Assembly: GCA_964036195.1 (NCBI GenBank)
Contig: OZ038450.1
Location: 31,911,194 to 31,975,193 of the forward strand
Reading direction: 5' to 3'
Length of the DNA: 64,000 nucleotides
Origin: Sphaerolaimus hirsutus
Lineage: Eukaryota; Nematoda; Chromadorea; Monhysterida; Sphaerolaimidae
Shown: positions 1 to 64,000 of the stretch, in pieces
Position numbering within the stretch: position 1 is the first letter of the stretch
Layout: each line of letters starts with the position of its first letter
The notes under the pieces: model-generated
Seen by the model: the letters and a program-made list of their open reading frames with translations, nothing else
What the model was told of the DNA's origin: nothing
The model's database searches: none
Translations under genes and position numbers: made by a program

Positions 1-297
1 TTCCTCACTCGTCTTCAAGAGGAAATTATTCGAGAGTGGGATTTTTCAAGGGCGGCATTATATAAGCAAATACTGTATCATGAAATGAATACTCTGGTCA
101 CTTTTCTGCCCAAATTTACTCTCAAATTGGCTCATTTCTGTACTTGATTACATTTTTTCAACCATCAGAATCACTTATGTTTGCAGGTTTGACCATTTTC
201 ACCTCTAAAATTGCAAATCCCACTATTTGTGTTTCCAAATTTCCACACAGCTAGAACTACTTTCACCTCTCTGCATTCCACATATAGAAAAAGCATA
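1..297. other. No gene seen
   Basis: AT-rich DNA before the first repeat element. Short ORFs here have no coding character. I see nothing further. Confidence 0.5.
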
Positions 298-558
298 CCG
301 TATTTCCTCGAAATACCCCCCCCCCTCCCTCGAAATACCCCCCTCAAAATGGCACTATGGATTTGTGGTCCGGGAAACACAAAACAGATGTTCAAAACAC
401 TTGATGTGTTACGTTAGAACATCGTTTATACCATCTACATCCTTATATACGGCTGTAAAAACCTAAAAATGGTGGTTATTGTTGCATTTTTCACGTTTTT
501 CTCTCGAAATTCTCACTCTGAAACAATAAACCCCGGGGGGTATTTCGAGGAAATACGG
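298..558. mobile_element. Palindromic MITE, CCGTATTT family, copy 1
   Basis: Starts CCGTATTTCCTCGAAATA and ends with the reverse complement, flanked by TA on both sides (296-297, 559-560). The arms are runs of C or G broken by TTTCGAG-type words. It encodes nothing; ORFs reading 'YRISSKYPP' arise from its ends. The same ends recur at 1214, 9338, 10011, 21130 and 28917. Confidence 0.8.
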
Positions 559-667
559 TAGGTGCACTTCAATATATTGAACCTACCCATACCATAGCAT
601 TCATCATCAATCAGGAATGACATCCAAGCAATTTTAACCTATCCCTAACCCTTCGACATCTATGGGC

Positions 668-826
668 CCCCACACGCTAGTTGACATCGACACCAAATGT
701 CAACTGGTGCCGATCCCAATTCAAAGCTTGTTGACGAGCCGACGATCGACGCTCAAACGCAAGCTTTGAATTGGGTACGGAACCAGTTGACATTTGGTGT
801 CGATGTCAACTAGCGTGTGTGAGCCT
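668..826. repeat. Fold-back repeat (CACACGCTAGTTGACATCGA arms)
   Basis: Near-perfect inverted repeat of about 65-bp arms. The left arm begins CACACGCTAGTTGACATCGA and the right arm ends with its complement. The centre lies near 745. The words GTTGACA and CTAGTTGACA recur in fold-backs near 39670 and 49570, so this looks like a small non-autonomous family. Confidence 0.75.
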
Positions 827-1213
827 ATATATGAACCCCTGTAGTGCAGCATCAAAACCGTGGATACCCCCTAAATTAAATGTACATAAATACAAATGCG
901 AACACACATTTTTAAATGTTATAATATTTACTTTATGAACAGCTGACGTGATATTTGAAAGTCAGTTGAAAGCAGTATTTAAGTAGCACACTTTTGTTCC
1001 ACACACTTTAGTGAGCTAACATGTTATTTCCTTAAAACACAGATATTTTGATGAAATCCTGACTAAATTCTATCAATGCCACAAATGACAAAATAATGTT
1101 GAACCAAGAATGTATTCACAATTCCAGCAAATGCTGATATTTTCCACAAAATTTTCAACAAGTGACATTTATGAATTCAATCCATCAGAAAGTGCACTTT
1201 TCAAAAACATCTA

Positions 1214-1639
1214 CCGTATTTCCTCGAAATACCCCCCGGGGGGTGATTGTTTCATAGTGCTCCCGAGAGGGGGGAGGGGTAAACGAGGGGGGGGGGGGGT
1301 ATTTCGAGGGAGGGGGGGGTTATTATTTCACAAGAACTTTTTTGAAATCCTAGTACAAAATCCTTATTTGTGATGTGCGCTGGGGTAGAAAAATACATCA
1401 ATAACTGACATGTAAAGACTCCTGTAGACTAATATTAGTATGTAGGTGGTATAAACACTGTTATAACGTGATTCCGACATTGTTTTAACGTGTGTCCTGC
1501 ACTCGTGTTGTTCTCTTTACATTCAATTTGGGGGTGGGGGGTATTTCGAGGGGGGGTGATGGTTTCATAGTGGTCTCGAGAGGGGGGGGTCAAACGAGGG
1601 GGTATTTCGAGGGGGGGGGGGTATTTCGAGGAAATACGG
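1214..1639. mobile_element. Palindromic MITE, CCGTATTT family, copy 2
   Basis: Same ends as the copy at 298-558, with TA flanks at 1212-1213 and 1640-1641. The interior has long G runs and an unrelated AT-rich core. Non-coding. Confidence 0.8.
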
Positions 1640-1825
1640 TAGTGCAATTAACTAAACATTTTACCACAGTCCTCTTCCTGTCAGTACTCTCAACATAAAT
1701 CACTACTTGTCACTTGAAAAAGTGCAGAATATGCTCACCAATTCCAATTACAAGTGAATACCAATAAACCAAATTTCAGGATTTTCTTCCTTGAAACCAC
1801 TCAGTAACTAAATATCTATTCACAA

Positions 1826-1909
1826 ATGCACCAGGCAAACATGCAGACACTATTGACATTAATCAGTTTGGCGGTGCTGACAGCTGGTGTCGAGGCAGTC
1901 GAAAATAAG
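1826..1909 (+). CDS. Amidase exon 1: signal peptide
   Basis: 28 codons starting MHQANMQ, with a hydrophobic stretch (LLTLISLAVL) and an AGVEA cleavage-like site. It ends in phase 0 at AAG|GTAAAC. The same layout recurs at 15628 in the paralogue, which supports the start. Confidence 0.85.
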
Positions 1910-4900
1910 GTAAACAGATATGATAAAATGTGCTTTTTGTTGGAGCTACTGACTAATTTTCGTTCATATGAATCTTTTATGCATCCCAGCAGTGAAAAAA
2001 AATATTTGAGACATCTGTTTGGCTGAAAAATAATAATCAGAATATAAAAAATACGGCCTCAGACTACTTCCTAGAAAAAAAACTTTATTTTGCTCAAATG
2101 CAATCACTGCATTTTGACAATTACAATCACAAAAGTTTACTGGCTACAGCCACTGTTTTGTTAAGTGCACAAATGGTGTGCATAGAAGACTTCTGCCAAT
2201 CTATTGATGTGAACTGGCCCCAGATTTTGAGGAAGGCATGCCTAAAAGGCAAGTGCATGACACCGCATGTCAGGCATGTCAGGCATGTCGGGCGCCTGAT
2301 GTGCAGTACTCAATTGAATCTTGTTGAATGAGATATGCCTTACATGCATGCAGGGCATGTCACGATGTGCGGCAGGGAGGATGGAAACCTGTTTTCCTAG
2401 TAAAGTTTGGGCCTAGAATCACAGAATTTTTCAATGTATTGGAGGAGTGCATGTGATTTTTGATTCAATTGAAAACTGAAATTTTGATATGAAGAAAAAT
2501 GAACCGCACATTTCTAGGACATTGAGCACATTTCAGTGTTGAGCTTCAAGGATTTTTATGCAATATCACCACTATCAGTCGTATATGTATAAGCTATTCC
2601 AGAGATGTTATCACTTCAGGACTGAAATGAAAACTCATTTTCCCAGACACTATGCATTGCTCTTGGTGGCAGCTGTTCCAACAAATGCCACAAAGGTGCG
2701 GAAAGGGTGCCTGGGAAATGCCTAGGCCTTGCAATAGACATCAAGTGTTGTGTGCCTTACCAGGTCAGTTGTTACAAACTAGAATTGAATTTTTTAGGTT
2801 GAATTTATGACATGCTCAATACATTTGTGATTGCATTCAGTTAGATGTGGTAAGATGGAATAAAAAATTATAGTAAAAACAAGAAAAATTCAACAAAATT
2901 TTCAGGTTCAATTTATGATAATTTAAAATTGTAATGCTAATATCAGTCCAAGGCAGGGTTGGTTTTATAAAAATCATTTGTATACAAATTGTATAAAAAT
3001 TGTATAAAAATGTATTTTATTTTTATTTTATTCTTGTTTCATTTTATTTTATTTTATTTTATTCCAAAATAATAATAAAATAATAAAATTGACCATTTTA
3101 CAAAAATTTTACAAAAATTTTACAGAAATTTTACAAAAAATAAGAATCTTGCATGCAAGGTCAGAAAAATGTGATAATTAGACCTAAATATAAAAAAACG
3201 TGTGACAAATTTTTCATTACTTTGCAAAAGTTGCATGCAGTAGGTATTGTTAGCTAGTTGCAAGTGTTGAGTTACAATTATCGATAAGAATGGTTTGCAT
3301 TTTCAGTAGAAGGATTACTGGAGTGTGCTGGGCACATTTATAAAACATCATGCAAAGTGTCAATTGTCATGACAAATGTAGTAGTGTCAATTGGCATCTC
3401 AAATGTCAAGCAAAGTATAATTGTCATGACAAATGTCAAATTGTGTAAATTGTGTATCTGAATCTTATGTTTTGGTATCCAAACCTTATATTTTGGTATC
3501 CAAATCTTGTTTTTGTATCCAAATGTTCACATAAGATTTGGTTACAAAAACAACCAGCTTTGGATACAAAAGATAAAATTTGGATAGAATTTGCTTTACA
3601 GTTTCCACTTTAATTTATATTTGTCATGACAATTGACACTTCACCTAACATTTTCATGAAAATTGACACTTTCCATTCCATTTCATATGACATTTTGACA
3701 CTTTACATGGTTTGGGACTGCCCCAGCTCCGCGAATAAACGGGTTCAAAGTATAAACAACAGAAAAAATTTTTACAAAAAATATGAATTTTTATACAATT
3801 TTTACAAAAATATGAATTTGTATACAATTTTACAAAATTTTTACAAAAATTCGAATTTTTATACAATTTTTATTTTTATTTTGAAATTTTCCATTTTATT
3901 TTATTTTATTTTATTCTTCAATTTTCCATTTTATTTTTATTTTATTTTTATTCTTTTCTGAGATTTTGCCAACCCTGGTCCAAGGGAAAAGGATGGATCA
4001 AAAAATGACAAAATGAAAACCATATTTATGATCTGTTGTGCAGAAAATTGCATGGAATATTTTTGGGAATGCATTTGTGATTCAATATCAAATCATGCAT
4101 ATTAAGCTAAGTCAATGACTGTAGACTTTCCCAATGGGGACTTTCATTTCAAAAGTTATCATATCCAGATTTTTCGATTTTTCAAAATCGCATTTTAAAG
4201 TTTGGCGCTGGCCCGGCAGCGCCATGTTTGGGCGACAAAGCTTGCCCTGCACTTTTCAGATATCTCGGACATTTGTCTACAATTTTTGTGTCCTTAAATT
4301 TTGTCGGCTGGTAAATATTTTGGGAGTTATGTCATATTTTGTAAACCACCCAAAATAAGGAGTAAATTTGAAAATTTGAACTTGAAATGTAAATAACTTC
4401 CCAACGGTGCATCGCAGGGCAAAACCAATTACACCACTGAGAAGCCCTTTTCGAGAAGTACACAAACCTAAATTTTCAGATCTATATTTATACCTGTACT
4501 CGATTTATCGAGCAAAATATATTTGGAAATTCACGTATGAACTTTTGGAAATGAAACTTTATTTTGTATGGGAATTCCAGCCGGCTCTTCGCGAGCGATC
4601 CGGAGCACGCGTGAACTTTTGGAAATGAAACTATGTTTTGGACTTGTGAACTTATGAAATGAAACTCCTGTGGTCTGGGATGGATATGTGAACGTTCGAC
4701 GTGAAACTTCTGTTTTTCATAGCGGATTTGAGATGGATATGTGCACTTTCGATATGAAAATTGTGATTTTTCTGGAAATCGGTACCACTGTATCTCAGGA
4801 ACGAAATGGACTATAATGCTGATTTTTTTCTAAAATGTGAAGAACTATACGTGGAGGTAAAATCCACGCTTAACTCGATTTTTCTGGATTTGGCGCTTGT

Positions 4901-7900
4901 GAACTTTTGGAACGGAAGTCCCCATATAGACTATCATTCATCTTTGGACAAACTAAACTTTGGGCCATCACACAGGAAGAAGCATGTACAAAACAGGGTG
5001 GTACTTGTCGATTCCAAAATACATGCATAGGCTGCAACGATAAGCCTGGAGGCAGGCTTTCCGCGAGATTCGGGTTATTTTGGTATACCACGTAACACGC
5101 TTATAATTCCATCTGTAACCCGTGCGCACACGTCTTTCAGTTAATTACGTAAAAAGAGGTCTCCTGGAAATGGATACCTAACCCGTCTAACGCGCAAATG
5201 AGCGCGTGCTAAGAAAATCGATTTTTAAAACACACGCAACAAGGCGGGTGATACATATTTGTTGACCTCGTTATTTAGTGTGGAGCGTGTACTACAAAAA
5301 CGTATCCCCCGTCTGTTTATTTGAGAAACCCAGAAAAGCGTGGTATACCAAGGTTATATACCACGTATGCTGTATTCGGGGGTGAGTAAAAAATATGTGA
5401 CAAATACATATACTTTGAAAAATATTCAGTATTTACACCAACTGTGACCTCCCTCATGACCTGCTGCTGCAAACTGAATTTTATTGAGTGATTAGGTGAG
5501 CAAAGCATGTGAAAAACTGTGTACATAAAATCGTTACTAATCTACTAATTGGTGCACTGAGTTGATTAATTTAATAATTTGTCACAGTGCATTTCTAATT
5601 GCCAGATAAGTGGTAATTATCCCCCCCCCATTGTTGCTGTGAACTACATTCAATTGAGTGATTAAGGTGATCAAATCATGTGAAAAAATGTGTACATGAA
5701 ATTATTAATTATCTACTAATTGGTGCACTGAGTTAAAAAATCATTTCATCACAATGCATTTCTAATCGCCAGATAAGTGGTAATTATCCCCTCATGCTGC
5801 TGTGAACTACCTACATTTAATTGAGCGATTAGGGTGATCAAACCATGAGCAAAAATGTTCAAGCAAAAAGCAAAATTAAATAATCACAATAATTGATTAT
5901 TGATGATCAAATCATTCAAAAGTTGAAATGCATAACTCAAAATGTCAGTGTGTGGTGTCTCATTTCAATGTACATAGCACCATAAACATCCATAAACATC
6001 TACAGGTGCCATTTAACTTCATCTGCGCAGTCCGCACAGTCAGAGTTGCTAAAATACTCTAAATTTTGGATAACAAAAAGGATATTAGGAAAACAGAAAA
6101 CTGTTTAGTTATTCAAGGATATTTTTGAGAAATCTTGCTCCACAAAAAAACATATTCATTTAAAATGCGTATTTTTGAGTTTTAAAATACAATTTGGGTA
6201 AAAAGAATAAACCATGGTTCAGTACTTTAACAACTCTGGTTGTCCCAAGGTTTTGTGAAGATGCATAGTGCTGTGCTGATTATCGCGCATTTGAATATAT
6301 GGAACAGTAAACAAAAAAATGTTGCTACATACTCCCAGTTGCGCCCTGTAAAGTGTAAAGTCAAGTGTCAAATGCCATGCAAATTTGTCAAATGCCATGC
6401 AAATTTGTCAAATGTCATGCAAAAAGTCACAATTTAACAAGTGGCACAATATTTGTTTTGTTTGTATGACAAAATTTTGTTTTACATTTTACATGACATT
6501 TGACATTACAGTGTACACATGCAGAACTGAAAAGGTTTGCTATGATTATACTCTTTTTCTGTTTACTTATAACACGTCTAACGCGTAAAAAAATTTTCAT
6601 CGTGGTAGGACAAATCAATATAACCCGAATTCTTCCAAATGATGCGTGTTAGTGAACCCAGCTAACACGCTAAATCGTTTGACCCCTGTTGCGCTCACAC
6701 CACATAACGCGTACTGTGTCGCGTTAGTGGAAATCAATACCACGCAACTAATTACTAGAGCGGGTTAAACAAAATGCTGTTCGCGTGGCAGTTTACCACG
6801 TAAGTATATCGCGGGGTATACTTTCGCGGACAGCCTGCCTGGAGGATGCCCCAAACAGCCAGGAGCCGTCAAGTCGGTTTACACAATGGCCCCAAGGCCA
6901 ATAGAGTATACTCAATTTTCAAGTATACTCGAGTATACTCAAGTATTTTCAAATAAAGTATACTCAATTTTCAAGTATACTCAAGTATACTGAAGTATTT
7001 TCAAATAAAGTATACACAATTTTCAAGTATACTCAAGTATACTCGAGTATTTTCAAATAAAGTATACTCAAGTAAAGTCTTGATTTTTGAGGTGTACCTG
7101 GGGCACGTTCCGCAAGTTGAGAAGTGAAATAGCAAAAGCAAAGATAAATTACTTGATATTTATATTTTTTAGTTCGCTTTTGTCAATTTAATTGCCATTT
7201 CACCTCACCTTTGACATACTTCACTTTTGCAATTCTACTATTACTTCTCCACTTGCGGAACTGGGCCCTGTTCCCCACTGAAACAATTCTGAACTTAATC
7301 GCAGGTGCTGCGTGAATGACGCAGACAGAGCGATACCAGGTAAACAATAACGGGGGTGCACTGATACGCGCATCTGCCCGTTACGCACATTTGCCCGTTT
7401 TTTTCACTTGACACCTTTTCAAGTGATTTTCAGATATGAGTAAAGTGAAAAAAGTTGCGCAATGACATTAGTGAACTTTTTTCACTTCACTCATATCTGA
7501 AAATCACTTGAAAATGTGTCAAGTGAAAAAAAAACAGTGAAAAAAAGCCAGTTTTCACTGTTTTTCACTTATTTTTCACTTTTTCACTTATCGGGCAGAT
7601 GTGCGTATCAGGCCTGCCCCAACAATAACGATCACGATTTACGATAACAGTAAAAATTTTGTACTATAATTAAGACAAAAAGTGTTTAAAAAGGCCACAC
7701 CCAACATTCAGATTTCGAAATAACACAAAGGCCGTCAAAACACCACAACAAAAGGAAAAAAAGCGCAACAGTAGATACAATAGTGTTGCACTACACTGTA
7801 ACAAATACAGCTGGTGCCACCCCCAAGCCCTGTAAAATGCCCTGTAAACGTCAAATGCCATGCAAAGTGTTTAAAGTCATGTAAAATGATCTGGCAAACA

Positions 7901-10900
7901 CACATTTGACATTTTCCAGGGCATTTCACAAGACTTTATACACTTTGCATGACATTTGACACTTTCCATGGCATTTTACAGGGTCTGGGAGTGCCCCCTG
8001 AACAAGCACTCAGAGTGCTAAACGATAGAAAGCTAAGTGCGCACTACGTGGTTGCCAGAAATGGCACCATTTACCAACTTGTGAAAGAAACTGACAGGGC
8101 ATGGCATGCAGGTGGGTGAATTTAACAAATTGAAAAATGATTTAATATAAGTTAAAAATAGGTAAATAGCAGAGTTGTTAGAGTTACTGAACTTTTTTCA
8201 AAAGTATATGTAATGGTGAGTATTTTATTTTTACTCACCACAAAGTATAGAAAATGTAAAATACTTTTTTTACTCGTACTAATGCGTAAATGTGAGTAAA
8301 ATACTTTTTCCCAAGGAAAATGTATTTTTACACTGATTTTTACATGTGAGAGTGAGTGTTACACTGAAAGACACAATATATCTCATTTTTTAGTGATTAT
8401 TGTTTACTTTTTAGAAAAATGATATGATTTCTTTAAAACTTTCTTATTTTAGCAGCAGAAAATTGTGATTTTAGAAACAAAAATACATTTTCTCTGTACG
8501 CGTTTACCAAATGTACGCGTAAAAGTAAGTACATTACTTTTTGAAAAAGTATATGTAAATGTATTACCGCGTACTCGCGTACTCGCGTACGCGTATTTTT
8601 CGAGTAAATGTACTAACATTTTAACAACTGTGGTAAACAGGCGAGTCACTCAACCCGCAATTATCTGTTTTACCGCGATATTAAATGAAAATAAGCTGTA
8701 GGCTACGTCAACTAGCGATTTTGAGGGTCAAGGATTTTGAAGGATTTTGATTTTGTACCCGCGACCCCCCCAGAAAAATGTTCAGCTATCAATCCCTCTG
8801 GAGGAGCGATTTGATACCGCATTTCTTCTAATAGAACGGCACCTCCAATAGAACGGCAGGTTTTGGCACTTTTTTGCATTCACGAAATTAATAGAATGGC
8901 AGCCTCCAATAGAACGGCACCTCCAATAGAACGGCAGGTAGAAATTACGTGGGAAGAGTGTCAGAACACACAAATATTAGAAAAATGGGTGGTGAGAACA
9001 TCCAAGGTGTTCATTACTATGATTTGGGGTTTTTTTACATTGGGTTTTGTTTGAATTGATGCTCTAATAGTAAAATATTGTTCATTAAAACCACTATCTT
9101 TCGTTCAAATAAAAAATGTCTGAAAAATATTAGTAAAAAGATATAACGGCAGCCTCCAATAGAACAGCAGGTAAAAAAGTTGACAAAAAAATAGAACGGC
9201 GCTCTTCTATCCAGCCCCCGCAGGGGTCAAAATGTTGGAGATGCCTGATGATATTAAATATAATATTACTTGATAAGCACCTTCATAAATCATGATTTGA
9301 TCAGCCTAGAACAAACAGTAAATTTCACCGTCATGTACCGTATTTCCTCGAAATACCCCCCTCGAAATAACCCCCCTCAAAATGGGCACTATGAATTTGT
9401 GATTCGGGAAATGGATAACAGACGTTCAAAACACTTACTGTGTTACGTTAGAACATCGTTTATACCATCTACATCCTTATATAAGGCTGTAAACACTTAT
9501 ATGTGGTGGTTATTGTTGCATTTTTCACGTTATTCTCTCAAAATTTTCACTCTGAAAAAATAAGGAAATTTTCACTCGAGGAAATACGGTAATCATGCAT
9601 ACTAGATCATGTTTTTTCTTGCTGTTGCGGGTCGTTAGGGGCCGTGCCAGACCCTGTAAAATGTTGAAAAACATGAAAAGTGCTTATAGTCATGTAAAAT
9701 GGCAAACATACGCATGTCATTTGACATTTTACAGGGACTGGAATCGGGCCCAGGGAAATTTGTTAAATGCAGTCACGTAGACGAGGCGCCATGGAACAAA
9801 TATCCCAACAACGCTGATAACAAAAAAATCTGATCTAATGTGCATGATTTCAATCTTAAAATTGATGTTTGTCCTAGCCCTGGGCAATGTGACTGATCAA
9901 GAGCGATGCATCACACTTAAAGTTCGTACAGTACTTTTGTCAGAGGAAATCTAAGCGTATTTACTGAGTACTCAACTACCGTATACGTATTTTTTGAGTA
10001 AACGTAAATACCGTATTTCCTCGAAATACCCCCAGGGGGTTTATTTGTTCAGAGTGGAAATTGTGAGGGGGGGGGGGATTATTTCGAGGGGGTCTTTTTC
10101 AAGGGGGGCTTATTATTTCGTCAGAAATTTTCACGAAATTCATAGTAAAGGGTATGCTTTTATATACCCAAAACAGGTAATCAGCGTGTCCAAGCAACAT
10201 ATTTTGACATATCAACGTCCATCACTTCACAAACTAGTATATGTGTAGCTGCGATGCAAACTGCGACCAATATATACATCATGTACATTGCATACATCAC
10301 TCACGTACACAATTCCAGACGGGGGTATTTCGAGGTGGGGGTTTATTTTTTTCCCCAGTTCAAAAACACCTGGGGTGGGGGGGGGAGGGGGTAAATCAAG
10401 GGGGTAATTCAAGGGGGGGTAAATCGAGGAAATACGGTACCTACGTTTCAACAATTATGGATAAAAACTGGTAATCCAACACAGGAAGCAGTACGTGGCC
10501 AAAAAAACCGAGTCGCGGCGATGTAAATTCTTACTCGATTGGCATTGAGATAGAGAACAATGGCTATGAGCCATTCTGCAGACAGCAGATGGGTTCCCTG
10601 GTGCCAGATTCGATTTGCCCGACACCATTTTTGGGCAACCCGATAAATTTCGTTCACACAAGTTCCCGCAGGCTGATTTGTCAATGTCGTAGGAGGGATG
10701 GCCAAAAAAACGTTTTTGTTGTTTTTTTGGCCATCCCTCCTCTGACATTGACAAATCGGCCAACCATTGTTGTTTTTTAAAAGATTTTAATTAAAGCTGC
10801 GTTTACACTGGCACGTGTGACGACAAAATTTTTTTGGGCTTTCAACTTTCGTTATGTGACGAAAATTGAATATATGTTGTGTCAGATACCTAGATCTCGA

Positions 10901-13900
10901 TCACTCTTTTTGCCTAGGACAAACATAAATTTTTATATATGACGTGATCATACACAATAAAACAAACAAGAAAATTTGTCGTCACAAGTTGTCGGTTCGA
11001 GTTGTTCCCGGGAGCCTCGTTAACGAGGCTCCCGGGAACAACTCGAACCGACAACCTGTGACGACAAAAATTTTGTTTCGTTTTATTGTGTATGATAACG
11101 TCATATAAAAAAATTTATGTTTGTCCTAGGCAGAAAGAGTGATCGAGATCTAGGTGTCTGACACAACAATTATTCAATTTTCGTGACATAAAGAAAGTTG
11201 AAAGCCCAAAAAGTTTTTGTCGTCACACGTGTCAGTGTAAACGCCGCTTAAAACGTTTTTTTAATAAAGCGGGGTTTTTGAAAGCTCATAAATATGGTTA
11301 TGGGTCAACATATACAGGTATACAGGGATATTCTAGATTTAGACCCTTCGGGGGTAGATAGATAGCTGGGCAGTTTGGACGGGGGGGGGGGGGGGTTACC
11401 CACCCCAACCCCCTTAGGAGACCCCTGCAGGTATATCAGACAATTGCCAGTACTTTGTTATGTTATATAGGGCCACAGAATGGCTGTGAAGCCATGGGAT
11501 TACATTACAAGTAGTGATTTTTGTCAAGAATATCAGTTTTACATTGACCTATTGTGTAAAGTGCCGGCTAATATAATTGAGCTTTCGGCTCGAAATTGCG
11601 ATATCGTTAAATTACTCACCCCCTAAGCGAAGCTTGGCCCTGTGGCCTGGGTTGGAGTTAGCCCCAGGTTTTGTCTACTCGCACCCCTGGGGGGACCCCT
11701 GTGGCTGCACCCCCTCAGCCACAGGGGCGCCTCCCGTAAATTTTTTTCATTTTTGAGTTGGTCAATATAATCAAGCTTTTTGCAGCATTTTTTTTGCTCG
11801 CTTTACACGGAATGTGTAAAGCGAGCAAAGCTATCCGATTTGGATACTTCAGGTGTAGAAACTCACGCTCTTTCTTTTGAGCGTGGATTCAAGCCCTGTA
11901 TCTAAAAAAAATCGAATTATTTAAGTTATCGCTGATTTAAAAAAATCAGTCTATTGTTACTGAATCTACAGGGTGGGGGTAAAAATTTAAGTGTGGGGGC
12001 GTGAAAACTTAATGATGGGGTTGAAAATTTGACAAAGTATACAGAAAACTATGGCGCACATTTTGAATACATCACCCCCACACATCTGTACACCCAGAAA
12101 AAACTTTCGTAAGATAAAATTTGAACTTTAAACTAACGTTTTATTGTCCTCCTCCGCCCCTGGACGAGATAACGTTAGTTTAAATTTCAAATTTTATTTT
12201 ACGAAAGTTTTTTCTGTGTGTACAGATGTGTGGGGGTGATGTATTCAAAATGTGCGCCATAGTTTTCTGTATACTATGTCAAATTTTCAACCCCCATCAT
12301 TAAGTTTTCACCCTCCCATAGTTAAATATTTACCCCCACCCTGTAGATTCAGTAACGATAGACTGATTTTTTTGAATTCAGCGATAACTTTAAAAAAATT
12401 GCGATTTTGTTTTGATACAGGGCTTGAATCCACGCTCAAACAAAAGAGCGTGAATTTCTCTTCCAGACGTAACAATTTCATACTGATTGCGCATTGTGTG
12501 TAAAGCGCGCAAAAAAAATGTCCGTTAACAGCTCATTTATATCAGCCAGGCAAAAAATGAAAAATTTTTATGGGGGGCGCCCCTGCGGCCGCATCATAGC
12601 AGCCACGGGGGTCCCCCCGGGGGTGCTTCTAGTCAAGTCCTGGGGGCAGTTGCATATCGGGCCGCTTGGCCCAAATCCTCTTGGGGCGTGAGTTATATAT
12701 GTTTAAAAACAGATGTCGTGAAAAGCTCAATTATATTAGCCGGCTCTTTACATTGCATTTTGTTGAACATTCATGACTTCAAGTGAAGTTGGGCATTGAA
12801 AAGTGTTTAAATTAGGTTGCAATAGAAGGCTCATACAGTGGCAGTGATTTTTCACACTCTACAAGTATATGGGAGCACAGTGACTGGGTATTTTACACTA
12901 CACTAACATATTACAGCTTATTATGACACAATAGCATGAACAAATGGAAGCTTTCACACTAAAAATGCCTCAAAACCAATTAAAACAACCACCAATGGTA
13001 ACGGGTATGTGCAATTGCGTGCTTGCGTGCAAAAAATGCAAAATACCCACTAGTGCATAAGTACAAAAAAAATTGGCTGATGTTTTTTTTAAAAAAATGG
13101 TTTCGATACCATGTTTGTTTTTTAAGCATTTTTTAAAAACAAACAGTTAAAAAACATCGGCCATCCCTAGTCATAGTGTAGTATTTGATTGAATTCCTAC
13201 ATACTACAATAGGTAGTGATGTAAAAGCGCTATGGCGCTTGGTGCCACATTTGCTCAGGCACAGGGACGTATCCAGGATTTTTGAGCGGGGGGGGGGGGC
13301 TGCTTGTTTACGGAGGCCGGCGAGCGGAGGGGGGGGCTCAGCCCCCCCCCCCCCTAAAATTTTACCTACAGAGTGGCGGAATGGCGCCATGGCACTGGCG
13401 CCAACGCCATGGAACGCTGTGTATGTATGTAAATATACATACAAATACAGCAAACAGCACACAATTGACTATATTTATACCGATTTTGGCCACAGGGAGC
13501 AAATATGCTGATAATACATCACCTGTGCTGAAAAATACTTGTAATGCGCAAAAAAAATTTTACGCTGGCGTTGAAAAAGTGGCATTTTCCGGCCACTTTC
13601 TGGTCTCACCCCAGGAAGGGGGGGGGGCTGCTGCCCCCCCCCCCCCGCCCCCCCTTGGATACGGCCCTGCTCAGGCACCATTGCCGATCGGTGCTAATGG
13701 TGAGAAATGTGTCGTCGCTTTTTACATCATTAATCATATTTACGTAACCAGGTGTAGGTGAAAAAAAACCATCATTATTTACCTAGTTGCAAAGATGACT
13801 TTCTCCGATACCAGACATTTAAAATTAATCGGTCCACCCGAAGAACACGTAGGGCAAATTGAAATGGACCCCTGGTCCACCTGGTGGAAAATATCAAGGG

Positions 13901-14280
13901 AAATCACCCTGACATCGTCGCAGAAAACATTGTGGGTCACCAGGTGCCTCTCCCAGACCCTGTAAAATGTCTAATGTCATGCAATGTGTCAAACGGCATG
14001 TAAAATGCCCTGTAAAATGACAAGCGTTTGTTTGCCAATTCCTCGGCATTTTACATTACACTTGACATTTTACAGGGTCTGGGAGTGCCCCCAGGATGTA
14101 GCAAATGGCAGGAAGCTTGACCCAGGGAAGTTTTTTAATTGGACCTATTTGAGGGACCATGGCATCCCAAATTATCACGCTAAGGAAAAAGAGGAAAAAG
14201 AAACAACAGTAGCCGCCATTCACACCACAGGATTTGGGGGTGGGCTTTTGGGTGGGTGTTTTGGATTTTTTTGTTTTTGA
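1826..14280 (+). CDS. Secreted N-acetylmuramoyl-L-alanine amidase (Amidase_2/AmpD type), multi-exon, interrupted by transposons
   Basis: Predicted to cleave the amide between MurNAc and L-Ala of peptidoglycan outside the cell. Exons: 1826-1909, 2647-2763, 4976-5052 plus 6846-6872, 7305-7339, 7772-7813, 7992-8111, 10485-10602 plus 13877-13943, and 14095-14280. They total 873 nt with every phase agreeing. Order: signal peptide; two Cys modules; then Amidase_2 with LHYT (first Zn His), SAHYVVARNGTIYQLV, AWHAG, NSYSIGIEIEN, NIVGHQ (second His) and GRKLDPG (Lys and Zn Asp). All AmpD-type ligands are present. The tail after the domain is KE-rich, then Gly/Phe-rich. Two exons carry transposons (5053-6837, 10603-13869) and two interruptions are MITEs. 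This copy is functional only if the insertions are removed at RNA or DNA level; otherwise it is a recently broken allele. Confidence 0.8.
2647..2763 (+). CDS. Amidase exon 2: cysteine module 1
   Basis: 39 codons between TTCCCAG and GTCAGT, phase 0 at both ends. Cysteines sit at C3, C10, C14, C25, C34 and C35 (C-x6-C-x3-C-x10-C-x8-CC) with a GGSC word. The C-GG-C...CC pattern is known from defensin-like modules attached to eukaryotic secreted cell-wall hydrolases. The two modules of this gene share the first and last spacings. Confidence 0.8.
2764..4975. other. Amidase intron with low-complexity DNA
   Basis: Contains T/A-rich tracts built of TTTTATTTTA and TTTTACAAAA words (about 2980-3150 and 3760-3960). 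A degenerate repeat with GGAAATGAAACT-type words lies at 4550-4760. A partial fold-back of the TGTCATGACAATTGACA type lies at 3340-3740. No exon recognised. Confidence 0.5.
4976..6872 (+). CDS. Amidase exon 3 (4976-5052 and 6846-6872): cysteine module 2, split by a transposon
   Basis: The left part follows CACAG and has the pattern C-x6-C-x5-C-x2-C. The right part supplies GGC and the run up to the last Lys, then GTCGGT as donor. The halves join in frame when one copy of the 8-bp duplication CCTGGAGG is kept. The final CC comes from the 35-nt exon at 7305, giving C-x8-CC as in module 1. There is no stop or frameshift in either half. Confidence 0.75.
5053..6837. mobile_element. hAT-like DNA element inserted in amidase exon 3
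   Basis: Ends are CAGGCTTTCCGCGA and TCGCGGACAGCCTG, flanked by the perfect 8-bp duplication CCTGGAGG (5045-5052, 6838-6845). An 8-bp duplication and CAG..CTG ends fit the hAT superfamily. The subterminal regions carry repeated AACACGC/AACGCG words. The 1785-bp body has no transposase, so it is non-autonomous. It contains a piece of the GTAAAATG-type repeat near 6345-6510. Confidence 0.85.
6900..7080. repeat. Tandem repeat of AAGTATACTCAAGTATAC words
   Basis: About three copies of a ~52-bp unit combining AGTATACTCAAGTATAC and TTTTCAAATAAAGTATA. It sits in the intron between the 6872 and 7305 exon ends. Confidence 0.8.
7305..7339 (+). CDS. Amidase exon 4 (35 nt)
   Basis: Bounded by ATCGCAG and GTAAAC, entering in phase 2 and leaving in phase 1. 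It supplies the CC of cysteine module 2 and a short linker ending AIP. Too short for ORF calling, but both phases match its neighbours. Confidence 0.75.
7352..7620. mobile_element. Fold-back element with 9-bp duplication, copy 1
   Basis: Ends are GGGGGTGCACTGATACG and CGTATCAGGCCTGCCCC; the inner arms share GCATCTGCCCG and CACTTGACAC words. It is flanked by the 9-bp duplication AACAATAAC (7343-7351, 7621-7629). 269 bp, non-coding. A second copy lies at 14659-15061 in the opposite orientation. Confidence 0.85.
7772..7813 (+). CDS. Amidase exon 5: first zinc histidine
   Basis: 42 nt after CAACAG, entering in phase 1. It encodes the start of the Amidase_2 domain with IVLHYT; the His is the first expected zinc ligand. 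It ends GCTG|GTGCC, where the GT belongs to the inserted MITE. Confidence 0.75.
7814..7991. mobile_element. Introner-like MITE acting as an amidase intron, copy A
   Basis: The element runs GTGCCAC...CCCTGTAAAATG to CATTTTACAGGG...GTGCCCC (7814-7997), flanked by CTG on both sides (3-bp duplication). Its first two bases can serve as a GT donor. The target copy CTG offers no AG, but GGGAG at 7987-7991 is a frame-keeping acceptor that leaves two extra codons. The interior has TGTCATGCAAAG words shared with copies at 9635 and 36700. Confidence 0.7.
7992..8111 (+). CDS. Amidase exon 6: core strand region
   Basis: 120 nt encoding EQALRVLNDRK, SAHYVVARNG, TIYQLV and DRAWHAG, all typical of Amidase_2. 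The donor is GCAG|GTGGGT, phase 1. The exact 5' edge is uncertain because it lies in the end of the MITE. Confidence 0.8.
8160..8650. repeat. Dispersed repeat with GTAAA-T-ACTTTT words
   Basis: Inverted repeat with ends GTTAGAGTTACTGAAC and TAACAACT and inner GAGTAAAATACTTTT and ACGCGTA words. Relatives occur near 27830-28330 and 29670-30260. Non-coding. Confidence 0.6.
8815..9215. repeat. Repeat with AATAGAACGGCACCTCC words
   Basis: Several direct and inverted copies of TCCAATAGAACGGCA. The left end, CCGCATTTCTTCTAATAG, resembles the CCGTATTT ends of the MITE family. Relatives lie at 27527-28473. Confidence 0.7.
9338..9589. mobile_element. Palindromic MITE, CCGTATTT family, copy 3
   Basis: TA-flanked copy with the same ends as 298-558. 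Its interior shares long stretches with that copy (around GAACATCGTTTATACCATCT), so these two are close relatives. Confidence 0.8.
9630..9762. mobile_element. GTAAAATG MITE copy in an amidase intron
   Basis: Ends CCAGACCCTGTAAAATG and CATTTTACAGGGACTGG, with internal GTCATGTAAAATG. Same family as the elements at 7814 and 13944, here inside the long intron between exons 6 and 7. Confidence 0.65.
10011..10437. mobile_element. Palindromic MITE, CCGTATTT family, copy 4
   Basis: Starts CCGTATTTCCTCGAAATA and ends AAATACGG with TA flanks. G-rich interior; non-coding. Confidence 0.75.
10485..13943 (+). CDS. Amidase exon 7 (10485-10602 and 13877-13943), split by a transposon
   Basis: The left part encodes NSYSIGIEIENNGYEPF, the Amidase_2 block holding the conserved Glu; the right part encodes HLVENIKG and NIVGHQ with the second zinc His. 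They join in frame when one copy of CCCTGGT is kept, reading through one helix as expected for the family. No AG lies at the right junction. A GT-AG alternative exists (donor 10601, acceptor ending 13898) that would keep frame but drop eight residues. Confidence 0.75.
10668..10756. repeat. Short hairpin (GAGGGATGGCCAAAAAAA)
   Basis: Arms of about 35 bp read TTTGTCAATGTC...GGAGGGATGGCCAAAAAAA and the reverse complement, with a ~10-bp loop. It lies inside the 10603 element and creates the antisense ORF there. Confidence 0.75.
10797..11255. repeat. Long fold-back centred on CCTCGTTAACGAGG
   Basis: Arms of about 220 bp. The outer ends are GCGTTTACACTGGCACGTG and CACGTGTCAGTGTAAACGC. The centre near 11026 is a perfect palindrome of the word AACTCGAACCGACA around GGGAGCCTCGTTAACGAGG. 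Non-coding. Confidence 0.85.
11560..12760. repeat. Nested inverted repeat of about 1.2 kb
   Basis: Outer words GCCGGCTAATATAATTGAGC at 11562 and GCTCAATTATATTAGCCGGC at 12727 are complementary. Inner arms pair 11940-12140 (CTACAGGGTGGGGGTAAA) with 12170-12380. Non-coding. Confidence 0.8.
13262..13669. mobile_element. hAT MITE with 8-bp duplication
   Basis: Begins CAGGGACGTATCCAGG and ends TTGGATACGGCCCTG, flanked by the perfect 8-bp duplication CTCAGGCA (13254-13261, 13670-13677). Both features are hAT hallmarks. It is 408 bp, with G- and C-rich subterminal runs. A relative lies at 22078. ORFs across it are chance. Confidence 0.9.
13944..14094. mobile_element. Introner-like MITE acting as an amidase intron, copy B
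   Basis: The element GTGCCTCTCCCAGACCC to GGGTCTGGGAGTGCCCC lies between two CAG copies (3-bp duplication). The element's GT is the splice donor and the right CAG copy is the acceptor, giving a 151-bp GT-AG intron that restores the conserved GHQ-DVA junction exactly. Interior words are CCTGTAAAATG and TGTCATGCAA. Confidence 0.8.
14095..14280 (+). CDS. Amidase exon 8: catalytic end and tail
   Basis: 62 codons including TGA. Begins DVANGRKLDPG with the expected catalytic Lys and zinc Asp, then FFNWTYLRDHGI, the usual end of the domain. After that come a KEKEEKE run and a Gly/Phe-rich tail ending CFGFFCF. Confidence 0.85.
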   Translation, partial: DVANGRKLDPGKFFNWTYLRDHGIPNYHAKEKEEKETTVAAIHTTGFGGGLLGGCFGFFCF

Positions 14281-14658
14281 TGAATGGATGATAAATGTGA
14301 TTGAATTTGTGATCAATGTGTTTTTTATCAACTGATAAATCGGGCACTTCTATGTGAAACTTTTATTTAAAAATGTATTTTTCTTGTGAATTTTTCAATG
14401 AATTTTCCCTTTTTCAACCAATCTTTTTTTTAAAACACTTTTTTCAATGTGGTGTTACTCTCGGTTCAATTTTTCGTGATTCATTCTTTCAAGATAAATT
14501 CATTTTATTCATTGTAGTATAAAATAAATAAATGAGCATTCCAACCAAAGAATTACAAAAATGAGCACACAGAAATGGCACAAGAGCCTGAGAATGAAAT
14601 GTAAAATGAATGACACGAGCTGACGAATAATAAATATACAGGGGTGGGCACTTTCAGT

Positions 14659-15061
14659 GGGGCAGGCCTGATACGCACATCTGCCCGTTACGCACATTTG
14701 CCCGTTTTTTTCACTTGACACTTTTTCAAGTGATTTTCAGATATGAGTAAAGTGAAAAAAAGTTTCGCAATGACATTAGTGATATTTTTTCACTTCACTT
14801 ATATCTGAAAATCACTTGAAAATGTGTCAAGTGAAAAAAACAGTGAAAAATAGCCATTTTTCACTGTTTTCCACTTGACACATTTTCAAGTGATTTTCAG
14901 ATATAAATGAAGTGAAAAAGTTCACTAATGTCATTGCGCAGCGTTTTTCACTTCACTCATATCTGAAAATCACATGGAAAAGTGTCAAGTGAAAAAAACG
15001 GGCAAATGTGCGTATCGGGCAGATGTGCGTATCGGGCAGATGTGCGTATCAGTGCGCCCCC
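14659..15061. mobile_element. Fold-back element with 9-bp duplication, copy 2
   Basis: Ends GGGGCAGGCCTGATACG and CGTATCAGTGCGCCCCC, the reverse layout of the copy at 7352. Flanks ACTTTCAGT and ATTTTCAGT match at 8 of 9 positions. The interior is a series of CACTTGACAC and TTTTCAAGTGATTTTCAG palindromes. Confidence 0.8.
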
Positions 15062-15339
15062 ATTTTCAGTTGCCGCTGGAAAAACGCAATAGCTTGAGCT
15101 ACAGTTGAGCTATCACAATGAAATTTTAACACAATAGAGTAGACTCCATAGGACACCTATTCCGAAGTTTGCAGCCCAAACGGCCACATTTTGGGTGAGT
15201 TGTGGAACACAGTTTTTAGTGTAATTTTGTGACTTGGCGTCACCCATAGGATAAATCGAGGGTGGCATTTTAGGGGGGGGGGGTCACCGGTCTTTGGTGT
15301 CATCCCATTCTGTCGTACATTGGCTGATTTTGATGGTGA

Positions 15340-15480
15340 TGGTTTGATTGGCTGATTTTGGCGCTTGGCGCTAATCTGCTGTGGCGCTATTGGCGCTTGG
15401 CGTTATGCATGCAAAAGCGCCATGGCGCTGTTGGTGCTTGGCGCCAAAATTATGGCACTTTTCACATCACTACTCCTGAC
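15340..15480. repeat. GGCGCTTGGCGC repeat cluster
   Basis: Multiple GGCGCTTGGCGC, AAGCGCCATGGCGC and related words ending CACATCACTA. It matches the end of the hAT-like element at 18800-19754, so it is probably a half copy. Confidence 0.65.
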
Positions 15481-15764
15481 CATGACCACTTATAAGTTGT
15501 CTCTTGACTTGTGCACTTGTCCAATATATCTCTGCTAGTCAGTTCTTTTCATTACTATACAAGACAACAAAATATTACTGAAGAAATAACAAAGAATTTT
15601 CCAATAAGTGAATATCTAAAGTGAAAAATGCACGCGAGCATGTGGCCAATATTGGCATTCATCAGTGTGACATTGGTGGCAGCTGGTGTACAAGGGGTCT
15701 ACAATGAGGTTAGATATATCCTAGAAAACATTATTTTGCTCAATCACACTCAGTGTGTCACAAT

Positions 15765-17861
15765 CATAGGGTATTTTGGGGGTAGCCTTTTAGGGGGGTC
15801 GGCCCGCGAGCACGTGTGTTTATAACTCGGGAACGGCTTGGTGGAAAATGTTGAAATTTGGATATAATATGGTTTCAGGTCGGGGCCAATTCCCAGGAAA
15901 TTTCGCTACGACCTCCCTGACTGGAGATAGGGTGGGTCTATAAAAGCTACTTTTTGCGAATTTTTTTGGGTGTCCCCAGAACATGAAAAATTTGTATATC
16001 AATAACTCGACCATTTCTAAGCCGTTTTGGACCATTCAACACTTAAAATGATCGGCACAACCAGTAGATTCCGTTTTTGTGGTCTGATCAGTGATGCCGA
16101 TATTCCTTATATTTATTTGACCCAGTTTTACAACACGAAAAATAAACTTTTCTGAACATGCTATCATATAGTTTAGACAATGAGAATTCATATTTTAAAA
16201 AATGAGTTCAATATCTCTTTCCGATTTTCACCAATGAACACTTAAAATTATCAGAATGACATGGAGATTTCATTTTTATTCACAGTTAAGTTATATGCAT
16301 TTTCATTATGCTAATTTCATTCAAGAGTTTGGATTATTTTCTTGTACGGCAAATCTGATAAAATATACAGATAATTTATGAATAAAAATGAAATCTCCAT
16401 GTCATTCTCATAATTTTAAGTGTTTATTGGTGCAAATCGGCTAAGAAATGGTTGAGATATGGAGTTTTGAAGTTGCATGCATTGTTCTTCATGCGGTTAT
16501 TTATGTGGATGGGAGAAAAAAGTTTGCAGCGTTATAACTTTTGATTGGAAAGAGATATTGAACTCATTTTTGTTTTATATGAATTCTCATTGTCTAAAGT
16601 ATATGATAGCATGTTCAGAAAAGTTTATTTTTCGTGTTGTAACACCGGGTGAAATCAATATAAGGAATATAGGCATCACTAATCAGACCACAAAAACGGA
16701 ATCTACAGGTTGTGCCGATCATTTTAAGTGTTTAACAGTATATTTGCATATGAAATTTTGCATGTTCTGGACGACACCCAAAAATTTCGCAATAGACCAC
16801 CTTTTTATAGACCCACCCTATCTCCAGTCAGGGGGGGTCATAGAAAAATTTTCTCAGACTTGTAACTAGCCCGAGAGTATAGCGATCGGTAACCTTCCCG
16901 ATCGGTAAGCTCTCGATCGGTAAGCCAAAGTATGTCGATGGGTAAGCCACACAAAGTCTAACAAAGTATCTCAATTGGTAACCCATGGTATATCGATTGT
17001 AAAGCCAATGTCTCGATCGGTAAGCCGCAATACAAACATACCACACGCATACATACATACATATTTACATACGTATGGAGTAATTAGATGCAGCGGCAAG
17101 ATAGTAGACTTTTTGGCACACTCTGGATGGAGAAATGAAGTGGATCAAGGATATTTCGCCCCACCGCTCCACCACAGTATGGCACCCACAGTGTACTTGC
17201 TGCACCGCAGCTTTTGCCTTGGCAGAGTGGCGTCGATGCGCTGCACCAGCACCTTCAGCACAATGTGTCTATTGAGCTCGATTAGTGACCATGGCATTTT
17301 ACAGGGCTTTTTACATGACTTTTGACACGTTGCATGACATTTTACAGGTATAAATTGATCATTTTTACACTACATCTACATATAAATATTTTTAGTATAT
17401 TTGCGCACGCGTGATTATTAATAATGCTTATGTACACATTGGCGCCGCGTATTTTTACTTCTTTCTTCGCAGTTCGTACATTTGATGATGAAAGGCGCCC
17501 AGACATAATTGCCTCATGTATTGTTTGTACATATTTACCTCAGTAATTATTCCATGTATTACACGTATGTACGCTCGCGGCTTACCAATCGAGATAGTCG
17601 GGTTAACAATCGATACACTGTGGCTTACCGATCGAGTCAAAAAAAAATTGTCTGCGGCTTACCCATCGACACACTTTGGCTTACCCATCGCCATACTTTG
17701 GCTTACCGATCAAGAGCTTACCGATCGGGATTCCCTCACTAGCCCCGACCTGAAACCATAGTATACCCAAATTTCAACATTTTTCACCAAGCCATTCCCG
17801 AGTTATAAACACGTGCTCGCGGGCCGACCCCCCTAAAATGCTACCCCCAAAATACCCTATG
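15765..17861. mobile_element. 2.1-kb long-TIR element with 8-bp duplication
   Basis: Ends CATAGGGTATTTTGGGGG and the complement; arms match for over 130 bp. Flanked by GTCACAAT (15757-15764, 17862-17869). An inner inverted pair joins 16020-16440 and 16390-16750 (GTGCCGATCATTTTAAGTG words). Runs of CGATCGGTAAGCC at 16870-17030 face complements at 17575-17745. The ORF at 16477-16869 falls in this palindromic part and has no recognisable domain. Confidence 0.85.
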
Positions 17862-18033
17862 GTCACAATCCACTGATCACTGTCACTGAAGATATTCAGG
17901 TGCACCCTGAATCGATAATTTACATTCAGCAGCAGAAAGATTCAGCAAAACCAAATGACGTGTAATGTGACTAAATTTCTAATCAATGTGTGTAGTGCAT
18001 CAAAATCAATTGAAAAAGTAAATTTGAATTTTT

Positions 18034-20212
18034 ATTAAACTCGGCGGACTTTTTGGAAGTCATTGTTCTATGGGATTTTTGTACAAGTGTGACTAATTAA
18101 ACTTGGCATATGTCCAAGTTTTCGCGTTTCATGCAAACGAGTTTAAAGATGCACGATTTTTGTTCACGTTGCCAATAATGGCCGCGGAATGCAATTAAGC
18201 AATTGACCGCAAATGGCGACAAACGTACTAGTTGAAACTTGTGTTTACTTAATCACATTCCGCAGCCATTATCGTGACGCGAACAGAAATCGGGCGTCTT
18301 TAATCTTTTTGGTATGAAACGCAAAGAATTTGGACGTGTGCCAAATTTCATACGTACTTTTTCGGAGGAATCTATCTGGGCCGCGACGATAAGATCGGGC
18401 CTAATGCCTTACAATCCGACTTTCTGTAACGATATGTCTATCAAATTCATATCGTTCTCTTAGAAAAGGTCGGATTGAATAAAATGTATCGTGAACCGAA
18501 TGGAATCCGTCCATTCAAGTTCGAATTAAAAAAAGATACGTCATTGGGAACCAAGGGCCGAATACATGATTCGTTTCATGTCCGCTGAGTTTAATAATCC
18601 TCAAAAACATTCTAGGCACTGGTATTTAAGGATCAAGGTAAATAGATAAAGAAGTATTCTTTGCATGATATGAAATATCATACTAGGTAAACTCGGCGGA
18701 CATGAAAAGAGTCAGTGATTCGGTCCTTAGTTACCAATGACATGTTTTTTAATTCAAACTTGAATGGACGGATTCCATTCGGTTCACGATACATTTGATT
18801 AGTGATGGAAAAAGCGCCAGGCTTTTGGCGCCAAGCGCCAAAAGCGCCATGGCGCTTTTCTGACCCCGGCGCCAAGCGCCAATGGCGCCAGAGCAAAATG
18901 GCGCCAAGCGCCAAAAGCGCCATGGCGCTTTCCTGAACCTCAGCGCCAAGCGCCAATGGCGCCAGAGGGTAATGGCGCCAAGCGCCAATAGCGCCAGCGC
19001 CAAAAAAATTGTTCTACAATTTGATGGTAGAAAAATAAGTGCATAACTGTGAGTGACGTACCGCTGAAGTCATAGTAATCTATTGAACTTTTTGGCCCAT
19101 TCAAACAACCACTAAATCGGGGCAAAATTTCTCAAATAATCGCTCTGGAGAGATACATATCTGGTCGATTTGGGGTGGGGGGTGGAAAGCTCGGGGGACA
19201 GTAGCCTAAAATTTAGCCTCACGTTAGATAGATAGCTGAGCGGCCCGGGAATAGATGGAGCTGGAGCTGGAGCATTTGTTGGGGGGGTAACCCCCCCCCC
19301 CCCTCCAACCCCCGCAAGACCGAACCCCTGATTTAGACTGCAAGAAAGAATTAGGAGCAAACCACAAAAGTGGATTTACCACCATTTTAACACCTCTGCT
19401 TTTATTCAATGTATGCATCTATTTAGGTATATAAAGTCTACCCTAATATTAATCAATATTTATTCAGTTGCCTCAAAATTGATCAACTGCAGTGTCGATT
19501 TCACCGTATTATAACAATTTTTTATTATCAAGGTTGGCGCTTTTTTGGCGCCATTAAAAATGCCGGCGCCAGGCGCCAATAGCGCCACCAGAAAATGGCG
19601 CCAAGCGTCAAAAGCGCCATGGCGCTTTCTCAGACCCCAGCGCCAAGCGCCAATGACGCCAGAGCGTTTTAGCGCCAAGCGCCAAAAGCGCCATGGCGCT
19701 TTTTGCTTTGGCGCTAGCGCCAGGCGCCAGCGCCATGGCGCTTTTCCATCACTACATTTGATTCAATCCGACTTTTTATGCGAGAACGATAAGAGTTTGA
19801 TAGACAAATCGTGATAGAAAGTCGGATTGTAAGGTCTTAGCTCGGATCTTATTATCGTCACAGCGCCGACAAATTCCTCCAAAAAAAGTATGTATGAATT
19901 TGGCTTACGTCCAAGTTACAATTTGCGTTTTATACGTACTAGAGTGAAAGACAGGGTTTCCATCTGCGTCACCAATAATGGCCGCGCAATGCAATTAAGT
20001 CAACACAAGTGTCAACTAGTTTAATGGGCCGCCATTAGCGACCTTTTGTTGTCGCTTAAGGGCATACCGCAGCCATGATTGGTGACGCAGACGGAAATAC
20101 TGCATCTTTCATTCTCGGTAACATTCTCGCAAACGATAACTTGGACGTGTGCCAAGCAGTCACATAAAAACCCTTTAGACAATTGACGTCTAAAATGTCT
20201 GCCGAGTTTTAA
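18034..20212. mobile_element. 2.2-kb TIR element, ACTCGGCGGAC family
   Basis: Ends TAAACTCGGCGGACTTTTTG and the near-complement ending GCCGAGTTTTA. Internal copies of ACTCGGCGGACATGAAA face each other at 18590 and 18690. CAATAATGGCCGCG hairpins recur in both halves. It carries the nested hAT-like element at 18800-19754. No transposase seen. Confidence 0.65.
18800..19754. mobile_element. hAT-like element with GGCGCC arrays
   Basis: Ends TAGTGATGGAAAAAGCGCC and the complement, flanked by the perfect 8-bp duplication CATTTGAT (18792-18799, 19755-19762). Both arms are arrays of GGCGCCAAGCGCCAA and GCGCCATGGCGCTTT words facing each other. The middle holds a C-rich repeat (19210-19330). Non-coding. 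Confidence 0.85.
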
Positions 20213-20819
20213 ATTGAATTGACTGTAAACATTCTGATGAAACTGAAAACTCATTTTGCCAGGAAGGTGCTGGATGGCTGCCTGGAAAATGTCCGACTCA
20301 ACAAAAACGGGTCAAGTGCTGCATGCCTTATCAGGATAGTTTAAACAATCTAGAATCAGCTTGAGATTTGTTTGGAGCATGTGCTTTGTGATTCAATGGT
20401 GCCACACACACTAGATGTCAACTGTTTTGGTGCACTCGATTTTAGTCCAGTTGAGGTCCCAGGACAATTTTCAAGTGTTGCAAAGTCGAAGAAGAATTTA
20501 TAGTGTCATGTGCATTTGAACACGGTTTTGCATCTTATAAACTTAAATCTTTAGGCGGCGTTTACACAGATTTCATGGCTACGACAAATTCTTTTTTTAA
20601 AGTTCCATAACTCCGGAATAAAGTTCCATATTCACGAGTAAAAATGGTCGAGTATATATTATACTTAGGTGTATATGTGTGTGTAATTTCAGTTCAATTG
20701 GCTTAGTCATTAAATAGTTATGGCCAGTTGAATTTTTTTTATTTCCGAGCTTTCCGACAAATCTGAAAAAAGCTAGATTTTCATGCTGCGACAGTGTGAC
20801 GATCACAGACTGTCGTCAC

Positions 20820-21818
20820 TAACGATGGCAAACCTCCCAGAAAAAAGTATTTAAATTTTTAAGTGTTTTTTCCAAAATGAATTTTCGAATTTTTGAATTT
20901 TTTCCCAAATTAATTTTCGAATTTCGAATTTAATTTTCGAATTTTCGAATTTTCGAATCTTTTTTGGCAATTTTCGAATTTTTTAAGTAAATATTCAATT
21001 TGAAGCTTAAAACACAGTATTTTGACTGTTTTCATGTTTGGAGCCCCTTTTAACCTTAATTTCACTGTAAATGAAGCATGAAATGACAGTTTCACTTCAC
21101 TTTAACATGACAAATGGTAGAAACACTTACCGTATTTCCTCGCACTACCCCCCGTGGAGTTTATTTTTTCAGAGTGGAAGTTTTGAGGGGGGTTAAATGA
21201 GGGGGTGTATTTCGAGGGGGGGTTAATAAATTCATAGTGCCCATTTTGAGGGGGGTGTATTTCGAGAGGGGGGTATTGCGAGGGGGTATTTCGAGGAAAT
21301 ACGGTATGTGTATCAGCTTGCACCATTTTCGCTGGGGCTGAATGTCTTCCAAAAAACGTTTGTGTGACTGCCCCTTGGAAGACCCGCGAGCGATTTTTTG
21401 AATTGGTATCTGTATCCGCGGAAGTAGCTCGCCGTGGTACTTTCTAATTGTTTGGGCGGCTCTGTGCAGTGTGCACTCCTAAACGGATTTGATAGGGTCT
21501 ACTGCTGCGCCACGGACGCCATTTCAATGCTTTTTAATGTTTTTTTTTCATTACATGAGATTTTTTCAGACCCAGCGCATATCAATTGTCGCTTTATTTA
21601 GCACGCTGAACTTAAGACTGTGGTTTGTTCGCCTTGAATTACCTGAAAAATTCGAAAACTATTTTCGAATTTTCGAATTTTTGAATTTTCGAATTTTTTA
21701 AAAAATAAATCGATTTTTAAGTGTTTTTTCCAGGGGTAAAATAAAAATTCGAAAATTATGAAAAAATTTGAAAATTCGAAAATATTTTCGAATTTTCGAA
21801 TTTTTTTTGCCATCGTTA
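20820..21818. mobile_element. hAT-like element with AATTTTCGAA-rich arms
   Basis: Ends TAACGATGGCAAA and TTTGCCATCGTTA, flanked by the perfect 8-bp duplication GTCGTCAC (20812-20819, 21819-21826). Subterminal arms are tandem AATTTTCGAATTTT words. The CCGTATTT MITE at 21130-21304 is nested inside. Non-coding. Confidence 0.85.
21130..21304. mobile_element. Palindromic MITE, CCGTATTT family, copy 5
   Basis: The shortest copy (175 bp), TA-flanked, nested in the element at 20820. It ends in AAATACGG. Confidence 0.8.
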
Positions 21819-22077
21819 GTCGTCACACGCAGAATCTGACAGGACAACAAAGTGGTTGATATTTGTCAAAAGCTGTGAACGTGTTTTTTTTGTGACAACA
21901 AGGTCTTGTTGTGTCTTCAATCTAAAACGGACACAGCACTCAACTATAATTATAAATAGCTGAAAAAGTTTTAGGTTGGGGAGGGGGGGGGGTTGGGGGA
22001 GGGTTTCATGGGGCTTCAATATAGGCTTTTTCGAGGTGTAGAAGGACGAAAAGGAAGAAAAATCTAAAAAGCAGGCA

Positions 22078-22980
22078 GGGGCGTATTTAGGATTTTTGAG
22101 CCGGGGGGGGGGGGGGGGCGGGGGGTTTGCTTGTTAACAGGCTCAGCCCCCCCTTCCCTAAAATTTTACCCCTGTGGCTAAGGAACGGCGCCAGCACGAT
22201 TCTTAGGCGCCAGGCCATGGCGCCGTTGGCGTTGGCACTGGCGTCAGGAACCGCTGTTTATGTATGTAAATATACATGGGCGGGCTGAAAAGTCCCTGGA
22301 CAGTGCTCGCCATTTGCGCTAGGGGTAAGCTACGGTCATAAAATTTTGACACGTTTATTTATCAGGTGTTTTGAGTTTTCACCCAAATTTTCACCCCTCT
22401 AGCCCCACCCACTGCGGAACTGTGGGGGTTACAATTTCGGTCATTTTGTACTGATGTACACATGGTGCTCTAGCTCAACGCTGCTTTAAGTTGAGATCAT
22501 GAAACTTTGGCTAGTGTAAGCCACCAGTGTTGGCAATGTGATGATAGTATTCAACACTTTCATCAACATCATTGCTATTAAGGTAAAATTAATATGCAGA
22601 TCAGGGTGATGTGCAAAAAAACGTGGGAACTGTGATGGATGTTTTTGGTGATCATCTGAGATCATGTTGTATTGCAGTGATTTTAATGTTGTTTTGAAAT
22701 GTGCAGTAAATAATTATGTCAATAAAATTTCATTTGTGTTTCATTACTAATTTGTACAACAGCAGTGTGCATGCAAAATGCATCCTGTATTAACCTGTAT
22801 TGATATTAACGTGTTTAAATTTTACGACCGTAGCTTAACCCTAGCGCGGATGGTGAGCACTGTCCAGGGACTTTTCAGCCCGACCATGTAAATACATTTT
22901 ACAGCGACATGCGCACGTCAGAGCACTTTTACAGGGATTTAAATATGTCTACAGGCACAAATCTGCTGATAATATGAAGG
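22078..22980. mobile_element. Second copy of the 13262 hAT MITE, itself interrupted
   Basis: Begins CAGGGGCGTATTTAGGATTT and follows the 13262 copy through its GGCGCC and GTATGTAAATATACAT parts. It is then broken by the element at 22277-22888 and resumes with a shared word around CTGCTGATAATA. Its right end is degraded. Confidence 0.65.
22277..22888. mobile_element. TIR element with GGGCTGAAAAGTCCCTGGAC ends
   Basis: Arms of about 70 bp: the left reads GGGCTGAAAAGTCCCTGGAC and continues CAGTGCTCGCCAT; the right is its near-complement. The interior is non-coding. The duplication length is unclear, so the superfamily is left open. Confidence 0.75.
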
Positions 22981-23009
22981 GCATGTAGGGAATTGCGCGC
23001 CCAAATATA

Positions 23010-23420
23010 TAACAAACCGTCCCCCCCCCCCCCAAAAAAAAAAGATTTCCCAGCTATATATCTATCTCGGAGGCCAGTCAGCTATCTACCTAACTGTCCC
23101 AGCGGAAATTTTTTCGCCTAATATCCCTAGTTGTAAAAACGTATTTACATTCACTCAAAAAATATGTACTGTATATCCTCAAAAACGTACCCCTTTTGTG
23201 AGTGAGGAAAAAATAGCCCCCTCAAATAATTCCCCCACTTTGATGTTTTGGAAAGATTTCACAACATTTCATATTTACAAAGAATGTAGAGTTCACTAGC
23301 CTTGATTTCTCTGCTTGAATTGTGAATTTTGTATTCCTACAAATGATTTATGTTAACAAATTTACCCCATTTGTTCAGTAAATTAAAGTACCCCCAAGGG
23401 TAATTATTTGAGGATATATG
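23010..23420. repeat. C-rich repeat and degenerate CCGTATTT relative
   Basis: CCCAGCTATATATCTATCTC words beside a C run belong to the AGCTATCTATC family (also 11345, 19215, 38900, 39760). From 23170 to 23420, GTATATCCTCAAAAACGTACC and its faint complement form a decayed palindrome. Confidence 0.5.
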
Positions 23421-23584
23421 GTATACTCAAGTACTACGTAAATACAGTTACATTTCCTGTGAAAGAAAGTACCTGTACTCACCTTTATGCATACTTTTTT
23501 CAAGTAGTTGAGTACAGAAAATGTATTTTGGATAGGTTTATATATTGGCTCCTTATAGCATAAAGGGGAAAAAGGAAGAAAATG

Positions 23585-24765
23585 GATCCCGTCCCTGATC
23601 GATGGACTTACAGCGTCCAAAATGTGCCCCCTGCTGCAGTTGGAAACGGTGTTCTGCGGGCACCCCCAGCTGATTAACGCCAACTCGTACGCGGCGTACG
23701 AAGGCCGGCTCCGCCCCTACCACCAGACGTCGCCGTGCAGGGATGACAACTTGCCGTGCGTGCCGGGCGACCACGTCCCGATCTTGCTGTCCACTGTGAT
23801 CAACCACACCGGACTGGAGACCAAAGAAGGCACGTCGACCGTCAATGTGCCCGAGCAGCTCATAGTAGTGCAGTTGGTTAAACACTTTGTGGAACTGGCG
23901 GCCTTAAGCGGCGTGCCTTGGAGTGACTTGAGCCAGGCGGATGCCATTTTGGTGCTCACTTTTTATGCGGCGCAGCAGCGCGCGCTGATCGACAAACTGG
24001 CAACCGACCCGTCGCTGAAGCACTACCGGCAAGAGTTCTGGGCGACTCGAGTGCTCACCGCCGACAAGGCGCAAGCGAGAGAAGCTGAGGTGACCATCGT
24101 GTCGTGCGTGCGCAGCAGCGAGCCGCCCTCGCGCGACAGGTTGACCACCCAGTACTCTCAGCAGGCCACTCGAGTCGGCTTTGTGGCCCAGTTGGAGCGT
24201 GGGAACGTGGCCACTCCCGCTCGCGTTGTGCCAGAGTCGTAGTGGCCAACGTGGAGACCTTGCTGTGGTCTGACTTCTTCCACATTTTCTTCTCTTATGA
24301 ATTCAGTTCGGCTGGTCTTTACCAGTATCACACAGAAAAAATCTGGGGATCCAGACTTTGGCTCTGGTCGCCAGACTGGCGGCCACAGGCCCACATCCGC
24401 GAGCGCCAAGCCGACGACGACAAAACCTCCCACACTGAGCTCGCCCAGCCTGACGTCAACATGGACGAGCCAGTGGACGTGCAACACGAGCCCTAGCCCG
24501 CGGACGAACCGCTGCCGTACAGCCCAGCGGACGAGGTCGAGGACCTCGCTAGCACGTCCGACGGCGAAGGCGACGGTGCCACGTTCCCCGCGGCGGAAGA
24601 GGAGGTGCTGCTAGCCCCCGGCGGCGACATCGAGCCCGACGAACCCGTGGCGGTCCCGGGCCCGTGCCAGCGGCAGCGCCGGCAAACATGGACGACATGC
24701 AGCCTGAGGTTGCCGCAGAAGAAGACGTGCCAATAGAGGGCACAAACGAGGGAGTTTGAGTAGAT
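23585..24765 (+). pseudogene. SF1 helicase (UPF1-like) C-terminal fragment, frameshifted
   Basis: A GC-rich island in AT-rich DNA. The frame from about 23585 through 23622-24242 carries the RecA-2 half of an SF1 helicase: a degenerate 'YR-HP' region (FCGHPQLI and YEGRL), ILVLTFYAAQQ (motif IV-like), TADKAQAREAEVTIVSCVRS (motif V, 'D-QG-E-D') and VGFVAQLERGNVA (before motif VI). After NVA the frame must shift by one base, near 24212, to continue SRSRCARVVVANVETLL. An in-frame TAG sits at 24494-24496. The acidic tail continues beyond it and seems to shift again near 24670 before TGA. Motifs Ia-III are absent. Likely a processed or transposed fragment, not a working gene. Confidence 0.7.
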
Positions 24766-25435
24766 CCAGGACTTTTTTTTGAAAGTTTTTATGTCAAGTG
24801 ATAACGTAATGGAAACTGCAGTAACAATCAAAACAAACAAAAAATTAACTAAGTAAATCACACACCAAGTAGTTTCCAAGACGTTTGCTGCAGCACCGAA
24901 TGGCAAAATTCTGTCCCCCTGAGTTGACGAACGTAACTGCCGCCCCCAACTGACCGTCCAAAATTGGTACTTTTCTGAACAAAAATAAGTTCTTGTAAAT
25001 TTGAAAAGAGTAAAACAATTTTGAAATCAAAAACACCTCGAAAATCCAATCGGCAACTCCATGATAAAATCTCAACTGCAAAAGGCAGGGCAGTTGACTA
25101 GCTCCCATACCGTTCTCAGTTTATTATTGCATTTTTGTAATTGCCAGCCGCGCTCTGGGATTTGATTTTCAACTGTAAAATACACACAAGCCATTTTGCA
25201 TGCAAACAGCCACTGTTGAAAATTTGGAAAAGATGAATAACTTTCATATTCCATGAAAAGATTTTGTGCATGCGATCGTAAAAATAATCACCGGTCACAC
25301 CTCAGTAGTTTAGCCAGGAGGTAAACCGCAATGGCTGGTGGGTTGTAAGAGCATTTTTTACGATGGGAAAGACACCACCCCACACAATTTTAGACAACCA
25401 AATGCAATAGTAATTCACGGAACGTAAACTGCTAC
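24766..25435. other. No gene seen
   Basis: Moderately AT-rich unique-looking sequence. Small minus-strand ORFs exist, with no recognisable domain or splice context. Confidence 0.4.
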
Positions 25436-25469
25436 GTGTTTTGTAAATTAAATTTGATTAAACCTTTTC

Positions 25470-25693
25470 AGACATTTTGGCAGCTTTTCAACGGCTACGG
25501 GGCCTGCGCGGCATGCGCGGCCATGCAGTGGGCTGCGCAGTACCCCGGCAGAGCACTGCATCGCAAGATCGACGCCGCTACTCTGGCAGACCGAGTTCAC
25601 CATGTTTATAGTGGTTGTAGTGCTCTGCACAATTTCGTTCCCTTACCCCCCCCCAATTTTAATTACTATTTTGTGCGCCAGATCTATTTATAA
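25470..25693 (+). CDS. Possible exon with helix-turn-helix-like text
   Basis: After TTTTCAG, an open frame reads TFWQLFNGYGACAACAAM, then QYPGRALHRKI and LADRVHHVYSG. The order 'YG...A....YP.R....L..R....G' recalls the N-terminal helix-turn-helix of some invertebrate transposase genes (DUF4817 type). GC content is above the surroundings. It ends at 25693 in low-complexity sequence. Identity is weak, and it could be part of the same lost gene or insertion as the helicase fragment. Confidence 0.3.
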
Positions 25694-27520
25694 GTAAAGT
25701 TAGCTAAGTTATGTCTAGCTTAAGTGTAAATACATTCCACGTGGCATAAGGTGAGAGGGGAATTTCACATTTTTCACTTTGAAATGCCGCGGCGCGGCGT
25801 GTGGCCGCCTTTGAGTTCGCCGGCACACTGTTGTGACTTTCTGGGCAGTCTAAAGCACATTCCACCCTTTACTTATCTTTGGGCAGAGGCGGAGACTGAC
25901 GACTGGTAAGTAGGTGGCGACCGGAAGCCAGGAACAATGAATTTCACACAAAAAATACCAAAATAAGTACTGTTCCGCGTTCCTCCCCATGTTGACTAGA
26001 TTGTCGTGCGTCATCTAGTATCGGTGGGTGGTAGGAACAGCTTCTGATAACGCCCCAAGTGACAAGTCTCAGTCTAAAAAATACTTTCCCACTGCCCCAG
26101 CATAAATATCTCCTCGCGCTCGGAAGGGTGTGGCCATCGGGCTGAAACCTTTCTCACGGGCGCTAGCTGACCGGATAGTCACAATAGTGGGTCGCGGGGT
26201 TGGAGGTGATAAGCATTTCGCGCCCGCGAGCATTTTGCTAGCTACCATAACTTATGAATACAAAGCCCCCACACAGAGTTTCCATGTGACATGTAGAAAT
26301 CATTGTACATATTGTTTCACGCCAGTGCCTTTCATTCCCACGAGCTTAATTAATCGCCTTGTATCTTAATTAATTAACATTAGTTGTAAGCTTGTATTAA
26401 TTGTCTAAATTATTTGTTAGCTTGATTCGCTGTATTAGTTTATGATGCCGTAATTGCCTTTGTCCATACTTTGTTCGTTCCGTTCTTTGTAAATATGCAT
26501 TGCACTGCGTTGTTATCTGTTCTAGATTATGTTAGATTAAGTAGGGATTTGTAGGTAATTATGGAAGTAGATAATTGCTGTTTTAAGTGATGTAGTAAAT
26601 TGTACATTAAGCCCCACGTCGCATGAAGCCTTTTTAATTATCGTTGTTAGCTGCTACTAATTGGTACCGCCTCTTTTTATTAGCTTAATTAGTGCTCTTT
26701 TCATAGGTAGCTATATGTCAAGATTTTACTAAGTATTTGCATCAGAGCTTATGTGATTTGCTAGTGATTATGTACCTACGTAACATTATGCCCTTTTTAG
26801 CTTTTTATTCCTGTCGATTATGGTAGTTTCAATTGCCTTATAAGTAGCTGAAATTGTTATTTTTCACCCAATTCTTTGATTTGACGAAAATTGATTTTGC
26901 TTCTACTCTGCCGCTACTGTTCTTCCATCGCCCTAAAAAATAAACTCTCTTCTCAACCCAACTTGGACCCCCTTTTGTATTAGCACTAAGTACTAACTAT
27001 TTTCCCTAAGTTAGCTAATTAACAACTGCTCTAATTACCGCGCTGCTTGTGCTAAGTGTAGGTGCTGTGCGTGCTGCGGGAAACGGAACAGCGTGAGCCA
27101 CCGAGTGGTTCACTGCACGTTCTGAAAAACCTACCGTCTTCGGACACGTTTCCTTAAAATTTACACACGCATTTATAACCTGGACCTCTGGGCCCAGTGC
27201 AGTGCACTGCAGCGGCAAGCGGCCGGTGAAGTGGATATAGAGGGAAAAGTGCGGTAAAAACGCTCTGAATTGTGTAGACAAAAAACAGCTGAATACACGG
27301 ATTCATGACAGTATTTTTAGATAACGTAAACATAAACGTAAATATAAATACCCGAATAACCGGGAATTTTGGGTAAACGTAAATACGTTTTTCCAACTCT
27401 GCAACAGCCAGAGTTTTCACAGTCAACTGACAGTACACGGTTATTTGGCGAGTTGACATTCGTGACAGCATTCAAAATTCAACAATTCGTTACAGATCTA
27501 AATCCCAAGCAGCATCTGGA
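25694..27520. other. Gene-poor AT-rich stretch
   Basis: TTAATTAA-, GTTAGCT- and TAATTGTC-rich sequence with no exon I can support. Around 27040-27240 it is GC-richer (words such as GCAGTGCACTGCAGCGG) without a convincing frame. From 27260 on it enters the GTAAATAC repeat family. Confidence 0.4.
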
Positions 27521-27526
27521 TACCGT

Positions 27527-28473
27527 ATTTCTTCTAATAAAACGGCGCCGTTCTATTTTTTCATCAACTTCTTTACCTGCCGTTCTATTGGAGGTGCCGC
27601 TCTATTGGAGACTGCCGTTCAATTTATTTCATCAAAATTTTTCACACAATTTTCATTGGAAATAGTATTTTAGTGAGACATGAGCTACATTTTGATCTCA
27701 GGTCATCAATTCATACAAAACCAAATGTGAAAGCAACCCTTTTATCATAGTTCTGAACAGCCTGTAGGATCTAACCACTAATTTCTCATAAATTTTTGTG
27801 TTTGGCACTCCATAGTTGTTAAAACATAACTATTTACTTTTACTCAATAAATATGTATACTCGAGTACAGAGTAAATATGTTTATGTTTCCTTCGAAAAA
27901 TGTTCTGGTACTCGCTTTAACGTAAACTTTTTGAAAGTACTCGAGTACAGAAAACGTATTTCAGATCATCTTTCATATAGATTTTTAAAGGCATAAAGGA
28001 GAAAAAAGGGAGAAAATGTGCCTAAAATATGGGAAACTAGTTGAAAATGCATATAGAACCAAATATATTGTAGAAAATTGCATAAAATAGGCAAAAAATT
28101 ATGAAAATGAGTGACTTTGAGTGACATTTCTTGAAAATTTTGGCGACATTTCCCAAAAGTACTCACGTTTACGTTTGCTGCGGGGAAAAGTACGTGTACT
28201 CACATTTACTCATGAGTAAGAGTAAAAATTTTTATTTTACGTTTTCTGTACTCAGGGGTTGAGTAAAAAATAAATACTTTACTTTTACCTATACTTTGAA
28301 AAAAGTTTGGTACTTTTAACAACTCTGTGGAACTCTTACAACATAATTTCTACCTGCCATTCTATTGGAGGTGCCGTTCTATTTTTTTCATGAGTGTAAA
28401 AGAGTGCGAAACCTGCCGTTCTATTGGAGGTGCCGTTCTATTGGAGGTATGCCGTTCTATTACAAGAAATACG
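27527..28473. repeat. CCGTATTTC-ended element with AGAACGGC words
   Basis: Left end CCGTATTTCTTCTAATAAAA, right end GTTCTATTACAAGAAATACGG. Next to both ends are copies of GCCGTTCTATTGGAGGTGC. The middle (27830-28330) is a separate AAGTACTCGAGTACAG-type repeat that appears to be nested. Confidence 0.65.
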
Positions 28474-28916
28474 GTATTCACATTTGTCATTTGTCAGTCA
28501 GCATTTTTACACCAGCGCTTTAGCACTGTACACAGTACATATCACCACTGGCACTCGGTAGTCTGTCTGTAGAAATGACTCCCTCTTTCAAATCAGTTTG
28601 GATACGTGCATTGAACAGAGTTGTCTAAATACATCATTTCATCATTAAACATGTTATTTATGTCTGAGCAAATGCCATAGACACGCCATGCAATTTCAAC
28701 CTCAAATGAAGTGGATGCTGTAATTTAAAGGTGGCACCTTTGAAAATAGCACAGGCACCGCACCGACACCGGAACTGGCTGCCCAGCACCGGAGCACCGT
28801 CCCGTGGGCCATTACATCACCAATCGCGTCTGTTTGCACAGAATGTTACCGTATTTTGATGAATTCAGCCATAAATTTATTTTGGCAAAGCAACGTGGAT
28901 TGTGGAAAGTAATATA

Positions 28917-29343
28917 CCGTATTTACTCGAATAATTCCCCCGGGGAATTATTTTTCCGTCAAACATTTTTGAGGGGGGAACTATTCAAGATGGGAATTAT
29001 TCAAGTGGGGGGATTATTATTTCGTCAAAATTTTTAGCCATGTTTCTATCACACTAAATACACATCCTGTTTCCATTGGTAGTGCACAATACATTTCATC
29101 TTTGAACACTGGATGTAAATACTGCAATACTGCATGCATTTAGTGAATCAAACCACACACAGCTCTTTTGCTTGGGTTGACTTCATCGATTGTTTTTTTA
29201 TAAATGTGCATTAACTACCTTCCATCATTGGGGGGGGGGATTATTCAAGTGGGGGAATTATATTTACCTCACTCGCCTAACAGGGGGGAATTATTCGAGT
29301 GGGGGAATTATTCAAGTGGGGGGAATTATTCGAGTAAATACGG
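28917..29343. mobile_element. Palindromic MITE, CCGTATTT family, diverged copy
   Basis: Ends CCGTATTTACTCGAATAATT and the complement with TA flanks. Arms carry GGGGAATTATTC words. Same end logic as copies 1-5 with a different subterminal word. Confidence 0.75.
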
Positions 29344-29395
29344 TAGTCTTCTTTTTTGTGATTTGTGAGAAAGTGTTATTGGGTAATTGCATAAT

Positions 29396-29590
29396 AGATA
29401 TACTCGGCGGACCGCAAAGTTTGTCAGGAATCCTACCGTAATTTTATGAATAAAACCTTGTGATAGATTTCGTAATTAATTATTCCATGATAAAAACGAA
29501 ATATTATGACGATAAAGTGTGTAATTTTTGGTTCGTTATTCAGATGGGTTACGGTAGGATTGCATGATAAGTGTGATGTCCGTCGAGTAG
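29396..29590. mobile_element. Small TIR element, ACTCGGCGGAC family
   Basis: Starts ACTCGGCGGACCGCAAAGTT, with CCTACCGTAA and TTACGGTAGG pairing inside, and ends GTCCGTCGAGTA. A matching end (complement ACTAGGCGGACCGCAAAGTA) stands alone near 38555. Confidence 0.6.
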
Positions 29591-29659
29591 TGGCAGGTAT
29601 TCTATTTATGATTTTTGCTACGTTTTTGGATAGGATATGGCAGACATCAGTTGGACTGA

Positions 29660-30260
29660 TGGATAAGTGCAGAGTTGTTAAAAGGTACGTACGTTTACTC
29701 GTAAAATACGCGTACGTGAGTACGTGGTAAATACATTTACATATACTTTTCAAAAAAATACCGTACGCACTTGTACGCGTACACTTTCAAAGCATACGTG
29801 TACGGAAAATGTATTTATGAAAATTCAGTGTGGGACATATTTATAAAGTAACTACACTGCTATGTATTTACAGAAGTGGTTCCGGTGGTAGTGCCTTAAA
29901 AAATTTCAAAATTCGCAACCAAATCGAAATGGTTGTGGAGACAATGGATGCGGTAACCGAGTCGCGAGAGCGATGATTTTTATGTCCTAGATTAAAGCAA
30001 CCTTGAAAACTATATAATATATCATTTGCTTACAGAAAAACATACGTTGTGCTGTACACGTATGAATAAGTGCCCACTTTTACACATTATATGAAGAAAA
30101 GCAGTCATTTCTACACTCACAAAAAGTACCCACATTTACGCGTACGTACGAGTAAAAAAAAAGTATTTTACGTTTTCTATACTTTGTGGTGAGTAAAAAA
30201 ATAATACTTTACGTTTACATATACTTTTAAAAAAGTTCAGTAATTCTAACAACTCTGGAT
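29660..30260. repeat. Inverted repeat of ACGTACGTTTACTCG words
   Basis: Left part AGAGTTGTTAAAAGGTACG, right part CAGTAATTCTAACAACTCTG. It is related to the repeat at 8160-8650. Non-coding. Confidence 0.6.
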
Positions 30261-30654
30261 AAGTGATGATTTTTTAGACATTCTTTTATTTTACGTCGAT
30301 GTGCAGTCAAACAGCAAAAAAATAAAAGACACTCGGACACTTTGCCACACAATTTTCCACTCAATAAATTACACAAGTGAGAGCAAGTCGCACCATTTGC
30401 TTGATTAGTGGAATTCATTGATGCAAACAGCGATGGAAAAAAATTGAATACCTGTATACGAGAAAGTAGCTTACGCATATTCTGTTTTCACGTCCTAAAA
30501 CTTTCACCATCAACAGCATATTACTTATGAGAAAATCAACTGTAATAACGCTGTTTTGAAGATAGTTAATTGATTTATTTTAAAGCATGCATGTTACATA
30601 GAAAATGGTACCCATTGTGTTACATATTGATAAAAGTGTACCCAATGTACCCGC

Positions 30655-31025
30655 AAATCCTCGAATAAGACCCCACTCGAATAACTCCCCATCGAATAAC
30701 TCCCCCCTCGAATAACTCTTCCTTGAATAACTTCCCCCATGTTGGCGAGGTGAGGAAAAAATAACTCCCCCCTCTTGAACAATTCCCCCCTCTGTATGAC
30801 AAGGATACAGTACAAAAATACATAAGAATATTAGCGTACGGCAGCATACACATATTTTTGTTGTTGTTGGACAATTAAATACCTTAATTACATCATTTGG
30901 CAGACTGCATCCATACAATGAATAAAGTCCAATTTTTCTGGGGGAAAATTAACTCCCCCCATGAATTCACTACCCCACTCGAATAAGCCCCCCCTCAAAA
31001 ACTTCTGACAAAATAATAACTTCCC
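30655..31025. repeat. Repeat of CGAATAACTCCCCC words
   Basis: Five or more CTCGAATAACTCCCC-type words with a non-repeated middle (30800-30930). Probably a decayed member of the 28917-type family. Confidence 0.6.
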
Positions 31026-31129
31026 TGGGCTCTGTATCATGTGTTAAGGGGTATTTGTATCCACCATCCACCACAGTTGTTAATGCATACATATTTACGT
31101 TTACTCAAAAAGTCTGCATACTCGGGTAC

Positions 31130-34100
31130 CTGAACCGAAATTAGGGAGACCAAAAAGAACAGACAAGGAACCAGAAAGGCGGGGAGTAAGATGGGGTAAC
31201 AAACTGACAATTTTCTTTCAAAATGTAAGATCAGCACGGAAAAAGCATGAACAAATTGCAGACATGCTAGCAGATGGGCGCTATGATGTGGCCATCCTAG
31301 GGGAAGCTAACGCTAGAACACGACTAGACACGATGGAGTCGCCGGATTACAACCTAACCTTGATACGAAAGCCGGAATCGAACAACGGTGGCTTTCTTGT
31401 ATATATAAAGAAATCAGTTTCTGCATATATGCAAGGCCCACTTACAACAGGGGACACAGAGAGCAATACGGTGGCAATGACAATCTCCACTCTTGCAGGA
31501 AAACTTGACATTGTAGCTGTCTATCTTCTGGATCAAGGGCGGATACAAAGAGACAGAGAATTAAGGGATGTCAACTCGCAAATCCTGGAGACGATAGGAA
31601 ACAGAATTATATGCAACCGTAGTTCCGGGAGAGATACAATTGTAATCGGGGATTTCAACGGGGCCCTAGGACAAGAGCACTTTGGGTCGGGTCGATGTTC
31701 AGTCACACCAAACCGTAACGGGAGGCTCCTCAAAGGATGGATATCAGCAATGGACATGGCAGTTCTGGACGACAAAATCGGGCAGTGGTGGACTTTTGAA
31801 TCGGGCTATGCGAAGACAAGAATTGATCACTGCATAATGGACAATCAAGCGGACATGGCTACGGCGACGGTCAAAAACTTAGGACACGGAAACAGCCCAA
31901 TAATGTCTGACCACAGTGGACTTTTGGTGGAGATATCCATGGAGTCAGGGGGAGAAAAAGAGCAAAAGTCAATGCCAACATGTAGGGGGTGGTCAATCAG
32001 AGGAAAGGAGAAATCCACAGCGTTTCTGAGGGAGATAGAGAATGTCATCAATCCAACGAATCCCCCATCCAGCTATGACGCCCTGCTTGAATTTTTACAG
32101 CAGTGGGCGAAATGCTGGTTTGGGGGAAAACAGCGGAAAAGGAAAGAAACAAAGTATGGCAAGAAGATACAAGAGATCAAACGATTGCTTAAGCAAAAAA
32201 GACGCGCTTTACATGAAGGTAGACTTGGTATACTGGAATACCGAGAATACCGAAAAAGGGGACTAGGAGAAATCAGACAACAAGAGATATCCGCACATGA
32301 TGACAAACTAGAGCAAATAATGGAAAATGAGCTGCAGTACGGAATCGAGAACACAAATCTGTACAAGATGGCCCAGAAACTACGAGAGGCTGATGTTAAA
32401 TACCCAATGCTCAAAATCGGAAATAGACCATGCAAAGATGACGCGGAACTGAAACACGTTCTAAACGAATTTTGGAAGCGAATACAAGCACCGAATCCAG
32501 CGAAAGGGAATTTCAGAACAGACAGTGGAATGATAGGAATTATCGACAAGGCCCTGGCTGACAAACTGGATACGGAGATTACAACAGCGGAAACACAAGA
32601 AGCATGCAAGCGACTAAAGCTGGGAAAATCGGCTGGGACGACAGGGATATCACACAAGATGTTGAGGATGCCGGGACTGAACCTAGTTACCACACTGAAA
32701 AACCAAATGAACCGGTGGTTTAGTGGCCAGGAAAAAATACCAAGACGCGCGCAAACGTGTAAACTGGTCCTGCTACATAAAAAGGGCTCAAAATCAGACG
32801 TGAACAACTACAGAACAGTAGGGATACAATGCAATATCCTAAAGCTGTACTGTTCAATCTTAAACAAACGACTGATGGATGGTTTTGAATGCAACAATGC
32901 CTTTGGTGATATGCAAGCAGGATTCAGGGCAAACAGGAGAACAACAGACAACCACGTGATATTACAGGGATGTCTGGCGGAAACAAATCGACTGTCAGCA
33001 TGTTTTGTGGATGCAGTGAAAGCGTTTGACAGAGTTGATCGGGGACGCCTCTGGGTGAAGTTAAGAGACTACGGATACGGCAATAATCTGTGCAAGGCAA
33101 TAGAAAGCACCTACACGGATCAAAAATGCTATCTGCAGTACAACGAAGTCTGCACGGATGAACTTGACTACCCGCTAGGGGTGCGGCAGGGCTGCTGCTT
33201 AAGTCCTACACTATATGTGCTGTACATGGCCGATCTACGAACAAAACTGGAAAGAAGCAGACTTGGTGCTAAATTAGGACAAGAGTGAATACCAGCCGGG
33301 TTCTTTGTGGACGACGTGGTTCTCATGGCAAATAACGATGTGGATCTGCAGAAGATAATGGACATCTTCACTGAGTGGAGCTATGAATGGGGGATTGGGA
33401 TCAGTGAACAAAAAAGCATGATCCTACACTTCAGAAGAAGTGCGGACGCAAACAGAGAGTGGTACCTGGGGATAGGGATAGATGGAAATAAGCAAATCAT
33501 AAGGGAATGTGACGAGACCAAATATCTGGGCATTCTTCTATGCAGTGGCCGTGATCCATTTCAAAAACAAAAAAGCGGTTATATGGATAAGCTAACAAAG
33601 GGGAAATTCCTTGCAAAAGAAGTCACAAAACACAGTCAAAGACAAATATGGGCGCTTAATATGCTCTGGGGGGCCTACGTAGCCAGCACAGTGATGTACG
33701 GCGTCGAGATCACAGGACTCTCAAAATCTGCGCTAAAACAAATGACGTCCTCACAGATGGGACTATATCGACAAGTGGGGAATGTAGGAAAACACATGTC
33801 AAATAAGCTGCTGGGAATAGATTGGAATATTAGGACAATGGAATGCTGGTACAAATACAGCATAATTAGATACAATGACTACCTGAAATCTGAAAAAGCC
33901 TCAAAAACGACCAAATTAGCAGCGAAAATCTGGGGGGAGCAAAAAGGGGCAGTGGGTGCAACACGAAAAAACTCACCAGAAGGGCGGGCAAAAACGGCAA
34001 AATCAGAGATGAATCTGGGGGACACGCAAACACAGGGGAAGGATAAAATTCTAACCGCCTGTAAACACTACGGGTGGGAGACTGGACTGAAACCACAAGT

Positions 34101-35344
34101 ACATGCAACAAGAAGTATACAAAAAGAAAACCAAGTATTACGGGAAATCACACCTCTATTGCCAGAAACCCTACAGGTGACTGAACATAGATGGTTCGCC
34201 GGGAGACACGGCTGGTTACCAAATACACAGCAAATACGCTTTAGGCAAAACAATATAAGACAATGGATAAACTGTCCGTTATGCGAATCGCTGGGGTGGT
34301 CATTCTGGATGACAATGTCTCATTACCTGGGACAGTGTCAACATCCGACGGTGACACTCTGGCGCACAGAGTGGGCTAGGTCGATTAGTGAAGACTGTTG
34401 CAGCCGACGATGCGGCAAAGATAGTGCAGCATCCGAGGCGGAGACAGCATTAGTGACGCGACAAACTAGCCATAGCATTGCGAGACAGATTCCGTGCACG
34501 GTCTTTGATGCCGCAGTATGTCATAAAATGCGTATTGATGCGTCGCAACACCTGGGTAATCTGGCCAGAGTACTTGAAAATTGGGGGGAACGCAGCGACG
34601 GTTCATTGTTCGCGAGCGGGATCCCCAGTTAGCCAGTACGCTGACCTTGGATGCAAAGAAGATCCTTGTATACTTACAATGTACAAAACTGTATCAACTT
34701 GCAAAGTGTTTTACAATTCTAATTTTGGTATCAGTGTGCGACACAACAAGGCGCAATGATGATGTAGATTTCTGGTAATGATGTGAGGGATGGAAAGTGA
34801 AAAAGGTGATAAATGTGACTCTTGGAAAGATGAGTGGTAAAATGAAGTAGGAAACGGCGAGCAAATTGGAGAAATCTCATGTTTCAACTCAAACCTGGGA
34901 ACTAAAAACACATCAAACCTGTTTCAATAATGTCAATAATGACAAAAGAGTATGATTTTCTGTGACTAAGAGGACTTTTTAACGATGACTATGAGCATGA
35001 TTTTCACTTAACATCAAAATGTTTGATCTACACTTTATTCTTTTATGTTCTGTTTTGTGTTCAAATGTCGTTAACTGTTTTTAAACACGGACAAACCCGG
35101 GTCGTGGGGTGCTAGAGTGTTTTATTTTTCGGTGTTCCTGGCAATGTTGTCTGCCGCCCACTCTATAGTAAGGTAGTAAGTAGTCTAGGTGTTTTTTCTA
35201 TATTCTCCCACAACTTCTGTGTATACAAAGCGCACAAACTCACCTATTAGGACCGCAAATAGGAGTAATCGATGGGTATGAATGTTGTATTTTACTTGCA
35301 TTTGGCTTTTGAGGTCTGAGACAAGTAAACCTAATTGAATTGAA
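31130..35344 (+). mobile_element. Non-LTR retrotransposon (APE-type LINE), 5' truncated
   Basis: Inserted in a dispersed repeat. TCGGGTAC occurs on both sides (31122-31129, 35345-35352), and the joined flanks resemble the intact repeat word ACTCGAGTACAGAGTAAA at 27855. The 3' end carries AATTGAATTGAA, a short tandem tail common in LINEs. The element starts just upstream of the endonuclease domain, so any ORF1 is missing. The 3' UTR is about 34633-35344. Confidence 0.75.
31132..34632 (+). pseudogene. LINE polyprotein: AP endonuclease, reverse transcriptase, CCHC; one in-frame stop
   Basis: The open frame begins before the ATG at 31264. The endonuclease shows FFQNVRSA, AILGEANART, VIGDFNGALG, RIDHCIMD and MSDHSGLL. 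The reverse transcriptase shows NNYRTVGIQ, MQAGFRANRRTTDNHVI, FVDAVKAFDRVDR (catalytic Asp), GVRQGCCLSPTLYVLYMADL and FFVDDVVLMA (catalytic DD). A C-terminal zinc knuckle reads CPLC, then H-x4-C (HYLGQC). A single TGA (33286-33288) separates the QGCCLSP and FVDD blocks with no frameshift, so one point mutation silences the copy. The clade is not certain; it is not Penelope or LTR type. Confidence 0.85.
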
Positions 35345-35454
35345 TCGGGTACTGAGTAACTGTATGCTTACCGTGTGACTCCGAGTATAACCCCCCCCCC
35401 CCCGATCATAGTGCCCAGGGCACTATACATTGCAAAACGTTCCATGCATAGTGC

Positions 35455-35760
35455 CCGGCAGGCTGTCCGGGAGGGGCACATACAAACTGGGGTACACGGG
35501 GCACATACAAATTTGCATGTGCCCAAACTTGGAAACATACATTTCTTTTTCAGTTTGTATGTGCCCGAACTACCGGGCACATGCATGTTTGTATGTGCCC
35601 GCGGCCGGGCACATGCACGCGCGCGCGCGTGTGTATGTTTCCAAAACGCGGGCACATACATTTTTTTAGAACTCTGTATGTTCCCATTACTGGGCACATA
35701 CATGATTCCGAGGTGATTGTATGTTCCCCAGCGCGGGCACATACAAATTTTGTACAATTT
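35455..35760. repeat. Array of short GTATGTGCCC palindromes, left end
   Basis: Alternating GGGCACATACA and TGTATGTGCCC words (some TGTATGTTCCC) form successive mini-hairpins with 8-20 bp between. This is the subterminal zone of the 35459-42447 element and gives several spurious overlapping ORFs. Confidence 0.85.
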
Positions 35761-36484
35761 TTTTTGATAAGTATAGTCGCAGACATGATATTACACAGGT
35801 TTGGTCCACTTATGTTTCCCTTCGCTGAGCGTCAATGAAATTCAACATCTTACTGAACAGCGAAGTGCGATACATCTTAAATACGGTAGAAAAACGGTGC
35901 ACAGTGGGTCGTGAATATGTCAATATGTATAGTCGACGGACATATCATTCTACAAAATCGGAAAGTTATATTTTGTTCTTGTAGAGCGAACGAGAAAGGA
36001 ATTTAGTAAAAAAGAAAATATAAAGATAGTAAGAAGGAAAATAAAAATGTGCTGTTCTTTACTCGTTTACTCCAATTTTTGTGCCGATAGGTACTGCAAA
36101 TTTTTGAATATACGTTTACCTACGTTTAATCTAATTCATATTTAGAAAAGTTACATGCTATCGATTCATTTTGACGAAAACTTGTTACGTTCAAAATTTT
36201 GAATTCAGAAAACGTTCCCGCTTTGTATTTATTCAGATCCAGATGACGCTTGGATGGCATCATGCCAAAAAACTCAACTACACTTTGACGGGGGTTTGAA
36301 TTGCGCGGGCACAATTGAATAGTTTCATTCCGTATATGCGTCAGCAAGTATTCCTTCAAGTATTCAAGATCCAATGAGTATCGCCACACGGAGCACAGAT
36401 TCCCTTGTCGTTAATGGAACGGTAATGGATTTTCGGCGGCAGAAGTTATTGATAGGGGTGGCAGATAATTAAATCTGAATGGCA

Positions 36485-36690
36485 CAACCTGACGGCAAAC
36501 ACAAAGGTGCCGCGCCGCTCTTTGAATGTGCCGCAGCTACTGCAGCCAGTGCAATGGCACTGAGCACATGCATATCTGTAGCCACTGAATTATAAGAGTT
36601 CTAACATTTTTGTACTGGCTGCAGTAGCTGCGGCAACTTCAAAGAGCGGCGCGGCAACTCGGCCACACCTCTGTGTTCCCTGCCCGATTA
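36485..36690. repeat. Fold-back (GCCGCAGCTACTGCAGCCAG arms)
   Basis: The arms pair AGAGCGGCGCGGCA-type and TGCCGCGCCGCTCT words about 100 bp apart. Non-coding. Confidence 0.7.
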
Positions 36691-36699
36691 TCGCATCTT

Positions 36700-36885
36700 T
36701 CCAGGGAATTTTACACGAATTTAGACACTTTGCATGACATTTGACATTTTACAGGGCATTTCACATGAATTAAGACACTTTACATGACATTTTACATTTT
36801 ACATGAATTTAGAGACTTCCCATGACATTTGACATTTTACAGGGCATTTTACACGAATTTAGAGACTTGACAAGTTAGTAAGGAT
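36700..36885. repeat. TGACATTTTACAGGGCATTTTACA repeat
   Basis: Three tandem-like copies of ATTTTACAGGGCATTT and TTAGACACTTTGCATGACA. Same vocabulary as the GTAAAATG MITE family. Confidence 0.6.
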
Positions 36886-37189
36886 CACACAAATTTTCTG
36901 ATAAGTTTGTTCACTGATAAGTTCGTTCACTCCAGTGACTTTTTACTTTGCACGCGTGGTTCACATTGGAAGCGTGCCGACCATTTTGAAGGCGTGTAAT
37001 TTTCATAAAAAGTTGAACAAATTCATTGCTGTTATAACATTTTACATAAACGCATTTACGGCATTGGATTTTTATATCTTTTTACACAAATCACATGCTT
37101 TTTTATCATTGGCACAATTCCAACATGAGACATAAGTCAGCGCGAGTGCAGAGTATCAAGTTCGCCGAGTATACTTAGCTTCACGTGAC

Positions 37190-38560
37190 TTTCACATGAC
37201 GCATTTACCTCAATGTGGTAACTCTTTGTATAGAGTGCACTCAATCTTCGATTGATACAATTGCAGGGTGGTTCAAAATTTTGCGTTGTTCATTTAGGAC
37301 TAGGAGACAGGGGCTAGGACTTGCGTTGAATACACTTTGAGGTGCGCACACTTGTGGAATGTGGATGCATGGTGGTCAAAAATGAAACTTGTACAGTTGG
37401 CCCCAGTAGTTAATTACTCTGGGTGGATTAGCATAATTAATATTTCAGTTACACAAATGAAATGAAAGTAAACAAAGAACAATAATTACAGTTAAAATAG
37501 TAGTCTGAGTTGTGTTTCTAAACACATTTTTTAGGTATTCAACCAAAATAGGTAAATGTTTGTTTGCATCACATTTGAATTGAATTGGAATGCACCACCA
37601 TGTAAAATTGCATGTCATTTTTAATTTTTTATACAAGATCTGTTTTTGCTCTCACTATTACTGGGTGGTGCAAAATATTCAACATAGGTATAACGATAAT
37701 TTTCGTCCATTCTACTAGCTATTCTTACAGGGTGTCCCAACAATGGTTTGAGTTTGCATGGCTTTTCTGTCCTAAATTCAGGGAAGATTGTTTTGAAAAA
37801 ATGGTTGTGAACAGCATTGAAAAATGGGTGATTTTGAGAAAATACAATCGAATATAATCTTAGAAAGTCCCTCAAAAATATTTTATTTTATCTTTCTGAA
37901 AAGTGCAGAGAAAAAAACAAATGAATCACTCAAAAAAATGTGAAAATAGACTTGTTTTCGATTTTTTTGGTATATTAAAAAAATACAGAAATCAGCTGAC
38001 ATTTTATCAATGCTATTTGAAATTGGGAATGAACGCAACATCAATGTTATTTGAAAATACATTTCTGGGCCACACTGTACACAGTCGGCAAGTTCAGAGA
38101 GCTGCGCGGAGACTGTGTTTGCCGCCAGACTGTGATAATAATAAATAATTTGATAACTGCTGTTTTGATTGGTGTAATTAATAATTAGGATAAATACATA
38201 CACTTTGAAGTGAATATGCTGGGGAAAATTGACAAAATTGGATAATCACATACACTTGGAAGTGAATATGCTTGGGATAATTGCTAATTGGATAATCATT
38301 CACTTACTGATTGTATTTGATTGTAATTATTGACTGCACGGCACGCTGCAAGACAATTAAAATATGATTGAGATTGGTGACAGACTGCGGCTATTGTTTT
38401 CAAGTGTATTGACATTTTGTATATTACTTTTTGAAGTGAAATTATGGCATGTTTTCACATTTGGGGAAGATAAATGCAGAATATAAATGAAATGCATGTG
38501 TGAAAGTCCTTATCCGAATAAATTATGGTAGGATTCTGCACATACTTTGCGGTCCGCCTA
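37190..38560. other. Interior of the 7-kb element without a supported gene
   Basis: Includes GGGTGGTTCAAAATTT and GGGTGTCCCAACAATGG words typical of transposon ends, AT-rich DNA and weak ORFs. No coding region supported. A lone GGCGGACCGCAAAGTA end lies at about 38540-38560. Confidence 0.4.
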
Positions 38561-38739
38561 GTATTTGTGCACACAGATATAAAAAAAACGTTGTTTAAAA
38601 AAAAACATCGAGTTAAAAAACAACGTTTTTTTTCCAACCCTAGGCAGGAAAGCATTGTTAAGACACGATAATAAAAAAACAATACGCGTCTGCATCATTG
38701 CCCCGCCTACGCTGGAAGCAGGGGTCTTGTAGATTTGGA

Positions 38740-38845
38740 TAGATAGTAAATCAGATAAATAGTAAATAGGGTTCAGATAAATAGTAAATAGGGTTCAGAT
38801 AAATAGTAAATAGGGTTCAGATAGATAGTAAATAAAAAACTATAA
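38740..38845. repeat. Four-copy tandem repeat, unit about 22 bp
   Basis: Units read ATAAATAGTAAATAGGGTTC, nearly identical in four copies, followed by a decayed copy. Confidence 0.85.
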
Positions 38846-38879
38846 AATGGTATGAAAATTAGGGATTTTGATCAAAAAT

Positions 38880-39260
38880 TGCAACAAAATTTCTCAAAAA
38901 TTGCTCCAGATAGGTAGGTAGCTGAGCGATTTTGGGGGGGGGCAACCCCCCCCCCCCCAGCCCCCCCCCTAGGAGACCCCTGGGCTACTATACCCTAACC
39001 CCCCCCCCCAAATTGGCCAGCTATCTATCCATCTGATGCGATTTTTCAGAAACTATACCCCAACTATACCCCACCCCAACTTAGCCATTTTTCACCTACT
39101 TTTAGCGATTTTTCTCGCTTTCTTTTCTTCTACCCCTATATATTGAACCCCTAAACCCCCCCCAAAAAAATTTTCAGCTATCGATCCCTCAGAGAAGCGA
39201 TTTGCTATCCATCAACCCTGGGAGGATCAAAATCTAGAATACCCCTGATTGTTGGTGTAG
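38880..39260. repeat. C-rich repeat of the AGCTATCTATC family
   Basis: GGTAGGTAGCTGAGCGATTT, long C and G runs, and AGGAGACCCCTGGG. Family members are at 8760, 11345, 19215, 23030 and 39755. Confidence 0.6.
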
Positions 39261-39884
39261 TTGATGTCATTTTTTGTGACTGACCAAAAAAAGACATAGT
39301 GAGCCTTGAGTGTGCCTACTCCGCAGTCACCAACCAAGTCACGCTAAACCAGAAGAGGTCATCAGAAATGACTGGCTGATGAATTACGCGTAGTTTCTGA
39401 TGGCACAACTAGACCCACTATGGACTGGAATGAAAATCTAAACAGGGACACCAACTACACCAGAAGAAAATGACGCCTCACAATTACACACACATACTTT
39501 TAAATTGGAAAAAAATCATTCCCCATTGGTGATTTTCACCCTAAAAAATCCCCCCAAAAAAACTTTGCTGTAATTCCAAACTTTTTTGGCATCGATACCC
39601 ATACCGGAACCCAGAATTTTGAAATTCCCAACCCTAGCAAAAGCAATGACACTGAGCTTTTATGGCCCTACACAGCTAGTTGACAAGGACACTAAACTGG
39701 TCTACTGGTTCCCACAAAATAGTAAATAAGCTAAAGTTGACATGCGATCACTCAGATCAGGGGTCTCCTAGGGGGGGGGGCTGGGTCTACAGGTGGAATA
39801 CAGTAGATTTCATTGTGAAGCGTGCGGTCTAGGGAAAGCTTAATGCGCCTTGTGTGCGCGGCGCGGGCACCTATATGTATAGAT

Positions 39885-41240
39885 ATGTGTACACCACTGA
39901 TCACTAACGAGCCTGTGCCTCTCCGAATGTAAACCCGCCCCGAATGTATACCCGCCCCGAATGGAAGCATACCCGCTCCAAAGGTAAGCCCGGCCCGAAG
40001 GTAGCATCAGTTACCTTCGGGCCGGGCTTACCTTCGGAGCGGGTATGCTTCCATTCGGTGCGGGTATACATTCGGGGCGGGTTTACATTCGGAATGAGCC
40101 TTGGTCATCACTAACATCCAACCATGAGCGATTTTTTTTTAAAAGTTCGCCACCCCCAATCTAGGACTTATCGGTTGGGTGTGTTCCATGAAAAATAAAG
40201 TTTAAACATTTGTCTAAAAAAGTATATCGGCACCCCCCGCTGAAACCCCACGTGGGCCGTGTAAACGGCCCACACTTTTTTTATACAATTTTTCGCCGAT
40301 CACTCAAGTCCAATCGCGAGTTATAATTCACTGAAATCATGTCTTTCATAGCCGTTTTTTGGCCTGAAAAACAGAACAGGCTCATGGCGAAGTGCCAAAA
40401 GCCATTTCAATGGCATTTTTACCTTTCAAAATAAGATAATGATATTTTAATTTTGTATTGCTTTGTACCGCGGAATGCATGCTGTCGTCATTCTTATCGC
40501 AGAACTTTCTTGTGCTGCGAAACGTGATTGGAAAAAAACTTCCACATGAAAGAGGAAGCCAAAGGCATTGTTTTAAAACTTACTGCGCGGAAATACACCC
40601 TCCCAAATTTTTGAGAATATGCGAGGCGAAATTTAAAACACCTTGCTACATTTTCATCTCTACTAATTTTCTTCCCGGATTGAAATTTAGTGTCTTCTTA
40701 AAACTTCGCCTCGCATATTCTCAAAAATTTGGGAGGGTGTATTTCCGCGCGGTAAGTTTTTAAAGAATGCCTTCGTCTTCCTCTCTCATGTGGAAGTTTT
40801 TTTCCAATCAAGTTTCGCAGCGCTAGAAAGTTCTGCGATAAGAATGACGACCGCGTGCATTCCGCGGTACAACGCAATACAAAATAAAAATATCATTATC
40901 TTATTTTGATAGGTAAAAATGCCGTTGAAATGGCTTTTGGTACTTCGCCATGAGCCTGTTCTGTTTTTCAGGCCAAAAAACGGCCTCGAAAGACAGGATT
41001 TTAGTGAATTGTAACTCATGATTGGAGTTGTGTGATCAGCAAAAAATTGTATGAAAAAAGTGTGGGCCGTTTACACGGCCCACGGGGGGTTTCAAGCGGG
41101 GGGTGCCCATATACTTTTTTAGGCAAATGTTTAAACTTCATTTTTCATGGAACACATCCAACCGATACGTCCTAGATCGGGGGTGGCTAACTTTTTAAAA
41201 AAAAATCGCTCGTTGTTGGATGTTAGTGATCAGTGGTGTA
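39885..41240. repeat. Giant hairpin of about 1.1 kb, with a nested element
   Basis: The left arm (39885-39908 plus 40116-40640) pairs with the right arm (40690-41240): outer word GTACACCACTGATCACTAAC, inner word CTCCCAAATTTTTGAGAATA. The loop is about 50 bp. The 198-bp element at 39909-40106 splits the left arm only, so it arrived after the palindrome formed. Confidence 0.85.
39909..40106. mobile_element. Small hairpin element with 9-bp duplication
   Basis: Almost wholly self-complementary around 40005 (CTTCGGGCCGGGCTTACC words). Flanked by ATCACTAAC on both sides (39900-39908, 40107-40115). Non-coding. Confidence 0.8.
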
Positions 41241-42119
41241 CATTAAAAAACATGATCGATCGCCAAACAACCCCCGCCAAACGACCCCACAACTCAAACA
41301 TAACCCCATCCCCCAGACAGACCTGCCGCGGCGGCATAAACGCGCAGTGGGTGGCGACGGCAAGCGGCCCACGGCGCCGCATTCAAACTGCAACACGAGT
41401 CGGACTGCCGCGCGGCGCTGGTCGAAACGGGCGGTGGAAATGAACCCGCGCAAGAAATGCCCACGTCCCAGCTACTGCACTGTGAGCGCGGCTGAATATA
41501 GAAATCTGTGTGGAGGGATGGGCATTTTCAATTTTGTAATTTTTAAACGCTTTGGAGATAAGTTGGAAATGAGTAGAGGGAAATGCCGCGCGACAGTGTG
41601 ATTGCGGAAATAAAATGGCCTAGAAATAAAAAAAGAGAATGGGCGGGTAAAAAAAATGAGAATGCGCGGGTAAGTATTGAGGAATACGGAATGAAACTAT
41701 TCAATTGTGCCCGCACAATTCAAACCCCCGTCAAAGTGTAGTTGAGTTTTTTGGCATGATGCCATCCAAGCATTGCCTGGATCTGAATAAATACAAAGCC
41801 GAACGTTTTCTGAATTCAAAATTTTGAACGTAACAAGTTTTCGTCAAAATGAATCGATAGCGTGTAACTTTTCTAAATATGAATTAGATTAAACGTAGGT
41901 AAACGTATAATCAAAAATTTGCAGCACCTATCGGCACAAAAATTGGAGTAAACGTGTGCGTAAAGAACAGCACATTTTTATTTTCCTTCTTACTATCTTT
42001 ATATTTTCTTTTTTACTAAATTCGTTTCTCGTTCGCTCTACAAGAACAAAATATAACTTTCCAATTTTGTAGAATGATTTGTCTGTCGACTATACCACCG
42101 CCACAAACACTAAATTTAT

Positions 42120-42440
42120 TTTATGTATGTGCCCAAAAGTGGAAACATGCATCATTATTTTTCCATGTATGTTTCCAAAGGCGGGCACATACAATTTTTT
42201 AAAAGCATGTATGTTTCCAAAGCTGGGCACATACATGTTTTTCTGAAATGTATGTGCCCCAAATCATGGGGAACATACACGCGTGTATGTTTCCAAGCGG
42301 GGGCACATGCATAGTTTTCAAAAGTTGTATGTGCCCCAAGCGGGGCACATACATTCTTTTTATTGCGTGCATGTGCCCAAATATGGGGAACATACATAGC
42401 GGGCACATGCAGGGGCACATACGTATGTGCCCCTCCCGGA
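42120..42440. repeat. Array of short GTATGTGCCC palindromes, right end
   Basis: Mirror of the array at 35455-35760: TGTATGTTTCCAAAGCGGGC and GGGCACATACA words alternate. It ends in the outer inverted terminus. Confidence 0.85.
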
Positions 42441-42562
42441 CAGCCTGTTCAACACCCATGATTTTTCCACATTTTAGTACCCCATTTTACATTTTAGTAC
42501 CCATTTCACACTTGATCAACTGTCATGAAATAAAACTGTGAAGTGATCATCAATTTAATTAG

Positions 42563-43142
42563 ATTCATGTGGGATTTTTGTGTACTTATTACATAATTCC
42601 AAGATTTGAGGTGTGGACCAGAGATGATGCTAATATATACAACATAGATGATACATCAATTGTCACAGTTTTTGTAAGTTGTCATACAGGGTAACCCAAA
42701 ATTGATTTAATTTAAAATTCCCTTTTTTTTTCAGACACTATATGGTAGACATATTGCGCAATTCGCTATGATAATAATGCTTTCAAATCAACAATGTGAT
42801 GAGCAGAATATTATGAGGAGAATTCAAAATACATTAGAAACATTTTCATCAAATAGAGCTATTAGAGAATGGGTTTTCAACTCCTTTTGGTCCCCACCAA
42901 ATCACACTATAAGCATGATTAGAAGATTGATAGACATTTTTGTGAGACCGTCTTCCCCACTAATACATCAATATATTTTATCTAATTTTATTCAGGCAAA
43001 TGGGCATCGTTTCGGCTTAACTAGGCTTACAAATATTTTTCATGTCGCTATGTTTAATTTGGAGAGCGGCGAACACTTGTTTTTGAGTTTTTTGGTAGCC
43101 GTATGGATCCACCACATGATAAATACAATCGATATAATGTGA
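42563..43142 (+). CDS. Unrecognised two-exon gene fragment
   Basis: Exon 42563-42673 follows AATTAG and ends GTTTTT|GTAAGT. Exon 42735-43142 follows TTTTTTTTCAG and ends in TGA. The phase is 0 across the 61-bp intron. The second exon is about 135 codons, mainly helical, with words such as NIMRRIQNTLETFSSNRAI and HRFGLTRLTNIFHVAMF. No family recognised. No clear start codon is seen, so at least one more 5' exon, or a start in the 42.5-kb region, is needed. It could be a mobile-element gene. Confidence 0.5.
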
Positions 43143-43356
43143 AACTCAGGTATTTATAATTGATGAGTTTACAGTATTTTGAGTTTTCATTTGTTGTTGA
43201 AAAAAATGGATAATAAATTTCACATTGTGAATCATATTTAGAATAAAAAATACCAATTAACTTCTAGATAACTCAATACTAATGCCAATTTGTGCCACTA
43301 ACTACCCATTTTAAGCGGTACAAGTGCGTATTTACATTTTTAATCCATTTCAAAAT

Positions 43357-43590
43357 GGGGTACACACTCGTACCAATATTCCAAATGTTGTTGATATAAA
43401 TCAATTTCAATTAAATTTCTCTATGGAATTAGGTAAAATTTGATCGAAAAACTTCGGGAAAATCATTTGGTGATTGTTATGTAATTTTCCCGAAGTTTTT
43501 CGATCAAATTTTACCTAATTCCATAGAGAAATTTAATTGAAATTGATTTATATCAACAACATTTGGAATATTGGTACGATTGTGTACCCC
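43357..43590. repeat. Near-perfect 106-bp-arm hairpin
   Basis: The arms run from GGGGTACACACTCGTACC to its complement, with an 18-base loop around 43474. Only one or two mismatches are visible, so it is young or under selection. Confidence 0.9.
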
Positions 43591-44178
43591 AGTTTAAATA
43601 TCAAATATAGGATGTCCCGCCAGCTTATCAGTCGGATGTGTGATTTTTTCTGCTGTAATTTCAACCTCCTTTAGCATTTTCACTGCTAAATTACATAGCT
43701 TTTCAGCATTAAATATTGAATGAGTAATACCCATTTTATTTAGAGTTTCAAAATTTATCACATCGCATGATCAAGTTGATCACACTGTAACAGCATTGTT
43801 TCCATTTCCTAATCTACGCATGTAAATCTTATTTGCGATATTACTCCACCCAAGCGTTTTAATTTACATGTGATAAATAGGTATATTAATCAAATTCTAG
43901 GTCACAGGTTTTTTCATGCATGAAATACCACCCACTGCGCAGGAAATATCGAGATTTGGCGCTGGATTCGATAAATTTGATTCTATCTACACCTTTGAAA
44001 ATTATTGGAATTTTTGTTAGTTTGGGGAAACGTTTCGGGATAATTAGAGTGCGATTTGGCTTGATTTATGGTGAACTTGAAAAAAATGTGAGTAAAAAGT
44101 TTTTGAGATTATCTGGGCATGATTTAGGTCGATCTGTGATAGATTTAAGATGAAAATAAATTTACAAATTTTTACAGG
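43591..44178. other. No supported gene
   Basis: AT-rich sequence with a plus-strand ORF (43920-44153) that lacks splice signals or recognisable domains. Confidence 0.4.
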
Positions 44179-44254
44179 GTGATCGTTAGAGCAAGCACAT
44201 CGTCAGCGAGGGCACAAAGGCCGTCACCAAGTACACCAGCTCCAAGTGAAAAGG
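44179..44254 (+). CDS. Possible small Ser/Pro-rich exon
   Basis: After TTTTTACAG, an open frame reads RASTSSARAQRPSPSTPAPS and ends AAG|GTAGTT. It resembles the linker composition of the secreted gene downstream. It could be a 5' exon of that gene or the end of the 42.6-kb gene. Weak evidence. Confidence 0.3.
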
Positions 44255-44394
44255 TAGTTTGAGTTTAGTGTGTTATCGATAATCTTTACATCAATCGATC
44301 ACACCGATTGATCCCAAGACCCCTCGATTCAGCTGAGGAAAAGTCTGCATTGATTTGAGACTAAATTAACTAGGTGAATCCAAAAACCTATCTA

Positions 44395-44970
44395 TTCATC
44401 CGATTAAAATTTTGCATTGACTTGAGATTAAACAATTAGGGGTTTTGGGGGGGTCAAACGGTGTTGGAGTGATCGATTGATGCGGCTTTTTTGTGAAGTA
44501 GACTTGGAATTTTACATTACATTTCTAGTATATCAATTGATCACTCCAAAATCCCTCTTCATATCGATTGACCCCCCAAAACCCATCGATTTACATGGAG
44601 GAAAATTCCGTGTTGATTTGAGATTAATGAACTAGGTGAAGCAATGGGTTTTTGGGGGGTCAATCGATATGAAGAGGGGTTTTTGGGGGTCAATCGATAT
44701 GGAGAGGGGTTTTGGAGTAATAGATTGACACGACTATTTTATATTATGCTTCTACACCTGTATCAATAAGGCTTATGTCAATCGATTACCCAAAACCCCT
44801 CTTCATATCGACTGACCCCCCAAAACCCCTTGATTTACATGGAGGAAAATTCCATGTTGATTTGATATTAATGAGGTGAATCGATGGGTTTTGAGGGGTC
44901 GATCGATATGAAGAGGGGTTTTGAAGTAATCGATTGATATAGACCTTTTCGACACAGTTATTTTTACTAG
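44395..44970. repeat. Repeat of TCGATATGAAGAGGGGTTTT words
   Basis: At least six direct or inverted copies of GAAGAGGGGTTTTGG and TCGATTGACCCCCCAAAACC. Looks like a decayed fold-back family upstream of the secreted gene. Confidence 0.75.
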
Positions 44971-45000
44971 GTAGACTGAGATTTAGTATTTATTTTGCAG

Positions 45001-47976
45001 ATGGACATCAAACTCTCGATTTTTTTGCTGTTGGCGTGTGTTTGGGCGTGCAGCGTAGTGGTGGATGGCCCATGCGACAATATTCTGTGTAACTGTTTCG
45101 GTCATCAAGCGATCTGCAAAGTGAAAGCGAGCTACGATCTATCTGGGTTCGTTTTTTTATGATCTGAAAAATATCAAAATACCATTTTATAATATTTTGA
45201 AAAATATCAAAACACCATTTTATAATATTTTAAATATTTTATGCATATTTTTAAAATATTTCAGGTATGTAGCAGACAAGGGCATAAATCACGTGAGAGT
45301 GGAGGCTCCATTCGCTCAGCTGTGTGAAACCGTGCGCAATTTGTTCCCGTCCGCCAATGACTTCTCGTGCTCGGTTTGTTTTTTAATAAAAGCGGATTTT
45401 TGATATAAAAATAATATTTTTACAAATTAAAGCGAATTTTTTATATAAAAATCATATTTTTACAAAAAAATCATATTTTTACAAAAAAAATAATATTTTT
45501 GCTTGAAATTTTGATAAATAAATATATTTCATTTTAGGCTTTTAGCGGGGCCACCGTGTTCAGCGGCAGCGCCGCGTCCAGCGGCAGCGGCAGCGCCGCG
45601 TCCGGCGGCAGCGGCAGCGACATTGGCAGGACCTTACCCAACCGTCAGACTGGGTCTACTAAGGGAGACGGCTGGATTATTGCGCAAAGGTTCACTGAAA
45701 TGGTCAGTTTTTAATATTTTACACTTAGTGAACCGTATGCATTGCATTTCTGATTGAAACACTACATTATCGGTAATAGTCACTTTTTATCAACTGAAAC
45801 ATTGGGTGCATACTTTACGGTTCACCAAGTATAGTATGAGTAAGGTTTCAATGGTTTGGTGAAAAAATGGAAAAATCCCAATGCAGCCAACTGAGTCTAC
45901 TTCGGGTTACACTTTGAGTGGTGGTGATAATGATCATGTTATGACAGAGGGTACCACCACTGTGTTGGTTACAACTGTGTCGTCACCGATCGACACACAG
46001 AAGTACTGTGATTCTTGTGCTAAGGCGTGCCCTTGTGCAACTTCTGAGCCATGCCCACGGCAGACACCCGCTATTGTTTGGGTGTGTGATTTTTATGAAA
46101 TGTGGTAAAACATTTCATAAAAATATATCATATCGTTTTTAGATTTCACCGCGACCCACAACACCAGCTCCATCACCCACTCCGTGCCCGTCACCCACTC
46201 CGTGTCCATCACCCACTCCGTGCCCGTCACCCACTCCGTGCCCGTCACCCACTCCGTGTCCATCACCCACTCCGTGCCCGTCACCCACTCCGTGCCCGTC
46301 ACCCACTCCGTGCCCGTCACCCACTCCGTGTCCATCACCCACTCCGTGTCCATCACCCACTCCGTGCCCGTCACCCACTCCGTGTCCATCACCCACTCCG
46401 TGCCCGTCACCCACTCCGTGCCCGTCACCCACTCCGCGCCCGTCACCCACTCCGTGTCCGTCACCCACTCCGTGCCCGTCACCCACCCCGTACCCGTCAC
46501 CCACCTCGTGCCCATTATTCAAACCTTGCATTTGTCAAACTCCGGAGCCATGCATTTGCCAAAGTCCGGAACCTGATGTGCAGGTTTTTTTGTTGATTAT
46601 TTTGATTTGTTTTAAAATAAAAAACATCAATGGATCATATAAATTACCCCCACCCAGAAAATTCTACCCCCCTCACCTTCACTCAAATGTGGGTTTTTTG
46701 AAGCTGTGCACATGGTGGTGAAAGATAAACTTTATCTTTTAAGAATTTGTCAGCAGAAATTCCCACTGTTTTACCCCCCATTGTGAGTCGATCTCTGATG
46801 ATTTGTTATGTTGTATTTGATGTTATCACATGGTCGCATTGATGATCAAATATTTTTTGGCAGAACGTCCACTACCACACCGACACCCACTGAAACTACT
46901 CATGTGACGTCTGTGGTAAAAAATCATGTTGCATATGGCACTGATTCAGTTCACACGGCACCAGTGGCACCAAAAAATGCAAAATTTGATGATGAAGTGG
47001 TTGATGTTGAATCCAAGGTATTTTCCATAAATATACTAAATAGAATAGATTGTCCTATACTAAACCACACTAATATAGTATATAGTTTATTAAATTAAAC
47101 TGTGTGTGCACGCGCATGTGTGCGTGCATGTGTATGTCTGTCTTTCCAAAAATTCCATAGAACAATTTAAATTATCATTTCAGCTGGCGCACATGACACA
47201 GAATCACGAAGAATACAGCAAATTTTTTTCGTGGGTTTACTTGATTGGCATTTTTGTGCAGGCCATATGCACAAATACAACCGGATGGTTTGCATCGACT
47301 TTGAAGTATTGGACTTGGGTAAGAAAAGTTTGGGGTTTTTGGGGTGGGGAGGTGAGAGGGGGTAATAAAAGTTTGGGGTTTTTGGGGTGGGTAGGGAATA
47401 AAAGTTTTGGGGTCCGGGGTTCTTGGTGAATGTTGTGGGGGTGAGAAATGGGGGTTTTTGGGTAATTCACGTATGGATGGATGGAGCATTGAGCATAAAA
47501 TCAAATTTCACACCACATTTCAGTATCTCTACGCTAAAGTCATGAAGAAGGGGAAGTATGCACCTGGCGGCAATGACGAGCCAGCTGGCGATATCGCTAT
47601 GCGCAAATTCAATTATTTGGATACGGCTGAACCGAAGGATTACAGTATCCGCTTTTTGGTAAGTAGTTGTTATTTTAGTGGTATGTTTTGTAGTTTGTGT
47701 GGTATGTTTCGTAAAAGATTACCTAAAATAAGACCCCAGGGGATTTATTTTTCAATATTCCAGGGTTATATTTTAACTACTGTCAGCATCATAAAAATTT
47801 CACAGTACTATTTACAGATTAGTCAAATGTCGCACCAAATGGAGACTATGTCGCAGGATTTGAATATGTTGCGTGGTTGGTCACATTTTTACAATTTGAT
47901 AGAAATTCAGCTATTAAATGATAAAAGCTTGCGCTCTGAAAATGTGCTCACAGATTACTGTTTCCTCAAAATGTAA
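45001..47976 (+). CDS. Secreted multi-exon protein with Cys-Pro-rich tandem repeats
   Basis: Exons: 45001-45146 (signal peptide [16 protein letters not shown], then Cys-rich), 45265-45373, 45538-45702 (Gly/Ser-rich), 45887-46081 ([11 protein letters not shown]), 46143-46583 (Cys-Pro repeat), 46864-47017, 47184-47318, 47524-47658 and 47818-47976. All have AG/GT edges. Phases agree except between 46583 and 46864, where two bases are missing, so a small exon or another splice site is needed there. The 46143 exon is open with no ATG. The C-terminal exons contain [16 protein letters not shown], probably a coiled coil. No enzyme domain; a structural or mucin-like surface protein is inferred. Two exons are exactly 45 codons. 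Function unknown. Confidence 0.65.
45703..45886. mobile_element. Intron holding a small TIR element
   Basis: TTAGTGAACCGTATGCATTG and the near-complement GTGCATACTTTACGGTTCACC face each other about 75 bp apart inside the 184-bp intron. The element makes up most of the intron. Confidence 0.65.
46173..46514 (+). repeat. 18-bp coding minisatellite, 19 units
   Basis: Unit TCACCCACTCCGTGCCCG, with G/A and C/T variants mostly at third positions. In the spliced frame each unit reads Ser-Pro-Thr-Pro-Cys-Pro. Variation is almost all synonymous until the last units, where Cys becomes Arg or Tyr and Pro becomes Ser. The long ORFs in the other five frames are by-products of the 18-bp period. Confidence 0.9.
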
Positions 47977-48252
47977 ATTCAGCTACTGTTTCCTCAAAAT
48001 GTAAATTCAGCTATCAAATGAAAAAAAGCTTTGAAAATGTGCTCACAATCTTTCCTATATCACATAAATAATTTCTATTCCACCAAAATTCGATGAATTG
48101 ACCACAAAAAAATTTCTATTCCACCAAAATTCAGATGAATTGGTCAAATAATTTTCTATTCCACCAAAATTCGATGAATTGGCCACAAAAAATTCTCTAT
48201 TCCACCAAAATTCAGATGAATTGGCCAATGTTTCGAGGCAGCAGCATCAGCA

Positions 48253-48429
48253 GATTGCCGTTTCCGGGGAGGCTCGACTGATCGATTTAGACCAGTCTGT
48301 CAGCACCCACCAGCCCCAGCGATCTGTCGGGCATGGCGTTAAGCGTTCCAGCAGCGTCCGCATTCCCATGGGGAGTTTCGTCGGGCCACCGGCGGTGGGT
48401 CTCGTGGGGCCATCGCGCCGCGAGGACGC
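48253..48429 (+). CDS. Possible GC-rich exon downstream of the secreted gene
   Basis: Bounded by CATCAGCAG and GCAG|GTTTGA. Reads IAVSGEARLIDLDQSVSTHQ, then Ser/Arg- and Gly/Pro-rich text. GC content is well above its flanks, as in the exons at 45.5 kb. A further tiny candidate exon with CDCATRSM lies at 48957-48985. Could be an alternative 3' end of the 45-kb gene. Confidence 0.3.
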
Positions 48430-48449
48430 AGGTTTGAAAGTTTTGGCTG

Positions 48450-48960
48450 TAGTGTCAAAAGTTGACAAATGTCATGCAAAGTGTCAAAATTTCATGATAT
48501 AAAAGTTGACAAATGTCATGCAAAGTGGTCGCGCATGACATAAAAGTTGACAAATGTCATGCAAAGTGTCAAAAGATCAAATGTCATGCGTCATGTAAAG
48601 TCATCCCAAAATTTACTAAAAATCCCTAAATTTACTGACAAATGTCATGCAAAGTGTCAAAAGATGAAATGTCACGCATCATGTAAAGTCGTCCCAAAAT
48701 TTACTAAAAATCCCAAAATTTACTAAAAATTATGTAAAATGTCCGGTAGCTTGACAAATGCCCTGGTAAATGGTAAAATGTCCCAACTTGTCTGGTAAAT
48801 GGTGAATATTATGTAAAATGTCCCAACTTGTCTGGTAAATGGTGAATATTATGTAAAATGCCCCAACTTGTCATGTCAGACATGTAAAATACGTTATAAA
48901 TTTCAATTCACAGTCATGTCAAACATGTAAAATACGTTATAAATTTCAATTCGCAGTGTG
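48450..48960. repeat. Tandem repeat of TTGACAAATGTCATGCAAAG words
   Basis: Four or more copies of TTGACAAATGTCATGCAAAG, then copies of CCAACTTGTCTGGTAAATGG and CATGTAAAATACGTTATAAA. Shares words with the GTAAAATG MITEs. Confidence 0.8.
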
Positions 48961-49149
48961 ACTGCGCGACCCGTTCGATGCGATGGTATGAAATTGAGCA
49001 ATGGATAAAAGTTTTTTGGTGATTTTTAGCACTAAGATGGCATTTGATTTTTAGCATAGATATTTCAAAATTTGATTTTAAAATGCTGAAGCACTTAGTG
49101 AATAGTGAATTTTCATTTACCAGTGCTTCACTTAAGCGACATTTGTAAA

Positions 49150-49545
49150 AAAATCAAGTGCCATTCAATTGAAGTTTCCTGGCACCAAGTGCCATCCAGT
49201 TGAAGTTTCCTGGTGCCATCTCTTTTTAGATTCCTTGCACCCGCCATCGAGTTTTTGGTGCTTGAAGTTTCTAGTTTCTAGTTTCTCATCTTGTTTCTGA
49301 AGTTTCTAGTTTCTAGTTTCATGTCTAGGTTTTAGTTTCTGGTCTAGTTTCTGTGCCTTGCATTCCTGCATTCCGGTCTAGTTTCTGTACCTTGCATTTT
49401 GCATTCCTGCATTTAAGTTGATCCACACCCCGTCGCATTCTCGCATTCCGCATTTCCCGCATTTTAAGTTTCGTTTCTCATTTTCTTGCGTTATCAATGG
49501 TGTATGGCTTTAAGCATTTTATGACACAGCTTTAAGCAATTTTAA
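49150..49545. repeat. Degenerate GTTTCTAGTTTC / GCATTCCTGCATT repeats
   Basis: Simple degenerate tandem words (TTTCTAGTTTCTAGTTTC; TTGCATTCCTGCATT). Non-coding. Confidence 0.6.
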
Positions 49546-49557
49546 GCACCATGTCAA

Positions 49558-49668
49558 CAGTGACACTGGGTGCCAACTGTGATATTTGGTGTCATCTGGT
49601 GAATGACACTAGTTATCATTCACCAGATGACACCAAGTATCACAGTTGACACCCAGTGTCAACTAGTA
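49558..49668. repeat. Fold-back of GTTGACACCCAGTGTCAACT type
   Basis: Arms of about 50 bp meet at GACACTAGTTATCATTCACC. The words resemble the 668-826 fold-back. Confidence 0.75.
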
Positions 49669-49739
49669 TGTAGGACATGGACCAGTTACGTATTTGTACC
49701 CCCGTTTTTGTGGTCCGTATTTGCAGCCCTGTATTTGTG

Positions 49740-50215
49740 GTCCATATTTGCAGCCAACATGTGTACTACATTTTTGTATTTGGTCAATGTGTACACTGCA
49801 AATACGAACTAGTTGACAAAGATGTTGCACGTTCATTAATTTAGCCGTCAATTAGTTTGCCGTCAATTAGTTTTCATGTCAATTCGGTCGTCAATTATGT
49901 CAGTGTTCTATTCTGCTGCAACATTGAAAACTAATTGACGGCTAAATTAATGAACGTGCAACATATTTGTCAACTAGTTCGTATTTGCAGCCAACATGTG
50001 TACTACATTTTTGTATTTGGTCAATGTGTACACTGCAAATACGAACTAGTTGACAAAGATGTTGCACGTTCATTAATTTAGCCGTCAATTAGTTTTCATG
50101 TCAATTCGGTCGTCAATTATGTCAGTGTTCTATTCTGCTGCAACATTGAAAACTAATTGACGGCTAAATTAATGAACGTGCAACATCTTTGTCAACTAGT
50201 TTGTATTTGTGATCA
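49740..50215. repeat. Tandem duplication of a hairpin-bearing unit of about 235 bp
   Basis: Two copies start with CAGCCAACATGTGTACTACA and contain AATTAATGAACGTGCAACAT facing its complement. The first copy has an extra TTTGCCGTCAATTAG. High identity suggests a recent duplication. Confidence 0.85.
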
Positions 50216-50514
50216 ATGTGATACAGTGTATGTAGTATACATGTATTGTTAATCGTTGCTGCACTTTTTCTTACAATTTATGATGAGTTATGCATTTTTG
50301 ATTTCATTGTGCCTACACACACTAGTTTTCATGTGAAGCAAAAACATATACATTTTTGATTTCATTGCGCCTACACACACTAGTTTTCATGTGAAGCAAA
50401 AACAAAGTGTTTAATTATTGTTCACTCTCATGTGAAGTGAAACAAAAAAAAGTGATAAATTGGAATGGGAGTTACTAGTGTGGATAGAAAGTAGTGCTAT
50501 TTTTCCGTTGTGTG

Positions 50515-50770
50515 ACATTTTTAGGTATTTTTGGCGCATGGCGCACACCATTTTTAGGTATTTTTTTGTGTGCGTATGAATAGGCATTTCAGTGTAACTT
50601 TTTAGGTATTTTTAGGCATTTCAGTGTAACTTTTTAGGCATTTCAGTGTATGTAGTGACATTTTTAGGCATTTTCGTTGTGTAGGCATTTCAGTGTATGT
50701 AGTGACATTTTTAGGCATTTTCGTTGTAGTGTAGTGACTGTAGTGACATTTTAGACATTTTGGTATCATT
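50515..50770. repeat. Minisatellite of TTTTTAGGCATTTCAGTGTA words
   Basis: Irregular copies of TTTTTAGGCATTT, CATTTCAGTGTATGTAGTGA and TTTTCGTTGTGTAGG. Non-coding. Confidence 0.75.
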
Positions 50771-51249
50771 TTGGTATTTTGATGGTTTTATTTGGAGTAA
50801 ATATGAAAATTTGAAAATATAAATATGAAAATAAAAAACTGAAAAACATGCGGGAAATCAAAAGAAACTGAAAAACATGCGGGAAATCAAGAAATCAAAC
50901 ACATTCGAAATCAAAATTTTCACATTTGGAAAAAATAAAAAACTCACACATTTTTATCATTTTCATATTGTTTGCATCAAAAATAGTTTTCTAATGCAGT
51001 GGCGGGTAAAATGAGCACAATATTCTCATCACAATCAACGCAAAACCCATCACCATACTCATTACCATACCCATCACCAAAAATCGCATTTGAATATGGC
51101 GGTGGCGGCTAGTTCTTTTTGTGGGGGGACGTGGAGGCGTCGCAGGTTGTGCGCTGGCTGGGTGGTTTGAAGCCGGTGGTTCCGCTGGATTCGTGGCGCG
51201 ACACTGTGTGGTGAGATTTTTATTTTCGAGGTTGAGCATTTCTGGGTAC

Positions 51250-51525
51250 TCAAGTGCATGTACTCTGTGCCCTGTACCCCACTAATGCGCCCTGTACCCG
51301 TTTCTGTGCCCTGTACCCCTGTGCCCCATCAATTTTCCTGATGCTATCATTTCGACTTTTGATCCTATCATTTTGGTATTTTTCAGAGCATTTTACGCAT
51401 GACATTTTACGTATATCATTTTGGTATTTTTCAGAGCATTTTACGCATGACATTTTACGTATGAGCATTTTATGTATGACATTTTACAGGGCATTTTCCT
51501 GACATTTTACAGGTAGGTACTTGAG
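51250..51525. repeat. Short tandem repeats (CTGTACCCC; TTTTACGTATATCATTTTGG)
   Basis: CCCTGTACCCC words at 51268-51330, then two copies of ATTTTGGTATTTTTCAGAGC and several TGACATTTTAC words. No gene. Confidence 0.65.
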
Positions 51526-51529
51526 TACC

Positions 51530-51795
51530 TACACCTCGGGACCGTTTTTTTGTAGGCTTTTTTTGTAGGCTTTTGTAGGCTTTTGTAGGCTTTTTGTAGG
51601 TTCCTAGTAAAAAATAGGTCCTAGTAAAAAATAGGCCTATTTTTTACTAGGACCTATTTTTTACAAGTAAAAAATAGGCCCTAGTAAAAAATAGGCGCGC
51701 GGCGGCCGTTTTTTACAAAAAAAAAACCCAAAAACAAAAAAACAAAACCCCCCAAAACCCCCCAAAAACAAAACCCCCCAAAAACAAAAACCTAC
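51530..51795. repeat. CTAGTAAAAAATAGG inverted words and A/C-rich run
   Basis: Repeated TTTTTGTAGGC, then CCTAGTAAAAAATAGG and its complement several times, then an A- and C-rich tract. It lies next to the last Polinton-side reading frame and may be near the element's left edge, but no terminal repeat can be proved because the other end is outside the window. Confidence 0.6.
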
Positions 51796-51796
51796 T

Positions 51797-52442
51797 GGCC
51801 CTATGCCACGGACATGTCCCGTTGCAGGACATGACCTCCTTTTCTTCCCTATCCCAACCGTAACAATGCGGCAGCGTCATTTCGAAAAGTGGGTGACACG
51901 CGTATCCGACAAGCATCCAAGCTTTTACGATGGCTCTTTTACCATCGTATGCATCAACTTCAGCTTGAGGCCAGTCGTGATATATACCATTTTCAAAATC
52001 GTTGGCGCCTAAAGCCGCAAACTTGTCCGCAACGTAATTCCTCGCGATATGTAAATTTATCTCTGATTTTGGCCACTTGTTTATGATGGCTTGTAGGTTT
52101 TCAGGTGACGTGGCACCCATGAGATAAGAATTTTGAAATGGTCTCAGAGCATATTGTAGATGCAGGAATCGTTGCGCTAGATAGAAACCAGCTTTGCCGG
52201 CGTAGGGACAGCGTTTATGACGCAGTGCTTGGAAACATTCAATGTGCGTTGCCATGTTTACTTCCATCAATGATTTGAGACTCAGGTTGCGTCAATCTAA
52301 AATTTCATTGATAACCGAATATAGTACCATTTTTAAGCAGTCTAATTGACTGGCTGAAGTGTCAGCTCGAAGATACAAATCCCTTGGATTCGTTAAAAGA
52401 AATATTGAACCTTTTCTATTGAACCAGAATTTTGGGAAGATT
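51797..52442 (-). pseudogene. Unrecognised helical protein with an in-frame TGA
   Basis: After TTTTTCGCAG (minus strand) an open frame reads FPKFWFNRKGSIFLLTNPRD, then a TGA at 52292-52294, and continues in the same frame through MEVNMATHIECFQALRHKRC to PHCYGW near 51840. Residue composition on both sides looks coding. Either a point-mutated exon, or the TGA lies in a short intron. The last part of the ORF (51713-51796) is low complexity and probably not coding. Homology unknown; whether it belongs to the Polinton or its flank is not settled. Confidence 0.45.
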
Positions 52443-52459
52443 CCTGCGAAAAAGGGGAA

Positions 52460-52960
52460 TCATTTGTTGTAAATGTTTATTTCAATTTTACTATTGGGAG
52501 TGGGGTCGCCATCAATGTAAACTACAGTGTTACCGTAACATTTCTCCGTGATACCACCACCACTATCCCCCTCTCCCTTTGTATCACTGGTAGTAGCAAA
52601 CTTGTAAAGTATTCCAAAAGGTATAATCTTACGTTTTATATACTGCATTTCATCACTAGCTACTGTTGTATCACTTAGAGCCGCCCATTGATCGGTTGTA
52701 GTATCCATTTCCTCCTGCTCTTTTTGATTGGAGTCATTTTTTTTCATTTTTTTCACCTTTTCAGTTTGTGGCGCTGGCGGCGGCGGCGGCGATAATAATT
52801 TAGTAGAAGGTTCTTTTTGGGTATTTGGTACCGGCGGTAGGGGCATATCCGGTGGCGGGGGGATGTTCAAATTGGTGGGCCGTAGCAGAGGCCCCGGGCG
52901 CTGGCTTTTCGGGCGCCTCGTCGCTCGGTCTATATCGGATTGCTTCAACCATTTTTTCAT
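52460..52960 (-). CDS. Pro-rich Polinton-side protein, unrecognised
   Basis: 166 codons. N-terminal basic part (MKKWLKQSDIDRATRRPK), then Pro-rich text, a Lys-rich patch, and a C-terminal part with KRKIIPFGILYKF that ends EINIYNK. The first 160 nt overlap the 52800-53456 frame on the same strand. The two may be alternative products joined by splicing: the upstream frame contains a strong AA|GTAAGG donor near 52988. A virion-associated role is possible, not shown. Confidence 0.45.
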   Translation of the reverse strand: MKKWLKQSDIDRATRRPKSQRPGPLLRPTNLNIPPPPDMPLPPVPNTQKEPSTKLLSPPPPPAPQTEKVKKMKKNDSNQKEQEEMDTTTDQWAALSDTTVASDEMQYIKRKIIPFGILYKFATTSDTKGEGDSGGGITEKCYGNTVVYIDGDPTPNSKIEINIYNK

Positions 52961-53456
52961 GCCGTATACGGCACTGGTGACACAACCTTACTTGTACTAG
53001 TACACTGTCATCTGAATACAATTTAGACTGCAAAAATTTTGTTCTAGTTTCACATGTTTTACATAAAGCGAAAGAAAGAAATTTAAATGAGAACATTGTC
53101 ACGAGGGGAAAATTCATTTTTTTCTTTTGGTATACAACCTCCTTGGTACTTCTACCGTACACACCCGCATACGTACCTTCATTTGGTACACCCACACACG
53201 CACCTTCATTTGGCAAGTTTTCTGTTACAAACTGCTGATGTTCATATCCGCCGCCATCATTCGAATCTTCATTCATGTTGTTGATCCCTTGTTCAAGTAC
53301 GGTACCGGCGGCTTTGCCTGCCGCTGTGGCCAGCTTTACAGCTGCGTGTGCTGCCATGATGCTTGTCTGAATGTTGTTGTTGTTGTTGTTGCTCGAATAC
53401 TGTTGTTGCTGATGCTGGCTGATGCTGATGCTGCTGATGCTGCTGATGCTGCTCAA
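52800..53456 (-). CDS. Ser/Gln/Asn-rich protein with a CxxC pair
   Basis: 218 codons starting MSSISSISSIS, followed by Gln and Asn runs from short repeats. The middle reads HAAVKLATAAGKAAGTVL. Two CxxC motifs (CKTC, CHQC) about 30 residues apart could bind zinc. A piece between TTTTTGCAG and AA|GTAAGG (about 52988-53025) looks like a small exon, so the real mRNA may be spliced. A TATA box lies 48 nt upstream of the ATG (53504-53512). Confidence 0.45.
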   Translation of the reverse strand: MSSISSISSISISQHQQQQYSSNNNNNNIQTSIMAAHAAVKLATAAGKAAGTVLEQGINNMNEDSNDGGGYEHQQFVTENLPNEGACVGVPNEGTYAGVYGRSTKEVVYQKKKMNFPLVTMFSFKFLSFALCKTCETRTKFLQSKLYSDDSVLVQVRLCHQCRIRHEKMVEAIRYRPSDEAPEKPAPGASATAHQFEHPPATGYAPTAGTKYPKRTFY

Positions 53457-53482
53457 ATGTTGCTGAATTGATGAGTGAATGA

Positions 53483-53512
53483 CTTGATAACCAAATTGCT
53501 ACCCTTTTTATA
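53483..53512 (-). promoter_or_regulatory. TATA box and initiator for the minus-strand gene
   Basis: TATAAAAAG on the minus strand (53512-53504) and TCAAGT (53487-53482) with 27 nt from the T of TATA to the A of the initiator, upstream of the ATG at 53456. Confidence 0.55.
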
Positions 53513-53519
53513 TGGCCAT

Positions 53520-53790
53520 CTTGAGACAGTATTTGTATGAGTTGACCTAGTGACCTAATTAGTAATTGTATGAGTTGACCTAGTGACCTAATTAGTGATT
53601 GTATGCGTTGACCTAGTGACCTAATTAGTGATTGTATGAGTTGACCTAGTGACCTAATTAAAATAACTCACCTGGTGACCTAATTTAATTTTTTAGCTGA
53701 CACGGTGACCTCCATTCATTTTTTCAACTGACACGGTGACCTCCATTCATTTTTAGTTGACCTGGTGACCCCGATTCAGTTTTTTCTCAA
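53520..53790. repeat. Tandem GTTGACCTAGTGACCTAATT repeats between divergent genes
   Basis: Four close copies of a unit of about 35-40 bp, GAGTTGACCTAGTGACCTAATTAG, then decayed units with ACGGTGACCTCCATTCATTT. They fill the gap between two divergent promoters and may be enhancer or origin elements. Confidence 0.8.
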
Positions 53791-53799
53791 TTTGGTGAG

Positions 53800-53830
53800 T
53801 ATTTAAGAACACCCATTCACTCATTCAGTC
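53800..53830 (+). promoter_or_regulatory. TATA-like box and initiator for the plus-strand gene
   Basis: TATTTAAG (53800-53807) and TCAGTC (53825-53830), 27 nt apart from first T to initiator A, just upstream of the ATG at 53842. The mirror-image spacing at 53483-53512 supports a two-way promoter. Confidence 0.55.
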
Positions 53831-53841
53831 ATTCATCGGCA

Positions 53842-54478
53842 ATGGCAATGGCAACGATCGGGGCGCAGCAGCAATTGAGGAAGCAACTAGAATACGCATC
53901 ACCATTTTTTTATGGTGGTGAGAGACCCATGCAAATTGCTTGGCAAAAAATTACCGAAAATGCTTTTGCCCCAACTCGGGACTATGATGATGTTGGCTTC
54001 AGGGTCTATTCAGCTTATGAATACTACATCCCACCCGGTGGCAGGTGCTATGTAATGCTTGATTTGAGATTCAGAACACCAACTGGTGTGTATATGAGGG
54101 TGTCCAATCAAATGTGTTTAGCTTTGTTCTACGGCGTGGTACCTATCAATGGTGAGTGTTTCATGCCCACTTGTCAACCACCACCACCACCAGTCAAGCA
54201 GTAGTGTTTTTTCAGATTTGATCGACTACAGCGGAAATACTGGTATACTTTTGTTCAACCTGACTATGCAACCATTTTATGTCACCAAAGGTATGCATGT
54301 AGCAAATATAATACTCGAGAAATTTATGGTACCCGAGATGGTTGAGTTGCCGCCGAATGCTCCTATTCGCGGGAGATTCTGTACGAGTGGACAATGGGAG
54401 TTTCATGATTTTTTGACGCGTATGGACTTTGCAGGAGGAAGGAACCCGATCCCAGCAGCTAGTGAGCCTTCTCAGTAG
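53842..54478 (+). CDS. dUTPase-fold-like protein, spliced (64-nt intron)
   Basis: Exons 53842-54151 and 54216-54478; donor AATG|GTGAGT, acceptor TTTTTTCAG|AT. Splicing joins two halves of a dUTPase-like pattern: a 'DDVGFRVYSA' start, YYIPPGGRCYVMLDL, a 'GVYMRV' block, LIDYSGNTGILLFN and YVTKGMHVANIIL. In active dUTPases the corresponding words are AGYDL, RSGLA and GVIDxDYRG. Here the first motif's Asp, the RSG of motif 2 and the DYRG Arg are changed, so catalysis is doubtful. Unspliced, the first half ends at a TAG and the second lacks a start. The fold assignment rests on my reading of the pattern. Confidence 0.55.
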
Positions 54479-54532
54479 TTTCAATATTTCCAGCAGCTTT
54501 TTTACTCACCCCCCACCCCATTAACAGATGAA

Positions 54533-54826
54533 ATGGAGAACCCCCCAAAATGGGGTAGCTTATGGTATGAACCATCGAAGCCGTCGTTCTGTCCGCCATT
54601 CAAAAAATGGAATGCTTACAATTCATTTTGCCCAAAATTGGAACCGATAGCTGAAAACTGCAAAACTGATCCAGCCTGGAACAAGATGGTTCTCCAATCA
54701 AAAAGTGACATGTATTTACCATGGGACAGACCATTTGAATTTTCCCCAGCACCACCACCACCAACGCCGCGAGAAGATGATGAAACGACTAGTGATATTG
54801 ATTCAATTTCCAAAGAGTGGATATAG
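54533..54826 (+). CDS. Small Trp/Pro-rich protein, unrecognised
   Basis: 97 codons: WGSLWYEPSKPSFCPPF near the start, four prolines after FSPA, then an acidic end. It starts 54 nt after the dUTPase-like gene on the same strand and stops two bases before the protease gene ends on the other strand. AATAAA follows at about 54897. No family recognised. Confidence 0.5.
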   Translation: MENPPKWGSLWYEPSKPSFCPPFKKWNAYNSFCPKLEPIAENCKTDPAWNKMVLQSKSDMYLPWDRPFEFSPAPPPPTPREDDETTSDIDSISKEWI

Positions 54827-54827
54827 T

Positions 54828-55373
54828 TTATTTGTGTATAACATTTCTAGAACCAGTAGACAATTTCTCCATTGGAATTGTCTTGAAAAGTAATAAAAAT
54901 AAATCTTTAATGTTATGTCTTTTTATGAGAGAAATTGTTTGCAAAACTGCATGCTTAGATTTTATCACCGTATCACACATTAACATGATTTTCAAAAATA
55001 CGAGGGCGAATAAGCCGCATGTATCTGCAGCTTTGTTTTGTATCACATTTTCATTTATTGAAAAAATACAATTGTGTGAAAATTGCATTTTTATATCCTT
55101 TATTACTCGCTGTGATAAATTTTTCCTACCAAGTGAATCAAATATGAATATATGATTGTGTGCAATTCTATATAATGAAATAAAATGTCCCCACGTGACT
55201 TCTGGGTAATTTAAGAAGCAAACAGCCCCTTTACCCACAAAAATTTTACCAATTTCGCCATCATCTAAATTAACGCATTTTACACTATTTTTCAAAATCG
55301 AATCTTCACTGATTATTATTTTGATGTCTAGCACCTCCATGACATCCTCCTCCTCCTCCTCCTCCTTGTTCAA
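54828..55373 (-). CDS. Adenain-like cysteine protease
   Basis: 181 codons. The pattern of adenovirus-type (C5/C48-like) maturation proteases is visible: WGHF with the catalytic His, IFIFDSLG with the Asp about 18 residues on, VIQNK with the oxyanion Gln, and DTCGLFAL with the catalytic Cys. In Polintons such proteases are thought to mature capsid proteins. The N-terminus is very acidic (EEEEEED). Starts 14 nt after the capsid gene stop and converges with the plus-strand gene ending at 54826. Confidence 0.8.
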   Translation of the reverse strand: MNKEEEEEEDVMEVLDIKIIISEDSILKNSVKCVNLDDGEIGKIFVGKGAVCFLNYPEVTWGHFISLYRIAHNHIFIFDSLGRKNLSQRVIKDIKMQFSHNCIFSINENVIQNKAADTCGLFALVFLKIMLMCDTVIKSKHAVLQTISLIKRHNIKDLFLLLFKTIPMEKLSTGSRNVIHK

Positions 55374-55387
55374 TCACCACGTTGCTA

Positions 55388-56815
55388 CTAGTAATTGGCG
55401 TTCGATAAAATAGTGCGGTCAGCGTGTAAATGTAATGACGCAATTGAAAAACAATAGACCAAAATGACTAAACCGTCAGCGGGGATAGGGTTATGAAATG
55501 AAAAATCGAGACCTAGAGAACCGACTGAAAATAAATCAGACATGGAATCATCAACTTTACATACAACGGGGTCAAAACTAAGTGCAAACATGTTGCTTTT
55601 GTACTCTGAAAATGTAAGATTATTTTCCACATTGAAATTTTTCCTCAAACTACGGCATAATTCTCTAAATGCTAAAGCATATCCGCGGTCGGTTGCGTTA
55701 GCTGCATCGGTATCGAAGAAAAAGGGTACTATTGGGTGTCGGGCTGCACCAAATAGCATAGTTGCACGTTCAATTTTATTAGTTGGAAAACTAAATTTTG
55801 CTTTAGCGACATCTTGAGTTAAATAATTATCACCACTTAACATTTGTACTATACAAAAACTAGGTAATTTTCCTACATATATAGCTTGTTGAGATGTTTG
55901 TTTTAAACCACCAGGTACATTAACCCGTATGACTCGCGTATTAAGGAAATGAAGTTTGAGAGGGCGAGTTAAAGCCGCCTTCTCTACTGCGACAGCGCAC
56001 TCAGCACTAGGTTGCAAATGTAATGCAAACAATTGAATTCTCTTAACTCGAATTTTATAATCTCTTACAATATCTACTAGAGTTGGATCGAAACATTCCA
56101 GACAAAATTGATCACTATGCCTTACTAATTCGAATGTAAGGCTGTAACCGGCGGGCCAGTAGCGACGGGTTGAAAAAAGATCCAATGCTAACTTTGAAAA
56201 AGTTATACATGTTCTACTATTATTTATTTGTTGCGCTCTTTTTATGAAAGTTGCACTATCATCATTTCTAATTTTTGTATAATCTTCATTGAAAAATCCT
56301 TCTACCTCTAACTCTTTGTAGGTTTTATCCTGATTTGTAAGTAATTTATTTTTCATATGTACTAAATATGAATAATTGTCTGTGACATCAACGAGTAAAG
56401 CATCTTTACTAAAAAGTTTTACTGTACGCCAACAGGTAGCACCAAAACCGGGTATTAATGCCACCTTATCATTCAGATTTACTTGCACATCATCAACGGA
56501 TATTATGGGGGGGATGTCAGTTCCATTAGCATTGACTACTTGAAATTCCATGCGAACAAAAACATTTGATAAATCTACATAATATTGACTCGAATCTAAT
56601 GTCCACGTCCATGACGTGTTGAATTCGTTGTGTTGTATAGATAATGGTATTTCTAAAAGTTGCGATTGGACAAATGTGGCGTCTATTTGAGGAGCTGAAA
56701 AATATGATAGCTCCGCAGGTGTCACAAATGATGACGTTGGATCAGCCTTCTGCTTTAAAATGGTCTGAGGTTGAAATGTGGCTGATCCATCTATATTAGC
56801 TGTAGATGCCGCCAT
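55388..56815 (-). CDS. Major capsid protein candidate (double jelly-roll)
   Basis: 475 codons. Position, length and beta-rich composition fit the Polinton major capsid protein, which builds trimeric capsomers. The N-terminal part has the sort of text seen in this family: SYFSAPQIDATFVQSQLLEI, then WTWTLDSSQYYVDL and MEFQVVNANG. The C-terminal half includes KFSFPTNKIERATMLFGAA, then FDPVVCKVDDSM. It is on the shorter side for the family. A good TATA box lies upstream. A structure prediction would settle the assignment. Confidence 0.7.
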   Translation of the reverse strand: MAASTANIDGSATFQPQTILKQKADPTSSFVTPAELSYFSAPQIDATFVQSQLLEIPLSIQHNEFNTSWTWTLDSSQYYVDLSNVFVRMEFQVVNANGTDIPPIISVDDVQVNLNDKVALIPGFGATCWRTVKLFSKDALLVDVTDNYSYLVHMKNKLLTNQDKTYKELEVEGFFNEDYTKIRNDDSATFIKRAQQINNSRTCITFSKLALDLFSTRRYWPAGYSLTFELVRHSDQFCLECFDPTLVDIVRDYKIRVKRIQLFALHLQPSAECAVAVEKAALTRPLKLHFLNTRVIRVNVPGGLKQTSQQAIYVGKLPSFCIVQMLSGDNYLTQDVAKAKFSFPTNKIERATMLFGAARHPIVPFFFDTDAANATDRGYALAFRELCRSLRKNFNVENNLTFSEYKSNMFALSFDPVVCKVDDSMSDLFSVGSLGLDFSFHNPIPADGLVILVYCFSIASLHLHADRTILSNANY

Positions 56816-56836
56816 TATTAATAAAAGTATAGACTC

Positions 56837-56877
56837 AACTGACTAAAAATTGCGATTGATCAATCATTTATATATAA
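56837..56877 (-). promoter_or_regulatory. Promoter of the capsid gene
   Basis: Minus-strand TATATATAAA (56877-56868) and TCAGTT (56842-56837), about 35 nt apart, followed by the ATG at 56815. TCAGT is the common arthropod-type initiator word, although that alone does not name the host. Confidence 0.55.
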
Positions 56878-57306
56878 TTAGCGGGGGAACACTGGAATCG
56901 TTACTGGGAACTTCTTTTTTGAATGTTTTTTACGACCTTTACCTTTCCGTCGACCCATACCTTTTGATAAATTTTTCCACATATTTAAGCGTTTACGCCC
57001 CCGCCGTCGACCCTTACCCTTCGCTTTACTACCTTTTCCAATAACTTGATTATTTTTCTTCTTCTTTTTTCTTTTATTCTTTACATTTTCATCACTTTTG
57101 ATAGGTACTTGATTTTCAGTAGTTACAATAGGTTCAGCTAAAGACCTAGTAATGTGTATGTCGGGTGCTCCCAACCCCACCATACCCATAAAATCAGATT
57201 TTTTTTCAATATCATTTTGGTAAAATGATGTATCTGGCATTTTAAAAACTCCATAATTATACCTATGTAATTTAGCGCACTCTGCTTCGGCTATCGGATT
57301 ATCCAT
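56878..57306 (-). CDS. Very basic core-like protein
   Basis: 142 codons. The first 75 residues are neutral (KMPDTSFYQNDIEKKSDFMG). The remainder is Lys/Arg-rich, with KNKRKKKKKNNQ and GKGRRRGRKR, and ends VTIPVFPR. Such charge suits DNA binding inside a virion, as in adenovirus core proteins; this is inferred from composition and position next to the capsid genes. Its start lies one base from the stop of the next gene upstream. Confidence 0.6.
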   Translation of the reverse strand: MDNPIAEAECAKLHRYNYGVFKMPDTSFYQNDIEKKSDFMGMVGLGAPDIHITRSLAEPIVTTENQVPIKSDENVKNKRKKKKKNNQVIGKGSKAKGKGRRRGRKRLNMWKNLSKGMGRRKGKGRKKHSKKKFPVTIPVFPR

Positions 57307-57307
57307 T

Positions 57308-58321
57308 TTATTGCAACAATGGTCTTCTTCTAATGATTAAAGACAAAAATATTCTAGTATTCGGAAGCAATTTAACGATGGATCCACACTCGTGAAATAG
57401 CGAGAACTGTAATCTATTAGTGTAAACTGAATCAAATGGAAAAAATTTCAACAGATTTGGTTTAAAATCAATGTTTTGGACAACTTGTGTATCACTCAAA
57501 GCGATATTCCCTAATGACACCTTATTACGACCAAATAAAGTTTTTTGAAGTGAAGAAACTTCAGCTATATATAGTTGCTGACAACCGCGAAAGTAACCCA
57601 AACTTGGGTATACAAATGCCCCATTTTCAAGTAAATTACTACCTATTGAAAGTAAATTTTTCAGCGGTTCTGATATAAAAATTTTTAAAACATTTGATTT
57701 GATAGTGAAACAATTATCACCGCCATAACATTGATTAAATTCCAATTTGGGTGGTTGTTTGGTTATATCCTCTAACTGCTCAGATTCTATTTCTATTAGT
57801 CGATCTTGGAATGACACCATAGCATCCGTATAATCGTATATTCCGTAATTATGATCTCGTAATTGTTCAAATGGTGTATGGCTATATTTTGCCCTCTTTT
57901 TTTTCGAAACATTGATACTATCAAAAAATTCACCCCAATATGCACCAATTTCCTTCATCAACTCTGACAAGTTTTCACATTCTTGAGCGTCATTGAATGC
58001 GTCCTGAATACATTTTATCACATCTTGATTACTGGGTAACTTGAGAAATTTTTTTCCAGACATGAATGTGGAAAAATTCAACTTTCCAATATAAAATTTA
58101 CCATTATAATCATACACGAGAAAATAATTTGACATTTTATTTTCCAGAACACGCTCTGATCTATCTAAATGTGAAAATGACAATGACGATATTGACATTT
58201 CCCAATTTTGTGACAAATTAAATCGGATATTGCTAGGAAAATTAAACACCATATTAGCTGCTTCTTCATTATTTGGCTCTAAAGCTAAATCTATGTGGTA
58301 TTCACTAGATTTGACTTCCAT
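57308..58321 (-). CDS. Minor capsid (penton-like) protein candidate
   Basis: 337 codons starting MEVKSSEYHIDLALE. Beta-rich stretches such as NIRFNLSQNWEMSISSLSF and NYFLVYDYNGKFYIGKL, then a helical middle, then DSVYTNRLQFSLFHECGSIV. Position beside the major capsid and core genes suggests the minor capsid protein of the fivefold vertex. I cannot identify a jelly roll from sequence alone. Overlaps the membrane-protein gene by 17 nt. Confidence 0.5.
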   Translation of the reverse strand: MEVKSSEYHIDLALEPNNEEAANMVFNFPSNIRFNLSQNWEMSISSLSFSHLDRSERVLENKMSNYFLVYDYNGKFYIGKLNFSTFMSGKKFLKLPSNQDVIKCIQDAFNDAQECENLSELMKEIGAYWGEFFDSINVSKKKRAKYSHTPFEQLRDHNYGIYDYTDAMVSFQDRLIEIESEQLEDITKQPPKLEFNQCYGGDNCFTIKSNVLKIFISEPLKNLLSIGSNLLENGAFVYPSLGYFRGCQQLYIAEVSSLQKTLFGRNKVSLGNIALSDTQVVQNIDFKPNLLKFFPFDSVYTNRLQFSLFHECGSIVKLLPNTRIFLSLIIRRRPLLQ

Positions 58322-58652
58322 TTTTATTTTGGGGACGATGCTGGTCCGCTGGTAAAGTGTTTTCTACAATTTTCAAAAATGTCTGAAAAATTTCAATAAA
58401 CCTTTCTTCATTAGGTGATGATGTAAATTTTTGTGTCGTCGCTAAAGTCGTCAAATAAATCAGTACAATAATTATGATCATGCACTGCGTAAAAGATATT
58501 CCCAATTGAAAAATTAGCTTTTTATTTATTGAACATTGGTTTTTCTTCTCTATACCGCCCATAATTAATGGTTCAACGGTGGTCTTTTTATATACCTGAT
58601 CATTCATGATTGTTGATTCTGTTGCTGCCATTTTCCTCGTTAAAACCGGCAT
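58305..58652 (-). CDS. Small single-pass membrane protein
   Basis: 115 codons from the first ATG, or 108 from MAATEST at 58631. One hydrophobic segment (FTQCMIIIIVLIYLTTLA) lies about residue 54-71, with a short cytosolic or virion-internal N-terminus and a soluble tail. Overlaps the end of the integrase gene by 53 nt. Function unknown. Confidence 0.6.
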   Translation of the reverse strand: MPVLTRKMAATESTIMNDQVYKKTTVEPLIMGGIEKKNQCSINKKLIFQLGISFTQCMIIIIVLIYLTTLATTQKFTSSPNEERFIEIFQTFLKIVENTLPADQHRPQNKNGSQI

Positions 58653-59685
58653 TTATAAGATCCTCAGCGTAATAAACCTTCGGTAAAATTTCCGAAAGAT
58701 CTGGTTCTTTTGAAATGTGATATGTGTATGGAATAAAAGTATCTTTTATTTTTGCTATATAATATATATTTGATGAAAATTTTTGATCTGTCGATTTCCC
58801 AAATGTTTTATGAATTCTCACTCTCACCGGATCTTTTAATGCAAACTTTATTTTTGGTATTTTACTCTTTGGAATATGTTTAATAGAACCACGTTCTAAC
58901 TTGGGTTTGAAACGTTTTTCAAAAATTTCTCTATCATCTAAAATTGTTAACTGAATTGGCGCCTTGTTATTTAAATACTTTCGAGGTGTCCTATTGATTG
59001 AATCTACAATTTTTGATAATGCAAAGTAGTAACGTCTATGTTTTGTGGTTGCATAAAATCTAGCCAATTTCATTCTTATTGTAGAAATCACTTTTTCAAC
59101 TGGGGAATTCTTTTGATAAGATGCTAATGGTGTAAGAGTGATCCTTTCATTTTGTAAAAATTCTGTAAATTGCTTACTCAAAAATTCAGCAGCAAAATCA
59201 CAAAAAACTGTTTCTACCGAACCACCTCTAGCTTCAATCTCCCTCAATATTTCTTCAAATTTTTTTGTAATATGATCAGCTGATTTATTTTTACATATTC
59301 TAAAATGTACCATGTCTGAAAACGTATTGACTGCTAATAATACTGCTGTATTCCCATAATTTGTTTTTGCTGGACCCAAAAAGGCTAAATCTATACTAAT
59401 ACAATCATATAAACCGGTACTAATTACGGGACGTGTAAATCTAGATTTTTTGGCCTGTTTGGCGAATACGTACCCTGGTTGATTTTTCAACCAATCATTC
59501 ACTTGCTCACGTTTAATTTTTTTATCATGTTTTTTTACTTCATTGTACAAGACTTGGCCACGTGATAATAACCCCTGCGTAATTTTACTCGCATTTATTT
59601 TACCCCTTTTATACCTACCATACCATATATATTTCAGAAGTGATTTTTGTTTTTTTGTCAAGTTCGCCATTTTTGTTGAAACCAA
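58600..59685 (-). CDS. Retrovirus-like DDE integrase (rve)
   Basis: 361 codons. The catalytic triad is visible: ISIDLAFLG (Asp), VFCDFAAEF (Asp) and SPVEKVISTIR (Glu), spaced as in the rve core. The N-terminal part has LLKYIWYGRYKRG; the C-terminal part has FSSNIYYIAKI and LPKVYYAEDL, the usual end of Polinton integrases that bind or guide target choice. It inserts the linear element DNA and makes a short target duplication. MANLTKKQ six residues in is a possible start. Confidence 0.9.
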   Translation of the reverse strand: MVSTKMANLTKKQKSLLKYIWYGRYKRGKINASKITQGLLSRGQVLYNEVKKHDKKIKREQVNDWLKNQPGYVFAKQAKKSRFTRPVISTGLYDCISIDLAFLGPAKTNYGNTAVLLAVNTFSDMVHFRICKNKSADHITKKFEEILREIEARGGSVETVFCDFAAEFLSKQFTEFLQNERITLTPLASYQKNSPVEKVISTIRMKLARFYATTKHRRYYFALSKIVDSINRTPRKYLNNKAPIQLTILDDREIFEKRFKPKLERGSIKHIPKSKIPKIKFALKDPVRVRIHKTFGKSTDQKFSSNIYYIAKIKDTFIPYTYHISKEPDLSEILPKVYYAEDLINAGFNEENGSNRINNHE

Positions 59686-60683
59686 CCAATCGTGCGTTTT
59701 ATACGCGGCGGCGGCGGTAATGTGCGACTCCGCCCTTTACCAACTTTTTTCTTACTGCTGCTGCTGCTGAGTAAATCTTTCAGTTTTTGTTCATGTGTAG
59801 CGCGCGTGTGCCTTTCATGCTTCTGTATATATTCTGTGAATTCATCAAACCCAACTGGTGGTGGAGTAATTTTTGATTTACGGTGAAGTCGCCTTTGAGC
59901 TAAATAGCGTAAAATTTCAGAATAATTTGTTTGGAGTAAAGGTCTTTTTTGAGAAGGACTGATAATTTGATTTTGAATATTAACTGGGATTTTGTTTTGA
60001 AATTTAGTATGAAATTTCTTCATTTCCTTTATCACATTTGGTGAATCATCTGTGTTCAGTTGTAACTGAGGTTTATTAATATTTGGTGATAAAATTTGTA
60101 AATTTTGATCTGGTTCATCTGGTTCATCATAATTTAATACTCTTCTAATTGAATCTTCATGGGGTGGTGTTGAATCTTCAGGGGGTGGTGTATGTTTTAC
60201 ATGTAATGTTGTTGTTTTTGGTGTTAGTTTTATTTTACTATACTTTCGAGGTCTACTTTTCAACACTGACTGATACAATGATAATGCTCTCTTTTTAGGT
60301 GCATTTTTTTGGGGGCGAGCTTGTGTAACCGGTGGTGTGAAAAATTGTTGAGGGGATTCATCTTTAGGAGGTTGTTGAGAAGGAGGTTGTTGAGATGAGT
60401 TCTGATTAGGGGGTTGCGGTGACATTTGTTGCGTTGGTGATTGTGGTGTTTGAGTAAATAATTTACTTTCATCCGCATTTTTAGAACGTAAAACTGTTGA
60501 AATTTTGTTTCTAGCTGCAATTAATAAATGAAGTTTTTGTCTTTCTGTCAATCGTTTACTATTTATTATCTCATTTATCACATTTTGCAATTGTTCTTTA
60601 CCAGTTTGATGATCTACAAACTTTTTCAATACATATTTAAAATCATTTACACTTAAATTAGACTTGTGATGGGTATCCATCAC
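59658..60683 (-). CDS. Pro/Gln-rich Polinton protein, unrecognised
   Basis: 341 codons. The N-terminal 70 residues are helical (LSVNDFKYVLKKFVDHQTGK), then a long disordered Pro/Gln/Ser region, then a basic middle and a helical C-terminal part with YSEILRYLAQRRLHRKSK. Overlaps the integrase by 28 nt and shares one base with the upstream gene. Large disordered proteins occur at this place in other Polintons; no function assigned. Confidence 0.6.
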   Translation of the reverse strand: MMDTHHKSNLSVNDFKYVLKKFVDHQTGKEQLQNVINEIINSKRLTERQKLHLLIAARNKISTVLRSKNADESKLFTQTPQSPTQQMSPQPPNQNSSQQPPSQQPPKDESPQQFFTPPVTQARPQKNAPKKRALSLYQSVLKSRPRKYSKIKLTPKTTTLHVKHTPPPEDSTPPHEDSIRRVLNYDEPDEPDQNLQILSPNINKPQLQLNTDDSPNVIKEMKKFHTKFQNKIPVNIQNQIISPSQKRPLLQTNYSEILRYLAQRRLHRKSKITPPPVGFDEFTEYIQKHERHTRATHEQKLKDLLSSSSSKKKVGKGRSRTLPPPPRIKRTIGWFQQKWRT

Positions 60684-61033
60684 TACAAAATTTTTGAAAC
60701 TGCTTTGATAAGTAATCTCATCAAATGCAATGACGCGTGTCTTATAAGTAACTTTCTAGCCCTTTTTATAGATTGACAAGCTGCTAATAACTTGATAATG
60801 GGTAAAAAATATTCTAATGAACCTTTAACTGATGTTGTAAACATCTTTTTTAATTCACTGTTATTTATCACATTATAGCATATATCTAAAATTGAACATA
60901 TCACATCTTTACTAGTTTTTTTCAAAAAGCGCTTCAATTTGGAATCACTATCTTTTGCAACCATTTTTTCCAATTTTCTTTGACATTTTTTCACTCTAGG
61001 GACTACCCTTTCACTTCCAGATGCCGTCGTCAT
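60683..61033 (-). CDS. Small basic helical Polinton protein
   Basis: 116 codons: LKRFLKKTSKDVICSILDIC, a 'YNVINNSELKK' turn, FLPIIKLLAACQSIKRARKL, then more helix. The order of a LL-I-DICYNV block, then a 'LA....KRARKLLI' block, is a pattern I associate with a widespread uncharacterised ORF in Polintons. Starts 4 nt inside the ATPase gene (ATGA overlap). Confidence 0.6.
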   Translation of the reverse strand: MTTASGSERVVPRVKKCQRKLEKMVAKDSDSKLKRFLKKTSKDVICSILDICYNVINNSELKKMFTTSVKGSLEYFLPIIKLLAACQSIKRARKLLIRHASLHLMRLLIKAVSKIL

Positions 61034-61833
61034 TTTTGTGACACTGTAAAATAATTTTCACTATTTTCTCCCAAATTGCTGGCTGCAATATCGTATATTA
61101 TTTGGTGACCTCCTTCTCCTTCCTGGAATATATTTGCTCTAGCCTGTAAAATTGGGTTTGAATTTTGAAATGAAACCATTAAATACCCATACGGGTTTTT
61201 AATCGCATCGATATAAGCTTGTATAAATCGTCTCTTTTGTTCAGATCGACCAAACCAGCTTGAGCCAAGATTTTGAATAACGTGTTCAGTTGGGTACCTA
61301 AATAATACTAAATATGAACAATTTCTCCTAATCACTTTTGAACTATGATCCAAAAAAGGATCATGCGATTGTATTAATACTATTAATTTTTGACTGTGAC
61401 TAACCGTATTAGTAATAAGTCTGTTTGTGTACCATCTCGGCAATACTAATTGCATGTCATCAAATACAACAATTTGGGCCAAATTTGAATCTTCCAATGA
61501 TGTTAAAGATGGTACTTTGTTTCTCTCCAATATTTCCACTTTATCTGGGTATTGACTTATCAATTTCTGGTAAACTGGGTGATTATATTGATTGCTGCCG
61601 GAACATATCAAAACTTTATCTGGTAGGGAGTCCAAATTTAGTGATCCATCCAAAGCGGCTTGTACGAATTTTAAACAAAAATTACTTTTTCCCGATTTAC
61701 TGGGACCAATAATTAAATATGATTGACCGTAATTAGCAAACTGAACGTCATTTTCATTGAAATATCCATCACCCATTATAATGCGGTAATTTTCCAGAAT
61801 ACCCCCACGGAATTGAATATGGTCTGTCTCCAA
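61030..61833 (-). CDS. FtsK/A32-type DNA packaging ATPase
   Basis: 267 codons from the first ATG; 248 from MGDGYF at 61776. Walker A reads GPSKSGKSN and Walker B IVVFDDM, followed by VLIQSHDP and RNCSYLVLFRYP, the order seen in Polinton and nucleocytoplasmic large-DNA-virus packaging ATPases. It would pump element DNA into the capsid. The shorter start leaves an 8-nt overlap with the polymerase stop, more natural than 65 nt. Confidence 0.85.
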   Translation of the reverse strand: METDHIQFRGGILENYRIIMGDGYFNENDVQFANYGQSYLIIGPSKSGKSNFCLKFVQAALDGSLNLDSLPDKVLICSGSNQYNHPVYQKLISQYPDKVEILERNKVPSLTSLEDSNLAQIVVFDDMQLVLPRWYTNRLITNTVSHSQKLIVLIQSHDPFLDHSSKVIRRNCSYLVLFRYPTEHVIQNLGSSWFGRSEQKRRFIQAYIDAIKNPYGYLMVSFQNSNPILQARANIFQEGEGGHQIIYDIAASNLGENSENYFTVSQK

Positions 61834-64000
61834 ACCAATAATGATACCGTTTTTTCAATTGAAAATGAACCTTCTTATTCACTGTACTGGTCGTAATCGA
61901 TGTCAAACTAGGGTTATTTCTAAATTGAAGATTTTGAGTATTTAATGAATATGGTGCACACAATTGTGGTGAGAAATATGAAATCAACTGTTTTTTTAGT
62001 TCATTACTCTGTAATAAATACTTATTTATAGATGTCATTCTCACCCCTTTTGCCTTTAAAACTGTATATGCATTGTTCGGGTCAATTTTTTTCCTATATG
62101 TCATTGAATAAAACTTATTTGCTATACCTATGAATTCACTCACAAATTCTTCATCTAAAACTTCTGAACTCAATTCACCTAAAAAACCTGGATTGGTTTT
62201 AGGGTGAACAAAACCACTAGAATTATTAGCCACATAATAACAAGAATCTGTATCAGAATATAACAATTGATTATAAGAAAACTGTTCCAATAATCGTTGT
62301 AAAATTGAACGAGAATAACTAGTAATATATAATGCTAAAATTAAACATGAATTGGTTGAATTTTGTGCATATTCATTAGCGGTTTTAACTTTTACTCGAG
62401 CTACATTTTCATTCATTATGAAAATTTCATCAACTTCATTTACTGGCGAAAATACCGTATTCATAAACTTTGTAGGGTCCTTAATAAATACATATTTAGA
62501 CTTTTGAGTGTTCAAACCCAACTGTCCATATGAACTATTGAGTAACAATTTACATACCTTAGTTTTTGCTGAATTTTCTTCAAATTTATCAGGATCTAAA
62601 TAACATTTCTCTATATATTGAAATTTTTTACAAAAATCCAATTTTTCTTGGTAATTTTTAAAATTATGCTTGGCTGATAAAACTTTTAATGAAAAAATTT
62701 TATCTATAAATGTACTGAAAACACCTTCTGTAGGTGACTCTGGAGTCCATTGAGATACATTATCATAAATTAATGCTTCATATACTTGCACAATTACATA
62801 ATTTCTTTCCAGCGCCATATTTAAGCAATTTACAGACCAAGTTCCAAACATTTTTCTTTGTTTATTTGTACATGTGCAAACATATGAGCCGTCTGGTGGG
62901 GGTAATTTTTGTTTACCCGTCACATATTTTTTTGCGCAATTATAACACAATGTGTAAACTGAAAAATCACCAATCTTAGTTGGGAGACACGGAAGTAATA
63001 AATTACTTGGCGGTAAAATATCCAATTGCAAAACACCAGCTGTAAATGGTAATTTTTTTCCAGTATACCCTGTTAAAAATTTGAGCTCTTCCTGTGACAT
63101 TACTCTTGGTGCCATAATTGGCATAGGAAACTTTTTCATAGCTGCAGGGTACATTGAAACAATATCTATAGCATTTATTGTATTGTCTTGATTAAATTTT
63201 AGTGGTAAATTATCACAGAATAAGTTACCGTTAGGGTTTGTACTAGCAAAACAGTTGAAAAGCTCTGTTCTGCCCCCAAAAAAAGCATCCCTCATATTAA
63301 GAGGTGGTCTAACCTTAGTTGCATTAAAAATTTTTGCAAATTTTTGACTGTTACGCCTCAGTCTATCTATATCACATGTCCACCAGGCTTCAACTCGCTT
63401 ACCTGTAACATGTTCAATCATACTTATCCTCTGCATTGTATTATTGTAATTTTCTTTGTGTGTTAAATGGGACTGCCTAAATTTACCATGTCTATGTGAT
63501 TCAAAACAACGATTACAGCCGTGCACTGCACACCCTAAAAATTCTCGATAAAAGTCTACATCTTTTTTTTCAGCGTCTTTATACACCACACAGTCAATTT
63601 TAAAATTTCTATAAACATTTGTTTGATAATCAAAACACGTAACGACTTTTTCTCCACCTTGGGACCTCGAATATTGAATATATGGATTTTGATAATATTT
63701 TGATATTGCTACAATGCTTTTCAGAGCCCAAATTGATTGATTATCATTGACACTAAAACTATTATGTGGTGGAATATGAACTATAGTTGACGTATCCAAA
63801 TGTTGAGACTTCCATATAAAATTAGCTAATGAACTAAGACTTTTGGAATTTAAATGGGGGATTATTTTAAAAATATCAAAAATTTCTTTAGAAAATTTAC
63901 AAAATGCCTCTTGCAATACTAAAACATCTGATTTTATATATTCGTAACATTCTTTTTTAATGTCAAATTCTCTCATTTTATTTGATTCATACCACTCCAT
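61769..64000 (-). CDS. Protein-primed DNA polymerase B, N-terminus outside the window
   Basis: At least 743 codons. Motif A is DIVSMYPAAMKKFP, motif B KLLLNSSYGQLG, motif C YSDTDSCYY. The first visible part holds ECYEYIKSDVLVL, resembling the Exo III motif, so the exonuclease's earlier motifs and the terminal-protein region lie to the right of the window. Two zinc-binding-like groups (CAVHGCNRC; CYNCAKKY with CTCTNK) sit before and after motif A. It replicates the linear element from a protein primer. Confidence 0.9.
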   Translation of the reverse strand: MEWYESNKMREFDIKKECYEYIKSDVLVLQEAFCKFSKEIFDIFKIIPHLNSKSLSSLANFIWKSQHLDTSTIVHIPPHNSFSVNDNQSIWALKSIVAISKYYQNPYIQYSRSQGGEKVVTCFDYQTNVYRNFKIDCVVYKDAEKKDVDFYREFLGCAVHGCNRCFESHRHGKFRQSHLTHKENYNNTMQRISMIEHVTGKRVEAWWTCDIDRLRRNSQKFAKIFNATKVRPPLNMRDAFFGGRTELFNCFASTNPNGNLFCDNLPLKFNQDNTINAIDIVSMYPAAMKKFPMPIMAPRVMSQEELKFLTGYTGKKLPFTAGVLQLDILPPSNLLLPCLPTKIGDFSVYTLCYNCAKKYVTGKQKLPPPDGSYVCTCTNKQRKMFGTWSVNCLNMALERNYVIVQVYEALIYDNVSQWTPESPTEGVFSTFIDKIFSLKVLSAKHNFKNYQEKLDFCKKFQYIEKCYLDPDKFEENSAKTKVCKLLLNSSYGQLGLNTQKSKYVFIKDPTKFMNTVFSPVNEVDEIFIMNENVARVKVKTANEYAQNSTNSCLILALYITSYSRSILQRLLEQFSYNQLLYSDTDSCYYVANNSSGFVHPKTNPGFLGELSSEVLDEEFVSEFIGIANKFYSMTYRKKIDPNNAYTVLKAKGVRMTSINKYLLQSNELKKQLISYFSPQLCAPYSLNTQNLQFRNNPSLTSITTSTVNKKVHFQLKKRYHYWFGDRPYSIPWGYSGKLPHYNG

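Follow-up and report, generated by a model that had tools for sequence, protein, structure and literature searches.

Structure of the amidase gene

The window analyzed here is a 64,000-nucleotide stretch of the genome of the nematode Sphaerolaimus hirsutus (positions 31911194-31975193 of contig OZ038450.1, hereafter C1; the assembly comprises 348 Mb in 762 contigs). On its forward strand lies a gene whose product was recognized in a family-model scan as an amidase_2/AmpD-like enzyme. Of 4604 protein matches, 120 were listed, and all of these with a readable taxon were bacterial, which suggests that the gene probably arrived from bacteria and was intron-free at the start. It probably encodes a bacterial-derived N-acetylmuramoyl-L-alanine amidase.

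All features of the gene are on the forward strand. Alignment to paralogues places the first part of exon 1 at 7714-7813 (ending in TIVLHYTVTNTA), and the joined frame and the paralogues place its second part at 8001-8111 (EQALRVLNDRKLSAHYVVARNGTIYQLVKETDRAWHA). An ordinary GT-AG intron follows (8112-10484, GTGGGT...CACAG), and the same GT-AG intron is found at this position (HA|G) in three paralogues. Exon 2 (10485-10600, ending in SRGDVNSYSIGIEIENNGYEPFCRQQMGSL), defined by paralogue comparison, precedes a 3274-bp intron at SL|V (10601-13874) that starts with GTGCCAG after a CTG and ends with CCCTG. Exon 3 (13875-13943, VHLVENIKGNHPDIVAENIVGHQ) was delimited from the joined frame, and exon 4, which carries the stop codon (14095-14280, DVANGRKLDPGKFFNWTYLRDHGIPNYHAK...), from the joined frame and the paralogues.

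Exons 3 and 4 are separated by a 148-bp element, copy B (13944-14091), with inverted ends GTGCCTCTCCCAGACCCTGTAAAATG and CATTTTACAGGGTCTGGGAGTGCCCC. As originally predicted, its CAG target is duplicated: the left copy closes exon 3 (13941-13943) and the right copy (14092-14094) provides the predicted AG acceptor. Copy B and one CAG together form a 151-bp GT-AG unit (13944-14094) whose predicted donor is the 5' GT of the element, and the joined frame and a splice-site scan agree with the acceptor proposed earlier. When this unit is taken out, the sequence reads ...ENIVGHQ|DVANGRKLDPGKFFNW... and a conserved amidase motif is regained. Copy B with its surroundings (191 nt) is predicted by RNA folding to form a hairpin of -76 kcal/mol (z -6.75). 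It also carries an AG 9 nt upstream of the exact 3' end.

A second member of the same family, copy A (7814-7997, 184 bp, 5' end GTGCCA), splits exon 1. It is flanked by CTG (7811-7813 and 7998-8000), and its exact removal also restores the frame (IVLHYTVTNTA|EQALRVLNDRK). The duplicated triplet of copy A contains no AG and the exact 3' end is TG; the splice-site scan found an in-frame AG alternative 9 nt upstream, in GGGAG. The AmpD model begins at this junction, where continuity rests on the paralogue alignment. An end-motif match further revealed a degenerate copy within the ordinary intron (9638-9750), with unequal flanks TTA and CAG. The inner end motif matches the whole window 7 times (at most three mismatches), whereas 100 shuffled versions averaged 0.01.

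Four paralogues, P1 to P4, lie on the same contig, P1 and P2 being identical in their exons and in their SL|V element. Comparison with these closest amidases shows that the sites of copies A and B are uninterrupted in all four (P1=P2, P3 and P4); such empty sites in related genes are the pattern by which intron gain from introners is recognized. P4 is uninterrupted at SL|V as well. P1-P3 carry another family copy there, 189-190 bp long and flanked by a duplicated CTG, at the same site as the 3274-bp intron of the window gene. Using the Nei-Gojobori method (own script), we estimated a dN/dS of 0.27 between P2 and P3 (dS 0.42), and again 0.27 for the exon 3' of the SL|V element (dS 0.48). The window gene compared with P2 gave 0.26, a rough value with dS at 1.3 and hence above 1. 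Since the SL|V element is common to P1-P3 and dN/dS is low, purifying selection on the amidase gene appears to have persisted after the SL|V insertion.

The element family

The two ends of the family differ, the left being GTGCCASTCCCAGACCC and the right GGGTCTGGGASTGCCCC. Searching the genome for CWG followed by a 26-nt end yielded 8055 matches with at most two mismatches and none for the reversed-pattern control; at this threshold both ends of one copy can match, so 8055 is not a copy number. A sample of 57 elements with equal flanking triplets comprised 33 in CTG, 24 in CAG and nothing else. In a second set, the equal triplets were CAG or CTG in 28 of 29 elements, and 11 of the 40 loci examined there had no equal pair. 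Among 116 local copies, 78 flanking pairs were identical CWG and 14 more differed in the middle base alone. The second position of the left end is T in 111 of the 116, so that the 5' GT is nearly invariant. The resulting donor, GTGCCA, is weak and unimproved, with a G at +5 in none of the 116 copies.

The NuwaI group of the PHIS superfamily is characterized by CWG duplications and GGG ends (PMC4482050, NuwaI passages). The family described here shares with it the 3-bp CWG target duplication, a GGG-type right end (GGGGCA, read inward) and an animal host, the hosts of NuwaI including a crustacean. Unlike NuwaI as described in those passages, its left end starts with GTGCC (GTGCCA) rather than GGG and thereby gives a splice donor. 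Judged by its CWG targets and GGG-type end, the family is probably a NuwaI-like PHIS (PIF/Harbinger-type) MITE. Because GGG ends mark the NuwaI group, the left GT is probably a derived change that created the donor. The PF13359 transposase family is present in the genome (163 matches reported, 150 of 306 candidates scored), and no match could be tied to the ends of the family. A PHIS transposase that itself carries an introner was also considered and rejected: in the single copy inspected, the introns seem to be of the ordinary GT-AG type. The NuwaI passages describe no role as introns. Searches against RNA families, tRNAs and phage records, and for one exact pattern in viral contigs, returned no match.

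Insertions in exons across the genome

We assembled 85 distinct elements with equal flanking triplets, from the sets of 57 and 29 with one repeat (L114 = L002). In the first set, selection by end pattern or similarity supplied 51 elements, and the window or loci fetched for the amidase genes supplied six; the loci of the 29 further elements were picked by similarity to copy A or, for L114, through a copy B search. Joined open reading frames were chosen by eye for scanning, 38 of 115 for the first 57 elements and 19 of 65 for the 29 further ones; the second choice was made knowing the orientation, a possible source of bias. Clear assignable matches were found for 15 of the first 38 frames, the rest giving none, weak ones or ones without assignment. 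Six of the second 19 were counted, one match (PDE) was weak, and twelve had no Pfam family.

In total, 19 of the 85 elements are independent insertions that read through when exactly removed. A Pfam or NCBIfam model crosses the junction in 18 of them, and copy A is covered by the paralogue alignment. In the first scan these models were BCKDHA (three junctions), SLC23, OSCP1, LDL-A and an Srx-type receptor, and further carnitine acyltransferase and CHGN. The second set added SLC4, a rhodopsin-type receptor, SLC26, UBA_4, AMP-binding and vinculin. Over the XPF (RAD1 family) junction and the amidase SL|V and B junctions, the matches are to fragments and fall below whole-protein cut-offs; the vinculin, RAD1 and AmpD scores are below curated cut-offs. 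We take the UBA_4 domain gene to be DCUN1D. The SLC4 and SLC23 junctions align without gaps to solved structures, and the BCKDHA junction RGW|WDD aligns without gaps to Daphnia, which is the best named match after Notodromas (inflated by an internal repeat); both are crustaceans. A tunicate or sponge host was considered and rejected: COX1 stays open under codes 4, 5, 9 and 13, was read by eye with code 5, and among the 120 matches listed for it those with a readable taxon are insects (64-67%). Copies with ends at inferred exon junctions, the hallmark of introners, occur well beyond A and B; eight of the 19 would be exact GT-AG introns.

A BCKDHA paralogue on contig C2 has matches running across the three sites, and the interrupted copy may therefore be dispensable. 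By contrast with the genes that have such second copies, one gene with a CTG insertion, presumably GBF1, was matched in the genome only by its own two exon pieces when queried with 82 aa; it had no Pfam or PDB match.

Frame length hardly discriminates exact from inexact removal. When flanks were joined, a frame of at least 120 aa was obtained in 32 of 53 exact joins, in 26 and 28 of 53 off-by-one joins and in 300 of 1060 random cuts; excluding gene-fetched loci, the values were 29 of 47, 24 and 25, and 274 of 940. Off-frame joins reach this length nearly as often, so these lengths indicate exon-like surroundings and not exactness. We discarded them as a test of exact excision and relied on the family scan. 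Several candidates were left uncounted: a GDT1-like gene (L060) with a reversed copy in CTG and an open joined frame, in which the domain stops short of the junction; a PDE match that was too weak and off the junction; and genes that we presumed by eye to be GBF1, NSUN6, SLC22, SMYD, DCAF1 and a cadherin, among others. The scan of joined frames also gave one NCBIfam sirtuin match without an assigned member.

Orientation and proposed mode of removal

In gene sense, the 19 insertions comprise eight forward copies in CAG (GT-AG), eight forward copies in CTG (GT-TG), three reversed copies in CAG (GG-AG) and no reversed copy in CTG. The GT end lies upstream in 16 and downstream in three (p=0.0044), or in 13 and two (p=0.0074) without the four from the window and the loci fetched for the amidase. 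This strand rule argues for removal at the RNA level and against DNA excision or dead insertions, pointing to a removal process that is strand-aware.

If the insertions were ordinary transposon copies in the exons of decaying or redundant genes, the frame would be restored trivially and nothing would be spliced. Taking out a transposon with its target duplication always gives back the frame, the amidase and BCKDHA genes do have paralogues, and CAG and CTG are equally common among the forward insertions (8:8). However, the 16:3 bias is unexpected for dead insertions, open frames are kept in the exons beside supported insertions, and one CTG insertion lies in the gene matched only by its own two pieces. 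Moreover, P1-P3 have the SL|V insertion in common and the window gene has its intron at that site, but dN/dS stays at 0.25-0.27 (rough for the window gene). We consider this explanation quite unlikely. Precise somatic excision by a transposase, as for ciliate IESs, would agree with the inverted repeats and target duplications, the exact junctions and the indifference to AG or TG, and some PIF/Harbinger elements excise precisely. Programmed elimination of DNA would nevertheless be independent of strand, against the bias of 16:3 (13:2 without gene-fetched loci); the elements are present in the assembly, and the same genes contain canonical GT-AG introns. Removal at the DNA level is highly implausible.

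Removal from the pre-mRNA as an intron is what we infer for copy B from coding continuity, strand bias and selection. Most likely, copy B is a MITE of the NuwaI type that lies in an exon of this amidase gene of probable bacterial origin and leaves the transcript in this way. On this reading, the amidase exon was the target of a non-autonomous, NuwaI-type DNA transposon (PHIS/PIF-Harbinger, with CWG targets) whose left end provides the GT. From the target duplication would come the CAG just before the element at the 5' boundary and, if the target is CAG in gene sense, the AG acceptor at the 3' boundary; exact removal would thereby restore the coding sequence. The inverted ends may fold into a long hairpin that brings the splice sites together. 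By this route the family would have spread through coding exons of the genome. The element, its duplication, the size of the family, the empty sites in paralogues, the coding continuity of 19 insertions and the orientation bias are observed; splicing itself, the part of the spliceosome, any function of the hairpin and the fate of CTG copies are proposed.

The rule that GT comes from the element and AG from the duplicated CAG accounts for copy B and, with it, eight of the 19 insertions; it fails for copy A and seven others, which are in CTG. With the eight CTG insertions lacking AG at the exact 3' end, a CAG-acceptor rule covers only part of the cases. The eight include, besides copy A, the old insertion common to the paralogues (SL|V). 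Among CTG insertions, an in-frame AG 9 nt upstream is confined to those ending in GGGAG, namely copy A and the GPCR gene L084, and the SL|V insertion and the GPCR gene L007 have no in-frame GT-AG pair with acceptors from -60 to +24 and donors from -24 to +29. An AG 19 nt upstream is found in seven of the eight, out of frame. The CTG copies may be spliced at a TG acceptor; if not, they would be imperfectly spliced or decaying.

It is also conceivable that the introns are real but use other, canonical splice sites within the element, so that a few residues are added; such sites are GGGAG|, at 9 nt upstream, and, in reversed copies, CCT|GTAAAA. In-frame options of this kind exist in copy A and L084 (-9 nt) and in the three reversed insertions, where a donor 18 nt inside allows GT-AG splicing and adds six codons; copy B also has the AG at -9, and introners of Aureococcus add codons according to the account in PMC9860276. 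Against such internal sites, most of the 19 have an AG at -19 whose use would shift the frame, the AG at -9 is missing from GGGAC ends, and the SLC4, SLC23 and BCKDHA RGW|WDD proteins are gap-free against homologues across the exact junction. We regard internal splicing as unlikely. Splicing from GTAAAATG to TTTTACAG was rejected separately, as it retains 37 nt and shifts the frame.

Returning to removal at the exact ends, our best guess is that TG serves as the 3' splice site, perhaps helped by TTTTACAG 19 nt upstream. In the account of PMC2374985, TG acceptors in human are described solely in combination with an AG no more than 28 nt away, and with an AG at -19 here it is possible that the TG is served by that AG. 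Tentatively, the genome might hold thousands of copies of a NuwaI-type MITE that evolved a donor at one end and inserts at CWG, and the spliceosome might take a duplicated CAG or CTG alike as the 3' end, which would yield GT-TG introns in large numbers. Recognition could then rest on the inner TTTTACAG and on the hairpin of the terminal repeats, and cleavage on the target duplication.

Relation to known systems

Like the introners of Gozashti et al. 2022 (PMC9860276), the insertions would be transposon-derived introns with target duplications and terminal inverted repeats, concentrated in genes, in which the element contributes one splice site and the duplication its partner. Unlike those described there, eight of the 19 insertions have TG and not AG at the exact 3' end. 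Harbinger is nowhere mentioned in the main text of that paper, and among animals it reports introners for two groups only. In the literature within our search, which lay outside many subscription journals and bioRxiv, the one paper linking introners and Harbinger elements concerned fungi, and none of the papers listed joined NuwaI and introners.

The U2 TG 3' splice sites of Szafranski et al. 2007 (PMC2374985) are similar in having an AG within 28 nt, as at -19 in seven of the eight CTG cases. There, as far as that account goes, TG occurs purely as an alternative, in 36 human genes, whereas here it would be the site that keeps the frame in many insertions of a single family. Introns that break the GT-AG rule are also described for the non-canonical introner elements of Amoebophrya (PMC7789003) and for the non-GT/AG introns of Fritillaria (PMC13326754), and the Amoebophrya elements are bounded by direct and inverted repeats with predicted hairpins, as here. 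These are other organisms; in the present case canonical introns are found alongside, and GT is kept at the 5' end almost without exception.

If spliced, the family would be a direct case of new introns originating from a ready-made mobile element. Intron births in an animal would be laid out here as a dense series that can still be read, with one element, many exon sites and empty paralogues. The contrast between CAG and CTG is a natural test of what a 3' splice site requires. Should the CTG copies be exactly spliced, the AG rule at the second step would be far looser than assumed; should they not be, the CAG/CTG pair would measure cleanly how selection acts on new introns.

Possible selection on the acceptor triplet

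Exact genome-wide counts of the ends gave 1291 CAG and 1106 CTG on the left and 1277 CAG and 884 CTG on the right. CAG is more frequent at right ends (1277 of 2161) than at left ends (1291 of 2397; p=0.0004), with p-values of 0.002 and 0.057 by strand. The excess, which is clear on just one of the two strands, is a hint of selection in favor of AG. Among the 116 local copies, however, seven had CTG on the left and CAG on the right and seven had the reverse (two of the mixed pairs being related loci), which does not support the genome-wide hint and speaks against a selective change of CTG acceptors into CAG. Pairing the C1 lists by hand, and not by script, gave 4 versus 0 in favor of such a change, or versus 1 if a 543-bp pair is admitted.

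Target duplications and a candidate mobilizer

Target pairs of the MITE family were compared across 116 copies. Differences restricted to the middle base (CTG/CAG or CAG/CTG) were found in 14 of these pairs and constitute the most common type of mismatch. Because they outnumber every other mismatch between paired targets, these mixed pairs suggest a W-W mismatch at insertion rather than mutation afterwards. A possible mobilizer of the MITE is the PHIS transposase family PF13359, which presented at least 163 matches genome-wide (150 of 306 candidates scored; e.g., locus L115), many of them with nearly equal scores. The single copy that we examined seems to possess ordinary GT-AG introns.

Family copies in paralogous genes

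One BCKDHA copy (L057, C1:8333386-8337414, on the same contig as the window) contains three supported elements, i.e., insertions whose exact removal lets the protein-family model run across the junction. A sequence resembling the end of a fourth element is also present in this copy. In the BCKDHA paralogue on a second contig (C2:16744850-16748858), matches continue across all three of these element sites.

Two amidase paralogues (C1:31846106-31847258 and C1:31906991-31908143), spaced by ~60 kb in opposite orientations, share the same exon and element sequences. Between paralogues P2 (L021) and P3 (L022), the first 84 bp at the 5' end of the element inserted at the SL|V site do not present any difference, with synonymous sites 32% different. 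This identity may reflect either gene conversion or constraint on the 5' half of the intron.

Other repeats in the window

A run of large ORFs on the minus strand (54828-61854) looks like a Polinton-type element. By eye, one ORF presents an ATP-binding-like motif and another is integrase-like; none of the five ORFs scanned matched Pfam at 1e-3. A LINE-like retrotransposon lies at 31084-34632 on the plus strand; it carries an endonuclease domain and a reverse transcriptase domain and is divided by an in-frame stop. Further stretches, at 36692-36884, 17280-17349 and 51480-51514, consist of the MITE family's CATGACATTTTACA-type inner repeat and lack clear ends.
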